A stretch of 39,507 nucleotides of DNA from Longimicrobium sp. (GTDB lineage Bacteria; Gemmatimonadota; Gemmatimonadetes; Longimicrobiales; Longimicrobiaceae). The stretch spans positions 1 through 39,507 of the forward strand of contig DASVWD010000103.1 of assembly GCA_036389795.1 (NCBI GenBank), in the 5' to 3' direction. The notes below the pieces were generated by a model. It saw only the letters and a program-made list of their open reading frames with translations. It was not told where the DNA came from and made no database searches. The translations under genes were made by a program, and so were the position numbers. Below, piece by piece: positions 1 to 39,507 of the stretch. How positions within the stretch are numbered: the stretch's first letter is position 1; each line of letters opens with the position of its first letter.

Positions 1-138
1 CTCGGCTTGCGTGTGCCCCTGCGAGATGAGCCAGAGGGCCTGGAAGTGGTTGCGCTCTGACCGGTCCGTCGCCGCCTGGAAGCGCTGCTTCAGCTGCTCC
101 GGCGTCAGGTGCGTCTCCAGCTTGGTTCGGCGCGCCAT
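1..138 (-). CDS. IS630-family transposase, N-terminal fragment (cut by window edge)
   Basis: Reading leftwards from the ATG at 138, the frame is open to the window edge and gives 46 residues beginning MARRTKLETHLTPEQLKQRF and continuing into NHFQALWLISQGHTQAE. This is the start of the helix-turn-helix DNA-binding domain that opens IS630/Tc1-mariner-type transposases, which recognise the element ends before the DDE catalytic domain cuts and joins DNA. The DDE domain would lie beyond base 1 and cannot be seen, so it is unknown whether the element is intact. The 3' half of a structured repeat lies just upstream, possibly disrupted by this insertion. A host helix-turn-helix protein is the less likely alternative. 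Confidence 0.7.
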   Translation of the reverse strand, partial: MARRTKLETHLTPEQLKQRFQAATDRSERNHFQALWLISQGHTQAE

Positions 139-460
139 CAGCTCCTCCGAGTCACAGGGGACGGAACCCTCCTCCTCGGACCTCTAAGATGTCACGCCGG
201 ATACTGAATATCTAGAACTTTGCTATGAAAAATGGTATCAGCCAACCTTTCGCGCAGTCCCCACCCGCAGATCCTTCGGGCGCACGAACGCCGGCGCAGA
301 CGCGGCTTCGGCGCATGCACCCTCAGGATGACAGCGTTTTGCTTTGATGCGATGAGGTGGGTGTCGGCTCTGCCGTTCCCCTCAACCGCGCAGCGGGGGA
401 GGGGAGCGCGCCCTCCGGCTGCGAGGAACGAGCAGCCGAGGGTCGCGCGGGGGAGGGGGC
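139..460. other. Intergenic region with no supported gene
   Basis: This gap lies upstream of the transposase fragment and downstream of the leftward aldolase gene. It includes an AT-rich patch at about 198-232, unlike the surrounding GC-rich DNA, which could be the end region of the IS630 element. The right half of a structured intergenic repeat follows at 264-339. The short frames here look like chance openings in high-GC DNA. Confidence 0.5.
264..339. repeat. Half copy of structured intergenic repeat (GAAGGATCT / GTCATCCTGAGG family)
   Basis: Bases 264-278 (CCCGCAGATCCTTCG) and 321-339 (CCTCAGGATGACAGCGTTT) match the inner and outer right-hand arms of the complete element at 7197-7390. The left-hand arms are missing. 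The truncated side faces the IS630 fragment, so insertion of the transposon may have removed or displaced the other half. Confidence 0.6.
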
Positions 461-1810
461 TCAGCGCCGGCTCTGGAGGATGTGCAGGAAGGAGCGGCCG
501 CGCAGCTCGTCGAGGGTGAGGCCGGTCATCTCCAGCGCCTCGGCCTCGGTGAGGGCGCCGCAGTTGATCGCCCGCAGGAAGTAGTTGAGCAGCCCCTGCC
601 CCGTGGCCGCGTCGTCGAACACGCCGCCCGACAGCGTGGCCCGCGCCGCCTGCTCCACGAAGTTGCGGAGCCGCGCCGCCGCCGGCTCCACGCTCTCCAG
701 GAAGAACGCGAATACCGCCGCGTAGCGCGTCACCAGCTGCGCCGGGTGCAGGTCCCACCCCTGGTAGAAGCCGTGCGCCAGCGAGTGGCGCACGTCGTCG
801 TAGTGCAGCCGCCAGGCGCGGTGCATCCCGGCGCGGTTCTCGGCGAGCTGCGCGGCGGTGAGCGGCGGCCCCTCCGGCGCAGCCCGGTGCACGGGGACCG
901 GCATCGCCGTGGTCGCGCCGTCCGAGAGCCGCACGCCGGTGCCCGCGAGCGACACCTGCATCACGTGCCGGGCGAAGTCGCACGCGGGGTGGCGCAGGTG
1001 CTGGTGCGCGGCGGTGATCCCCAGCCCCGCCGTGTAGTCGTAGGCGCCGAAGTGCGCCGCCGCGATCCGCCCGGTTCCCGCGCGCACCAGGGCGGGGAGC
1101 GCGGCGCGCCCGTCGGGGCCCACCACGGCCTGCGGCGTCTCGACCATGATCTCGAAGCGCAGGCTCCGCGGCTCCAGCCCCAGCCGCGCCTCCAGCGTCT
1201 CCAGCACGTCGCCGAAGTAGTCCACCTGCTCGGCCGCGGTCACCTTCGGCAGCGTGAGCACGAAGCCGGGCGGCAGCCGCCCCCCGGTGTTCTCCAGCAG
1301 CGCCGTCAGGAACAGGTCCAGCGTGCGGACGCTGCGCTCGTGCAGCTCCTCGGTGAGCGGCTTGACGCGGATGCCGACGAACGGCGGCAGCGTCCCCTCC
1401 GCCAGCCCGCGCGCCACCTCGCCCGCGGCGGAGGTCGCGGTCGCGTCCTCCTCGGCGTCGGGGCGGTGGCCGAAGCCGTCCTCGAAGTCCAGCCGGAAGT
1501 CCTCCACCGGCTCGCGCGCCAGCTTGTCGGCCACGCGCGCGTACACCCGCCCGGCCAGGACGCCGCCGGGGAGCCCCACGGCTTCGACCAGCGTCGCCGC
1601 GTCGGGGGCGTATTCTTCCAGCGCGCGGCGGGCGAGGGCGCCGAGCTTGACGGCGGTGTCGGCGCGGAAGAGGTGCGCGCCGCCGTAGACGGTGTGCACC
1701 GGCTGGCGCGCGCCCTCGTCGCCCGGGTACTGCCGCGCGAGCGCCTGGTTGACCTTGCGCAGCCGCGAGGCCTGGTCGAGCAGCTCGTGCGGGTCGAGCG
1801 TGGTGCGCAT
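461..1810 (-). CDS. DUF6986-type aldolase (HpcH/HpaI/CitE-like)
   Basis: The 449-residue protein resembles the proteins now called DUF6986, a branch of the HpcH/HpaI aldolase and citrate-lyase-beta TIM-barrel group. Near residues 35-45 it has the typical RQPVHTVYGG stretch. Acidic residues follow in FRLDFEDGFG (a likely metal site) and again in RFEIMVETPQAV, and AAHFGAYDYTAG matches the CitE-like barrel. The substrate is unknown; these proteins probably cleave or form a C-C bond next to a carboxylate. It starts 5 bases after the GuaD-like deaminase stop, so the two are probably co-transcribed. A start further upstream in this frame was rejected because it would overlap the deaminase out of frame. 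Confidence 0.75.
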   Translation of the reverse strand: MRTTLDPHELLDQASRLRKVNQALARQYPGDEGARQPVHTVYGGAHLFRADTAVKLGALARRALEEYAPDAATLVEAVGLPGGVLAGRVYARVADKLAREPVEDFRLDFEDGFGHRPDAEEDATATSAAGEVARGLAEGTLPPFVGIRVKPLTEELHERSVRTLDLFLTALLENTGGRLPPGFVLTLPKVTAAEQVDYFGDVLETLEARLGLEPRSLRFEIMVETPQAVVGPDGRAALPALVRAGTGRIAAAHFGAYDYTAGLGITAAHQHLRHPACDFARHVMQVSLAGTGVRLSDGATTAMPVPVHRAAPEGPPLTAAQLAENRAGMHRAWRLHYDDVRHSLAHGFYQGWDLHPAQLVTRYAAVFAFFLESVEPAAARLRNFVEQAARATLSGGVFDDAATGQGLLNYFLRAINCGALTEAEALEMTGLTLDELRGRSFLHILQSRR

Positions 1811-1815
1811 CCGGC

Positions 1816-2376
1816 TCACCCGTTGTAGATGGCGCCCTTGCGGGAGCGGTAGAGCTCCAGCACCTCGTTGGCCTCCGCGCGCAGCACCCCGTGCACGATC
1901 TCGATGCCGCGCTCGCGCAGGTAGTCGTGCGACTCGGGGAAGACGGGGCCCTCCTCGAAGTGCAGCCGCCGCGCGTCGTCGCGGTGGGCGCCGCACACCA
2001 CGCGGGTGACGCCGCTCCAGAGGGTGGCGCCCAGGCACATGGCGCACGGCTCGCAGCTGGTCACCAGCTCGTGGCCGCCGGGCGTGCGCAGCGAGAACGA
2101 GCGGAGCCGCGCCTGCGCCATCATGAACGCCACCATCTCGCCGTGCAGCGTGCAGTTGTTCAGCCGCACCACGCTGTTGACCCCCACCCCCACCGCCCTG
2201 CCGCTCTCCCGGTCGAAGACGACGGCGCCGAACGGCCCGCCCGTGCCCTGCAGCACGTTCTGCCGCGACAGCTCGACGGCCAGGCGCATCTTCTCCTCGT
2301 CGGTCCCGTAGCGCCGCTCCCACTCCACGGCGCCGTCGATCCAGTCAGGAAGGTCTATCGTGATGGTCGGGATCAT
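1816..2376 (-). CDS. Nucleoside/guanine deaminase (GuaD-like, cytidine deaminase fold)
   Basis: The 186-residue protein carries the zinc signature of the CDA/deaminase fold: H78 and E80 in LHGEM, then C111 and C114 in SCEPCAMC. GGPFGAVV lies near residues 46-53. The family hydrolytically deaminates guanine (to xanthine) or related bases in the cytosol. The SCEPCAMCLGA block fits GuaD-like members better than tRNA adenosine deaminases. I chose the ATG at 2376 because GAGGAAA sits about 5 bases before it; an ATG seven codons upstream lacks this. Its partner is the DUF6986 aldolase directly downstream, suggesting a purine or ureide catabolic unit. The exact base used is not certain. Confidence 0.8.
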   Translation of the reverse strand: MIPTITIDLPDWIDGAVEWERRYGTDEEKMRLAVELSRQNVLQGTGGPFGAVVFDRESGRAVGVGVNSVVRLNNCTLHGEMVAFMMAQARLRSFSLRTPGGHELVTSCEPCAMCLGATLWSGVTRVVCGAHRDDARRLHFEEGPVFPESHDYLRERGIEIVHGVLRAEANEVLELYRSRKGAIYNG

Positions 2377-2422
2377 TGTGATTTCCTCTGATGACACGAA
2401 TCTCAGGCGCGAAACGGCGAGA

Positions 2423-2764
2423 TCAGACGCCGGGGGAAAGCGCCAGGAACGCGGCCTCGGGGTCGTCGTGGAAGTAGCTCACGGAGATGAACCGCTCCCT
2501 CAGCAGGGAAGCGGTTTCCGCGACGGAGCAGTTTCCCAGGCGTAGCCAGACGACCTTGGGCGGGGCGCCCAGCAGAAGGCTGCGCTGGTGGAAGTCGGAG
2601 TCCTTGGAGACGACGGTGTAGCCGTTCTCCGCCGCGTACGCCCAGATCTCGGTGTCGGAGGCCGCGCCCATCCCCAGCATGTGCACGTGCATGCACTCGG
2701 GGTAGATGTCGGCCAGCAGACGCACCAGCCGCGGCGAGAGGTTCTGGTCGAAGAGGAGCCTCAC
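2423..2764 (-). CDS. DUF5615 PIN-like protein, probable toxin
   Basis: The 113-residue protein begins VRLLFDQNLSPRLVRLL, with a conserved Asp in the first strand. It continues with DTEIWAYAAENGYTVVSKDSDF, the second acidic cluster of the Mut7-C/PIN-like fold named DUF5615. Such proteins are presumed Mg-dependent ribonucleases acting as toxins, though activity has been shown for few. The GTG start at 2764 overlaps the antitoxin TGA as GTGA, so translation is coupled. DUF5615 beside DUF433 is a recurrent pair. Growth inhibition here is inferred from the pair only. Confidence 0.8.
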   Translation of the reverse strand: MRLLFDQNLSPRLVRLLADIYPECMHVHMLGMGAASDTEIWAYAAENGYTVVSKDSDFHQRSLLLGAPPKVVWLRLGNCSVAETASLLRERFISVSYFHDDPEAAFLALSPGV

Positions 2765-2988
2765 AGGCCGGGGACCGCCACCAGCTTGCGCTCGATGTCC
2801 GCCGCGAAGGCGTAGCAGGCCCGGATGTCTTCGGGCTCGAGGTAGGGGAAGTCGGCCAGGACCTCGGCCTCGCTCATGCCTGAGGCCAGGTAGCCGAGCA
2901 CGTCGTACACCGTGATCCGCATGCCGCGGATGCACGGCTTGCCGCCTCGCTTGTCCGGCTCGATGGTGATGCGCTCGCGGTAGTCCAT
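2761..2988 (-). CDS. DUF433 protein, probable antitoxin
   Basis: The 75-residue protein has the DUF433 pattern: RITIEPDKRGGKPCIRGMRI, then VYDVLGYLASGMSEAEVLADFP and LEPEDIRACYAFAA. The C-terminal half is a helix-turn-helix-like three-helix unit. DUF433 proteins are small and usually sit before DUF5615 toxins, presumably binding and neutralising them and repressing their own promoter. The ATG at 2988 is preceded by GGAG. The length is normal for the family and no key part appears missing. Confidence 0.8.
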   Translation of the reverse strand: MDYRERITIEPDKRGGKPCIRGMRITVYDVLGYLASGMSEAEVLADFPYLEPEDIRACYAFAADIERKLVAVPGL

Positions 2989-3057
2989 GTCTCCACGCTA
3001 GGGCGGGTGAATCGGCCCGTCAACCCTTGCTCCGGACGGGAGTTCGCCGTCCGCCGC

Positions 3058-4152
3058 CTACTCTCCCCCCAGCGCGGCCGCGAGCAGGCCGTGGAAGTGG
3101 TGCGTCCCCACCTCGCGGCGCGGCGAGTAGCGGCCGCGGTGGTACAGGCGCGAGCGCACGCCCTTCTGCACGGCCTCCACCACCTCCTCGTCCTCCATCT
3201 CCACGCGGTGCAGGTCCGCCCCGGCGCCCGAGGCGCGCCTCGCCGCGTCCCCCACGTACGAGAGGAAGGAGACGCGCGTGCGCTCCGGCCCCAGCGGCTG
3301 CACCACGTTCACCGACAGCCCCCAGGGGTAGAAGTTGAGCATCAGGTTGGGGAAGAGCCACCAGTAGTACGCCGCGATCAGCTCGCCCCGGTCGGGGTGG
3401 CCGGCCGGGAGCGCGAACGCCTCGGCCGCGTGCTTCGTGGTGCCCAGCTGCAGGCTGCACCAGGCGAAGGTCTCGGTGCGGTACGTGGAGTAGTCCAGCG
3501 CGTCCGAGAGCGAGGCGTGCACGAAGGGGATGTGGAACTCCTCCAGGTAGTTGTCGACGTACAGCGCCCAGTTGGCGTTCAGCAGGTAGTCGCGCGAGGT
3601 CGCCGGGTCGAAGACGAGCTCGTCCAGCGGCAGGAAGCCCACGCGCTCGCGCACGGGCCCGATCCACTCGTCGAACGTGCACGCGGGGTCGACCGCCGTG
3701 AAGGAGAGCGGACCCCAGCGCTCCAGCGGCAGCCGCGGCAGGTCGTCCGCCGGCGAGGGGAAGTTCTCGACGCCCTCGAACTCGGGCATGAAGGTCATCT
3801 TCCCGTCCAGCGCGAAGCGCCGCCCGTGGTAGCGGCAGCGCAAGGTCCGCGCGTGCGTCTCGCCCTCGCACACCACCGTGCCCCGGTGCGTGCAGACGTT
3901 GGAGAGGCAGCGCACCACCGCGTCTTCCCCGCACGCCAGCACCAGCGGCTCGTCCAGGCACCCCTCCAGCAGCGTGAACGGCAGCAGGTGCCCCGGCGCC
4001 TTCACCCGCTCGGCCCCGCGCACCAGCTGCCAGCTGCGCGCGAACACCCGCTCCCGCGCCCGCGCGTACCACTCCGGCGCGTGGTAGACCTCGGCCGGCA
4101 GCGTCTCGGCGCGGTGGATGTCGGGGTCGATGGCGAACGGCGGGACGGGCAT
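3058..4152 (-). CDS. Rieske non-haem iron oxygenase, alpha subunit type
   Basis: The 364-residue protein has a Rieske [2Fe-2S] site at C87-x-H89 and C106-x-x-H109, with the context SNVCTHRG and CRYHGRRF. The catalytic domain has H207 and H212 in NYLEEFHIPFVH and D321 in EMEDEEVVEAVQ, the expected 2-His-1-carboxylate iron site. E204/E205 stands where bridging Asp is found in naphthalene-type dioxygenases, which resembles choline or carnitine monooxygenase-like members. These enzymes use NAD(P)H electrons, passed by a reductase, to hydroxylate or demethylate small molecules. No reductase or ferredoxin gene is in the window, so its electron donor is encoded elsewhere. The substrate cannot be told. 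Confidence 0.85.
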   Translation of the reverse strand: MPVPPFAIDPDIHRAETLPAEVYHAPEWYARARERVFARSWQLVRGAERVKAPGHLLPFTLLEGCLDEPLVLACGEDAVVRCLSNVCTHRGTVVCEGETHARTLRCRYHGRRFALDGKMTFMPEFEGVENFPSPADDLPRLPLERWGPLSFTAVDPACTFDEWIGPVRERVGFLPLDELVFDPATSRDYLLNANWALYVDNYLEEFHIPFVHASLSDALDYSTYRTETFAWCSLQLGTTKHAAEAFALPAGHPDRGELIAAYYWWLFPNLMLNFYPWGLSVNVVQPLGPERTRVSFLSYVGDAARRASGAGADLHRVEMEDEEVVEAVQKGVRSRLYHRGRYSPRREVGTHHFHGLLAAALGGE

Positions 4153-4219
4153 CGGCGGGCTCGGGAGACGGGTAATCGAGTGCGGGGAGAATGTAGCCTT
4201 GGGGCGGCGCTCGGACAAA

Positions 4220-4434
4220 GGCGACTGAAGTCGCAGCAACAGCAGGAAGCCTCGCCTCGCAGGGTTCGGCGCGGGGGTGAGGTCGGCGCGCGGCGAGGCT
4301 TGGATCGGCGTGGAGGAAAGGGGAGGCGCTTCACGACCGACAATCTTGACCCTGCCACTCCAGAAGCCAGTCTCCACGCGGAACTAGCCTCCGCAGGAGG
4401 CTTCCTGCCGTTGTTGCTGCGGCTTCCAGCCGCC
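4220..4434. repeat. Inverted-repeat intergenic element (GACTGAAGTCGCAGCAAC family)
   Basis: The left arm at 4220-4252 (GGCGACTGAAGTCGCAGCAA, then CAGCAGGAAGCCT) pairs with the right arm at 4398-4434 (AGGCTTCCTGCCGTTGTTGC, then TGCGGCTTCCAGCCGCC), with a few mismatches and a short insertion. The enclosed bases include smaller palindromes. Related right-arm sequence recurs at 8950-9000, so this is a dispersed, foldable element and not a gene. Confidence 0.6.
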
Positions 4435-4466
4435 CGGCCCGGAGATAGCCCGGTCGAAAGAGCCCC

Positions 4467-4495
4467 TTGACACACCGGCCCGTCGATTTTATTTA
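4467..4495 (+). promoter_or_regulatory. Probable sigma-70 promoter for arsR operon
   Basis: TTGACA at 4467-4472 is a perfect -35 box. At 17-base spacing lies TATTTA (4490-4495), a weak -10 box inside an AT-rich island that is striking in this GC-rich DNA. The predicted -10 overlaps the TTAAC half-site of the operator, as expected for a self-repressing ArsR promoter. Confidence 0.5.
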
Positions 4496-4513
4496 ACATA
4501 TAGGTTAATTAAC
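4493..4513. promoter_or_regulatory. Probable ArsR operator (three TTAAC/GTTAA half-sites)
   Basis: TTAAC at 4493-4497 and GTTAA at 4504-4508 form an inverted repeat with a 6-base spacer. GTTAA at 4504-4508 is joined directly to TTAAC at 4509-4513, making a perfect 10-base palindrome. The site overlaps the -10 box and lies just before arsR, so binding by the encoded repressor would block transcription. Binding is inferred. Confidence 0.5.
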
Positions 4514-4531
4514 AGAGAGGCTAAGTGAACG

Positions 4532-4885
4532 ATGCCGACGGATCGCCTCAGCGCCACCTTCGCGGCCCTCGCCGACCCCACGCGGCGGGCGATCCTGGCG
4601 CGCCTGTCCCGGGGCGAGGCCACGGTGACGGAGCTGGCGGCGCCGTTCGACATGAGCATGCCCGCCGTCTCCCGGCACCTGAAGGTGCTGGAGCGCGCGG
4701 GGCTGATCGAGCGCGGCCGCGAGGCGCAGTGGCGGCCCTGCCGGCTGCAGGCGGAACCGCTGAAGGAGGTGGAGGACTGGGTGGAGCAGTACCGCCGCCA
4801 CTGGGAGGAGAGCTTCGCCCGGCTGGACGAGTACCTCCGTGAACTGCAGACCAGGAAGAAGAGCGATGACAGCGGGAATCCCTAG
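4532..4885 (+). CDS. ArsR-family winged-helix repressor
   Basis: The 117-residue protein shows the ArsR pattern: ATFAALADPTRRAILARL (helix 1-2), TVTELAAPFDMSMPAVSRHL (recognition helix region) and KVLERAGLIERGREAQWR (wing). No metal-binding CxC pair is present, so this is the metal-independent SdpR/YceH-like type that is usually found with AHSA1/SRPBCC genes. It probably represses its own operon through the half-sites upstream. GAGAGG lies about 12 bases before the ATG. Its end overlaps the next gene by 20 bases, indicating coupled translation. The inducing signal is unknown. Confidence 0.88.
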   Translation: MPTDRLSATFAALADPTRRAILARLSRGEATVTELAAPFDMSMPAVSRHLKVLERAGLIERGREAQWRPCRLQAEPLKEVEDWVEQYRRHWEESFARLDEYLRELQTRKKSDDSGNP

Positions 4886-5375
4886 CACGGCCGCCGCCCC
4901 GGCGCAGGTGGCGTGGGCGGACGGCGACCTCGTCGTCACGCGCGACTTCGGCGCGCCGCGCGACCTGGTGTTCCGCGCCTGGACCGAAGCGGAGCACTTC
5001 GCGCGCTGGTGGGGGCCCAGGAACTCCACCCTGTCCTTCTGCCGGCTGGACGCCCGCCCCGGCGGAACCCTGCACTACTGCCACCGCCTCCCCGGCGACG
5101 AAGACGTCTGGGTCGCGGGCGTCTACCGCGAGGTCGCCGCGCCGGAGCGGATCGCCTTCACCTGCTTCTTCTCCGACGAGGCCGGCGGCCGCGTCGAGCG
5201 CCCCGGCTTCCCCCCGGAGATGACGATCACGGTCACCTTCGCCGAGCACGGCGGCGGGACGCGGGTCACCGCCCGGCACATGGGCCTCGAGGAGGACCGG
5301 GGCGAGGTGCAGGGCTGGATCGAGGGACTGGACCGCCTGGAGGAGTACCTGGCGGGCGCTTCAACAACGCGATGA
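4866..5375 (+). CDS. SRPBCC/AHSA1-family protein 1
   Basis: The 169-residue protein has the AHSA1-type START-like signature: VVTRDFGAPRDLVFRAWTEAEHFARWWGP, then RPGGTLHYC, VYREVAAPERIAFT, and a C-terminal helix GWIEGLDRLEEYLAG. These proteins form a helix-grip pocket for hydrophobic ligands; the ligand here is unknown. The ATG at 4866 lies inside the end of arsR and gives the usual family length. A start 27 bases earlier is possible but less likely. It is the second gene of the ArsR operon. Confidence 0.85.
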   Translation: MTAGIPSTAAAPAQVAWADGDLVVTRDFGAPRDLVFRAWTEAEHFARWWGPRNSTLSFCRLDARPGGTLHYCHRLPGDEDVWVAGVYREVAAPERIAFTCFFSDEAGGRVERPGFPPEMTITVTFAEHGGGTRVTARHMGLEEDRGEVQGWIEGLDRLEEYLAGASTTR

Positions 5376-5383
5376 GCTTCCAC

Positions 5384-5401
5384 GCGGCCGGAACCGGCCG
5401 C
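5384..5401. terminator. Small intergenic palindrome between the two SRPBCC genes
   Basis: GCGGCCGG at 5384-5391 and CCGGCCGC at 5394-5401 form a near-perfect palindrome in the 67-base gap. There is no T-run, so it may attenuate rather than end transcription, or stabilise the upstream message. Confidence 0.3.
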
Positions 5402-5442
5402 GCACCCCCGCCCTCGCGAACGACGGAACAGGAAGGATCGAG

Positions 5443-5934
5443 ATGACCGCAGACACGAGCAGCACCGGCGCCGCCGCCGCGAACGCCGCGGAGCGCGAGA
5501 TGGCCTTCACGCGCGTGTTCGACGCGCCGCGGGAGCTGGTGTGGGAGGCGTGGACCGACCCGGCGCACGTCGGGCACTGGTGGGGCCCGCGGGGCTTCAC
5601 CACCACCACCCACGAGATGGACGTGCGGCCGGGCGGCGTCTGGCGCTTCGTGATGCACGGCCCCGACGGCACCGACTATCCCAACAAGGTCGTCTACACC
5701 GAGGTGGTGAGGCCCGAGCGCCTGGCCTACGACCACGGCGGCGACGACGGCACCGACGACGTGAGCTTCCAGGTGGTCGCCACCTTCGACGACGAGGGCG
5801 GCCGGACCCGGCTCACCATGCGCATGCTCTTCGCGTCGGCCGAGGAGCTGCGCAGGGTGATCGAGGAGTTCGGGGCCGAGGAGGGCGCCAACCAGACTCT
5901 CGACCGCCTGCGCGAGTACCTGGTGCGGATGTGA
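5443..5934 (+). CDS. SRPBCC/AHSA1-family protein 2
   Basis: The 163-residue protein is a second START-like ligand-pocket protein: FTRVFDAPRELVWEAWTDPAHVGHWWGP, then VRPGGVWRFVMHGPDG, EVVRPERLAYDHG, and a C-terminal helix ending ANQTLDRLREYLVRM. It is paralogous to the preceding gene and is read in the same direction after a 67-base gap. GGAAGGA upstream is a good ribosome binding site. The biochemical role is unknown. A strong hairpin directly follows the stop and probably ends this transcription unit. Confidence 0.87.
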   Translation: MTADTSSTGAAAANAAEREMAFTRVFDAPRELVWEAWTDPAHVGHWWGPRGFTTTTHEMDVRPGGVWRFVMHGPDGTDYPNKVVYTEVVRPERLAYDHGGDDGTDDVSFQVVATFDDEGGRTRLTMRMLFASAEELRRVIEEFGAEEGANQTLDRLREYLVRM

Positions 5935-5950
5935 GACGCCGCGCGCGGAA

Positions 5951-5980
5951 AACGCCCACCCCGTGCGCGGGGTGGGCGTT
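5951..5980 (+). terminator. Strong hairpin after SRPBCC gene 2
   Basis: AACGCCCACCCC (5951-5962) pairs perfectly with GGGGTGGGCGTT (5969-5980) around a 6-base loop. This 12-bp stem lies 17 bases past the stop codon. No T-run follows, so it is a hairpin-only terminator. It separates the ArsR operon from the ECF42-type promoter that begins 3 bases later. Confidence 0.7.
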
Positions 5981-5982
5981 CG

Positions 5983-6009
5983 TGTCGAAATCGCGGCACC
6001 CCGTTCGTC
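5983..6009 (+). promoter_or_regulatory. Predicted ECF42-type promoter upstream of doxX
   Basis: TGTCGA (5983-5988), a 17-base spacer and CGTC (6006-6009) fit the ECF42-type pattern as I recall it, TGTCGA with CGA/TC at -10. The spacer (AATCGCGGCACCCCGTT) and the following bases (GCCTGGATGAAGC) also resemble the promoters at 9146, 9704 and 11231. It implies that doxX and the following fusion gene belong to the sigma regulon encoded at 13120. Confidence 0.65.
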
Positions 6010-6075
6010 GCCTGGATGAAGCAGCGAAAATCCCGGCGGACGTCGGCGCCGGAATCCCGAACCGGAAAGGACCTC

Positions 6076-6528
6076 ATGTCGATCTTCGCGCCCTCGCCTT
6101 CGCCCTGGACCGGCCGCATGCTGAGCGTCTTCCGCATCGTCGCCGGCGCGATGTTCATCATGGCCGGGACGATGAAGCTGTTCGGCTACCCGCCCAGCCC
6201 CGTGCCGGACACGCCGCCGATCCCGGTGATGTCGCAGATGTGGATCGGCGGCGTGCTCGAGTTGGTGGGCGGGCTGCTCATCACGCTCGGCCTGTTCACG
6301 CGGCCGACAGCGTTCGTGCTGGCGGGCGAGATGGCCGTGGCGTACTTCCAGTTCCACGCGCCCACGGCGTTCTGGCCGACCACGAACATGGGCATGCCCG
6401 CGGTGATGTACTGCTTCTTCTACCTGTACCTGATGTTCGCCGGCGCGGGGCCGTGGAGCCTCGACGCGCTGGTCGCCCGCTCACGCGGCGAAGCGGCGTC
6501 GCCCGAGTTGCGCATGGCCGGCGCGTGA
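6076..6528 (+). CDS. DoxX-family membrane protein
   Basis: The 150-residue protein has about four membrane segments: MLSVFRIVAGAMFIMAGTMKLF, WIGGVLELVGGLLITLGLF, AFVLAGEMAVAYFQFH and MYCFFYLYLMFAGAGPWSLD. The FRIVAGxxFxxxGxxKLFG motif and the GPWSLD ending are typical of DoxX/YphA proteins. Their function is poorly known; some are linked to thiol oxidative stress. The ATG at 6076 is preceded by GGAAAGGA. An in-frame ATG at 6016 was rejected because it would lie at the predicted transcript start. The gene lies under an ECF42-type promoter and is followed by the Lar-SnoaL fusion. Confidence 0.85.
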   Translation: MSIFAPSPSPWTGRMLSVFRIVAGAMFIMAGTMKLFGYPPSPVPDTPPIPVMSQMWIGGVLELVGGLLITLGLFTRPTAFVLAGEMAVAYFQFHAPTAFWPTTNMGMPAVMYCFFYLYLMFAGAGPWSLDALVARSRGEAASPELRMAGA

Positions 6529-6533
6529 GCGCG

Positions 6534-7169
6534 ATGAGCGTGATGGACACCGTGAGCCCCGTGCATCCGGCGCGTACGGACGTGGGCCCGCTCCGCCCCT
6601 GCCCCTTCTGCGGTGGAGCGGCGGCGCTGGAGCCGGACCCCTGGCTGGACGAGAGCGTCCGGGTCGCGTGCGGCAACGGCGCGTGCCCCGTGAAGCCGAA
6701 GACGGAGTACCTGCTCGCCTGCTACGCCGGCGAGCTGCGCGCGGCGTGGAACGGGCGCGCGGAGCAGTCGACCGTTCCTGGAAGGAGACCACAGATGCCC
6801 GAGAGCCGGATCGCGGACCTGGTCCGCCGCTACTTCGCCAGCTACCAGGCCGTCGACCGCGAGGCGATGGAAGATCTGCTGGCCGACGACTTCACCTTCA
6901 CCAGCCCGTGGGACGACCACATCTCGCGGGAAAGGTACTTCGCGCACTGCTGGCCGCACGCGGGCAGCTTCCGCTTCCGCGAGCCCATGAAGATCTTCGC
7001 CGAGGGCGGCGAGGCCTTCGTGCGCTACGAGACCGAGGGGAAGCCCGGCGGCACCTTCCGCAACACCGAGTTCTTCACATTCGACGGCGACCGGATCCGC
7101 TCGATCGAGGTCTTCTTCGGCTTCGTGCCGAACGCGGAGGCGGTGAGGGACGCGGCGGCGGACGGGTGA
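6534..7169 (+). CDS. Lar-like zinc-finger and SnoaL-like (NTF2 fold) protein, in-frame fusion or two genes
   Basis: The frame is open for 211 residues from the ATG at 6534. Residues 20-75 are a Lar/restriction-alleviation-type zinc finger: PCPFCGGAAAL, then VACGNGACPVK and LRAAWNGRA. Residues 88-211 are an NTF2/SnoaL-like domain: IADLVRRYFASYQAVDREAM, LLADDFTFTSPWDDHISRER and FFTFDGDRIRSIEVFFGFVP. An internal ATG at 6795 is preceded by GGAAGGAG, an excellent ribosome binding site, so the SnoaL domain (124 residues) may also or instead be made alone. The start lies 5 bases after doxX. What joins an anti-restriction-like finger to a SnoaL pocket is unclear. Confidence 0.65.
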   Translation: MSVMDTVSPVHPARTDVGPLRPCPFCGGAAALEPDPWLDESVRVACGNGACPVKPKTEYLLACYAGELRAAWNGRAEQSTVPGRRPQMPESRIADLVRRYFASYQAVDREAMEDLLADDFTFTSPWDDHISRERYFAHCWPHAGSFRFREPMKIFAEGGEAFVRYETEGKPGGTFRNTEFFTFDGDRIRSIEVFFGFVPNAEAVRDAAADG

Positions 7170-7196
7170 GAGGGATGCTACAAACCTGTACTACGG

Positions 7197-7390
7197 AAAC
7201 GCTGTCATCCTGAGGGCGCACACGCCGAAGTCGCGTCTGCACGAGAGCCTGTGCGCCCGAAGGATCTGCGGGCGGGATTCGCGCGTCAGCCTGGCTAACG
7301 CCCGAAACCCACCCGCAGATCCTTCGTCGCCGCCGGGGATTCGCTCATTCCGCAGGTCCGGCGCGGCGGCTCCTCAGGATGACTGCGTTT
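7197..7390. repeat. Complete structured intergenic repeat with nested inverted arms
   Basis: The outer arms at 7197-7215 (AAACGCTGTCATCCTGAGG) and 7372-7390 (CCTCAGGATGACTGCGTTT) match at 18 of 19 positions. The inner arms at 7258-7272 (CGAAGGATCTGCGGG) and 7312-7326 (CCCGCAGATCCTTCG) match perfectly. The element fills the gap between two convergent genes and could act as a bidirectional terminator or as a small non-autonomous mobile element. The same motifs recur at 264-339 and 24894-25088. Confidence 0.75.
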
Positions 7391-7418
7391 GAGTCCTTTC
7401 GGACCCGACAACCTCGCC

Positions 7419-8729
7419 TCACCGGCGCGGCGCGATCCGCCAGAGCTCGCCGTTCTCGTCGTCGGTGACCACGTAAAGGGCGCCGTCGGGGCCCTGGCGC
7501 ACGTCGCGGATGCGCTTCCCCCGGTCGGTGAGCAGGTGCTCCTCGCCGGTGACGCGGCCGTTCTCGACCACCAGCCGCACCAGCCGCATCGAGGCGAGCC
7601 CTCCCACGAACAGGCTGCCCCGCCACGCCGGGAACGCGGCGCCCGTGTAGAACTGCGCGCCCGACGGCGCGATCACCGGGTCCCAGTAGTAGACCGGCTG
7701 CTCCATCCCCGGGCGCTGCGTCGCGGCCTCGCCCAGCGCCGAGCTGATGGTGCCGCCCCGGTACTCGATGCCGTACGCCTGCACGGGCCAGCCGTAGTTC
7801 TTCCCCGGCTCGATGCGGTTCAGCTCGTCGCCGCCGCGCGTGCCGTGCTCGATGGTCCAGAACTGGCCCCGCGGGTCCACGGCGGCCGCCTGGATGTTGC
7901 GGTGGCCCAGCGTCCAGATCTCCGGCAGCGCGCCGGACCGCCCGATGAACGGGTTCCCCGGCGCGGGCGAGCCGTCGGTGCGGATGCGCAGCGTCTTGCC
8001 CAGGTGGCTGTCCAGCTGCTGCGCCTGCGGCCGCGTCTGCCGGTCCGAGCGCTCGCCCATGGTGACGTACAGGTTCCCCTGGGGATCGAACGCCAGCCGC
8101 GAGCCGAAGTGCATGTTGTTGGCGTACGTGGGGCGCGTGTGCAGGATCACCCGCACCTGCTCCAGCCGCGTGCGGTCCGCCGAGAGCACGCCGCGCGCGA
8201 CGCTGGTGCCGTTGCCGCCCTCGCGCGGCTCGGTGAAGCTCCAGTAGACCGTGCGGTCGGTGGCGAAGCCCGGGCTCAGCGCCGCGTCGAGGAGGCCGCC
8301 CTGGCCGCGGGCGTCGACCTCGGGGACGCCCGCGATCGGCGGCCCGATCTGCCCCGCGGCGGAGACGATGCGCATCCGCCCCGGCTTCTCGGTGACCAGC
8401 AGCGCGCCGTCGGGGAGCGGCTCCACCGACCACGGCTTGTTCAGCCCCCTCGCCACCACCTCGACGTTGAAGGCGACGTTCGACCGCACGCCGCAGGTGC
8501 GCGTCTGCCCCTGGGATGCCGGACGCTGGCCGGTCCCGTTCGGATCTCGCGTCTCCAGCGGCGTGCACGGCTGGGCGGCCTGGTCCGGCGCGCCCGCGGC
8601 CGGGGAGGCCTGGTCCGCCGCGGTCCGGTCCGACGCGGGCTCCGCGGACGCCTCGGAGCGCGGGGCGCACCCCGCGAAGAGGGCGGCCGCGAGCAGGGGG
8701 ACGACGGGCAGGAATCTCGTATCGCGCAT
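7419..8729 (-). CDS. PQQ-dependent aldose sugar dehydrogenase-like lipoprotein
   Basis: The 436-residue protein starts MRDTRFLPVVPLLAAALFAGC, a lipoprotein signal with lipobox L-F-A-G-C and Cys21 as the lipid anchor. After a low-complexity linker it matches the soluble glucose/aldose dehydrogenase (YliI-like) six-blade propeller: VVARGLNKPWSVEPLPDGALLVTEKPGR, GGLLDAALSP, YWSFTEPREGGNGT, NLYVTMGER, LGHRNIQ, EHGTRGGDELN, NYGWPV and a C-terminal GPDGALYVVTDDENGELWRI. It oxidises sugars at the outer envelope using PQQ, passing electrons to quinone or cytochrome. No PQQ synthesis genes are nearby. Sugar specificity is unknown. Confidence 0.88.
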   Translation of the reverse strand: MRDTRFLPVVPLLAAALFAGCAPRSEASAEPASDRTAADQASPAAGAPDQAAQPCTPLETRDPNGTGQRPASQGQTRTCGVRSNVAFNVEVVARGLNKPWSVEPLPDGALLVTEKPGRMRIVSAAGQIGPPIAGVPEVDARGQGGLLDAALSPGFATDRTVYWSFTEPREGGNGTSVARGVLSADRTRLEQVRVILHTRPTYANNMHFGSRLAFDPQGNLYVTMGERSDRQTRPQAQQLDSHLGKTLRIRTDGSPAPGNPFIGRSGALPEIWTLGHRNIQAAAVDPRGQFWTIEHGTRGGDELNRIEPGKNYGWPVQAYGIEYRGGTISSALGEAATQRPGMEQPVYYWDPVIAPSGAQFYTGAAFPAWRGSLFVGGLASMRLVRLVVENGRVTGEEHLLTDRGKRIRDVRQGPDGALYVVTDDENGELWRIAPRR

Positions 8730-8867
8730 GGGTTCGTTCCCGGCTTCTCCGGAAGGTTGGGTTGGCGGATCGGTGCCTGGTGCTGGACGCGGGGCGCTGC
8801 AAGAAACGGGGCGGACGACGCGCACCCGGCGCCGCCGCAACCGTGCTGGGGCGAATGAATTCGCTGC

Positions 8868-9000
8868 AACAACCACACGAAGTCCGCCTGCGCGGACTCC
8901 CACGCGGAGATCTGTGCGTGTGGCCGGATGCCGTTGCAGTTGAAGCCTCGCGGGGTTTGCGAGGCTTTCTGCCGTTGTTGCCGCGGCTTCAGCCGCCCCG
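8868..9000. repeat. Structured intergenic repeat, related to 4220-4434
   Basis: The segment consists of two back-to-back hairpins, centred on GCCTGCGCGGACT and on GCGGGGTTTGCGAGG. Its tail, TGCCGTTGTTGCCGCGGCTT followed by CAGCCGCC, closely repeats 4406-4434. It is a dispersed, non-coding, foldable family in this genome. Confidence 0.5.
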
Positions 9001-9145
9001 GCGCCGAACCCCCGTACCGGACGAAGACGGGTCTTCTCCGCGCCGCGTCTGGTGTGTACTTTGTTCACCTTCGGCACGGAAGCCCGCGCGGCAGGCGGAT
9101 ACACCGTTTTTCCGCGCGGCGCCGTGAAAATTTCTTCGCGCGGCG

Positions 9146-9172
9146 TGTCGAATTCGCGGGGGCTCGTTCGAC
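9146..9172 (+). promoter_or_regulatory. Predicted ECF42-type promoter, YciI gene 1
   Basis: TGTCGA (9146-9151), 17 bases, then CGAC (9169-9172) and GTACGGGTAGAGC. The spacer ending GGCTCGTT and the downstream GTAGAGC repeat those at 9704. Confidence 0.75.
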
Positions 9173-9258
9173 GTACGGGTAGAGCAGGGGATCACACCGG
9201 CCGGGACGGTCCGGCAACCCGGCTCAGAAACCGAACCCGAACGCGAGGAGACACGACG

Positions 9259-9678
9259 ATGCGCTTCATGATCGTGGTCAAGGCGAACCCCGAGTCCGAG
9301 GCCGGCGTCCTGCCGAGCGAGCAAGAGCTCAGGGAGATGGGGAAGTTCAACGAGGAGCTGGTGAAGGCCGGAGTGATGCTCGCGGGCGAGGGGCTCCACC
9401 CCAGCTCGAAGGGCGTGCGCATCCGGTACTCGGGCGACCAGCGCACGGTGGTCGACGGGCCGTTCTCCGAGACCAAAGAGCTGATCGCCGGATTCTGGTT
9501 GGTCCAGGTGCGGTCGAAGGAAGAGGCGGTCGAGTGGGCCAAGCGCGCACCCTTCCGCGAGGGCGAGGTGGAGATCCGCCAGGTGTTCGAGACGGAGGAC
9601 TTCGCCGCCAGCGATCCCACGGGCGAGCTGCGCGAGGAGGAGGAGCGCCTGCGCGCGCGGGTGGCCGCGCGGCAGTAG
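9259..9678 (+). CDS. YciI/DGPF-domain protein 1
   Basis: The 139-residue protein has the YCII-related ferredoxin-like fold with the namesake motif in RTVVDGPFSETKELIAGFWL (about residues 68-87). It also shows MRFMIVVKANPESEAG at the start and EIRQVFETEDF near the end. Such DGPF proteins are the most common neighbours and predicted targets of ECF42 sigma factors; their biochemical role is not established. GAGGAG lies 8 bases before the ATG, and a TGTCGA-N17-CGAC promoter lies about 90 bases upstream. It is the first of four paralogues in a row. Confidence 0.9.
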   Translation: MRFMIVVKANPESEAGVLPSEQELREMGKFNEELVKAGVMLAGEGLHPSSKGVRIRYSGDQRTVVDGPFSETKELIAGFWLVQVRSKEEAVEWAKRAPFREGEVEIRQVFETEDFAASDPTGELREEEERLRARVAARQ

Positions 9679-9703
9679 GTCCGGCGGAGAGATCGCCCGC
9701 GCG

Positions 9704-9730
9704 TGTCGATTTCGCCGAGCCTCGTTCGAC
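9704..9730 (+). promoter_or_regulatory. Predicted ECF42-type promoter, YciI gene 2
   Basis: TGTCGA (9704-9709), 17 bases (TTTCGCCGAGCCTCGTT), then CGAC (9727-9730), followed by GCCGTGGTAGAGCC. It lies in the 113-base gap between YciI genes 1 and 2. Confidence 0.75.
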
Positions 9731-9791
9731 GCCGTGGTAGAGCCGGGGTTCACGCCGAGCCCGGCCGGGACCCGGAACCGGAGCCAGGACG

Positions 9792-10223
9792 ATGCGGTTC
9801 GTGATCATCCGCAGGGCCGACGCGGAGACCGAGGCGGGCGCCGCTCCCAGCGAGGAGCTGTTCGCCGCCATGATGAAGTACAACGAGGAGCTCGCGGACG
9901 CCGGCGCGTTCCTCGGGGGCGACGGGCTCCAGCCCACCTCCAGGGGCGCGCTCGTCAGGTTCTCGGGCGGCAGGCCCACCGTGACGGACGGGCCCTTCAC
10001 CGAGGCCAAGGAGCTGGTCGCCGGCTTCACGCTGATCGAGGCGGCGTCGAAGGAAGAGGCGATCGAGTGGGCGAAGCGCTGGCCCCCGCTGGACGGCAAC
10101 GGCGAGGTGGAGCTGGAGATCCGCCAGGTCTACGAGGCGGAGGACTTCGCCGCGGCCGACCCCACGGGCGAGCTGCGGCAGACGGTGGAGCGCCTGCGCG
10201 GGCGGGCGGCCGAGCAGCGGTAG
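9792..10223 (+). CDS. YciI/DGPF-domain protein 2
   Basis: The 143-residue protein has MRFVIIRRADAETEAG, then MMKYNEELADAGAFLGGDGL and the DGPF block PTVTDGPFTEAKELVAGFTL. The C-terminal EIRQVYEAEDFAAADPTGEL is nearly the same as in protein 1, so the two are recent duplicates. The role is unknown beyond the family link to ECF42 sigma factors. It has its own predicted ECF42-type promoter, indicating that promoter and gene were duplicated together. Confidence 0.9.
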   Translation: MRFVIIRRADAETEAGAAPSEELFAAMMKYNEELADAGAFLGGDGLQPTSRGALVRFSGGRPTVTDGPFTEAKELVAGFTLIEAASKEEAIEWAKRWPPLDGNGEVELEIRQVYEAEDFAAADPTGELRQTVERLRGRAAEQR

Positions 10224-10227
10224 CCGC

Positions 10228-10254
10228 CGTCGATTCCGCCGCCCCTCGCCCGAC
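10228..10254 (+). promoter_or_regulatory. Predicted ECF42-type promoter (one mismatch), YciI gene 3
   Basis: CGTCGA (10228-10233) differs from TGTCGA at one base. After 17 bases (TTCCGCCGCCCCTCGCC) comes CGAC (10251-10254), then GTACGAGTGGAGCC. It may be weaker than the others. Confidence 0.6.
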
Positions 10255-10312
10255 GTACGAGTGGAGCCCGCGTCCGGCCGGCTCCCGACCCTGACCCGAT
10301 GGAGACACGACC

Positions 10313-10708
10313 ATGCGATTCCTGTCGATCTACAAGGCCGCGGAGGCAAGCGCTCCCCCCACGCCCGAGGAGATGGCGCGGATGAACGCGCTCGTCGAGG
10401 AGATGACGAGCCGGGGCGTGCTGCTGGCCACCGAGGGGTGCCTGCCGAGCGCGCTCGGGGCGCGCGTCCGGCGCTCCGGCGAGCAGGTGTCGGTGACCGA
10501 CGGGCCCTTCACCGAATCGAAGGAGCTGGTGGCCGGCTTCGCGATCCTGGAGGCGGCCTCGAAGGAGGAGGCGGTCGAGCTGACCCGGCGCTTCCTGGAC
10601 GTGGCCGGCGACGGCGAGTGCGAGATCCGCCAGCTCTTCGGGCCGGCCGACTTCGGCGGGTGCGCCGGGGTGGAGCACGCCGGCGCCGAGCTGGCCGCGC
10701 AGGCGTAG
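10313..10708 (+). CDS. YciI/DGPF-domain protein 3
   Basis: The 131-residue protein starts MRFLSIYKAAEASAPPTPEE and has SVTDGPFTESKELVAGFAIL, the DGPF signature, then EIRQLFGPADFG. It is more divergent than proteins 1 and 2: the N-terminal strand lacks the charged VKA/RRA block, and the C-terminal tail is alanine-rich. GGAGACACGACC gives a ribosome binding site before the ATG. It belongs to the tandem array expected to be driven by the locus sigma factor. Confidence 0.88.
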   Translation: MRFLSIYKAAEASAPPTPEEMARMNALVEEMTSRGVLLATEGCLPSALGARVRRSGEQVSVTDGPFTESKELVAGFAILEAASKEEAVELTRRFLDVAGDGECEIRQLFGPADFGGCAGVEHAGAELAAQA

Positions 10709-10780
10709 CCCGGGCCCGCCTGGGGGCTTGCGCGGGCGTGCGGGCCGCCGTTACCAGAGGACGGGCGACGAGGCACCGGG

Positions 10781-10802
10781 CCGCCGGACTTCCTTCCGGC
10801 GG
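10781..10802 (+). terminator. Hairpin before YciI gene 4
   Basis: CCGCCGGA (10781-10788) pairs with TCCGGCGG (10795-10802) around a 6-base loop. No TGTCGA box was found in the 141-base gap, so gene 4 may depend on read-through past this hairpin or on an unrecognised promoter. Confidence 0.4.
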
Positions 10803-10849
10803 TCCGGCGTTTCGGCACGCCGAACCCGAACCAGGCGGAGAGTGGGACG

Positions 10850-11206
10850 ATGCGGTACATGATCATGTTCAAGGCCGACCGGGACACGGAAGACGCCGCT
10901 CCGGCGTGCATGGTGCTCCCGGAGATGCAGCGGTTCATCGGCGAGCTGCGGCGGGACGGCGTGCTGGTCGCCACCGAGGGGCTCAAGCCGAGCCACACGG
11001 GGGCGGCCCGCGTCCGCTTCTCCGGCGGCAGGGTGTCCGTCGTGGACGGGCCCTTCACCGAGGCCAAGGAGCTCGTCGCCGGCTTCGTGCTGGTCGAGGT
11101 GCCGTCGAAGGAAGACGCCGTGGCGCTGGCCGGGCGCTTCCTCCGCATCGCGGGCGACGGCACCGCCTCGGAGGTGCGCGAGGTGTTCGACGCGCCGCCG
11201 CACTGA
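10850..11206 (+). CDS. YciI/DGPF-domain protein 4
   Basis: The 118-residue protein is the shortest of the four. It has MRYMIMFKADRDTEDAAPAC, ELRRDGVLVATEGLKPSH, the DGPF block SVVDGPFTEAKELVAGFVLV, and EVREVFDAPPH at the end. GCGGAG lies 9 bases before the ATG. Unlike the other three it lacks an obvious ECF42-type promoter. Biochemical function is unknown; the family is sometimes treated as a small-molecule binding or degradative fold. Confidence 0.88.
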   Translation: MRYMIMFKADRDTEDAAPACMVLPEMQRFIGELRRDGVLVATEGLKPSHTGAARVRFSGGRVSVVDGPFTEAKELVAGFVLVEVPSKEDAVALAGRFLRIAGDGTASEVREVFDAPPH

Positions 11207-11230
11207 CCCGAATCGCAAGGTCGGGAGGCG

Positions 11231-11257
11231 TGTCGATTTCGCCGCCTCCCGTTCGAC
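11231..11257 (+). promoter_or_regulatory. Predicted ECF42-type promoter for VOC-trmO-VOC-sigma operon
   Basis: TGTCGA (11231-11236), 17 bases (TTTCGCCGCCTCCCGTT), then CGAC (11254-11257), followed by GTCGTGATGGAGAC. It is the last such site before the sigma gene. The intergenic gaps of the five genes from VOC 1 to the sigma gene are 74, 9, 43 and 4 bases, so read-through would give self-activation. Confidence 0.75.
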
Positions 11258-11336
11258 GTCGTGATGGAGACGCGGTCCCCCGCCCGGCCGGGAATCGACC
11301 GAGACCCGGCCTCGACCCCAGCAGAAGGAGCGCGCC

Positions 11337-11747
11337 ATGCAGATCAACCCGTACCTCGTCTTCAACGGGCAGTGCGCCGAGGCATTCCGCTTCTACGAGC
11401 GGGTGCTCGGTGGCAGGATCGAGTTCATGCAGACCTTCGGCGAATCGCCGATGGGGAGCGAGACGCCGCCCGAGTGGAAGGACTGGGTCATGCACGTCAG
11501 CCTCGACGTGGACGGCCAGAAGCTGTTCGGCTCCGACAGCCCGCCCGAGCACTTCGAGAAGCCGGCGGGCACGTCCGTTTCGATCAACGTCGAGCGGGCG
11601 TCGGAGGGGGAGCGCATCTTCAACGCCCTGGCCGAAGGCGGGCAGGTGAGGATGCCGTTCGAGAAGACCTTCTGGGCCGCCGGCTTCGGCATGTGCGTCG
11701 ACCGGTTCGGCACCCCGTGGATGGTCAACTGCGAGAAGGGCGACTGA
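11337..11747 (+). CDS. VOC-family protein 1 (PhnB-like)
   Basis: The 136-residue protein is a glyoxalase/dioxygenase-superfamily (VOC) protein of the PhnB type: PYLVFNGQCAEAFRFYERVLGG at the start, then IEFMQTFGESP and a C-terminal GFGMCVDRFGTPWMVNCEKGD. PhnB-like proteins often lack a known reaction, and metal ligands cannot be assigned here by eye. GAAGGAG lies 8 bases before the ATG. It is the first of three close paralogues and the first gene after the 11231 promoter. Confidence 0.88.
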   Translation: MQINPYLVFNGQCAEAFRFYERVLGGRIEFMQTFGESPMGSETPPEWKDWVMHVSLDVDGQKLFGSDSPPEHFEKPAGTSVSINVERASEGERIFNALAEGGQVRMPFEKTFWAAGFGMCVDRFGTPWMVNCEKGD

Positions 11748-11821
11748 GCCTTTCGTCCGGGTCCGCGGCCGCGGGCGGCGCGGCGCGGGCCCGGCCCCAA
11801 CCCCGGCGGAAGGAGCGCGGC

Positions 11822-12232
11822 ATGCGGATCGACACGTACCTCTTCTTCGACGGCCGGTGCGCCGAGGCGTTCCGCTTCTACGAGCGCGTGCTGGGCGGCA
11901 GGATCGACTTCATGCAGACGGCCGGCGAGTCGCCGGTGCGGGACCAGACCCCGCCCGAGCAGCACGACTCCATCCTCCACGTCCACCTGAGCGTGGGCGA
12001 CTTCGTGCTGATGGGCTCCGACGCGCCGCCCCCGCACTTCGAGAAGCCGCAGGGGTTCTCGGTGTCGATCAGCGTCGAGGAGCCGGGCGAGGCGGAGCGG
12101 ATCTTCCGCGAGCTGTCGGAAGGCGGGCAGGTGCGGATGCCGATGGAGAAGACCTTCTGGGCCGCCCGCTTCGGCATGTGCGTCGACCGGTTCGGCACGC
12201 CGTGGATGGTCGGCTGCGACAAGGGCGACTGA
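11822..12232 (+). CDS. VOC-family protein 2 (PhnB-like)
   Basis: The 136-residue paralogue of VOC 1 shares AEAFRFYERVLGGRIDFMQT, EKTFWAARFGMC and FGTPWMVGCDKGD. GGAAGGAG before the ATG at 11822 fixes the start. The middle (HFEKPQGFSVSISVEEPGEA) differs most between the copies, suggesting changed ligand preference. The 74-base gap after VOC 1 contains only GC-rich sequence with no TGTCGA box, so transcription probably continues from 11231. Confidence 0.88.
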   Translation: MRIDTYLFFDGRCAEAFRFYERVLGGRIDFMQTAGESPVRDQTPPEQHDSILHVHLSVGDFVLMGSDAPPPHFEKPQGFSVSISVEEPGEAERIFRELSEGGQVRMPMEKTFWAARFGMCVDRFGTPWMVGCDKGD

Positions 12233-12241
12233 GCCGACCCC

Positions 12242-12661
12242 ATGACGGCGGACGTGTTCACGCTCACTCCCATCGGCCGCGTCAGCTCGCCGCTCACGGA
12301 CCCCGCGCGGGCGCCGAAGCAGGGGAACGAGGGGGCGCCCGAGGCGTGGCTCGTCTTCGAGCCCGGGTTCGAGGAAGGCTTGAGGGACCTGCGGGCGGGC
12401 GAGGAGGTCCTGGTGCTGACCTGGCTGGACCGCGCCGACCGCGGCGTGCTGCGCGTGCACCCGCGCGACGACGAGAGCGCCCCGCTGCGCGGCGTGTTCA
12501 GCACCCGCTCGGCGGACCGGCCCAACCCCGTGGGGATCCACCGCGTCCGGATCGCCGCGGCCGAGAGCCCCACCCGCTTCCGGGTGGCGGACATGGAAGC
12601 GATCGACGGGACGCCGGTCGTCGACGTCAAGCCGGTCCTCGACCCCGCGCGGGAGCGGTAG
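12242..12661 (+). CDS. TrmO-like tRNA t6A37 N6-methyltransferase (UPF0066/YaeB fold)
   Basis: The 139-residue protein shows the TrmO/TsaA pattern: TPIGRVSSPLTDPARAPKQG at the start, GVFSTRSADRPNPVGIHRVR in the core, and EAIDGTPVVDVKPVLDPA at the end. In E. coli TrmO adds a methyl group from SAM to t6A at position 37 of some tRNAs, but many short homologues are untested. It starts 9 bases after VOC 2. Its presence among VOC and YciI genes is odd, so it may have another substrate here. Confidence 0.82.
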   Translation: MTADVFTLTPIGRVSSPLTDPARAPKQGNEGAPEAWLVFEPGFEEGLRDLRAGEEVLVLTWLDRADRGVLRVHPRDDESAPLRGVFSTRSADRPNPVGIHRVRIAAAESPTRFRVADMEAIDGTPVVDVKPVLDPARER

Positions 12662-12704
12662 ACCGGCCGCGCTCCACCTCACCACCCACGGCAGGGGGTG
12701 CACC

Positions 12705-13115
12705 ATGCAGATCGTCCCGTACCTCAGCTTCGACGGCCGGTGCGCCGAGGCGTTCCGCTTCTACGAGCGGGTGCTCGGCGGGAAGATCGAGTTCATGCAG
12801 AGCTACGGCGACTCGCCGATGCGGGACCAGGCGCCGCCCGGCTGGCAGGACCGGGTCATGCACGCCACCCTCTCCGTGGCCAGCCACACCCTGATGGGCG
12901 CCGACAACCCGCCCGAGCACTACCGGAAGCCGCAGGGCACGTCCCTGGCGATCAACCTCGCCGACGCGGCCGAGGCCGAGCGCATCTTCGCCGCGCTGGC
13001 GGAAGGCGGGGAGGTGGCGATGCCGCTGCAGAAGACCTTCTGGGCCGGCCGCTTCGGCATGCTCACCGACCGGTTCGGCACTCCGTGGCTCGTCAACTGC
13101 GAGCAGGGCGACTGA
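12705..13115 (+). CDS. VOC-family protein 3 (PhnB-like)
   Basis: The 136-residue third copy has PYLSFDGRCAEAFRFYERVL, GKIEFMQSYGDSP and GRFGMLTDRFGTPWLVNCEQ. It differs from copies 1 and 2 in having GMLTD where they have GMCVD. GCAGGGGG lies before the ATG. It ends 4 bases before the sigma factor, so the two are translated from one message. Substrate unknown. Confidence 0.88.
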   Translation: MQIVPYLSFDGRCAEAFRFYERVLGGKIEFMQSYGDSPMRDQAPPGWQDRVMHATLSVASHTLMGADNPPEHYRKPQGTSLAINLADAAEAERIFAALAEGGEVAMPLQKTFWAGRFGMLTDRFGTPWLVNCEQGD

Positions 13116-13119
13116 TCCC

Positions 13120-14427
13120 GTGCCTCCTTTCACGGCCGTGAGCGCCGCGGAGACCCACCGCGCCATCGACGCGGTCTGGCGGATCGAGTCGGCCCGGCTG
13201 ATCGCGGGGCTGGCGCGGATGACGGGCGGCGACGTGGGGCTGGCCGAGGACCTGGCGCAGGACGCGCTGGTGGCCGCGCTGCAGCGGTGGCCGGAGACCG
13301 GCGTCCCCGACAACCCGGGAGCCTGGCTGATGGCCGCCGCAAAGCGCCGCGCCATCGACACCTTCCGCCGCGGCAAGCTGCTCGAGCGCAAGCACGCGGA
13401 GCTCGGCCACGAGCTGGAGTCGCGGCAGGAGGCGGCCGTCGCCGAGCTCGACGAGGCGCTCGACGACCCCGTGGGCGACGACCTGCTGCGGCTGATCTTC
13501 ACCTGCTGCCACCCGGTGCTCTCCACCGAGGCGCGGGTGGCGCTCACGCTGCGCCTGCTGGGCGGGCTCACGACCGAGGAGATCGCGCGCGCCTTCCTGG
13601 TCCCCACGCCCACCGTGGCGCAGCGGATCGTCCGCGCCAAGCGCACGCTGGCCGAGGCGCGCGTCCCCTTCGAGGTCCCCCGCGGCGCGGAGCTGGCCGA
13701 GCGCCTGTCGTCGGTGCTGGGGGTGGTCTACCTGGTCTTCAACGAGGGCTACTCGGCCACCGCGGGCGACGACTGGGTGCGCCCCGCGCTCTGCGAGGAC
13801 GCGCTGCGCCTGGGCCGCATCCTGGCCGAGCTGGCGCCGCGGGAGCCCGAGGTGCACGGCCTGGTGGCGCTGATGGAGATCCAGGCGTCGCGCCTGCGGG
13901 CGCGGGTGGGCCCCTCGGGCGAGCCGGTGCTGCTGCTGGACCAGGACCGCGGGCGCTGGGACCAGCTCCTCATCCGCCGCGGCCTGGCGGCGCTGGCGCG
14001 GGCCGAGGCGCTGGGCGGCGCGCGGGGCCCGTACGCGCTGCAGGCGGCCATCGCCGCCTGCCACGCGCGGGCGCGCACGGCCGGGGAGACGGACTGGGCG
14101 CGCATCGCGGCGCTCTACGACGCGCTCTCGCAGCTGGCGCCCTCGCCCGTGGTGGAGCTGAACCGCGCGGTGGCGCTGGCGATGGCGTTCGGCCCGGCGG
14201 CGGGGCTGGAGCTGGTGGACCAGCTGGCGGACGAGCCGTCGCTCCGGAGCTACCACCTGCTCCCCAGCGTGCGCGGCGACCTGCTGGCCAAGCTCGGCCG
14301 CCTGGACGAGGCGCGGGCGGAGTTCGAGCGCGCGGCCGGGCTCACCCAGAACGCGCGCGAGCGGCGGCTGCTCGAAGACCGCGCGGCCGCCTGCGCGCGC
14401 CTCTCCGCGCCCCCGCCGGTGCCGTGA
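13120..14427 (+). CDS. ECF42-type RNA polymerase sigma factor with long C-terminal extension
   Basis: The 435-residue protein begins with an ECF sigma-2 region (GLAEDLAQDALVAALQRWPE, then NPGAWLMAAAKRRAIDTFRR). Sigma-4 follows with LLRLIFTCCHPVLSTEARVA, LTLRLLGGLTTEEIARAFLV and AQRIVRAKRTL. Residues about 190-430 are an all-helical, TPR-like extension (VVYLVFNEGYSAT, then RAVALAMAFGPAAGLELVDQL). This architecture marks group ECF42, where the extension replaces an anti-sigma factor and is required for activity. Neighbouring DGPF genes are the group's usual targets. The start at 13120 was kept because it gives coupling to VOC 3; an ATG is absent nearby, so GTG is used. Confidence 0.9.
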   Translation: MPPFTAVSAAETHRAIDAVWRIESARLIAGLARMTGGDVGLAEDLAQDALVAALQRWPETGVPDNPGAWLMAAAKRRAIDTFRRGKLLERKHAELGHELESRQEAAVAELDEALDDPVGDDLLRLIFTCCHPVLSTEARVALTLRLLGGLTTEEIARAFLVPTPTVAQRIVRAKRTLAEARVPFEVPRGAELAERLSSVLGVVYLVFNEGYSATAGDDWVRPALCEDALRLGRILAELAPREPEVHGLVALMEIQASRLRARVGPSGEPVLLLDQDRGRWDQLLIRRGLAALARAEALGGARGPYALQAAIAACHARARTAGETDWARIAALYDALSQLAPSPVVELNRAVALAMAFGPAAGLELVDQLADEPSLRSYHLLPSVRGDLLAKLGRLDEARAEFERAAGLTQNARERRLLEDRAAACARLSAPPPVP

Positions 14428-14539
14428 TGGGAGCGGCGCTCCGGCGCCGCCGCGGAGCCCGGTGGCCGGCGGCCGCCGGGCGCGCTAGAATCGTCTCCCG
14501 GCCTTCGTCTCCCTCCACCGGCGACCCAGCGAGGCTCCG

Positions 14540-16012
14540 TTGACCGAGGTCTCCACTCCCGCCGCCGACGCCCCGGCGCCGCCCGCGCCCGCCCCGGGCA
14601 CGCGGCGGTACGACCGGTCCCTCGTCGAGGGGCCGCTGCGGCCGGCGGTGTGGAAGCTCGCCTGGCCCACCGTGCTCACCAACGTGGTCGGCGGGCTGCA
14701 GGGGATGGTGGACCACGTGCTGGTGGGGCACCTGGTGGGCTACGAGGCCAACGCGGCCATCGGCGTGGCGTGGCAGATCTTCCTGGTGGTCATCGTCTTC
14801 ATCTCCTCGCTGTTCTCCGGGATGGCCGTGCTGGTGGCCCGCTTCGCCGGGGCGGGCGACGAGGAGAAGGTCGACCGCACCGTCTACCAGGCGTTCCTCA
14901 CCGCCATCGGCATCGCGCTGCTGGTGATGGCGCCGCTCGGGTACGTGCTCTCGCCCTCGCTGCTGGAGCTGGTGAACGCCGCGCCGGGCGTGCGGGAGCA
15001 GGCGCTGCCGTTCCTGCGCATCCTCTTCCTGTGCAGCAGCGGGATGCTGGTGTTCTTCATGCTGGGCGGCGCGCTGCGCTCGGCCGGCGACGCGCGGACC
15101 CCGATGCGCCTGGGGATCGCGCTCACGGTGCTGAACCTGGCGCTGAACGTGGTGCTGATCCGCGGCCTGGGGCCGATCCCCGCCTTCGGCACCGCCGGCT
15201 CGGCGATGGGGACGTCGATCGCGGGCGGGCTGGTGGCGGCGTACGCGCTGGTGAAGCTGTGGACGGGCGGCTGGGTGGTCTCGTTCCCGCGCGGGCGCGG
15301 CTTCGGGCCCGACTGGGGGATCATCCGCGCGCTCTTCCGCTTCGGGCTCCCCACCGGCATCCAGGGGGTGGCCATGAACGTGGGCGGGGTGCTGATGCTG
15401 GCCTTCATCGGCTCGCTGGCGCAGAGCGCGGCGGCGCAGGCGGCGTTCGCGGTCAGCTACGGCCAGCTCTTCTCGCTCATCACCTGGACCTCGATGGGGC
15501 TGATGGGCGCCGCGGCGGCCGTGGCGGGGCAGAACCTGGGCGCGGGCAAGCCCGACCGCGCCGAGGAGGCGGTGCACGCGGCGGCGCGCATCGGCTTCGC
15601 GGGCGCGGCGGCGATCGGGGTGCTCTTCCTCCTCTTCCCGCGGCAGCTGCTGGCGGTGTTCGGGATGGACGAGCCGGTGGTGGTGGAGATCGGCGCCCAG
15701 CTACTGCGGGTGCTGAGCCTGTCGGGCCTCTTCATCGCCGTGGCGCTCACCTACACCGGCGGGCTGCAGGGGACGGGCGACACGAAGAGCCCGCTCTACA
15801 TCTCCATCGTCTCGCAGGTGATGGTGCCGCTCGGCATCTGCTTCGCCGTCCAGCAGACGGGCACGCTGGACCCGCTCGACGTGTGGCTGGCGATCCTGGC
15901 CGGCCACGTGACGCGCTGCGTGCTGAGCGTGCTGCGGTTCCGGCAGGGCCTCTGGCGCCACATCGCCGTGGACATCGGCGCGGGCGCGCGGGGCCGCCCC
16001 GCCGCGCCGTAA
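14540..16012 (+). CDS. MATE-family efflux transporter
   Basis: The 490-residue protein has about 12 hydrophobic segments in two MatE halves: WKLAWPTVLTNVVGGLQGMV, then AIGVAWQIFLVVIVFISSLF, and a second half from FGLPTGIQGVAMNVGGVLML. LARFAG/VARFAGAGDEEK and GQNLGAGKPDRAEEAV are typical loop motifs. Such proteins expel cationic drugs or metabolites in exchange for Na+ or H+. The frame begins with TTG at 14540, with GAGG about 8 bases before it; the ATG at 14427 is in another frame. It follows the sigma gene by 112 bases with no TGTCGA box in the gap. Confidence 0.88.
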   Translation: MTEVSTPAADAPAPPAPAPGTRRYDRSLVEGPLRPAVWKLAWPTVLTNVVGGLQGMVDHVLVGHLVGYEANAAIGVAWQIFLVVIVFISSLFSGMAVLVARFAGAGDEEKVDRTVYQAFLTAIGIALLVMAPLGYVLSPSLLELVNAAPGVREQALPFLRILFLCSSGMLVFFMLGGALRSAGDARTPMRLGIALTVLNLALNVVLIRGLGPIPAFGTAGSAMGTSIAGGLVAAYALVKLWTGGWVVSFPRGRGFGPDWGIIRALFRFGLPTGIQGVAMNVGGVLMLAFIGSLAQSAAAQAAFAVSYGQLFSLITWTSMGLMGAAAAVAGQNLGAGKPDRAEEAVHAAARIGFAGAAAIGVLFLLFPRQLLAVFGMDEPVVVEIGAQLLRVLSLSGLFIAVALTYTGGLQGTGDTKSPLYISIVSQVMVPLGICFAVQQTGTLDPLDVWLAILAGHVTRCVLSVLRFRQGLWRHIAVDIGAGARGRPAAP

Positions 16013-16364
16013 AGGACGGATCCCCGCGCCGGGGCGGGTGAACCCGCGGCAACCACGGCGAGAAGCCTGCCCGCGCAGGCTGGCTCGGCGCGGAGGCCGC
16101 TTCCGGCGCCGACAGGCTCGCCTCGGGCGCGAAGCGCGGGCGCATCAGGTAATTCGTAGGGGCGAGGCATGCCTCGACCGGCGGATCTCGCCCGTGTGCG
16201 GGAGGCGGCCTCCGCGCCGATGCCGCCTGTGCTCGGACTCGCATGCTCGCCCCTACGAGACGCATCCGTCGAGAAGCCGGTTCCGATTGCCGGGCTGGGT
16301 CTGAAAAGAGCATCGACCGCCCGGGAAGACGGGAATACGACCGAACCCACTTCAAGGAGAAACG
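16013..16364. other. Intergenic region upstream of dinB-like gene
   Basis: No gene is supported in these 352 bases. The inverted-repeat element at 16155-16257 occupies the centre. The last 100 bases lead into CAAGGAGAAACG, the ribosome binding site of the DinB gene. No convincing promoter was identified. Confidence 0.5.
16155..16257. repeat. Inverted-repeat intergenic element (CGTAGGGGCGAG)
   Basis: CGTAGGGGCGAG (16155-16166) is perfectly repeated in reverse complement as CTCGCCCCTACG (16246-16257). Both arms carry a GCATGC-like extension. The 79 bases between them hold GGAGGCGGCCTCCGCGCCGA, another palindrome. It is non-coding and looks like a dispersed small repeat. Confidence 0.6.
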
Positions 16365-16868
16365 ATGGCGACGATCGCGGAGCTGCTGCAGGAGCTGGAG
16401 CAGGAGGCGCCGACCACGCGGCGCGTGCTGGAGCGCGTCCCCGAAGACCAGCTCGGCTGGAAGCCGCACGAGAAGTCGATGTCGCTCGGCGAGCTGGCGA
16501 TGCACATCGCGACGCTCCCCGGGGGGATCGCCGAGCTGGCGCTGCAGTCCACGTTCGACATGAGCACCCGCATCCCCCGCCCGGCCGCGGCGAGCACCGC
16601 CGAGCTGGTCTCGGCGTTCGACCAGAGCGTCGCCCGGGCGCGGGAGGTGCTGGGCGGGATGAGCGACGCGGACCTGGCGGCGCCGTGGAAGATGGTGCGC
16701 GGCGAGCAGGTAGTCCTGTCGATCACGCGCGGCGCGCTGCTCAGGACGATCATGATGAACCACTCGTACCACCACCGCGGCCAGCTCAGCGTGTACCTGC
16801 GGCAGACGGGCGCGCTGGTCCCCTCCATCTACGGCCCGAGCGCCGACGAGGCGCCGCGGTTCGGCTGA
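16365..16868 (+). CDS. DinB-family putative metal-dependent protein
   Basis: The 167-residue protein has a DinB/YfiT four-helix-bundle pattern with three expected metal-ligand histidines: H47 (GELAMHIATL), H133 and H137 (MMNHSYHHRGQL). Helix 1 is LLQELEQEAPTTRRVLERVP. The DinB superfamily includes thiol-dependent transferases and many uncharacterised members. CAAGGAG before the ATG supports the start. DUF2277 follows by 22 bases. Exact reaction unknown. Confidence 0.87.
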   Translation: MATIAELLQELEQEAPTTRRVLERVPEDQLGWKPHEKSMSLGELAMHIATLPGGIAELALQSTFDMSTRIPRPAAASTAELVSAFDQSVARAREVLGGMSDADLAAPWKMVRGEQVVLSITRGALLRTIMMNHSYHHRGQLSVYLRQTGALVPSIYGPSADEAPRFG

Positions 16869-16890
16869 GTCACCCGCACCGGGAGCCGCC

Positions 16891-17157
16891 ATGTGCCGCA
16901 ACATCCGGACGCTGGCCAACTTCGAGCCGCCCGCCACCGAAGACGAGGTGCGCGCGGCGGCGCTCCAGTTCGTCCGCAAGATCAGCGGGGCCACGCACCC
17001 CTCGCGCGCCAACGAGGCCGCCTTCGACCGCGCCGTCGACGAGGTGGCGGCCGCCGCCCGGCGCCTGATCGACGCGATGGAGACCCGCGCCGCCCCGCGC
17101 GACCGCGAGGAGGAGGCGCGCAAGGCCCGGGCGCGCGCGGCGAAGCGCTTCGCCTGA
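16891..17157 (+). CDS. DUF2277 protein
   Basis: The 88-residue protein begins MCRNIRTLANFEPPATEDEV, the diagnostic start of DUF2277, then QFVRKISGATHPSRANEAAF and a basic Arg/Ala-rich tail. Function is unknown. It follows DinB by 22 bases with GGGAG as a ribosome binding site, so the two are probably co-transcribed. Its stop lies only 5 bases from the end of the convergent histidine kinase. Confidence 0.88.
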   Translation: MCRNIRTLANFEPPATEDEVRAAALQFVRKISGATHPSRANEAAFDRAVDEVAAAARRLIDAMETRAAPRDREEEARKARARAAKRFA

Positions 17158-17162
17158 GGGCC

Positions 17163-19478
17163 TCAGGGCGCCGGGGCGTCCTCCGCGCCGGAGCCCGCCT
17201 CGCGCCGGGCGGCGCAGAGGGCGCCGACGGAGACCTCCTCCGCCCGGTGCAGGAAGCGGGAGACCACGCCCCACGCCGCCGCCGGCACGCCGCGCCGCTC
17301 GAGCGCGGCGCCCACCAGCTCGCCCAGCGCGGCGAACTCGCGGCGCAGCCCCGCGTCGTCCCACCCCTGCCGCGCCCGCTGCTCGCCGTGGCGGAACGCC
17401 ATCAGCCGCTGGATCTCGGTGCCGTCCTGCAGGATCCCCACCTCGCCGGGCGCGTCCGCCAGCGCCACCAGGCACTGCGCCACGTCGGCCACGAACGTGG
17501 TCTGGTGGTCCTCCAGCTCGGCCTCGCTGAGCGCGGCGGCCGGCAGCCCCGGGTCCGCGCGCATCCGGCCGGCGTACGCCTCGACCACCGCGCGGAGCTC
17601 CTGCTGCAGCGCCTCGCCGGCCAGGCGCAGGGCGCCGGCGTCGGCGGGGGCGGCGGGCTCCGGGCGCGCCGCCTCCTCCTCGGCCGGCCCGGCGGCGTCG
17701 GCGGCCGGGAGCCAGAGGGTGAAGCAGGAGCCCCGGCCCAGCTCGGTCTCCAGGGTGAGGTCGCCGCCCATCAGCCGCGCCAGCCGCCGGCTGATGGTGA
17801 GCCCCAGCCCGGTGCCGCCCGCGGTGCGGGTGTGCACGGCCTCGGCCTGCACGAACGGCTCGAACACCGCCTCGGTGTCCTCGGGCGCGATCCCCGGCCC
17901 CGTGTCTTCCACCCGGATGCACACCCAGGGGCCCGGCCCCGCCAGGCGCACCGCGCGGTCGGGCCGGCCGGTCCCGCAGCGCACGGTCACCCGCCCGCCG
18001 CCGGGGGTGAACTTGACGGCGTTGGAGAGGAGGTTGAGCAGCACCTGGCGGACGCGGTGGTCGTCGCCCAGGTACACGGGGCCCGGCCCCGCGCAGGCGT
18101 TCTCCAGCCGCACCCCGCGGGCCTCGGCCTGGGTGGCCACGAACGAGAGCGCGGCCGCCGCCGCCTCGCCGGCGCGCCCGGGCTCGCGCGAGGCGCCCAT
18201 CCGCCCCGCCTCGATCTTCGACAGGTCCAGCACGTCGTTGATGAGCCCCAGGAGGTGCGTGGTGCTGGCGCGCACCCGCTCCAGGTAGCGGCGCTGCTCG
18301 GGCGTCACCGGCCCCGCGATCTCCATCTCCAGCAGGTTGGTGTAGCCCAGCACGGCGTTGATGGGGGTGCGCAGCTCGTGGCTCATCACCGCCAGGAAGT
18401 CGCTCTTGGCGCGGTTGGCGCGCTCGGCCTCCTCGGTGCGCGCGGCGAGCTGGGCGTTGGCGCGGCGCAGCGCCTCGTTCGACGCCCGCGCCTCGGCCAG
18501 CGCCCGGTCGCGCTCCTCCTCGGCCCGCATGCGGCTCAGCGCCTGGCCCACGTCGCTGCCGATGGAGCCCGCCATGGCCAGGAGCGCCTCGTCGGGCTCC
18601 ACCGCCTCGCGGCCGAAGAACTCGACCACCCCCAGCACGTCGGGACCCGCCTGCACGGGGAAGGCGAAGGCGGCGTGCAGCCCGGCGCCCAGGGCGTGCG
18701 GCGCGCGAAGGAAGCCGGGCTCCCGCGCCGCGTCCGCCACCCACACCGGCGCCCGCAGCGCCCACGCGCGCCCGGGGAGCCCCTCGCCGGGGGCGAAGTC
18801 CAGCGCCCGGCTGGCGGCCTCGAAAGCCGCCGCGTCCACGCTCTCCGCGCGCCAGTGGGCCCGCACGCGCAGGCGCCCCGACTCGGCGGTCCACAGGAAG
18901 CCCGCGTCCCACCCGAGCGCCTCGCCCATGGCGCGCAGCACGGGCAGGGCGGCGGCGTCCACGCTGGCGGCCTCGGCCAGGGCGCGGGTGACGGCGTGCT
19001 CGGCCGCCAGGCGGGCCTCGGCGCGCCTGCGCTCGGTGAGGTCGCGGATGAAGGCGCTGAAGACCACCTCGCCGCCCCAGCGCGCCGGGGCCACGGTGAG
19101 CTCGACGGGGAACTCGCGCCCGTCGCGGCGCAGCGCGCTGATCTCGATGCGCCGGTTGAGGATCGGCCCCTCGCCGGTCGCCAGGTAGCGCCGCACCCCG
19201 GCCTGGTGCGCGGCGCGGTAGCGCGGCGGGATGATGGTGTCGCCCAGGGTGCGGCCCAGCGCCTCGGCGGCGCTCCAGCCGAACATGGTCTCGGCGTGCG
19301 CGCTCCACCCGGTGATCACGCTGGCGGCGTCGGTGGTGACCACGGCGTCCAGCGCCGAGTCGATGATCGCCCGCAGCCGCGCCTCGGTGGACGAGGCGCC
19401 GCCCGGCGGCGCGTCCGCCCCGGCGGCGCGGGCTGCGTCGTCGTGCGGAGGGATCGGCGGGCGAGACGCGGTGGTCAA
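17163..19478 (-). CDS. PAS-GAF hybrid-sensor histidine kinase with extra C-terminal helical domain
   Basis: The 771-residue protein has a PAS domain (about 30-150: LRAIIDSALDAVVTTDAASV, GWSAAEALGRTL), a GAF domain (about 155-320) and a coiled-coil (325-355). HisKA follows with H367 in FLAVMSHELRTPINAVLGY, and HATPase has N485 in LLNLLSNAVKFTP, DTGPGIAP and GTGLGL. After the HATPase, residues about 615-755 form a separate helical domain with HGEQRARQGWDD and AALGELVGAALERRG, reminiscent of the RsbRD N-terminal domain, though that match is tentative. No membrane segments are seen, so it is cytosolic. No response regulator is adjacent. It is convergent with DUF2277. Confidence 0.85.
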   Translation of the reverse strand: MTTASRPPIPPHDDAARAAGADAPPGGASSTEARLRAIIDSALDAVVTTDAASVITGWSAHAETMFGWSAAEALGRTLGDTIIPPRYRAAHQAGVRRYLATGEGPILNRRIEISALRRDGREFPVELTVAPARWGGEVVFSAFIRDLTERRRAEARLAAEHAVTRALAEAASVDAAALPVLRAMGEALGWDAGFLWTAESGRLRVRAHWRAESVDAAAFEAASRALDFAPGEGLPGRAWALRAPVWVADAAREPGFLRAPHALGAGLHAAFAFPVQAGPDVLGVVEFFGREAVEPDEALLAMAGSIGSDVGQALSRMRAEEERDRALAEARASNEALRRANAQLAARTEEAERANRAKSDFLAVMSHELRTPINAVLGYTNLLEMEIAGPVTPEQRRYLERVRASTTHLLGLINDVLDLSKIEAGRMGASREPGRAGEAAAAALSFVATQAEARGVRLENACAGPGPVYLGDDHRVRQVLLNLLSNAVKFTPGGGRVTVRCGTGRPDRAVRLAGPGPWVCIRVEDTGPGIAPEDTEAVFEPFVQAEAVHTRTAGGTGLGLTISRRLARLMGGDLTLETELGRGSCFTLWLPAADAAGPAEEEAARPEPAAPADAGALRLAGEALQQELRAVVEAYAGRMRADPGLPAAALSEAELEDHQTTFVADVAQCLVALADAPGEVGILQDGTEIQRLMAFRHGEQRARQGWDDAGLRREFAALGELVGAALERRGVPAAAWGVVSRFLHRAEEVSVGALCAARREAGSGAEDAPAP

Positions 19479-19846
19479 AGGGCGGGCGGCAGCCGGAACG
19501 GGTGATCGCCCCGGCGGCGCGTTCGGCCGTTGGGGAAGTGGTGAGTGTACTGGAACAGCCGTGCCAGGCGGAATCCGCGGACTGCCGGTGCGGCTCGGGC
19601 GCTACCGCGAGGAGGTGGCGTGCGAGGCAGGCTTTGCGGACCGCTCCGCCTCGCGCTCGCCCGGTGCGCCCGTTCCAGGCCGTGGCTCACGGCCCGCCCA
19701 CCTTCGAGCGCGCATCGCTCCCGCACGCGGACCCGAATCACCCGGTTCCTTGCTTGATCCTGTGCGAGCGCGGGCACGGCGCATAGATTCGGTCCCGCCC
19801 GCGGGGCTTCTCCCCGCACGGGTTCACCCTGTACCCGGAGGCCGCC
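19479..19846. other. Divergent intergenic region, histidine kinase to lipoprotein
   Basis: No gene is supported in these 368 bases. It must hold the promoters of the kinase (leftward) and of the lipoprotein (rightward). CATAGAT at 19782-19788 could be a -10 for the lipoprotein, with a poorly spaced TTGATC upstream. Several frames are open across this region, but their low-complexity Arg/Ala-rich products look like chance openings. Confidence 0.4.
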
Positions 19847-20275
19847 ATGACGAAGCTGCCGCTCCTCCTGCTCCCCGTGCTCGTGGCCTGCGCCACCACG
19901 GTGTCGGTTCCCGCGGGTTCCGTTGCTCCCGCGGGGATCGCCGCGGGCACCTACACCACCACCATCGCCGCGAGCGATCTCCCGGCGTCCGCCCCCGCCG
20001 AGATGCGCAGCGCGCTGGTGGGCACGTGGGAGATGATCGTGGACGGCAGCGGGCGCGCCCTGGTGAGCTTCAACGGCCGGCAGGTGGTGGACACCCCGTA
20101 CCAGGTGAACGGCAGCGAGATCAGCTTCGGGACGGACACGGGGGAGTACGCCTGCAACAGCCCGGCGCGCTACACCTGGCGCATGGCGGGCGGCCAGCTC
20201 TTCTTCACCCGGATCGAGGACAGCTGCCAGGGACGTGTGGTCGCGCTCACCACCCACCCGTGGACGCGGCGGTAG
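19847..20275 (+). CDS. Small secreted lipoprotein, lipocalin-like
   Basis: The 142-residue protein opens MTKLPLLLLPVLVAC, with lipobox L-V-A-C and Cys15 as the likely lipid anchor. The mature part (GTYTTTIAASDLP, LVGTWEMIVDGSGRALVSFN, ARYTWRMAGGQLFFTRIEDSCQG) reads as alternating strands with a GTW near its start, a lipocalin-like plan. The 2 Cys residues at about 108 and 130 could form a disulfide. Ligand and role unknown. GGAGGCCGCC precedes the ATG. Confidence 0.7.
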   Translation: MTKLPLLLLPVLVACATTVSVPAGSVAPAGIAAGTYTTTIAASDLPASAPAEMRSALVGTWEMIVDGSGRALVSFNGRQVVDTPYQVNGSEISFGTDTGEYACNSPARYTWRMAGGQLFFTRIEDSCQGRVVALTTHPWTRR

Positions 20276-20340
20276 CGTCCCGATCAGCGGCGGACGCGAG
20301 CCGAACGCCGCCTGACGCGTAGGAGGACAGGACTGGAAAT

Positions 20341-20376
20341 CGGGGCCGTGGGGGGTGACGTCTCCCCGCGGCCCCG
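20341..20376. terminator. Bidirectional terminator hairpin
   Basis: CGGGGCCGTGGGG (20341-20353) pairs with CCCCGCGGCCCCG (20364-20376), with one G-T-type mismatch. It lies between the convergent lipoprotein and glycosyltransferase genes and could end both transcripts. Confidence 0.65.
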
Positions 20377-20398
20377 GCTTCGTTGCGGCGGCCGCCCG

Positions 20399-21670
20399 TC
20401 AGCGCCCGACCGCCTCCAGCTCCCGCACGGCCCGGTCCGCGGCGACGTCGTCCGCGATGACCCGGCCCAGGCGCTCCGCCTGCGCCCGGAACCCGGGCTC
20501 GCCGAGCAGGCGCCGAACCGCGGCCGAGATGCGCGGCGGCCCGGCCCGCGGGCTCAGCCGCAGGCCCGCCCCGCGCGCGACGACGCGGGCGGCGTTGTCG
20601 TCCTGGTCGCGCCCCATCGGGAGGCAGAGGAGCGGGACGCCGTGGGCGAGCGCGCGCATCACCGTGCCGTGCCCCGCGTGCGTCACCACGGCGGCGGCGT
20701 GGGGGAACACCCGCGCGTGCGGCGCCGAGGCGACCGCCGCCACGTTCGCCGGGACGTCGAAGCTCTCCCCCGCCATGGCCGGGCCGAGCGTGACCAGGCC
20801 GCGCACCTCCAGCGCGCCCAGCGCCGCGGCGATGCGCCGGAGCAGGCCGCGCTGGTCCTGGAACGTCGAGGAGAGGCTGGCGACCACCAGCGGCCGGGGA
20901 TCGGCTTCCGGCCACGGGCTCCGCCACGCGCCCGCCCAGTCCGGGTCGTCCAGGACGGGGCCCACGTAGCGGACGTTCGGCGGGGGCGGCGTGATGGGGA
21001 AGTCGAACGCCTCCGAGGTCAGGATCAGCCGCAGGTCGGCCGCGTGGTACTGGTCCATCAGCTCCCGCGCCGTGCCGAGCGGCGCCAGGCCGCAGGCGCG
21101 GCGCGCGTCGTTGAAAGGGGCGAGGTACGCCCCGAGCTGCCGGAAGAAGAGGCGCGTCATCAGGCCGTCGCGGAGGCGGCCCAGCAGGTCCGCGCGCGGG
21201 AGGAAGCCCGGCCCCGCCGCCGGCCTCCCCGGGCCCGGCAGGTACTCGGGCATGTGGAAGAGCACCACGCGCGGGATCCCGGCCGCCTCGGCGGCCACGA
21301 GCGCCCCCGGCATGAGGGCGTCCACCACGGCCACGTCCGCCCGCTCGCCCCGCAGCGCGCGCGCCGTCTCCTCGGCCACGATCCGGGCCGGCCCGAACAC
21401 CAGCCCGTCGAACGCGCGCTTCATCGCCCCGATCGGGGACCTCGCCGCCCAGTCGCCGATGAGGTCCTCCGCCCGGTCTTCGCGCGTGAAGTGCCGGGTG
21501 AACGCCACGAAGCGCGCGCCCGCCTCCTCCACGCTGGCGCGCAGGCACGGCTCCGCGAGCACGCGCACACGGTGGCCGCGCGCGGCCAGGCGCCGGGCCA
21601 GGCCCAGCACCGGGGGCACGTTGCCGCCGCCCTCGAAGGTCACGAACAGGTAGGAGCGCGGAGCCGGCAT
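20399..21670 (-). CDS. MGT-type glycosyltransferase (GT1 family)
   Basis: The 423-residue protein is a GT-B fold glycosyltransferase of family 1: N-terminal LFVTFEGGGNVPPVLGLARRLAARGHRVRVLAEP, then a C-terminal donor region with PHAAAVVTHAGHGTVMRALAHGVPLLCLPMGRDQDDNAARV. The H-x-G-x-GT-x-x-A-x-x-G-x-P motif is that of UDP-sugar-binding macrolide/flavonoid GTs. It probably glycosylates a small lipophilic compound, natural product or toxic drug. It starts 8 bases after the TetR stop, so they form one leftward operon; TetR may sense the substrate. Confidence 0.85.
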   Translation of the reverse strand: MPAPRSYLFVTFEGGGNVPPVLGLARRLAARGHRVRVLAEPCLRASVEEAGARFVAFTRHFTREDRAEDLIGDWAARSPIGAMKRAFDGLVFGPARIVAEETARALRGERADVAVVDALMPGALVAAEAAGIPRVVLFHMPEYLPGPGRPAAGPGFLPRADLLGRLRDGLMTRLFFRQLGAYLAPFNDARRACGLAPLGTARELMDQYHAADLRLILTSEAFDFPITPPPPNVRYVGPVLDDPDWAGAWRSPWPEADPRPLVVASLSSTFQDQRGLLRRIAAALGALEVRGLVTLGPAMAGESFDVPANVAAVASAPHARVFPHAAAVVTHAGHGTVMRALAHGVPLLCLPMGRDQDDNAARVVARGAGLRLSPRAGPPRISAAVRRLLGEPGFRAQAERLGRVIADDVAADRAVRELEAVGR

Positions 21671-21678
21671 CGGGAGCC

Positions 21679-22290
21679 TCAGGCCGGAGGGCGGGGGAGG
21701 GCGGCGAGGCCGTCGACCAGGGCGCGGATCGCCCGCCCCGTCTCCTCGGCGGAGCGGCCGAGGTCGCGCCGCAGGAGCTTCCAGGCGTAGACGTCGGTGG
21801 CCGCCACGAAGGCGTCGAGGCGGACGGCGTGGGCGTCGTCCCCGGAAGGCGGCAGGTGGGGGGCGAAGACGCGCTCGCACCAGGCGCGGTGCGCCGCGCG
21901 GCCCGCCCGGGCCACGGCCTTCGCCTCCGCCACCGTCGCCTCGAGCGCCAGGGTGCGCAGCACCGCGTCGCCGTCGCGCTCGTAGTGCGCGAGCAGGACC
22001 GCGAGGGCCCCCTCCACGTCGCCGGCGGGCGCCTGGCCGCGCTCCGCGCCGATCCCCGCCGCGTCGGCCTCGATGCAGGCCGCGACGACCCCCTCGCGGG
22101 AGCCGAAGCGCCGGATCACCGTCCGCACCGAGACCCCCGCCCGCTCCGCGATGTCCGCCAGGGTGATCTCGTCGAGCGGGCGCTCCCGCCACAGCGCGGC
22201 CGTCGCGGCGAGGATGCCGCGGACCGTCCGGGCCGCCGCCTCGGCCCGCGCCGCCATCCGGTAGCCCCGGGTGGGAGAGGGCGATTTCAT
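21679..22290 (-). CDS. TetR-family repressor
   Basis: The 203-residue protein has an N-terminal TetR helix-turn-helix: ILAATAALWRERPLDEITLADIAERAGVSVRTVIRRFGSREGVV. The C-terminal half is the variable ligand-binding domain, helical and Ala-rich. The ATG at 22290 abuts the palindrome TGTCAC-GCATA-GTGACA, so the message may be leaderless; an alternative ATG at 22257 also gives a normal TetR length. The glycosyltransferase follows 8 bases downstream, and the pair looks like a ligand-sensed operon. Confidence 0.85.
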   Translation of the reverse strand: MKSPSPTRGYRMAARAEAAARTVRGILAATAALWRERPLDEITLADIAERAGVSVRTVIRRFGSREGVVAACIEADAAGIGAERGQAPAGDVEGALAVLLAHYERDGDAVLRTLALEATVAEAKAVARAGRAAHRAWCERVFAPHLPPSGDDAHAVRLDAFVAATDVYAWKLLRRDLGRSAEETGRAIRALVDGLAALPRPPA

Positions 22291-22306
22291 GTCACGCATA
22301 GTGACA
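22290..22306. promoter_or_regulatory. Probable TetR operator at the tetR start codon
   Basis: TGTCAC (22290-22295) and GTGACA (22301-22306) form a perfect 6-bp inverted repeat with a 5-base spacer. It overlaps the first base of the chosen start codon, so repressor binding here would block both transcription start and a leaderless message. The protein-operator link is inferred. Confidence 0.55.
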
Positions 22307-22350
22307 CGAATCTGGAGCGGCGTCAAGCCTCGTCTCCGGCCGATGCACGG

Positions 22351-22386
22351 CGAAGGGGCCGCCGCGCGCCGCGGCAGCCCCCTTCG
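22351..22386 (-). terminator. Hairpin between tetR promoter and beta-propeller stop
   Basis: CGAAGGGG (22351-22358) pairs with CCCCCTTCG (22378-22386), with an inner GC-rich palindrome. It lies downstream of the leftward beta-propeller gene and probably helps end its transcript. Confidence 0.5.
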
Positions 22387-22398
22387 CCATCCTTCGCC

Positions 22399-22430
22399 CG
22401 GCCGTTCCCGGCGCGCGCCGGGAACGGCCG
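22399..22430 (-). terminator. Perfect 16-bp palindrome after the beta-propeller gene
   Basis: CGGCCGTTCCCGGCGC (22399-22414) and GCGCCGGGAACGGCCG (22415-22430) are perfect reverse complements. It lies 5 bases past the leftward stop codon at 22435. The stem is very strong and, since there is no loop beyond the centre, about 14 bp would fold. Confidence 0.65.
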
Positions 22431-22434
22431 CGGC

Positions 22435-24705
22435 TCACCCCGGCTCGCGCTGCGCAGACCAGTGGCCCTCGACGTCGCGCGTGGAGCCGTCGGGCATGCG
22501 GAGGCGGCAGCGGATGGTGCCCTCAATGGAGTGCGCGCTCCGCATCCAGCCCACGGACTGGCAGTCGCCCACCTGGAAGACCAGGGAGGCCGGGTGGGCG
22601 GTGCCCGTGCCGCTCCCCTCGCCGTCGCTCTTGCTCGTGACGCCGTCGATCGTGCACTCGCCCGTCTGGCGGTAGCGCATGGCGAGCGCGGCGCCGCTGC
22701 GGTCGAACCACATCGTCCCCTGGTTCCGGCAGTAGTAGCGGGCCGGGTGCGAGCCGATGCTCTCGGAGAACGTCCAGTCGCCGGCGAGCGCCGCCGTGGG
22801 CGGGGCGGGCGCGAAGCCCACGCGGCGCACCTCGCGGAGGCGGCCGCCGGCTTCCCGCCCTTCCACCAGCTCGTAGCCCAGCAGCGCGAACGTGCGCCCG
22901 CCCGCGAACAGGGGCTGCGCGTCGCCGAACCAGTGCCCGCAGTCCGCCAGGCAGGCGTCGTCGCCGGCGGGGGCGCCCGCCGCCAGCTCGCCGAGCTCGC
23001 TCAGCCGGAGGTCGTGGCTGCGCAGGAACCGGATGCGGGTGGGGCCCAGGTACAGGGGCGGGCCGCTGGGGGTGTCGGCCATGGCGGGGTACAGCTCCGG
23101 GCCCTCGTACCTGGGACGCTCGGTGCTGCGGACGGGCAGGCCCAGCACGCCCGCGCCGTCGCCGTCCGGACGGTAGAAGAAGCCGTGGTTCTTCGTCTCG
23201 CCCGGGAGCGTGTGGTGGTGCGCGAGCGCGGGAGCCCCGGGCCCCAGGCGCAGGGTGCTCAGGTGCAGGTCGGTCCCGTCGGTGCCGATCAGCACCATGC
23301 CGGAGCCCAGCGCCTCAATGCGCTCCACCCCGTGCGGCAGCGCCACCCGCGAGGTGTCGCGCGGGGCGGCCCAGCGCACCGCGAACGCCTCCGAGCGCGC
23401 GAGCGCGCGGTCCCGGTCCGTGCCGACGCCGTAGACCAGCCAGTCGCCCACGTAGCGGTTCTGGACCACGCCCGGGCCGGGGGTGGGGAGCGGGTGGTAC
23501 TGCCCGGGCGTGGCGGCGGCGCTCCCGTCGCCCAGGTCGGAGAGGGGGATGCGCAGCAGCGCCAGCACTCCCGCGGCGTACGCGGGGCCCCACGCCTGCG
23601 GGCTGGACTCGTCCGAGTGGACGAGCACGTTGAGATGCCCGTCGCCGCTCTCCAGGAACGAGAACGGGTCCACCGGCCGGCCCGAGACGCGCAGCGCCGT
23701 GGGGGCCGAGCCGTCCAGCGGCAGGCGGTACAGCAGCGAGCCCCCTCCCGGCCGGGTGGTCCACACGTACACCGAGGTGGCGGAGACGTGGTATATGCTC
23801 GCGGGGAGCGTGTAGACCGCGGTGGCCTCGCAGCGCAGGTCGTCGCCTGCCAGGTCGCACGCCAGCACCGTGTGCAGCACCATGCGGTAGCGGTCGCTCC
23901 AGGTGACGGGCTCGGCGGGGCGGTAGAGGCGGGTGGGGGGCACGGCCGCCTGCACCCGTTTGTCCGCGCCCTGGCGGTACAGCACGGGCGTGTGGACGGG
24001 CGGGTCGGTCCAGCGCATCGATAGCGGCTCGTAGAAGATCAGCCGGCCGCCGTCTATCCGGGCGGCGTAGGTGTGCGGGGCGAGGTTGTTCCCGGTCTCG
24101 AGGGAGTACGTGGCGCGGTGTGCCAGCCGCCCGTCCGGGGCCAGGTGGAACACGCCCAGCTCCGTGCCCCAGAGCCTCTGGTTGGTCCCGATCACCATCA
24201 CCCGGTCGCCGGAGACCAGGACCTCGTCGTGCCAGCCCGACAGGTGGCTGACGTGCGGCCCGAACGCGTCCACGGCGGACACCGGCCGCAGCGCGCCCCC
24301 GCCGATGTGGAAGGTGAACAGCCGGCCGCGGTGCAGCACCACCAGATGCTCGCCGTGCACCTTCGCGACGGCGCGCTCGTCTCCTCCGGTCTGCCGCACG
24401 GCCATCCCCGGGTCTTCCCGGGGATACGGCCTCTCCCTCTGCTGCGGCGTCCCGACGGGGTCCGGCGGCTCCGTGTAGAGCAGGTAGTGCTGGATGGGAA
24501 TCTCGCGGATGGGCTCCGGGGGCTGCCGCGCGCGCCACTCCTCCTCCTCCCGCTGCAGCCCCTGGTGGAAAGCCACCAGCTCCGCCATGCTGCCGAACGG
24601 CTGGAGCGTCCGGCCGCCCGGCGCGGGCGGGGCCTGCGCGGTGGCGCGTTCCGGCAGGCACAGGGCCGGCGCGAGGGCGGCGAGGAGCAGGAGCGGACGG
24701 GTCAT
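22435..24705 (-). CDS. Secreted beta-propeller-domain protein
   Basis: The 756-residue protein opens MTRPLLLLAALAPALC, continuing to LPERATAQAPP, a signal peptide cut near ATA-QA. After residue 35, FGSMAELVAFHQGLQ and EERAVAKVHGEHLVVLHRGRLFTFHIG match the secreted Beta_propel (PF09826) family of Gram-negative bacteria and archaea. Repeated strand motifs such as LYRLPLDGSAP, LVYGVGTDRD and VLIGTDGTDLHLSTL fit successive blades. The C-terminal 130 residues (GDWTFSESIGSHPARYYCRN to the end) look like a separate lipocalin-like beta domain. Function is unknown. Its own gene is separated from neighbours. Confidence 0.7.
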   Translation of the reverse strand: MTRPLLLLAALAPALCLPERATAQAPPAPGGRTLQPFGSMAELVAFHQGLQREEEEWRARQPPEPIREIPIQHYLLYTEPPDPVGTPQQRERPYPREDPGMAVRQTGGDERAVAKVHGEHLVVLHRGRLFTFHIGGGALRPVSAVDAFGPHVSHLSGWHDEVLVSGDRVMVIGTNQRLWGTELGVFHLAPDGRLAHRATYSLETGNNLAPHTYAARIDGGRLIFYEPLSMRWTDPPVHTPVLYRQGADKRVQAAVPPTRLYRPAEPVTWSDRYRMVLHTVLACDLAGDDLRCEATAVYTLPASIYHVSATSVYVWTTRPGGGSLLYRLPLDGSAPTALRVSGRPVDPFSFLESGDGHLNVLVHSDESSPQAWGPAYAAGVLALLRIPLSDLGDGSAAATPGQYHPLPTPGPGVVQNRYVGDWLVYGVGTDRDRALARSEAFAVRWAAPRDTSRVALPHGVERIEALGSGMVLIGTDGTDLHLSTLRLGPGAPALAHHHTLPGETKNHGFFYRPDGDGAGVLGLPVRSTERPRYEGPELYPAMADTPSGPPLYLGPTRIRFLRSHDLRLSELGELAAGAPAGDDACLADCGHWFGDAQPLFAGGRTFALLGYELVEGREAGGRLREVRRVGFAPAPPTAALAGDWTFSESIGSHPARYYCRNQGTMWFDRSGAALAMRYRQTGECTIDGVTSKSDGEGSGTGTAHPASLVFQVGDCQSVGWMRSAHSIEGTIRCRLRMPDGSTRDVEGHWSAQREPG

Positions 24706-24849
24706 GGGATCGCCCGTGGAGGAGGGAACCGAGGGGCGGCGCGATCGGACGTCAGGAATAATGCTTCCCGGCGGCGAGGACGGGAAGCAACCCGGAGAGC
24801 GCGCCCGCCCGCCTCACCCGTAACTGAATGTCTCATACTGCTTCTCGAA

Positions 24850-25109
24850 ATTGACTGTGCATTTTTCGCAGCTCCCGCAAGACCAGGAAGATGTCATCCT
24901 GAGGGAGCGTCCTCACGAGACTTTCCTCCGCACCAGAGGTTGGACGCGACCGAAGGATCTACTCACCATGTCTGGTGGCCGGGGATCGCGCGCAGACGCC
25001 GGCCTCGCGTGGGGGTGAGTAGATCCTTCGGTCGCCGCCGGACATCGGTGCGGGAGACAAGCTCGGCGCAGCGGCTCCCTCAGGATGAGATCTCCTTTGC
25101 ACAGTCAAT
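24850..25109. repeat. 260-bp MITE-like element with terminal and nested inverted repeats
   Basis: The terminal arms ATTGACTGTGCA (24850-24861) and TGCACAGTCAAT (25098-25109) are perfect. Inside them, TCATCCTGAGGGAGC (24894-24908) pairs with GCTCCCTCAGGATGA (25074-25088). Further in, 24947-24967 (starting CGACCGAAGGATC) pairs with 25014-25034 (ending GATCCTTCGGTCG) over 21 bases without mismatch. Its inner motifs are shared with 7197-7390 and 264-339, but the outer 12-bp ends are not, which is why it looks like a family of nested elements or a small mobile unit without its own transposase. Confidence 0.7.
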
Positions 25110-25129
25110 CTCGGGATTGGGTATTACGT

Positions 25130-25187
25130 GGAGTCAGCGGAGTCGGCAGAGAGCTTCTCGCCGTTCTCTGTCGACTCCGTTGACTCC
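25130..25187. repeat. 22-bp-arm intergenic hairpin (GAGTC repeats)
   Basis: The left arm 25130-25151 (starts GGAGTCAGCGGAGTCGG) pairs with 25166-25187 (ends CGACTCCGTTGACTCC) at 20 of 22 positions around a 14-base loop. It may be another dispersed repeat or a terminator. Confidence 0.55.
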
Positions 25188-25262
25188 GTGTGAGGCCGCC
25201 GTTCTCCAGCCCGGCCCCCGCCCGCCGCCCGAAGTGTGCGAAAGACATTCTGCCGCATATGG

Positions 25263-25291
25263 TTGACGAAGGACGCCGCGGGTGCGATACT
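25263..25291 (+). promoter_or_regulatory. Probable sigma-70 promoter of mocA-xdhC
   Basis: TTGACG (25263-25268), a 17-base spacer and GATACT (25286-25291), matching TATAAT at 4 of 6 positions. It lies 110 bases before the mocA ATG; CGTTCGTTCGAGCG nearby is a small palindrome. Confidence 0.5.
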
Positions 25292-25401
25292 CCAGTCGGG
25301 CGTTCGTTCGAGCGCCCGTCACCGGGTTCCCGCCGGCGGTCGCGTCCGGCGGGAATCGTTTTGCTCCCGCTCCCCCTCCACGTCCACGCCGCCGACCCTC
25401 C

Positions 25402-25995
25402 ATGATCGCCGGGATCGTGCTCGCCGCGGGGCGCTCGCGCCGGATGGGCGAGCCCAAGGCGTTCCTGCGGCTGGAGGGCCGGAGCTTCCTGGAGCGCACC
25501 CTGGCGGCCCTGCACCACGGCGGCTGCGGCGAGCTGGTGGTGGTCACCGGCCCGCGCGAAGACGACGTGGCCCGCCGCATCGCCGAGGCCGCGCTCGCGC
25601 TGGGCGCCCGCGTGGTGGTGAACCCCGCGCCCGACTCGGAGCAGGCCGACTCGCTGCGCCTGGGCCTGCGCGCGCTGCCGGACGACGCGGAGGCCGCCGT
25701 GGTGGCCCCGGTGGACGTGCCCGAGATCGAGGCCGCGCTGGTGCTGGCGCTGGTGGAGGCGTTCCGGCGCACCGCCGCGCCCGTCGCCCTCCCCTCGCAC
25801 GGGGGGCGGCACGGGCACCCGGTGCTCTTCGCGCGCGGCGTGTGGCCCGAGCTGCTGGAGGGGCCGCTCCCCCAGGGCGCGCGCACGGTGATCCACGCGC
25901 ACGCGCACGACCTGGCCGAGGTGCCCGTCCCCCGGCTGGCGGCCGACGTGGACACGCCGGAAGACTTCCGCCGCTTGGCGGAGGGCGCGCGGTGA
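25402..25995 (+). CDS. MocA-like molybdenum cofactor nucleotidyltransferase
   Basis: The 197-residue protein has the MobA/MocA fold: MIAGIVLAAGRSRRMGEPKA, then FLRLEGRSFLERTL, VVVTGPREDDV, VVAPVDVPEIEA and a C-terminal AADVDTPEDFRRL. LAAGxSxRMGxPK is the nucleotide-binding P-loop-like motif. MocA transfers CMP (or GMP in MobA) to Moco; adjacency to XdhC favours cytidylylation for the xanthine dehydrogenase group. It overlaps xdhC by GTGA. No molybdenum hydroxylase structural gene is in the window. Confidence 0.85.
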   Translation: MIAGIVLAAGRSRRMGEPKAFLRLEGRSFLERTLAALHHGGCGELVVVTGPREDDVARRIAEAALALGARVVVNPAPDSEQADSLRLGLRALPDDAEAAVVAPVDVPEIEAALVLALVEAFRRTAAPVALPSHGGRHGHPVLFARGVWPELLEGPLPQGARTVIHAHAHDLAEVPVPRLAADVDTPEDFRRLAEGAR

Positions 25996-26885
25996 CCGAG
26001 CCCGGCCCGGCCCCGCTCCCGGCGGCCGAGGCGGTGCACCACGCCCGCGCGGCGCTGGAGGGCGGCCCGCCGGTGGCCATCGTCACCGTGATCGACGCGC
26101 GCGGGCACGGCGCCCCTCCCCCGGGCGCGCACCTGGCCGCGTGGGCGGACCGGCACGCGGGGACGCTGGGGAGCGCCGCGCTCGACGAGCGGGCGCTCGC
26201 CGCCGCGCGCGAGGCGCTGGCCTCGGGGAGGGCGGGCTCGCGCGACCTCGAGGCCGGCGGCGCCGCCTGCACCGTCTACGTGGAGCCGCACCGGGCGCCG
26301 CCCTCGCTGGTGATCGTGGGCGCGGGGCACATCGCCCGGCCGCTCTGCCGGGTGGGGGCGCTGCTGGGCTTCCGGGTCACGGTGCTCGACGACCGCCCCG
26401 AGTTCGCCACCCGCGAGCGCTTCCCCGAGGCCGCCGAGGTGCGCCGGGCCGACTTCTCCGACCCGCTGCGGGGGATCGACACCGACGGCGCCTGGCTGGT
26501 GCTGGTGACGCGCGGGCACAAGTACGACTTCGAGGTGCTGCGCGACGTGCTGCGCCGGCCCGCTTCCCCGGCGTACGTGGGGATGGTGGGGAGCCGCCGC
26601 CGCACCCGCGCGGCGCTGGAGCAGCTCGCCCGCGAGGGCGTCGAGGCGGAGCGGCTCCGCGCCGTCTACGCCCCCGTGGGGCTGGACGTCCGCGCCGAGA
26701 CGCCGGAGGAGATCGCCGTCTCCATCGCCGCCGAGCTGGTGCGGGTGCGCCGCGGCGGCACCGGCCAGTCGCTGCGCGACCGCGAGCGCGTGGCCGAGCG
26801 CTGGGTCACCCGCGAGCGGCCCGCGTCCGCCGGGGGGGAAGCGCCTCCGCGCGGTGAGCGACACCCCGGGGGCGGCGATCCGTAG
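25992..26885 (+). CDS. XdhC-family protein with a degenerate N-terminal CoxI part
   Basis: The 297-residue protein starts at a GTG overlapping the mocA stop. Its C-terminal Rossmann domain has VIVGAGHIARPLCRVGALLG, VTVLDDRPEFATRERFPEA, YVGMVGSRRR and PVGLDVRAETPEEIAVSIAAEL, typical of XdhC. The N-terminal XdhC/CoxI-like half lacks GSTPR, having GHGAPPPGAH in its place, and lacks the GTVGGGC-type loop (GTLGSAALD). XdhC holds and sulfurates Moco for insertion into xanthine dehydrogenase-type enzymes. The normal CoxI domain is encoded separately at 32777, after five unrelated genes. Confidence 0.85.
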   Translation: MTEPGPAPLPAAEAVHHARAALEGGPPVAIVTVIDARGHGAPPPGAHLAAWADRHAGTLGSAALDERALAAAREALASGRAGSRDLEAGGAACTVYVEPHRAPPSLVIVGAGHIARPLCRVGALLGFRVTVLDDRPEFATRERFPEAAEVRRADFSDPLRGIDTDGAWLVLVTRGHKYDFEVLRDVLRRPASPAYVGMVGSRRRTRAALEQLAREGVEAERLRAVYAPVGLDVRAETPEEIAVSIAAELVRVRRGGTGQSLRDRERVAERWVTRERPASAGGEAPPRGERHPGGGDP

Positions 26886-26895
26886 TGGGGGGCCG

Positions 26896-26916
26896 GCCCG
26901 GCCATCCCGGCCGGGC
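26896..26916. terminator. Hairpin between xdhC and the paralogue array
   Basis: GCCCGGCC (26896-26903) pairs with GGCCGGGC (26909-26916) around ATCCC. It lies in the 51-base gap before the first paralogue and may reduce read-through from mocA-xdhC. Confidence 0.45.
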
Positions 26917-26936
26917 GGCCAACCGGGTGGGACCCG

Positions 26937-27977
26937 ATGTACCGCACCTGCATCTACTGCTCCGCCGACCTGGGGAGCAACGACGCGCTGGAGCCCTTCC
27001 CCGTGGGGCGGAGCATCGCCTTCGACGGGTGGAAGGGGCGGCTCTGGGCCGTCTGCCCGAAGTGCGCGCGCTGGAACCTGGCGCCCCTCGAGGAGCGCTG
27101 GGAGGTGGTGGAGGCCGCCGAGCGGCTCTTCGCCGACGCGCGGCTGCGCGTGCAGTCCGAGAACGTGGGGCTCGCCAGGCTGCGCGACGGCACCCGGCTG
27201 ATCCGCGTGGGGCGGGCCCTTCCCGGCGAGCTGGCGGCCTGGCGCTACGGCGACCAGCTGGTGAAACGCCGCCGGCACTACCTGCTGGTGGCCGGCGCGG
27301 CGGCCGCGGCGGGGATCGCCGTGGTGGGCGGGGCCGTGGCGCTCACCGCCAGCGCGGGGATGGTGTCGGCGTTCAACGGCGTCTTCCAGCTGTGGAACCA
27401 GCGCCGGCAGCGGAAGGTGATCTACGGCATCCCGCGCGAGGAGTCGCCCACCGGGCAGCCGCTGGTGCTGCGCCGCTGGCAGGCGGGCGCGGCGGTGCTC
27501 GGCGAGGGCCCGGGCGGCGGGATCTCGCTGGTGGTGCCCGACGCCTCGCGCAGGAACCCGAAGACCGACGGGTGGGGGCGCCCGAAGTTCACCGGCGACC
27601 CCGTGGTGCTCCCCGACCGCCACGCGCGCGCCTTCCTGGGGCGCGCCATGGTGCACCTGAACGCCGCCGGCGCCTCGCGGCGGCGGCTGGAGGGGGCGGT
27701 GGGGCTCCTCTCCGAAGCCGGCAGCGCCGAGGACTTCGTGCGCCGCGCCGCCGCCGAGGGGCGCACCCTGGGGAAGCGCCACGACCTCCCCGGCCGGCAG
27801 CTGCGCCCCGAGGGGTCGCTGGCGCTGGAGATGGCCCTGCACGAGGAGCAGGAGCGGCGCGCGCTGGAGGGCGAGCTGTCGCTGCTCGAGGCCGCCTGGC
27901 GCGAGGCCGAGGAGATCGCGGCCATCGCCGACCGGCTGGCGGGCGAGGTGCCGGCGCGGCCGGGGCGGGAGGGCTGA
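26937..27977 (+). CDS. Zinc-ribbon membrane paralogue A (unrecognised family)
   Basis: I do not recognise this 346-residue family. It begins MYRTCIYCSADLGSNDALEP and has C5-x-x-C8 and C40-x-x-C43, with RLWAVCPKCARWNLAP: a likely zinc ribbon. A basic run (KRRRH) precedes a hydrophobic segment at about 115-153 that could be a membrane hairpin. Then come EESPTGQPLVLRR (a strand-like SPTG motif) and RAFLGRAMVHLNAAGAS. Residues 295-337 are a highly charged helix, LALEMALHEEQERRALEGEL and the sequence leading to IADRLAGE. It is the first of five tandem copies; the next starts 4 bases after the stop. Confidence 0.8.
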   Translation: MYRTCIYCSADLGSNDALEPFPVGRSIAFDGWKGRLWAVCPKCARWNLAPLEERWEVVEAAERLFADARLRVQSENVGLARLRDGTRLIRVGRALPGELAAWRYGDQLVKRRRHYLLVAGAAAAAGIAVVGGAVALTASAGMVSAFNGVFQLWNQRRQRKVIYGIPREESPTGQPLVLRRWQAGAAVLGEGPGGGISLVVPDASRRNPKTDGWGRPKFTGDPVVLPDRHARAFLGRAMVHLNAAGASRRRLEGAVGLLSEAGSAEDFVRRAAAEGRTLGKRHDLPGRQLRPEGSLALEMALHEEQERRALEGELSLLEAAWREAEEIAAIADRLAGEVPARPGREG

Positions 27978-27981
27978 GCCG

Positions 27982-29121
27982 ATGTACCGGCACTGCATCT
28001 TCTGCTCGGCCGGCCTGGGCGCCAACGAGGCGGTCGAGGAGTTCCCGGTGGGCCGCACGCTCGCCTTCGACGCCGGGAAGGGGCGGCTGTGGGCCGTCTG
28101 CACCCGCTGCGGCCGCTGGAACCTGGCGCCGATCGAGGAGCGCTGGGAGGCGGTGGAGCGGCTGGAGCGCCTCTTCGCCGACGCGCGCCTGAAGGCGCAG
28201 TCCGAGAACGTGGGGCTGGCCAGGCTCGGCGACGGGACGCGGGCCGTGCGCATCGGCCGGGCGCCGGGGCGCGAGGTGGCGGCGTGGCGCTACGGCCGGC
28301 AGCTCGCGCGGCGCCACCGCGCCTGGCTGGTGGGAACGGCGGGCGCGGTGGCGCTCGGGGCCGGCCTGGCGGCGCTCAGCCTGGCGTTCCTGGCGGTCGG
28401 CGGCACGGCGGCGTTCCTGCTGGGGCTGGACGCGGCCGAGAGCGTGCGGCGGCGCCGGGTGGTGCACCACTTCGGCCCCGCCGACTCGCCCACGGGCGCG
28501 GTGTTCACCCTGCGCCGCGGCGACCTGGGCGGGGCACGTCTCGGCACCCAGGGCGGCGAGCTGGCGCTGCAGCTGCCGCAGGCGCCGCTGGCCGGGGTGG
28601 GCCCGGACCGCCCGCTGGTGCTCACCGGCCGCACCGCGCGCACCGTGCTGGCGCGGTCGATGGCGGCGGTGAACGGCCGCGGGGCGAAGCAGGACGGGAT
28701 CGACGCCGCCCTCGGCGTGCTCGCGCCCGGCGGCGCGGAAGAGTACGTGCGGCGCTCGGCCGAGGAGGGGCGCGCGCTGGGCGTGCGGATGGGGCCCCGG
28801 GGGGCGTACTGGTTCGCCGGCGTGCGCGGCGTGGCGCGGCAGGCGGGCTACCACCTCTGGCGCGACCTCGCCGGCCGCACCCGGCGCGGCGTGGACCCCG
28901 ACGCCCCGCCCGACCCCTTCGGCCCGCCGCCGGAGGGGAGCCTGCAGGGGCCCGAGGCGCTGGCGCTGGAGATGGCGCTGCACGAGGAGCAGGAGCGCCG
29001 GGCGCTGGAGGGCGAGCTGTCGCTGCTGGAGGCCGCCTGGCGCGAGGCCGAGGAGATCGCCGCCATCGCCGACCGGCTGGCGGGCGAGGCGCCGGCGCGA
29101 CCGGGGCTCACGGGCGGTTGA
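27982..29121 (+). CDS. Zinc-ribbon membrane paralogue B (unrecognised family)
   Basis: The 379-residue protein has the same plan as A: MYRHCIFCSAGLGANEAVEE, CxxC at 5/8 and 40/43, FADARLKAQSENVGLARLGDGT, a basic run, and a long hydrophobic stretch at about 114-150 (LVGTAGAVALGAGLAALSLA onward). ADSPTGAVFTLRRGDL follows at 168, then RTVLARSMAAVNGRGAK. The C-terminal module spans residues 327-369 and is almost the same as in A at DNA level. A region rich in Pro/Gly/Trp (ARQAGYHLWRDLAGRTRRG) precedes it, absent from A. GGGAGGG lies before the ATG. Confidence 0.8.
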   Translation: MYRHCIFCSAGLGANEAVEEFPVGRTLAFDAGKGRLWAVCTRCGRWNLAPIEERWEAVERLERLFADARLKAQSENVGLARLGDGTRAVRIGRAPGREVAAWRYGRQLARRHRAWLVGTAGAVALGAGLAALSLAFLAVGGTAAFLLGLDAAESVRRRRVVHHFGPADSPTGAVFTLRRGDLGGARLGTQGGELALQLPQAPLAGVGPDRPLVLTGRTARTVLARSMAAVNGRGAKQDGIDAALGVLAPGGAEEYVRRSAEEGRALGVRMGPRGAYWFAGVRGVARQAGYHLWRDLAGRTRRGVDPDAPPDPFGPPPEGSLQGPEALALEMALHEEQERRALEGELSLLEAAWREAEEIAAIADRLAGEAPARPGLTGG

Positions 29122-29128
29122 GGCGCCG

Positions 29129-30178
29129 GTGTACCGGCACTGCATCTTCTGCTCGGCCGGCCTGGGCGCCAACGAGGTGGTCGAGGAGTTCCCGGTGGGC
29201 CGCACGCTCGCCTTCGACGGGGCGAGGGGGCGGCTCTGGGCGGTGTGCCCCCGCTGCGCCCGCTGGAACCTGGCCCCCATCGAGGAGCGCTGGGAAGCGG
29301 TGGAGGCGGCGGAGCGGCTCTTCTCCCGCGCCGCCCTGCGCGCGCAGGGCGGGAGCCTGGGGCTGGCGAAGCTGCCGGACGGGACGAAGCTGGTGCGCGT
29401 GGGATGGGCGCCCCCCGCCGAGGTGGCGGCGCACCGCTACGGCGCGGCGTTCGACCGCCGCCGGCGACGCTATCTCACCTTCGTGGGCGGGGTGACCGCG
29501 GTGCAGATCCTCCCCCTGGGCGTCGTGGCGACCGTGGCGGGGATCTCCGCCCTCGCCGCCCTGCTGGGCCACGGCTGGAGGGGAAGCGTGCTGCACCGCG
29601 TGCCGTCCGGGCGGTCTCCGACGGGGCGCGCGCTCCGGGTGCAGACGTGGGACCTGGCCGGCGTGCGCGCGGCGAGCCAGGGCGACGGCACCTTCCGCCT
29701 GGAGCTGCCGCACGCGACGGCGCGCGGCGTGAGTCCCGCGGCACCGCTGGTCCTCGAGGGCGAGGACGCCGGGCGCCTGCTGCAGCGGGTGATGGTGCTG
29801 GTCAACGCCCGCGGCGCGAAGCCGGACGAGGTGGCGCAGGCGCTGGAGCGGGTGGACCGCGCGGGCGGGACGTCGGAGCACGTCCGTGGCTTCCGCGGGG
29901 GGCTTTCGGTGCGGCTCTTCCCGCCGCGCGAGGAGTTCGGGATCACCCCTCCTTGGCACCCGCTGCCGTACCGGGACCGCGCCGCGGGACCGCTGGTCAC
30001 GCCGCCCGAGGCGCTGGCGCTGGAGATCGCGCTGCACGAGGAGCAGGAGCGCCGGGCGCTCGAGGGCGAGCTGACGCTGCTGGAGGCGGCCTGGCGCGAG
30101 GCCGAGGAGGTCGCCGGGATCGCCGACCGGCTGGCGGCGCAGGTGCGCGCCGTCCACCTGCCCCGCCCCGGGGGGTGA
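29129..30178 (+). CDS. Zinc-ribbon membrane paralogue C (unrecognised family)
   Basis: The 349-residue protein starts with GTG at 29129, 7 bases after the stop of B; the alignment of MYRHCIFCSAGLGANEVVEE to the other copies fixes this start. All four Cys are kept (5, 8, 40, 43). It is the most divergent in the first helical part (SRAALRAQGGSLGLAKLPDG). The hydrophobic region is at about 115-148 (FVGGVTAVQILPLGVVATVA). SPTGRALRVQTWDL and RLLQRVMVLVNARGAKPDEV follow. Residues from 296 form the common C-terminal helix. It is the last of the closely spaced A-B-C group. Confidence 0.8.
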   Translation: MYRHCIFCSAGLGANEVVEEFPVGRTLAFDGARGRLWAVCPRCARWNLAPIEERWEAVEAAERLFSRAALRAQGGSLGLAKLPDGTKLVRVGWAPPAEVAAHRYGAAFDRRRRRYLTFVGGVTAVQILPLGVVATVAGISALAALLGHGWRGSVLHRVPSGRSPTGRALRVQTWDLAGVRAASQGDGTFRLELPHATARGVSPAAPLVLEGEDAGRLLQRVMVLVNARGAKPDEVAQALERVDRAGGTSEHVRGFRGGLSVRLFPPREEFGITPPWHPLPYRDRAAGPLVTPPEALALEIALHEEQERRALEGELTLLEAAWREAEEVAGIADRLAAQVRAVHLPRPGG

Positions 30179-30288
30179 GGCCGGATCCGGGTCGCTCGTC
30201 CGCCCGCCCGGACCGGCAGGATCGGCGGCAGCCGCGCGTTCCACGGGAGCCAACGGAACCTGCGGCCACGCCCTCCCGCGAAGGAGCG

Positions 30289-31488
30289 ATGTACCGGCAC
30301 TGCATCTACTGCTCGGCGTACCTGGGGACGAACGAGGCGCTGGAGGGCTTCCCGGTGGGGAGGAGCGTGGCGTTCGACGCCGCCCGCGGGCGGCTGTGGG
30401 CGGTGTGCGGACGGTGCGCGCGCTGGAACCTGGCGCCGCTCGAGGAGCGCTGGGAGGCGGTGGAGGCGGCCGAGCGCACCTTCCGTGACACGCGCCTCCG
30501 GGTGCAGCGCGAGAACATCGGCATCGCCCGGCTGCGGGACGGCACGCGGCTGGTGAGGATCGGCGAGGCGCTCCCCGGCGAGGTGGCGGCGTGGCGCTAC
30601 GGGGGCGAGCTGTCGCGGCGGCGCCGGCGCCACCTGGCGCGCGGGCACGTCTCGGGCGCGAGCGCCATGGTGGCGGCCGGGGTGGTGTTCGCCGTGGTGG
30701 GCCCCGTGGGCGGGCTGGTGACGGCCGCCGCGGCGTACGGCCTGGCGGAGGCCGCGTACCGCGGGGTGGAGCGCGGGGTGGAGCGCCTCCTGGAGGTGCG
30801 GGCCGAGCGCACGCCGGTGCACCGCCTGGACCCGCACGAGTCGCCCAGCGGCGAGCCGATGGTGATGCGCCGGGCGCACCTGCGCGGGGCGTACCTGGCG
30901 GGCGACGACGACACCGGCGAGCTGGTGCTGCGCGTCCCCGCCCTGGCGCCGGAGCCGTACGACTGGCTGGCACCTCTGGAGCCCGAGCCGGTGCCGGCCC
31001 CCTTCACCGTGCGCGGGTGGCGCGCCCGCTCGCTCCTGGCGCGGGCGATGGTGGGGGTGAACGCGGGCGGGGCCACGCCCAGGGTGGTGGAGCACGCGCT
31101 GGCCGAGCTGCACCGCTCGGGGTCGCCGGAGCGCTACCTGGCGCGCCTGGCCGAGCAGCACGCCACGCTGGAGCTGCCGCGGGGCGCCGAGTCGCCCCGC
31201 GGCGGCTGGGACCTGTACTGGACGCGCCGGGCCGACATGGAGGGCGTCCCCCAAAGCGAGCGCGACGAGTGGCGGGCGCGGGTGGGCGCGGGGATCGCGG
31301 GCGAGCGCCACGGCGGGCTGGTGCGCGGGCTGGCGCTCGAGGTGGCGCTGCACGAAGAGGAGGAGCGCCGCGCGCTGGAGGGCGAGCTGACCCTGCTGGA
31401 GGCCGCCTGGCGCGAGGCCGAGGAGCTGGCCGCCATCGCCGACCGGCTGGCGGGTGAGGCGCGGGCGCGGCCCGGCGCGCCGGGCTGA
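30289..31488 (+). CDS. Zinc-ribbon membrane paralogue D (unrecognised family)
   Basis: The 399-residue protein is the longest copy. MYRHCIYCSAYLGTNEALEG begins the zinc ribbon (Cys 5, 8, 40, 43). A hydrophobic segment lies at about 122-155 (SAMVAAGVVFAVVGPVGGLV), with a Pro-Gly turn in its middle as for a hairpin. ESPSGEPMVMRRAHLRGAYL and RSLLARAMVGVNAGGATPRV follow, then an extra EPYDWLAPLEPEPVPAP loop and YWTRRADMEGVPQSERDEW. The C-terminal helix starts at 348. AAGGAGCG precedes the ATG. A 110-base gap upstream may hold a second promoter, though none was recognised. Confidence 0.8.
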   Translation: MYRHCIYCSAYLGTNEALEGFPVGRSVAFDAARGRLWAVCGRCARWNLAPLEERWEAVEAAERTFRDTRLRVQRENIGIARLRDGTRLVRIGEALPGEVAAWRYGGELSRRRRRHLARGHVSGASAMVAAGVVFAVVGPVGGLVTAAAAYGLAEAAYRGVERGVERLLEVRAERTPVHRLDPHESPSGEPMVMRRAHLRGAYLAGDDDTGELVLRVPALAPEPYDWLAPLEPEPVPAPFTVRGWRARSLLARAMVGVNAGGATPRVVEHALAELHRSGSPERYLARLAEQHATLELPRGAESPRGGWDLYWTRRADMEGVPQSERDEWRARVGAGIAGERHGGLVRGLALEVALHEEEERRALEGELTLLEAAWREAEELAAIADRLAGEARARPGAPG

Positions 31489-31525
31489 AGCGCCGCGGGC
31501 GCGAGTCTTCCATCGTGCGGGCTGC

Positions 31526-32650
31526 ATGTACCGGCACTGCATCTACTGCTCGGCGGACCTGGGCGCGAACGAGGCGCTGGAGGGCTTCCCCGTGGGCCGC
31601 ACGCTCGCCTTCGACGCGGCGAAGGGGCGGCTCTGGGCGGTGTGCCGGAAGTGCGCGCGCTGGAACCTGGCCCCCATCGAGGAGCGCTGGGAGGCGGTCG
31701 AGGGCGCGGAGCGGCTGTTCCGCGACACGCGCACGCGCGTGCACGCCGAGAACATCGGGGTCGCGAAGCTGAGGGACGGCACGCGGCTGGTGCGCATCGG
31801 CGAGGCGCTCCCCGGCGAGCTGGCGGTGTGGCGCTACGGCCGCGAGCTGGAGCGGCGCCGGTTCCGCGCGCAGGCCGCGGCGGGGATGCAGAAGACGGCG
31901 GTGGGGCTGGTGGTGGTGGGCTCGGCCTTCCTGGGCCCGTTCTCGTTCCTCTCCTCGCTCCTGCTCGGCGCGGCCCACGACGCGGCCCGGCGGCGGGCGG
32001 GCGACGAGCTGCTGCACGTGGTGCACGTGGTGCCGCCGCGCGAGTCGCCCTCCGGGCAGCCCCTGGCGCTGCGCAGCGGCGACCTGGACGGGGCGTACCT
32101 GTCGGGCGGGCCCGGGCCGGGAGAGGTCGCCCTGCACGTGCCGGTGGTGGTCGGCGCCGGGCTGGACGCCGTGGAGCTGCGGGGCGAAGACGCCTGGAAG
32201 GCGCTCTCCCGCGCCCTGGTGCGCATCAACGGGCGCGGCGCCTCGCGCGCGGAGCTCGACGGCGTGTTCCAGATGTTCGCCCGGCACGGGTCGCTGCAGG
32301 CGTTCCTGGCGCGGCAGGCCGAGTCCGGGGCGACGTTCGGGCGCGGCGACTCCATGCTCTACTGGCAGTGGCGGGCCCGGCGGGAGGGGATCCCCCCCGG
32401 GAAGTTCCTGGCCTGGCAGAAGGTGACCAGCTACGGCACCGAGGGCGCGCGCGGCCACGCCGTCCAGCTCGGCATCGAGATCGTGCTGCAGGAGGAGCGC
32501 GAGCGCCGCGCGCTGGAGGGCGAGCTGAAGCTCCTGGAGAGCGCCTGGCGCGAGGCCGAGGAGCTGGCCTCCATCGCCGACCGCCTGGCGGGGGAGACGC
32601 CGGAGGGGGCCGCCGGCCGCCGGCTGGTCCCGCGGCGCGACCCCGCGTGA
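31526..32650 (+). CDS. Zinc-ribbon membrane paralogue E (unrecognised family)
   Basis: The 374-residue protein begins MYRHCIYCSADLGANEALEG, with all four Cys kept. FRDTRTRVHAENIGVAKLRD follows, then a hydrophobic region at about 118-150 (TAVGLVVVGSAFLGPFSFLS) and ESPSGQPLALRSGDLDGAYL. KALSRALVRINGRGASRAEL aligns with the common AMV-x-N motif. DSMLYWQWRARREGIPPGKF resembles the YWTRRADMEGVP stretch in D, so D and E are closest. The C-terminal helix (from 315) reads QLGIEIVLQEERERRALEGE, the most changed of the five. The start was chosen by alignment; no good ribosome binding site precedes it. Confidence 0.8.
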   Translation: MYRHCIYCSADLGANEALEGFPVGRTLAFDAAKGRLWAVCRKCARWNLAPIEERWEAVEGAERLFRDTRTRVHAENIGVAKLRDGTRLVRIGEALPGELAVWRYGRELERRRFRAQAAAGMQKTAVGLVVVGSAFLGPFSFLSSLLLGAAHDAARRRAGDELLHVVHVVPPRESPSGQPLALRSGDLDGAYLSGGPGPGEVALHVPVVVGAGLDAVELRGEDAWKALSRALVRINGRGASRAELDGVFQMFARHGSLQAFLARQAESGATFGRGDSMLYWQWRARREGIPPGKFLAWQKVTSYGTEGARGHAVQLGIEIVLQEERERRALEGELKLLESAWREAEELASIADRLAGETPEGAAGRRLVPRRDPA

Positions 32651-32672
32651 GGGAGCGCGCCCGAAAACCGCA

Positions 32673-32726
32673 GTGCGTTAGTGCGTTAGTGCGTTAGTGC
32701 GTCAGTGCGTTGGTGCGTTCGTGCGG
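32673..32726. repeat. 8-bp tandem repeat (GTGCGTTA)
   Basis: GTGCGTTA is repeated perfectly at 32673, 32681 and 32689, then as GTGCGTCA, GTGCGTTG, GTGCGTTC and a partial GTGCGG. It lies between paralogue E and the XdhC/CoxI gene. GTGAGTGCGT sequence of the same type is also found near 34899 and 35479. Confidence 0.75.
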
Positions 32727-32776
32727 AATACGGGGGCGGGGTGCAGAGTGCGGTGCGAGCGTCGACGGATGGAGAG

Positions 32777-33094
32777 ATGAACGAAGACCTGGCCGTGTTC
32801 GCGGCCGCGGAAGAAGCGGCGCGCGAGGGAAGGCCCGTGGTGCTGGCAACCATCGTGCGGTGCAGGGGGTCCACGCCGCGCGGGGTGGGGAGCAAGATGC
32901 TGGTGGACCCCGAGCGCGGGCTCACCGGCACCGTGGGCGGCGGCTGCGGCGAGGCGGAGGTGATCGAGGCCGCCCGCGAGGTGGCCGCCACCGGCGCCCC
33001 CCGGCTGCTGCGCATCGACCTCACCGAGGACCTGTTCAGCTGGAGCCCCGCCGTCTGCGGCGGGACCTTCGACGTGTTCCTGGAGCGGGTCTGA
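32777..33094 (+). CDS. Stand-alone XdhC/CoxI-domain protein
   Basis: The 105-residue protein is a complete XdhC/CoxI domain: VVLATIVRCRGSTPRGVGSK, then LTGTVGGGCGEAEVIEAARE and SPAVCGGTFDVFLERV. These GSTPR, GTVGGGC and CGG motifs are those missing from the N-terminus of XdhC at 25992, so the two may act together in Moco handling for a molybdenum hydroxylase. GGAGAG just before the ATG supports the start. The dehydrogenase follows 52 bases later. Confidence 0.85.
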   Translation: MNEDLAVFAAAEEAAREGRPVVLATIVRCRGSTPRGVGSKMLVDPERGLTGTVGGGCGEAEVIEAAREVAATGAPRLLRIDLTEDLFSWSPAVCGGTFDVFLERV

Positions 33095-33146
33095 CCCGCC
33101 TCATCGACCTCGCCGACCGACGACCCGCCCGGAATCCCAGGCCCGC

Positions 33147-34415
33147 ATGGAGACAGGCACCGCACCCGCCCGCGCCGAGGCCGCCTGGCGCCGGTACGCC
33201 GACTACCTCCGCCGGCCGCCGCTCCTAGTGGTGGAGTGGAACGACGCCGAGACCGGGGCGCGGGGGTGGCTGGTGATCAACTCGCTCCGGGGCGGGGCGG
33301 CCGGCGGGGGCACGCGCATGCGCGCCGGGCTCACCCGGCGCGAGGTGACGTACCTGGCCAAGACGATGGAGCTGAAGTTCTCCTTCAGCGGCCCTCCCAT
33401 CGGCGGCGCCAAGAGCGGAATCGACTTCGACCCGGCCGACCCGCGGAAGGACGGGGTGCTCAGGCGCTGGTTCCGCGCGATCTCTCCCTATCTGGGGCGG
33501 TGCTACGGCACCGGCGGCGACCTGAACGTCGACGAGGTGCGCGACGTGATCCCCTGCTGCGCCGAGATCGGCCTCTCCCACCCGCAGGAGGGCGTGGTCC
33601 GCGGGCACCTGCGCCCCGGCGGCGAGCGCCTGGCGCAGGTCCACGCCGCGCTGGACGGCGGGGTGCGCGCCGTGGTGGACCACCCGGAGTACGGCGTGCC
33701 GGGTGCGGGCCTCTCCGTGGCCGACCTGGTCACCGGCTACGGCCTGGCCCGCGCGGTGATCGCCTTCCACGAGGCGCGGGGGCGGAGCGTGGCCGGCCGG
33801 CGCGTGCTGCTGGAGGGCTTCGGCGCGGTGGGCGGGCCGTGCGCGCTGTACCTGGCCCGCGCGGGCGCTGCGATCGTCGGCATCGCCGACCGCGAGAAGA
33901 CGTTCGTGGTCCCCGCAGGCCTCGGCGCGGCGGAGACGGAGGCGCTGCTCGTGGCGCGCGGCGACGACAAGCTCCTCCCCGACGACCCGCGCTGCGACCG
34001 CGACGGCGACCGGAGGGCGTTCCACGCCGTGGCCGCCGACGTGTTCGTGGCGGCGGCGGCCTCGGAGACGCTCGACGAGGAGGCGCTCGGGCGGCTGCGG
34101 CGCCAGGGGGTGGAGATCATCGCCTGCGGCGCCAACCAGCCGTTCCGCGAGGCCGACCTGGGGCACACCCGCGTGCAGCGCGCGGCCGACCGGCGCTTCA
34201 GCGTGATCCCCGACGTGGTGGCCAACTGCGGGATGGCGCGCGCCTTCAGCTTCCTGATGGCCGAGGCGGAAAGCGCCGACCCCGCGCCCGTCTTCCGGGC
34301 GGTGGACCGCACCGTGACCGGCGCGCTGCTGGAGATCCTCTCCCGGGGCGGCGGCCGCCCCACGGGGCTCCTGGGCGCCGCCTTCGCCCACGCGCTGGAC
34401 CGGGTGGCGCCGTGA
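33147..34415 (+). CDS. Glu/Leu/Phe/Val dehydrogenase-family enzyme
   Basis: The 422-residue protein has the Glu/Leu/Phe/Val dehydrogenase plan: GGAAGGGTRMRAGLTRREV, K77 in MELKFSFSGPPIGGAK (K89 the other catalytic-type Lys), GTGGDLNVDEVRDV, and a nucleotide-binding GFGAVGG at 224-230. C-terminal IIACGANQPF and VIPDVVANCGMARAF are typical. It would oxidatively deaminate an amino acid or run in reverse with NAD(P)H in the cytosol. Substrate specificity (glutamate or branched-chain) cannot be decided. It follows the XdhC/CoxI gene by 52 bases with no clear promoter. Confidence 0.87.
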   Translation: METGTAPARAEAAWRRYADYLRRPPLLVVEWNDAETGARGWLVINSLRGGAAGGGTRMRAGLTRREVTYLAKTMELKFSFSGPPIGGAKSGIDFDPADPRKDGVLRRWFRAISPYLGRCYGTGGDLNVDEVRDVIPCCAEIGLSHPQEGVVRGHLRPGGERLAQVHAALDGGVRAVVDHPEYGVPGAGLSVADLVTGYGLARAVIAFHEARGRSVAGRRVLLEGFGAVGGPCALYLARAGAAIVGIADREKTFVVPAGLGAAETEALLVARGDDKLLPDDPRCDRDGDRRAFHAVAADVFVAAAASETLDEEALGRLRRQGVEIIACGANQPFREADLGHTRVQRAADRRFSVIPDVVANCGMARAFSFLMAEAESADPAPVFRAVDRTVTGALLEILSRGGGRPTGLLGAAFAHALDRVAP

Positions 34416-34436
34416 CCGGCGCGCCAATCACAGACC

Positions 34437-34463
34437 TTGACCCCGGGCGTTCCCGACTACATT
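34437..34463 (+). promoter_or_regulatory. Possible sigma-70 promoter of dksA-like gene
   Basis: TTGACC (34437-34442) with TACATT (34458-34463) at a short 15-base spacing. The spacing is suboptimal, so this is a tentative call. It lies 44 bases before the gene. Confidence 0.35.
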
Positions 34464-34506
34464 AGTTTCTACGCCCCACCCTCACCCGTACCCCGAAGGA
34501 CAACGC

Positions 34507-34869
34507 ATGATGGCAGTTCAGAGCCCGCTTCCGGCGGAAAAGCTGGAAGCGATCCGGGCGGAGCTCCTGCGCACGCTCGGCAAGCTGGAGCGGAGCCTCA
34601 AGATCAGCGGCGAGAACGGGAAGGTCCGCGACCTGGAGCAGGACACCGTGGGCCGCCTCTCCCGGATCGACGCGATCCAGAACCAGGGGCTCACGCAAAA
34701 CCTGGAGGAGCGCGAGCGCGCCCAGCTGCGCAAGGTGGCCGACGCCCTGCGCCGCCTGGAGGACGGCACCTACGGCGCCTGCAGCTCGTGCGGCGGCAGC
34801 ATCCCCTTCGAGCGCCTGCTCGTCTTCCCCGAGACCCTCGCCTGCACCGCCTGCGCGCGCGGAGCGTAA
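34507..34869 (+). CDS. DksA/TraR-type C4 zinc-finger protein
   Basis: The 120-residue protein has a coiled-coil (LEAIRAELLRTLGKLERSLK), QDTVGRLSRIDAIQNQGLTQ, and a C4 zinc finger with C92, C95, C113 and C116 (YGACSSCGGSIPFERLLVFP, CTACARG). This is the DksA/TraR plan; such proteins enter the RNA polymerase secondary channel and adjust promoter output, often with ppGpp. The acidic tip residues of DksA (DxxDxA) are not clear, so its effect on transcription is unknown. GAAGGA precedes the first ATG; the second codon is also ATG. Confidence 0.85.
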   Translation: MMAVQSPLPAEKLEAIRAELLRTLGKLERSLKISGENGKVRDLEQDTVGRLSRIDAIQNQGLTQNLEERERAQLRKVADALRRLEDGTYGACSSCGGSIPFERLLVFPETLACTACARGA

Positions 34870-34979
34870 GTCCGAACGAGTGCGGAAACACGGAAGCGCG
34901 TGAGTGCGTCGGGCTCGCCCGCGCACGTCATGCTGGTTTGGTTCCGCACCCGCGGGGACATCTTCTCCGGAGGTTTCCC

Positions 34980-35432
34980 ATGCGCAACGCTTCGGCCGCG
35001 GCCCTGGCCGCGCTCGCCCTGCTGGCCGCCTGCGCCTCCGCGGGCGGCGGCGCTCCCGGCAGCCGCGGCGACGACCCCTTCCGCCCCTGCCCCGGCCAGG
35101 AGGCGGCGATGGCGGCCATCGCCGGCCGCGCGCCGAACCCCGACGGAAGGCGCATCCCGCCCGCGAGCTTCACGGTCACGACCACCACCACCGTGACGCC
35201 GGGCCAGGCTCAGCCCGCCCCGCAGCCTCCCTCCCTCGAGCTCGAGGTGGAGATGCAGGTCGACGCGGCGGGGCGGGTCACCGCCACGCGGCTGCGCCGG
35301 AGCAGCGGCCACTTCGACGTGGACCGGGCGATCACCGAGTCCGCGCGGCAGGCCCGGTTCGACCCCGCGACCGAGCACGCCTTCCCGATCCCCGGCTGCG
35401 CGATCTGGACGCTCCGGAGCCCGAGCCGGTAG
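34980..35432 (+). CDS. TonB-C-like lipoprotein 1
   Basis: The 150-residue protein opens MRNASAAALAALALLAACAS, with lipobox L-A-A-C (Cys18). DPFRPCPGQEAAMAAIAGRA follows, then a Thr-rich linker (TTTTTVTPGQ) and a TonB-C-like domain: VEMQVDAAGRVTATRLRRSS and DRAITESARQARFDPATEHAF. The C-terminal domain of TonB normally contacts outer-membrane receptors; here it lacks an energy-transducing membrane anchor, and the role is unknown. A paralogue of the same length follows. GGAGG lies 7 bases before the ATG. Confidence 0.8.
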   Translation: MRNASAAALAALALLAACASAGGGAPGSRGDDPFRPCPGQEAAMAAIAGRAPNPDGRRIPPASFTVTTTTTVTPGQAQPAPQPPSLELEVEMQVDAAGRVTATRLRRSSGHFDVDRAITESARQARFDPATEHAFPIPGCAIWTLRSPSR

Positions 35433-35556
35433 GCCGCGCGGGGCGGACGTCCGACCAGGTGCCGAAACACGGAAGCGCGTGAGTGCGCCGGCTCGCCCGG
35501 GGGCACCATGCTTGTCCATGCCCGCGCAGTCAGAGCCAATTTCCGGAGGGCTTCCC

Positions 35557-36009
35557 ATGCGCAACGCTTCGACCGGCATCCTGCTCGCGCTCGCCCTGCT
35601 GACCGGCTGTGCCTCGTCGCGCGGGGCGCGCGCCGCCGACTCCCGCCGCGGCGGCGGTGACCTGTTCCGCCCCTGCCCGGGCCAGGACGCGGCCATGGCC
35701 CGCATCGCCGGCCGGCCACGGGTGCCGCGCAAGGATCTCGGCCCCATCGAGATCCGGATCGCCAGGGAACTGCGTCCCGGCGAACGGCCACCGCGTTCCG
35801 CGCCGCGGCTCGACCTCCGGGCCGAGCTGGAGCTGCGGGTGAACGCGGAGGGGCGGGTGACGGAGGTGCACGTGCTGCGCAGCACCGGCAACTTCAACGT
35901 CGACGGCTCGATCACGAGCAGCGCCCGTAACCTGCGCTTCGACCCTGAGACCGAGTGGGCCTTCCCGGTCCCCGGCTGCGCCCTCTTCTCCTTCCACTTG
36001 CAGAGTTGA
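35557..36009 (+). CDS. TonB-C-like lipoprotein 2 (tandem paralogue)
   Basis: The 150-residue protein opens MRNASTGILLALALLTGCAS, with lipobox L-T-G-C (Cys18). DLFRPCPGQDAAMARIAGRP and the TonB-C-like core LELRVNAEGRVTEVHVLRST, then SSARNLRFDPETEWAFPVPG, align with lipoprotein 1. The 124-base upstream segment is also copied (GAAACACGGAAGCGCGTGAG occurs before both), so a whole promoter-gene unit was duplicated. The linker differs (RKDLGPIEIRIARELRPG, not Thr-rich). Role unknown. Confidence 0.8.
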   Translation: MRNASTGILLALALLTGCASSRGARAADSRRGGGDLFRPCPGQDAAMARIAGRPRVPRKDLGPIEIRIARELRPGERPPRSAPRLDLRAELELRVNAEGRVTEVHVLRSTGNFNVDGSITSSARNLRFDPETEWAFPVPGCALFSFHLQS

Positions 36010-36144
36010 CCGGGCTCCGCGTGCGAGGTCGCGCGCCTGTGGCGGGGTCGTAACCGGATCTTGCGACCCGTCCGCGGGGAGCGGTGTATCACGCCCGCCC
36101 CCGCCCGCCGGCGGCGGGGGCGCACGGGCTCCGTCACCTCCGAC

Positions 36145-36912
36145 ATGGGCAAGCGACTCCTCTCCCTCTGGGTCTGGGCCAGCGGCGCCGTCATCGGCCT
36201 CCTGTGGGTGCCGTGGCTGGCGCTGGTGTGGCTCTGCACCGCTCCGTTCGACCCCGGCCGCTACACGGTGGGCCGCTGGTTCCGCCGCGCCGCCGTGGTG
36301 GCCACCAAGCTCAACCCGCTCTGGCAGTTCCGCGTCACCGGCGTGCGCATCGCCGACCCGCGGCGCCCGTACGTGGCGGTGGCCAACCACGAGTCGTTCG
36401 CCGACATCTTCCTCCTCTCGCACCTGCCCTGGGAGATGAAGTGGCTCTCCAAGGAGGCGATCTTCCGGATCCCCTTCATGGGGTGGATGATGCGCATGGC
36501 GGGCGACGTGGCCGTGGCGCGCCAGGACGTGCGCAGCCGGCTGCAGGCGATGGAGGAGTGCCGCGACCGCCTGGCCAAGGGCGTGTCGGTGATGATCATG
36601 CCCGAGGGGACGCGCTCGGCCACGGGCGAGCTGCAGCACTTCCACGACGGCGCCTTCCGCCTGGCGGTGGAGACGGGGTGCCCGGTGCTCCCGATCGTGG
36701 TGGCCGGCACCCGCGACGCCATCGCCAAGGGGTCGTGGCTGGTGAACCGCGCCCGCGCCGTGGCCCGCGTCCTCCCGCCGGTAGAGACGCGCGGCCTCAC
36801 GCTGGACGACGTCCCGGCGCTGCGCGAGAAGGTGCGCGCCATGATCGCCGAGGCCCGCGCCGCCCTCCAGCGCGAGCTGGAGGGCGATGGCCCCCGGACG
36901 GCGGCGGCGTAG
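36145..36912 (+). CDS. PlsC-family lysophospholipid acyltransferase
   Basis: The 255-residue protein has an N-terminal membrane segment (LWVWASGAVIGLLWVPWLAL, with CTAPFDPGRY after) and acyltransferase motifs H82-x4-D87 in ANHESFADIF and PEGTRS at 153-158, plus FRIPFMGWMMRMAGDVAVAR. The family transfers acyl groups to 1-acylglycerol-3-phosphate at the inner membrane. An earlier in-frame start exists at 36061; the ATG at 36145 was chosen because the protein then starts just before the membrane segment. No strong ribosome binding site was seen. Confidence 0.87.
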   Translation: MGKRLLSLWVWASGAVIGLLWVPWLALVWLCTAPFDPGRYTVGRWFRRAAVVATKLNPLWQFRVTGVRIADPRRPYVAVANHESFADIFLLSHLPWEMKWLSKEAIFRIPFMGWMMRMAGDVAVARQDVRSRLQAMEECRDRLAKGVSVMIMPEGTRSATGELQHFHDGAFRLAVETGCPVLPIVVAGTRDAIAKGSWLVNRARAVARVLPPVETRGLTLDDVPALREKVRAMIAEARAALQRELEGDGPRTAAA

Positions 36913-37043
36913 CGGGGCGGACGAGTCCAGCCACCCGCCTTTTCTTCCGCGGATTCGCGCGAACGCAGACGCTGGCGACGGGATCGGCCGGCCGCGCGGA
37001 TCTTCTGGTGGAGTCTGCGCAGGCGGACTTTGCGCTCTTGCAG

Positions 37044-37063
37044 CCCCCGGTTTCAACCGGGGG
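37044..37063. terminator. Short strong hairpin
   Basis: CCCCCGGTT (37044-37052) pairs with AACCGGGGG (37055-37063). It lies in the gap after plsC and may end its transcript or be part of a dispersed repeat. Confidence 0.45.
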
Positions 37064-37186
37064 AACCGCCCTCCTCCCGTCGGGCAGATGACGGGACGTC
37101 CGCGCGTGTCCCCGCCGTGGGACGCGCTTGTCCGCGCCGGTGAACGTCCGCCCTCCGGCGGGCCGACGGGCGAACGGCGCAAATGA

Positions 37187-37215
37187 TTGTCACCAAACTA
37201 CTTCCATATTACGTT
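37187..37215 (+). promoter_or_regulatory. Possible promoter of Pro/Arg-rich lipoprotein gene
   Basis: TTGTCA (37187-37192) with TACGTT (37210-37215) at 17-base spacing, in an AT-rich island. The -10 match is weak. Confidence 0.4.
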
Positions 37216-37289
37216 ACAGGGGTGCGCGGATTGCCGTTCGCCCGCCTTCGGCCAGACCGCGCTCTCTCCCATTTCCGCAGGCTCCGACC

Positions 37290-38600
37290 ATGAGACGAAT
37301 CGCCGCCCTCCTGCTGCCGCTGGCGCTCACGGCGTGCGTGGGCCCGTACTACGGCCGCGGCTACCCCGGCGGAGGCCGCTACGAGCGGGACCGCTGGGAC
37401 GACTACGCCGGCCTCCCCCTGGCCGCCCGGCTGACGCAGAACGGCTCGAGCCTGGGCGTCAGGCTCAACCGACCCGCCTACGTGGCGATCTTCGAGATCG
37501 TCCCCGGGCGGGGCGTGGGGCTGATGTACCCGTCGTACTCGCGCGAGCGCAGCTTCCTCCCCTCGGGGTTCAGCTACCTCAACGTATCCCCGCCGCGCTA
37601 CTACGACTGGTACCAGACCAGCTCGCGGGGGCGCTACCTGGGCGGCGGCGAGCCCCGCTACTACTTCCTGGTGGCCTCGCGGCGCCCCCTGCGCGTCTCG
37701 CGCTTCCAGCACTCGCCGGGGGCGCTGCGCAGCGTCCTGGGGCTGAACGCCTACTCGGCGCTCGACCACAACCGGGTGATGAACGACCTGGTCTACGCCA
37801 TCGTCCCGCCGCAGCCGGACGACGACTGGACCACCGACCTGCTGGCGATCTACCCCGACCGCTTCTACGACCGGTACGCGTACGGGGACTATCGTGACCG
37901 CTACGCGCGCGTCCGCTGCCCCGACGGCAGCATCCAGATCGTGCCCTGGGAGCTGATCCACTACGCCTGCCGCGACCGCGCCGCCGGCAACGTGGTGCCG
38001 CCGCTGCGCCCCACCGATCCCGACGGCCGCGACAGCGCGGTGACCAAGCCCGGCCGCCGCCGCCCGCTGCCGCCCACCACCGGCGGCACCGGCGACGCGG
38101 GAGGCACCGACCGGATCGGCGGGCCGGGCCGCCGCCCCGGGACGCCCGGGGACGCCGCGGGCGGCGAGGGCACGCGCCTGCGCCCCGAGGGCGGCGACGA
38201 GCCCCGCGCCGTGCAGCCCCGCCGGCTCCCGCCGCGCCTGGAGCCCCAGCGCGAGGAGCCCCGCGCCGAGGAGCCCCGCACCGCCGAGCCCCGGCGCGAC
38301 CCGCCGAAGGTGAGCGAGGAGCCGCGCCGGATGGAGCCGCCGCAGCGGGCGCGCGAGGAGCCCCGCGAGGCGCCGCGCTCCCAGCCGCGCGAGGAGCCGC
38401 GCCGGGTGGAGCCGAGGAACGATCCGCCGCCGCGCTCCGAGCCGGTGCGCCACGAGCCGCCGCCCCGCGCCGAGCCCGTGCGCAACGATCCGCCCCCGCG
38501 CAACGACCCGCCGCCGCGCAGCGATCCGCCGCGCGCGGACCCGCCCAGCGACTCGCGCCCGTCGCCGGTGCGCCCGGGCCGGGACCCGTCCGAGGGTTGA
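37290..38600 (+). CDS. DUF4384-like lipoprotein with Pro/Arg/Glu-rich tail
   Basis: The 436-residue protein opens MRRIAALLLPLALTACVGPY, with lipobox L-T-A-C (Cys16). A DUF4384-like globular part follows (LNRPAYVAIFEIVPGRGVGL and YPSYSRERSFLPSGFSYLNV), then a Tyr-rich stretch (DRFYDRYAYGDYRDRYARVR). From about residue 250 to the end it is disordered and repetitive: EEPR, EPRR, PPRSEP, NDPPPRNDPPPRSDPP. The tail could bind anionic surfaces or act as a periplasm-spanning spacer; this is inference. UDG follows. Confidence 0.7.
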   Translation: MRRIAALLLPLALTACVGPYYGRGYPGGGRYERDRWDDYAGLPLAARLTQNGSSLGVRLNRPAYVAIFEIVPGRGVGLMYPSYSRERSFLPSGFSYLNVSPPRYYDWYQTSSRGRYLGGGEPRYYFLVASRRPLRVSRFQHSPGALRSVLGLNAYSALDHNRVMNDLVYAIVPPQPDDDWTTDLLAIYPDRFYDRYAYGDYRDRYARVRCPDGSIQIVPWELIHYACRDRAAGNVVPPLRPTDPDGRDSAVTKPGRRRPLPPTTGGTGDAGGTDRIGGPGRRPGTPGDAAGGEGTRLRPEGGDEPRAVQPRRLPPRLEPQREEPRAEEPRTAEPRRDPPKVSEEPRRMEPPQRAREEPREAPRSQPREEPRRVEPRNDPPPRSEPVRHEPPPRAEPVRNDPPPRNDPPPRSDPPRADPPSDSRPSPVRPGRDPSEG

Positions 38601-38686
38601 GGTTCCGCGGGTCTCACGAGACGATGGACGATCGCCCGCACCCGCCGGAAGCCCCGGCGGGTGCGGCGCCGTTTGGAGGAAGAGGG

Positions 38687-39364
38687 ATGTCGCTGAAGGT
38701 CATCGAGAGCGAAGTGGTCGCCTGCCGGCGCTGCCCGCGGCTGGTGGAGTGGCGGGAGCGGGTGGGCCGCGAGAAGCGCCGCGCCTACCGCGACCAGGAG
38801 TACTGGGCGCGCCCGATCCCCGGCTTCGGCGACCCCGCCGCCCGGCTGCTGGTGCTGGGGCTCGCCCCGGCGGCGCACGGGGGGAACCGCACCGGGCGCG
38901 TCTTCACCGGCGACCGGAGCGGCGACTGGCTGTACGCGGCGCTCCACCGCGCCGGCTTCGCCAACCAGCCCACCTCGAGCCACGTGGGCGACGGGCTCGC
39001 CGTCACCGGCGCGTGGATCACCGCGGCGGTCAAGTGCGCGCCGCCCGACAACAAGCCGCTCCCCGACGAGCGCGACGCCTGCTTCCCCTTCGCCCGGCGC
39101 GAGCTGGAGGCGCTGCCGGAGCTGCGGGCGATCGTCTGCCTGGGGAAGTTCGCCTGGGACGGCGCGCTGCGGCTGCTGCGCGAGGCGGGCCACCCCCCGC
39201 CCGTGCCGCTGCCGAAGTTCGGGCACGGGGCACAGGCGCGGGTGGGCCCGTACACGCTCATCGGCTCCTACCACCCCAGCCAGCAGAACACCTTCACCGG
39301 CCGCCTGACCGAGCCGATGCTGAACGCCGTCTTCGCCGCCGCGCGCCGGGCGGTGTCGGACTGA
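38687..39364 (+). CDS. Type 5 uracil-DNA glycosylase (UdgB-like)
   Basis: The 225-residue protein has the UdgB pattern: cysteines C13, C16, C117 and C132 (VVACRRCPRLVEWRERV, AAVKCAPPDNKPLPDERDAC) for a 4Fe-4S cluster, LVLGLAPAAHGGNRTGRVF at 55-73, and GSYHPSQQNTFTGRLTEPM at 192-210. It removes uracil, and often hypoxanthine or other deaminated bases, from DNA in the first step of base-excision repair. The ATG at 38687 follows GGAGGAAGAGGG. Earlier in-frame starts are less likely for lack of this site. Confidence 0.88.
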   Translation: MSLKVIESEVVACRRCPRLVEWRERVGREKRRAYRDQEYWARPIPGFGDPAARLLVLGLAPAAHGGNRTGRVFTGDRSGDWLYAALHRAGFANQPTSSHVGDGLAVTGAWITAAVKCAPPDNKPLPDERDACFPFARRELEALPELRAIVCLGKFAWDGALRLLREAGHPPPVPLPKFGHGAQARVGPYTLIGSYHPSQQNTFTGRLTEPMLNAVFAAARRAVSD

Positions 39365-39410
39365 TACACCTTGCAGAGCATCGTTCAGGTACAGCTTCTG
39401 AAAAGCCTCT

Positions 39411-39486
39411 CACGGAGGACACAGAGGACACAGAGAACTTCAATCGCGTCTTCAGTTCCCTCTGTGTTCTCTGTGTCCTCTGTGTG
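39411..39486. repeat. Imperfect hairpin of GGACACAGA repeats
   Basis: The left arm CACGGAGGACACAGAGGACA, continued by CAGAGAACT (39411-39439), is the near-reverse complement of the right arm at 39454-39486 (CTCTGTGTTCTCTGTGTCCT followed by CTGTGTG). ACAGAGGACACAGAG is shared. It follows the UDG stop by about 47 bases and is a probable terminator or dispersed repeat, and nothing else was seen to the end of the window. Confidence 0.6.
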
Positions 39487-39507
39487 ATTCCAATCTGTTT
39501 GGAACCA

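Follow-up and report, generated by a model that had tools for sequence, protein, structure and literature searches.

A probable XdhC/CoxI chaperone encoded as two polypeptides on either side of a paralogue array in Longimicrobium

In the genome of a Longimicrobium species, an XdhC protein and a 105-residue CoxI protein are encoded on the two sides of an array of five paralogous genes. This arrangement raises the question of whether the two proteins are parts of one molybdenum-cofactor (Moco) chaperone and whether the array between them takes part in its function. The window, the whole 39,507-nucleotide stretch of DNA analyzed, constitutes contig C103 in a Longimicrobium sp. genome of 7.5 Mb and 285 contigs. 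The locus runs entirely on the forward strand in the order mobA-like gene, xdhC, five array paralogues, coxI, and Glu/Leu-type dehydrogenase gene, with the following features.

25263..25291, + strand: sigma-70-like promoter match upstream of mobA (9 of 12 positions; a consensus match only)
25402..25995, + strand: MobA/MocA-like nucleotidyltransferase (PF12804, 135 bits)
25992..26885, + strand: XdhC, with a cysteine-less second CoxI-like repeat (about residues 19 to 98) and the XdhC Rossmann domain (PF13478, PF02625)
26937..27977, + strand: array paralogue 1 (paralogue comparison; predicted fold, pLDDT 89.5)
27982..29121, + strand: array paralogue 2 (paralogue comparison)
29129..30178, + strand: array paralogue 3 (GTG start; paralogue comparison)
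30289..31488, + strand: array paralogue 4 (paralogue comparison)
31526..32650, + strand: array paralogue 5 (paralogue comparison)
32672..32725, + strand: octamer AGTGCGTT repeated 6.8 times in tandem, in the interval from array gene 5 to coxI
32777..33094, + strand: CoxI, a stand-alone first XdhC repeat with the conserved GGGC cysteine (105 amino acids; PF02625, 90.1 bits)
33147..34415, + strand: Glu/Leu-type amino-acid dehydrogenase (PF00208 and PF02812)

The sigma-70-like site was the sole match in a promoter scan of positions 25000 to 34600, for which shuffled sequence gave a mean of 0.1. For the mobA-like product, the best NCBIfam rows were the DVU_1551 family NTP transferase and MocA, both under their cutoffs. 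The dehydrogenase gene adjoins coxI in G002, G012, G013, G014, and G018 as well, and is a conserved neighbor that probably lies outside the chaperone. Array gene 5 and coxI do not overlap in the window; they are separated by 126 nt containing the octamer repeat, a 21-mer of which has 50 exact matches scattered over the genome (15 forward, 35 reverse), and the backwards control has none. Elsewhere in the window, a 485-bp tandem duplication at 11305 to 12235 (1.9 copies, 81% matches) seems to contain the coding sequence of a small protein in repeated form.

The XdhC at 25992 had been described in the initial annotation as degenerate because its N-terminal half lacks the GSTPR and GTVGGGC motifs. 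Both motifs are indeed absent from this half, which reads ...GAPPPGAHLAAWADRHAGTLGSAALDE..., but it passes PF02625 with 46.2 bits against a cutoff of 24.3, the cysteine being absent, and the Rossmann domain passes PF13478 with 152.6 bits against 29.7. By sequence, residues 19 to 263 align in one continuous stretch with residues 118 to 368 of PDB entry 2we7 (108 bits), which comprise the second repeat and the Rossmann domain. Structural alignment of an AlphaFold2 model, built on a three-sequence input (pLDDT 73.7), placed the protein on residues 120 to 360 of 2we8 (Z 21.9, RMSD 6.1, 227 residues) and residues 111 to 359 of 2we7 (Z 21.7). On Bacillus halodurans 3on5, the alignment of the model's N-terminal half begins at chain residue 9, within the region of the first domain (Z 20.9, RMSD 9.6), which counts against assigning it to the second repeat; the phmmer alignment of XdhC with 3on5 is confined to the Rossmann domain. 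It is very unlikely that XdhC is a decaying protein of domain 1 and Rossmann domain whose lost half was later replaced by CoxI. The Cys motif is missing here and present in CoxI, and the N-terminal half diverges faster than the Rossmann part, as decay would have it; yet sequence and fold both place this half on repeat 2 of 2we7 and 2we8, and the cysteine-less form is common to the examined relatives in f1, the window's own family, and in f2 and f3, other families of its order. The candidate of a degenerate XdhC was rejected on the 2we7 and 2we8 alignments, and the N-terminal half is a normal second repeat of a long three-domain XdhC.

The motifs missing from XdhC lie on the far side of the array, as the initial annotation had also observed: CoxI, with its PF02625 match of 90.1 bits, carries both GSTPR and GTVGGGC. 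It aligns with residues 19 to 105 of 2we7 (50.6 bits) and weakly with residues 121 to 181 (8.8 bits), and the profiles of the first and second repeats are homologous (hhalign 95.3%). The family model NF045664 spans both proteins, CoxI matching its positions 6 to 100 and XdhC residues 94 to 254 its positions 185 to 345. Singly, they stay below the cutoffs of NF045664 (350 bits; XdhC 200.5, CoxI 85.9) and TIGR02964 (161.6 bits; XdhC 100.4, CoxI 52.7), as is expected of a split protein. In the single-chain XdhC of Deinococcus radiophilus, the CoxI match occupies residues 18 to 100 and the XdhC match residues 104 to 342. Since CoxI is the first repeat and the N-terminal half of XdhC the second, the pair corresponds to a long XdhC divided over two genes whose order is reversed. 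Two results count against a split chaperone: the second-repeat profile is weak on the Deinococcus chain (best 3.6 bits, located in its first repeat), and on the second repeat of a single-chain Streptomyces protein it scores 16.3 bits, below the 19.8 bits of the first-repeat profile. The proposal that the two proteins are parts of one chaperone is nevertheless supported by the alignments with 2we7, NF045664, and the Deinococcus chain. Between them they contain the PF13478 domain and the cysteine-bearing PF02625 domain of an XdhC/CoxI chaperone, the latter through CoxI; the set is a chaperone of known kind whose form, split and with swapped gene order, is unusual and is shared across the order. 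The GGGC cysteine of CoxI appears to be the one conserved across XdhC members (Cys82 of Rhodobacter capsulatus). This natural split isolates the cysteine-bearing repeat and makes the part of each repeat in Moco binding testable by mixing and matching of subunits.

Gene order was compared in 99 genomes, the one containing the window plus 98 related ones belonging to the same genus, family, and order, with counts taken from 149 XdhC_C and 150 CoxI places among the matches listed. CoxI lies no more than 600 bp after XdhC_C in 66 of the 99 genomes among the matches listed (54 in f3, 9 in f2, and 3 in f1). This adjacency, and the fact that each protein carries just part of the domains of its single-chain relatives, makes it very unlikely that XdhC and CoxI are separate factors for different enzymes, even though they are separate genes and are parted here by the array.

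In 11 f1 genomes, including the window's, the xdhC-coxI gap measures 1.2 to 6.1 kb and is occupied by one to five array genes. For locus comparison, 20 stretches were fetched from 19 relatives. In ten of these relatives, xdhC is separated from coxI by one to three array genes, the one in G015 being broken up; in G014, array genes sit at each of the two contig ends, and in G011 a contig end falls inside an array gene. The array is absent from the locus in the other seven (G012, G017, G019, G021, G033, G058, and G060), in five of which xdhC and coxI overlap. Of the 11 relatives in which coxI and the last array gene share a contig, 7 show a 4-nt overlap between the two. Both overlap counts are approximate because start codons were chosen by position. 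The array had earlier been suggested to be an insertion into a molybdenum maturation operon, and the relatives with mobA-xdhC-coxI and no array agree with this, indicating that the array was inserted into an older pair; its insertion between xdhC and coxI within f1 is well supported. The xdhC-coxI gap is also wide, 4 to 5 kb, in two f3 genomes, G072 and G026 (L180, L181); no array homologue was found in these gaps, and one stretch of the G026 gap resembles DNA gyrase A, as judged by eye.

The gap in the window is filled by the five paralogues already noted, all of them intact, with paralogues 2 to 5 being 52 to 57% identical to paralogue 1. A CxxC-x(20-40)-CxxC motif occurs within the first 60 residues in 125 of 127 collected homologues, and 120 of the 127 contain one or more stretches of strong hydrophobicity; from this motif and the hydrophobicity, the array proteins are predicted to combine a zinc ribbon with a membrane hairpin. 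The predicted structure (pLDDT 89.5) consists of a β-rich N-terminal domain, a helical pair (residues 100 to 158), a middle domain, and a long C-terminal helix. No Pfam family scored above its cutoff for any of the five proteins (best 15.2 bits against 30.1), nor did any NCBIfam family for the two of the five searched; a PDB search with a 30-row array profile gave nothing significant (best E value 0.16). Foldseek gave no clear match of the model to a solved structure (best E value 0.59), and the best among the matches listed by VIA had a Z score of 5.2 and an RMSD of 4.6 over 58 residues. This family, which is confidently modeled, had no detected match to any family or fold, and is widespread in Gemmatimonadota, merits separate study.

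Of the 99 near-set genomes, 80 have array-family members, as do 146 of 200 genomes sampled from Gemmatimonadota. The window's own genome has five copies at the locus and two on contig C30, where the two divergent paralogues adjoin a PAS/GAF histidine kinase (L179, positions 423 to 2405; G000:C30). Both xdhC and coxI are present at 2 of 79 named array-family loci, just 34 of which have both full flanks. Clustering of open reading frames around the 79 loci yielded a single neighbor cluster present in more than 12 loci; this cluster, found at 77, overlaps with the array genes and was taken as an artifact of overlapping reading frames. Pfam matches of ten neighbor-cluster representatives (DUF819, cupin, VWA, GNAT, and six blanks) revealed no theme. 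Four array loci (L118, L135, L141, and L145) sit in records titled Chloroflexota or Gammaproteobacteria; these are possibly misnamed or contaminated metagenome-assembled genomes, as nearly all other titles are Gemmatimonadota.

It is conceivable but unlikely that the array proteins were recruited to Moco maturation; they might, for instance, be zinc-ribbon partners anchored in the membrane that tether the split chaperone or relay metal or sulfur. The array genes occupy the same operon-like place on the same strand in all 12 carrying f1 relatives fetched, and the 4-nt overlap with coxI would suit such a role, but the array is absent from the locus in three f1 genomes and in the fetched f2 and f3 genomes. 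In a quick tree, copy 1 clusters with its counterparts at the first position in the arrays of G002 and G008 (support 99) and also with those of G001 and G009 (support 90), which counts in favor of recruitment; the deep branches of this tree are too uncertain to prove that the array arose by one insertion and later duplicated on the spot. The genes are intact and simple dN/dS is below 1 for all pairs tested, a crude measure that is unreliable at this GC content, whereas they diverge faster than coxI or xdhC. A membrane partner, CoxE, has been proposed for the XdhC-family protein CoxF (excerpt of PMC4240915), yet the array family mostly resides elsewhere, with 2 of 79 loci near xdhC and the two further copies of this genome beside a histidine kinase. 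It is more doubtful still that the array proteins are new-fold, membrane-anchored zinc-ribbon scaffolds of the XdhC/CoxI pathway, their variable number holding the two halves together; if so, the family would mature its molybdenum hydroxylases at the membrane. A role in molybdenum-enzyme maturation is thus possible, yet not indicated by the wider distribution of the family, and we favor a passenger or lineage-specific function for the array, whose proteins would have a role of their own.

No hydroxylase gene was recognized among the ten scanned genes of positions 25402 to 36909, in line with the initial annotation, but its view of the target enzyme as unknown has to be amended, as three large subunits are encoded elsewhere in the genome. 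Three of the four MoCoBD_2 matches of this genome lie in intact large subunits on contigs C111, C17, and C104, which by score are nearest to aerobic CO dehydrogenase (900 bits), 4-hydroxybenzoyl-CoA reductase (872 bits), and PucD (478 bits), all under the family cutoffs. The fourth, on C139 (L178, about 8730 to 8900), is a CoxL-type fragment downstream of a CoxG-family gene (6485 to 7318), apparently a decayed CO-dehydrogenase locus. A check for a second complete XdhC found none in the 98%-complete assembly, whose single XdhC_C match and two XdhC_CoxI matches fall at the window locus, and the pair stands as the only XdhC system detected; the split pair would therefore serve the three hydroxylases encoded on other contigs.

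Altogether, we consider it likely that the locus encodes a split XdhC/CoxI chaperone in an older mobA-xdhC-coxI operon, into which the array was inserted later in one family. The older operon would provide for Moco maturation, with XdhC (second repeat and Rossmann domain) and CoxI (first repeat and cysteine) supplying all three domains of a long XdhC. The two proteins most likely form one hetero-oligomer that would bind sulfurated Moco and hand it to enzymes of the xanthine-oxidase family, whose genes lie elsewhere in the genome. Genes of the lineage-expanded zinc-ribbon/membrane-hairpin family entered between xdhC and coxI in one family and probably multiplied there, giving one to five copies that were presumably retained in the transcription unit.

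The split and the array were not described in the titles and abstract openings of the literature searched, the coverage of which is incomplete. A plasmid search gave no match for CoxI and 298 records for XdhC, none covering at least 80% of the query; the two plasmid XdhC records examined both encode single-chain proteins. One single-chain protein, XdhC/CoxI WP_229253485.1 from a Deinococcus radiophilus plasmid, adjoins a nucleotidyltransferase as XdhC does here, but it lies beside hydroxylase structural genes, whereas the hydroxylases of the window's genome are on other contigs. The long three-domain XdhC, represented by NF045664 and by the Mycobacterium smegmatis homologue of Rv0376c (PDB entries 2we7 and 2we8), shares with the window's pair a Cys-bearing CoxI repeat, a second repeat, and a Rossmann domain; the window differs in that these parts are divided between two polypeptides and the gene for the first repeat comes last. 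According to an excerpt of PMC2997495, almost all XdhC members share one cysteine, Cys82 in R. capsulatus, which is expected to act in Moco handling, as would the conserved cysteine here; R. capsulatus XdhC is a single-chain protein, dimeric according to that review, whereas the cysteine in the window is on a separate 105-residue protein. In Oligotropha carboxidovorans, the proposed membrane-bound partner of CoxF is, in the excerpt of PMC4240915, a von Willebrand-type protein, unlike the array proteins with their predicted zinc ribbon and membrane hairpin.

Follow-up and report, generated by a model that had tools for sequence, protein, structure and literature searches.

An undescribed, lineage-expanded family of zinc-ribbon proteins with a putative membrane hairpin in Gemmatimonadota

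The window analyzed here is a stretch of 39,507 nucleotides from a Longimicrobium sp. genome (7.5 Mb, 98% complete). Five paralogous genes, designated A to E, lie in a row within it, together with the following neighbors.

25402-25995, + strand: MobA-like NTP transferase (PF12804), conserved 5' neighbor
25992-26885, + strand: XdhC (PF02625 + PF13478), conserved 5' neighbor, ~52 bp upstream of A
26937-27977, + strand: paralog A, 346 aa, ATG start, the first copy after XdhC
27982-29121, + strand: paralog B, 379 aa
29129-30178, + strand: paralog C, 349 aa, GTG start
30289-31488, + strand: paralog D, 399 aa
31526-32650, + strand: paralog E, 374 aa
32741-33094, + strand: XdhC/CoxI N-domain-only protein (PF02625), conserved 3' neighbor
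33147-34415, + strand: Glu/Leu/Phe/Val dehydrogenase (PF00208/PF02812), 3' neighbor in part of the genus

The gaps A–B, B–C, C–D and D–E measure 4, 7, 110 and 37 bp; because of this close spacing, and with XdhC ~52 bp upstream, the array is likely to be an operon. The first-pass annotation had described five full-length genes on the same strand with these lengths, and all five open reading frames are indeed intact. Gene decay is ruled out, as there are no frameshifts in the window. The proteins B to E are 52–57% identical to A overall, and the common plan is laid out below for A.

26937-27086, + strand: N-terminal zinc ribbon, residues 1-50, C5xxC8...C40xxC43; the same module opens B to E
27279-27407, + strand: hydrophobic Gly/Ala-rich stretch, residues ~115-157, a putative membrane hairpin with positive flanks
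27417-27815, + strand: variable center, residues 161-293, with an SPTG knuckle that aligns to the second-ribbon CxxCG of 17 relatives
27816-27944, + strand: conserved C-terminal helix, residues 294-336, modeled as a single helix 291-336

Several of these features had been noticed at first reading. The CxxC pairs at residues 5/8 and 40/43, the hydrophobic run at ~115–157 and the SP(T/S)G motif do occur in all five paralogs, and the cysteine pairs recur in 137 of 137 full-length relatives. Two further signatures hold in part. An A-M-V-x-N motif is literal in A and D only (SMAAVN in B, VMVLVN in C, ALVRIN in E), leaving the Asn alone invariant; and the C-terminal helix, said to close every copy with IADRLAGE, is near-identical throughout but ends in IADRLAAQ in paralog C. 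The family can be defined by the N-terminal C5xxC8-x31-C40xxC43, RWNLxP and WRYG motifs, the hydrophobic stretch and a C-terminal ExxERRAxxGELxxLxxxW helix. This combination is found in the five window genes, with HRYG in place of WRYG in paralog C, and in 120 single-ribbon relatives. Judged by family E-values that reach 1e-169, the likeness among members is to be read as homology and not as chance.

Strong conservation of the ends but not of the centers had also been claimed, and it is borne out by the 120 single-ribbon members, over which the mean modal-residue frequency is 0.75 for residues 1–108 and 0.79 for 294–336, against 0.31 for 109–160 and 0.32 for 161–293. The center of A is nevertheless kept for this paralog rather than drifting freely, because it is 64–65% identical to its orthologs in the same-genus genomes G008 and G002, where they occupy the same first array position, versus 26–39% to B–E. 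E clusters in the tree with D and the second copies of G002 and G008, yet its center is only 26–33% identical to the nearest second copies there; clear orthology is therefore available for A alone. Values of dN/dS between paralogs exceed 1, but they are no proof of diversifying selection because GC3 of 0.96–0.995 saturates the synonymous sites, and we make no claim of positive selection in the center.

The 3' ends of A and B differ at 6 positions in 129 nt, versus 14 and 19 between A and its orthologs, and the N-terminal (5') region displays the reverse pattern, with A nearer its orthologs than B (Fisher p 0.006 and 0.0002). Together these patterns suggest local gene conversion that keeps the C-terminal helices of A and B alike.

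The order MobA-XdhC-(1-5 copies)-CoxI is conserved in the genus of the window and in related genomes, without decay; the locus holds one copy in G006 and G005, two in G002, G008 and G003, three in G001 and G009, and five in the window. These counts bear on the proposal of the first-pass annotation that A to E make up a single membrane assembly of several subunits. A hetero-oligomer joined through the shared ends would suit genes that follow one another closely in the same direction, the near-identical C-terminal helices and the suggested gene conversion between A and B. Such an assembly has to contend with a copy number that varies from 1 to 5 at the same locus, with the retention of these ends in single-copy genomes and with the frequent dispersal of paralogs in other genomes, and it is doubtful. 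The ends are equally well conserved in single-copy genomes; their role would therefore lie in self-association, in folding or in binding a common partner that is there even where paralogs are absent, and hetero-assembly of A to E is unnecessary to explain them. In the form in which it was put, the proposal is not supported.

The hydrophobic stretch has a median length of 34 residues; the mean net charge of the 15 residues on its N-terminal side is +4.6, and that on its C-terminal side +2.3. This length and the positive charge on both sides would fit a hairpin whose two flanks are cytoplasmic. In a minority of members the stretch spans 23–27 residues with little charge after it, and for these a single membrane pass that places the C-terminus on the other side would also fit. 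The AlphaFold2 model of A (mean pLDDT 88.0, pTM 0.76, from a 32-row alignment) begins with strands 26–30, 35–39 and 46–48, helix 55–67 and strands 70–91, and continues with helices 96–134 and 140–158, a β center, helices 227–273 and the single helix 291–336. The model of L053, a member with two zinc ribbons (mean pLDDT 88.2, pTM 0.78), has the same outline of ribbon, helix pair, β center and long C-terminal helix.

This build recalls the integral membrane zinc-ribbon proteins of the Lunapark type, which combine a membrane hairpin, a zinc ribbon and a coiled helix with cytoplasmic ends. The likeness is one of build only; the order of domains differs, and PF10058, the Lunapark zinc ribbon, is absent from all 15 families matched in a scan of 32 members and from the 25 of 44 families listed for double-ribbon rows. 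A membrane-shaping protein, in which a hairpin wedge, a cytoplasmic helix and a zinc ribbon follow a working principle like that of eukaryotic Lunapark, would accommodate the short Gly/Ala-rich hairpin with positive flanks, the long conserved helix and the many copies per genome. It does not predict paralog-specific centers, however, and, with the different domain order and no Lunapark zinc ribbon listed in the Pfam scans, we consider it decidedly improbable.

A feature that had escaped earlier notice is a second zinc ribbon in some members. A second CxxC...CxxC pair, with a spacing of 33–36 residues, lies in the center of 17 of the 137 full-length members and is absent in the other 120; its cysteines are missing from the five window proteins, each of which has a single intact ribbon. 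In the alignment the first knuckle of the second ribbon, CxxCG, is placed opposite the SP(T/S)G motif of A to E. One branch of the maximum-likelihood tree, which is unrooted and includes the central columns with the second-ribbon cysteines, parts double- from single-ribbon members (SH-aLRT 96), and ribbon type changes once on this tree, versus 16 times in shuffles. Because a single branch divides the two types, the SP(T/S)G motif probably corresponds to a ribbon knuckle that lacks its cysteines. Loss of the second ribbon in single-ribbon members would be the simpler reading, though with the root unplaced it is not the sole one.

Zinc binding by the double-ribbon members is supported by sub-threshold matches of their rows to many zinc-ribbon Pfam models, DZR in 9 of 19 rows and DZR_2 in 7 of 19. 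The double zinc ribbons of PF12773 (DZR) and PF18912 (DZR_2) share with these members two CxxC...CxxC ribbons. L053, however, scores 13.1 and 13.7 bits against curated cut-offs of 27.3 and 27, the window's five have no match to either model, and in the present family a membrane hairpin intervenes between the ribbons and a long helix comes after them. An hhalign comparison of the two ribbons matches their knuckles to each other across 42 columns, with P 3.8e-4 (control P 0.14) and a probability of 36%, which is suggestive, but only suggestive, of an origin by internal duplication.

The surroundings of other members were examined with a simple GC-frame gene caller that was checked on the window and run on other loci. 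One setting is that of a double-ribbon clade of 12 members (families f4 and f6, plus a named record). In 12 of 12 the gene is flanked, in an operon-like order, by a ThiO-like FAD oxidase on one side and LipA on the other, with pyruvate dehydrogenase (PDH) genes following. One ThiO-like neighbor matches PF01266; LipA and the PDH subunits were identified by eye from their sequences, and two radical-SAM matches among the scanned neighbors are consistent with LipA. Some Gemmatimonadaceae (f5) present the order methylmalonyl-CoA mutase (PF01642), member or members, FmdB-like, ArgS-like. The neighbors of other members are heterogeneous and include methylmalonyl-CoA mutase, RecF-like and AsnRS-like proteins, DnaJ, amidohydrolases and kinases; further along the genus locus, several genomes have a Glu/Leu dehydrogenase, a DksA/TraR zinc finger and an acyltransferase. 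A same-strand gene lies within 200 bp on the 5' side in 44 of 71 arrays or singletons and on the 3' side in 38 of 71. A search for co-occurring genes found no dedicated partners in these neighborhoods, so the label of an undescribed system, attached to the array at first reading, is not supported; what stands is an undescribed family.

Gene neighborhood alone suggests, as clients, molybdenum-cofactor (Moco) enzyme maturation at the window locus and lipoylated PDH at the double-ribbon locus. The conserved placement between XdhC and CoxI, with MobA upstream in the genus and related genomes, could also mean that the proteins are a locus-specific factor for molybdenum-cofactor enzymes. But most members elsewhere have no adjoining Moco gene, and ends that are shared so widely are not explicable by one locus; this narrower reading is quite unlikely.

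The family extends well beyond the array. Two further divergent copies in the window's own genome, on contig C30, form a pair separated by 20 bp from a PAS histidine kinase gene upstream. A profile built from the five proteins finds matches in 80 of the 99 genomes listed, with up to 18 per genome. A broader profile matches 212 of 298 sampled Gemmatimonadota genomes and 89 of 119 genera; seven candidates per genome were scored in that survey, and its copy numbers are lower bounds. Where copies were counted they number 1–18, and many paralogs in other genomes are dispersed and not arrayed. At least 25 genomes, with nearly all candidates scored, have a single copy. Larger genomes tend to carry more copies (Spearman rho 0.65, p 1e-11, over the 85 of the 99 listed genomes that are at least 90% complete, a p-value that is optimistic as the genomes are related). 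Copies are missing from all 6 of these genomes below 2.5 Mb and present in each of the 42 of at least 4.0 Mb. The family is thus accessory, since copy number tracks genome size and the smallest genomes lack it. An independent genome scan returned 21 loci; all those with a named taxon belong to Gemmatimonadota, and two records labeled "uncultured bacterium" fall with Gemmatimonadota members in the tree. Since it relied on two exact peptide patterns, relatives in other phyla may have escaped it; confinement to Gemmatimonadota, where alone the family has been seen so far in limited scans, is not proven.

The climb of copy number with genome size resembles that of regulators, and it is conceivable that the ribbon cysteines, present in the first ribbon of 137 of 137 members, sense metal or oxidation while the helix relays the signal to a partner, as the kinase 20 bp upstream of the C30 pair might hint. 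A membrane regulator of this kind, responsive to zinc or redox state, has against it that no output domain, whether DNA-binding or enzymatic, was found, that most members lack the second ribbon, and that a kinase neighbor occurs at few loci. Structural zinc ribbons are, moreover, far commoner than sensing ones. A regulatory role of this kind is unlikely.

As the first-pass annotation had it, the proteins belong to no recognized named family. Neither the five nor diverse relatives have an above-threshold match in Pfam, NCBIfam, PADLOC or PDB sequences, and Foldseek comparisons of single- and double-ribbon models with the PDB, and of one model with viral models, gave no match at E <= 0.001. Matches to PHROGs are weak only (best E 0.0012, for one member, to a PHROG without function). 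The matches of a VIA search (best Z 5.2) cover the helix pair 102–160 alone, and a literature search found nothing relevant to the family. No relative was found among plasmids, phages or viral contigs, and a mobile or viral origin was rejected on these grounds. Tandem copies with conserved ends and a variable center might bring to mind a polymorphic toxin, immunity or other conflict system, with the ends as carrier and the center as payload. That the center of A is conserved between species, that the chromosomal position is the same for all 12 of 12 members of one clade, and that PADLOC, phages, plasmids and viral contigs yield no match or relative make this extremely improbable.

The five genes are thus a local expansion of an unnamed family, seen to date only in Gemmatimonadota, one that is real and undescribed and is not a demonstrated system. 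Its architecture is shown by sequence and AlphaFold2 models, and its distribution, the split between ribbon types and the conservation of its loci are shown as well. The explanation we favor, tentatively and with an inferred mechanism, is that its members are membrane-anchored adaptors or scaffolds that face the cytoplasm. Each consists of a zinc ribbon, presumably cytoplasmic, a short putative membrane hairpin, a β center that is a second zinc ribbon (17 of 137) or aligns with one (120 of 137), and a long C-terminal helix. Both ends would face the cytoplasm and would jointly provide a common base, self-associating or docking on a single partner common to all. The hairpin and the center, distinct for each paralog, could recognize the client of that paralog. 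Retention of the center across species in A, the one ortholog set that can be followed well, fits this choice of client by the center. On the other side, a variable center can also mean weak constraint, and the heterogeneous neighbors may make gene neighborhood little informative about clients.

A bolder version of the adaptor is a previously undescribed, phylum-wide docking platform at the membrane, in which one invariant cytoplasmic base, the zinc ribbon together with the C-terminal helix, would be combined with exchangeable client modules. The platform would have begun as a double-ribbon factor for lipoylated PDH and then multiplied, up to 18-fold, to recruit a range of enzymes or maturation factors to the membrane, in the window those of Moco enzymes. 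This is an improbable extension. In any case, an unnamed family in ~70% of sampled Gemmatimonadota genomes, in as many as 18 copies and with almost invariant ends, leaves a gap in how a common soil phylum is annotated, and the split into double- and single-ribbon members and the fixed place beside LipA and pyruvate dehydrogenase genes offer handles on function. Lineage-specific unnamed families are common, so the surprise is for the present moderate.

Two other resemblances were considered. In LITAF a hydrophobic helix lies inside one zinc site, with CxxC knuckles beside the membrane-inserting stretch. Membrane zinc domains of this type resemble the present family in that CxxC knuckles adjoin a hydrophobic, membrane-inserting segment, but in this family no ribbon is interrupted by the hairpin, each lying whole to one side of it. 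The best PDB sequence match is that of the C-terminal helix to the TACC3 coiled coil (5lxn, E 0.33 to 1.6), another long polar helix, and the likeness is likely to be compositional only.

The DNA of the first two tandem paralogues, A (26937-27977) and B (27982-29121), is 95% identical over the codons of the C-terminal helix (27816-27944 in A; in B, the corresponding stretch at its 3' end, up to 29121), whereas the middles of the genes are only about 47-58% identical. This disparity suggests recent gene conversion between A and B at the helix codons.

The window's own genome also carries, on another contig (C30), two family members with a second, central CxxC...CxxC ribbon (L079:423-2477, minus strand); a PAS-domain histidine kinase lies 20 bp upstream of this pair. 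In the double-ribbon neighbourhood with LipA and pyruvate dehydrogenase genes, a conserved gene of about 320 residues (YREADFSRLKTV...RPNKV...; L152:3277-4239, with equivalents in L153-L160) lies a few genes upstream of ThiO and has no match in Pfam. Another gene order recurs in several Gemmatimonadaceae genera:

L172:4321-13510 (also L173, L149 and L150), methylmalonyl-CoA mutase, then family member(s), FmdB-like, ArgS-like

The family members of L172 number five, in tandem.

Other look-alike genes occur in the window:

4866-5934, SRPBCC/AHSA1-like tandem pair (judged by eye), preceded by an ArsR-like regulator (4532-4885)
9259-13115, several small genes, with two MRF(M/V)I... copies and at least two MQI.PYL.F.G.CAEAFRFYE... 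copies, followed by a sigma-factor-like gene (13120-14427)
34980-35432 and 35512-36009, adjacent small lipoprotein-like paralogues, both with an RPCPGQ(D/E)AAMA motif
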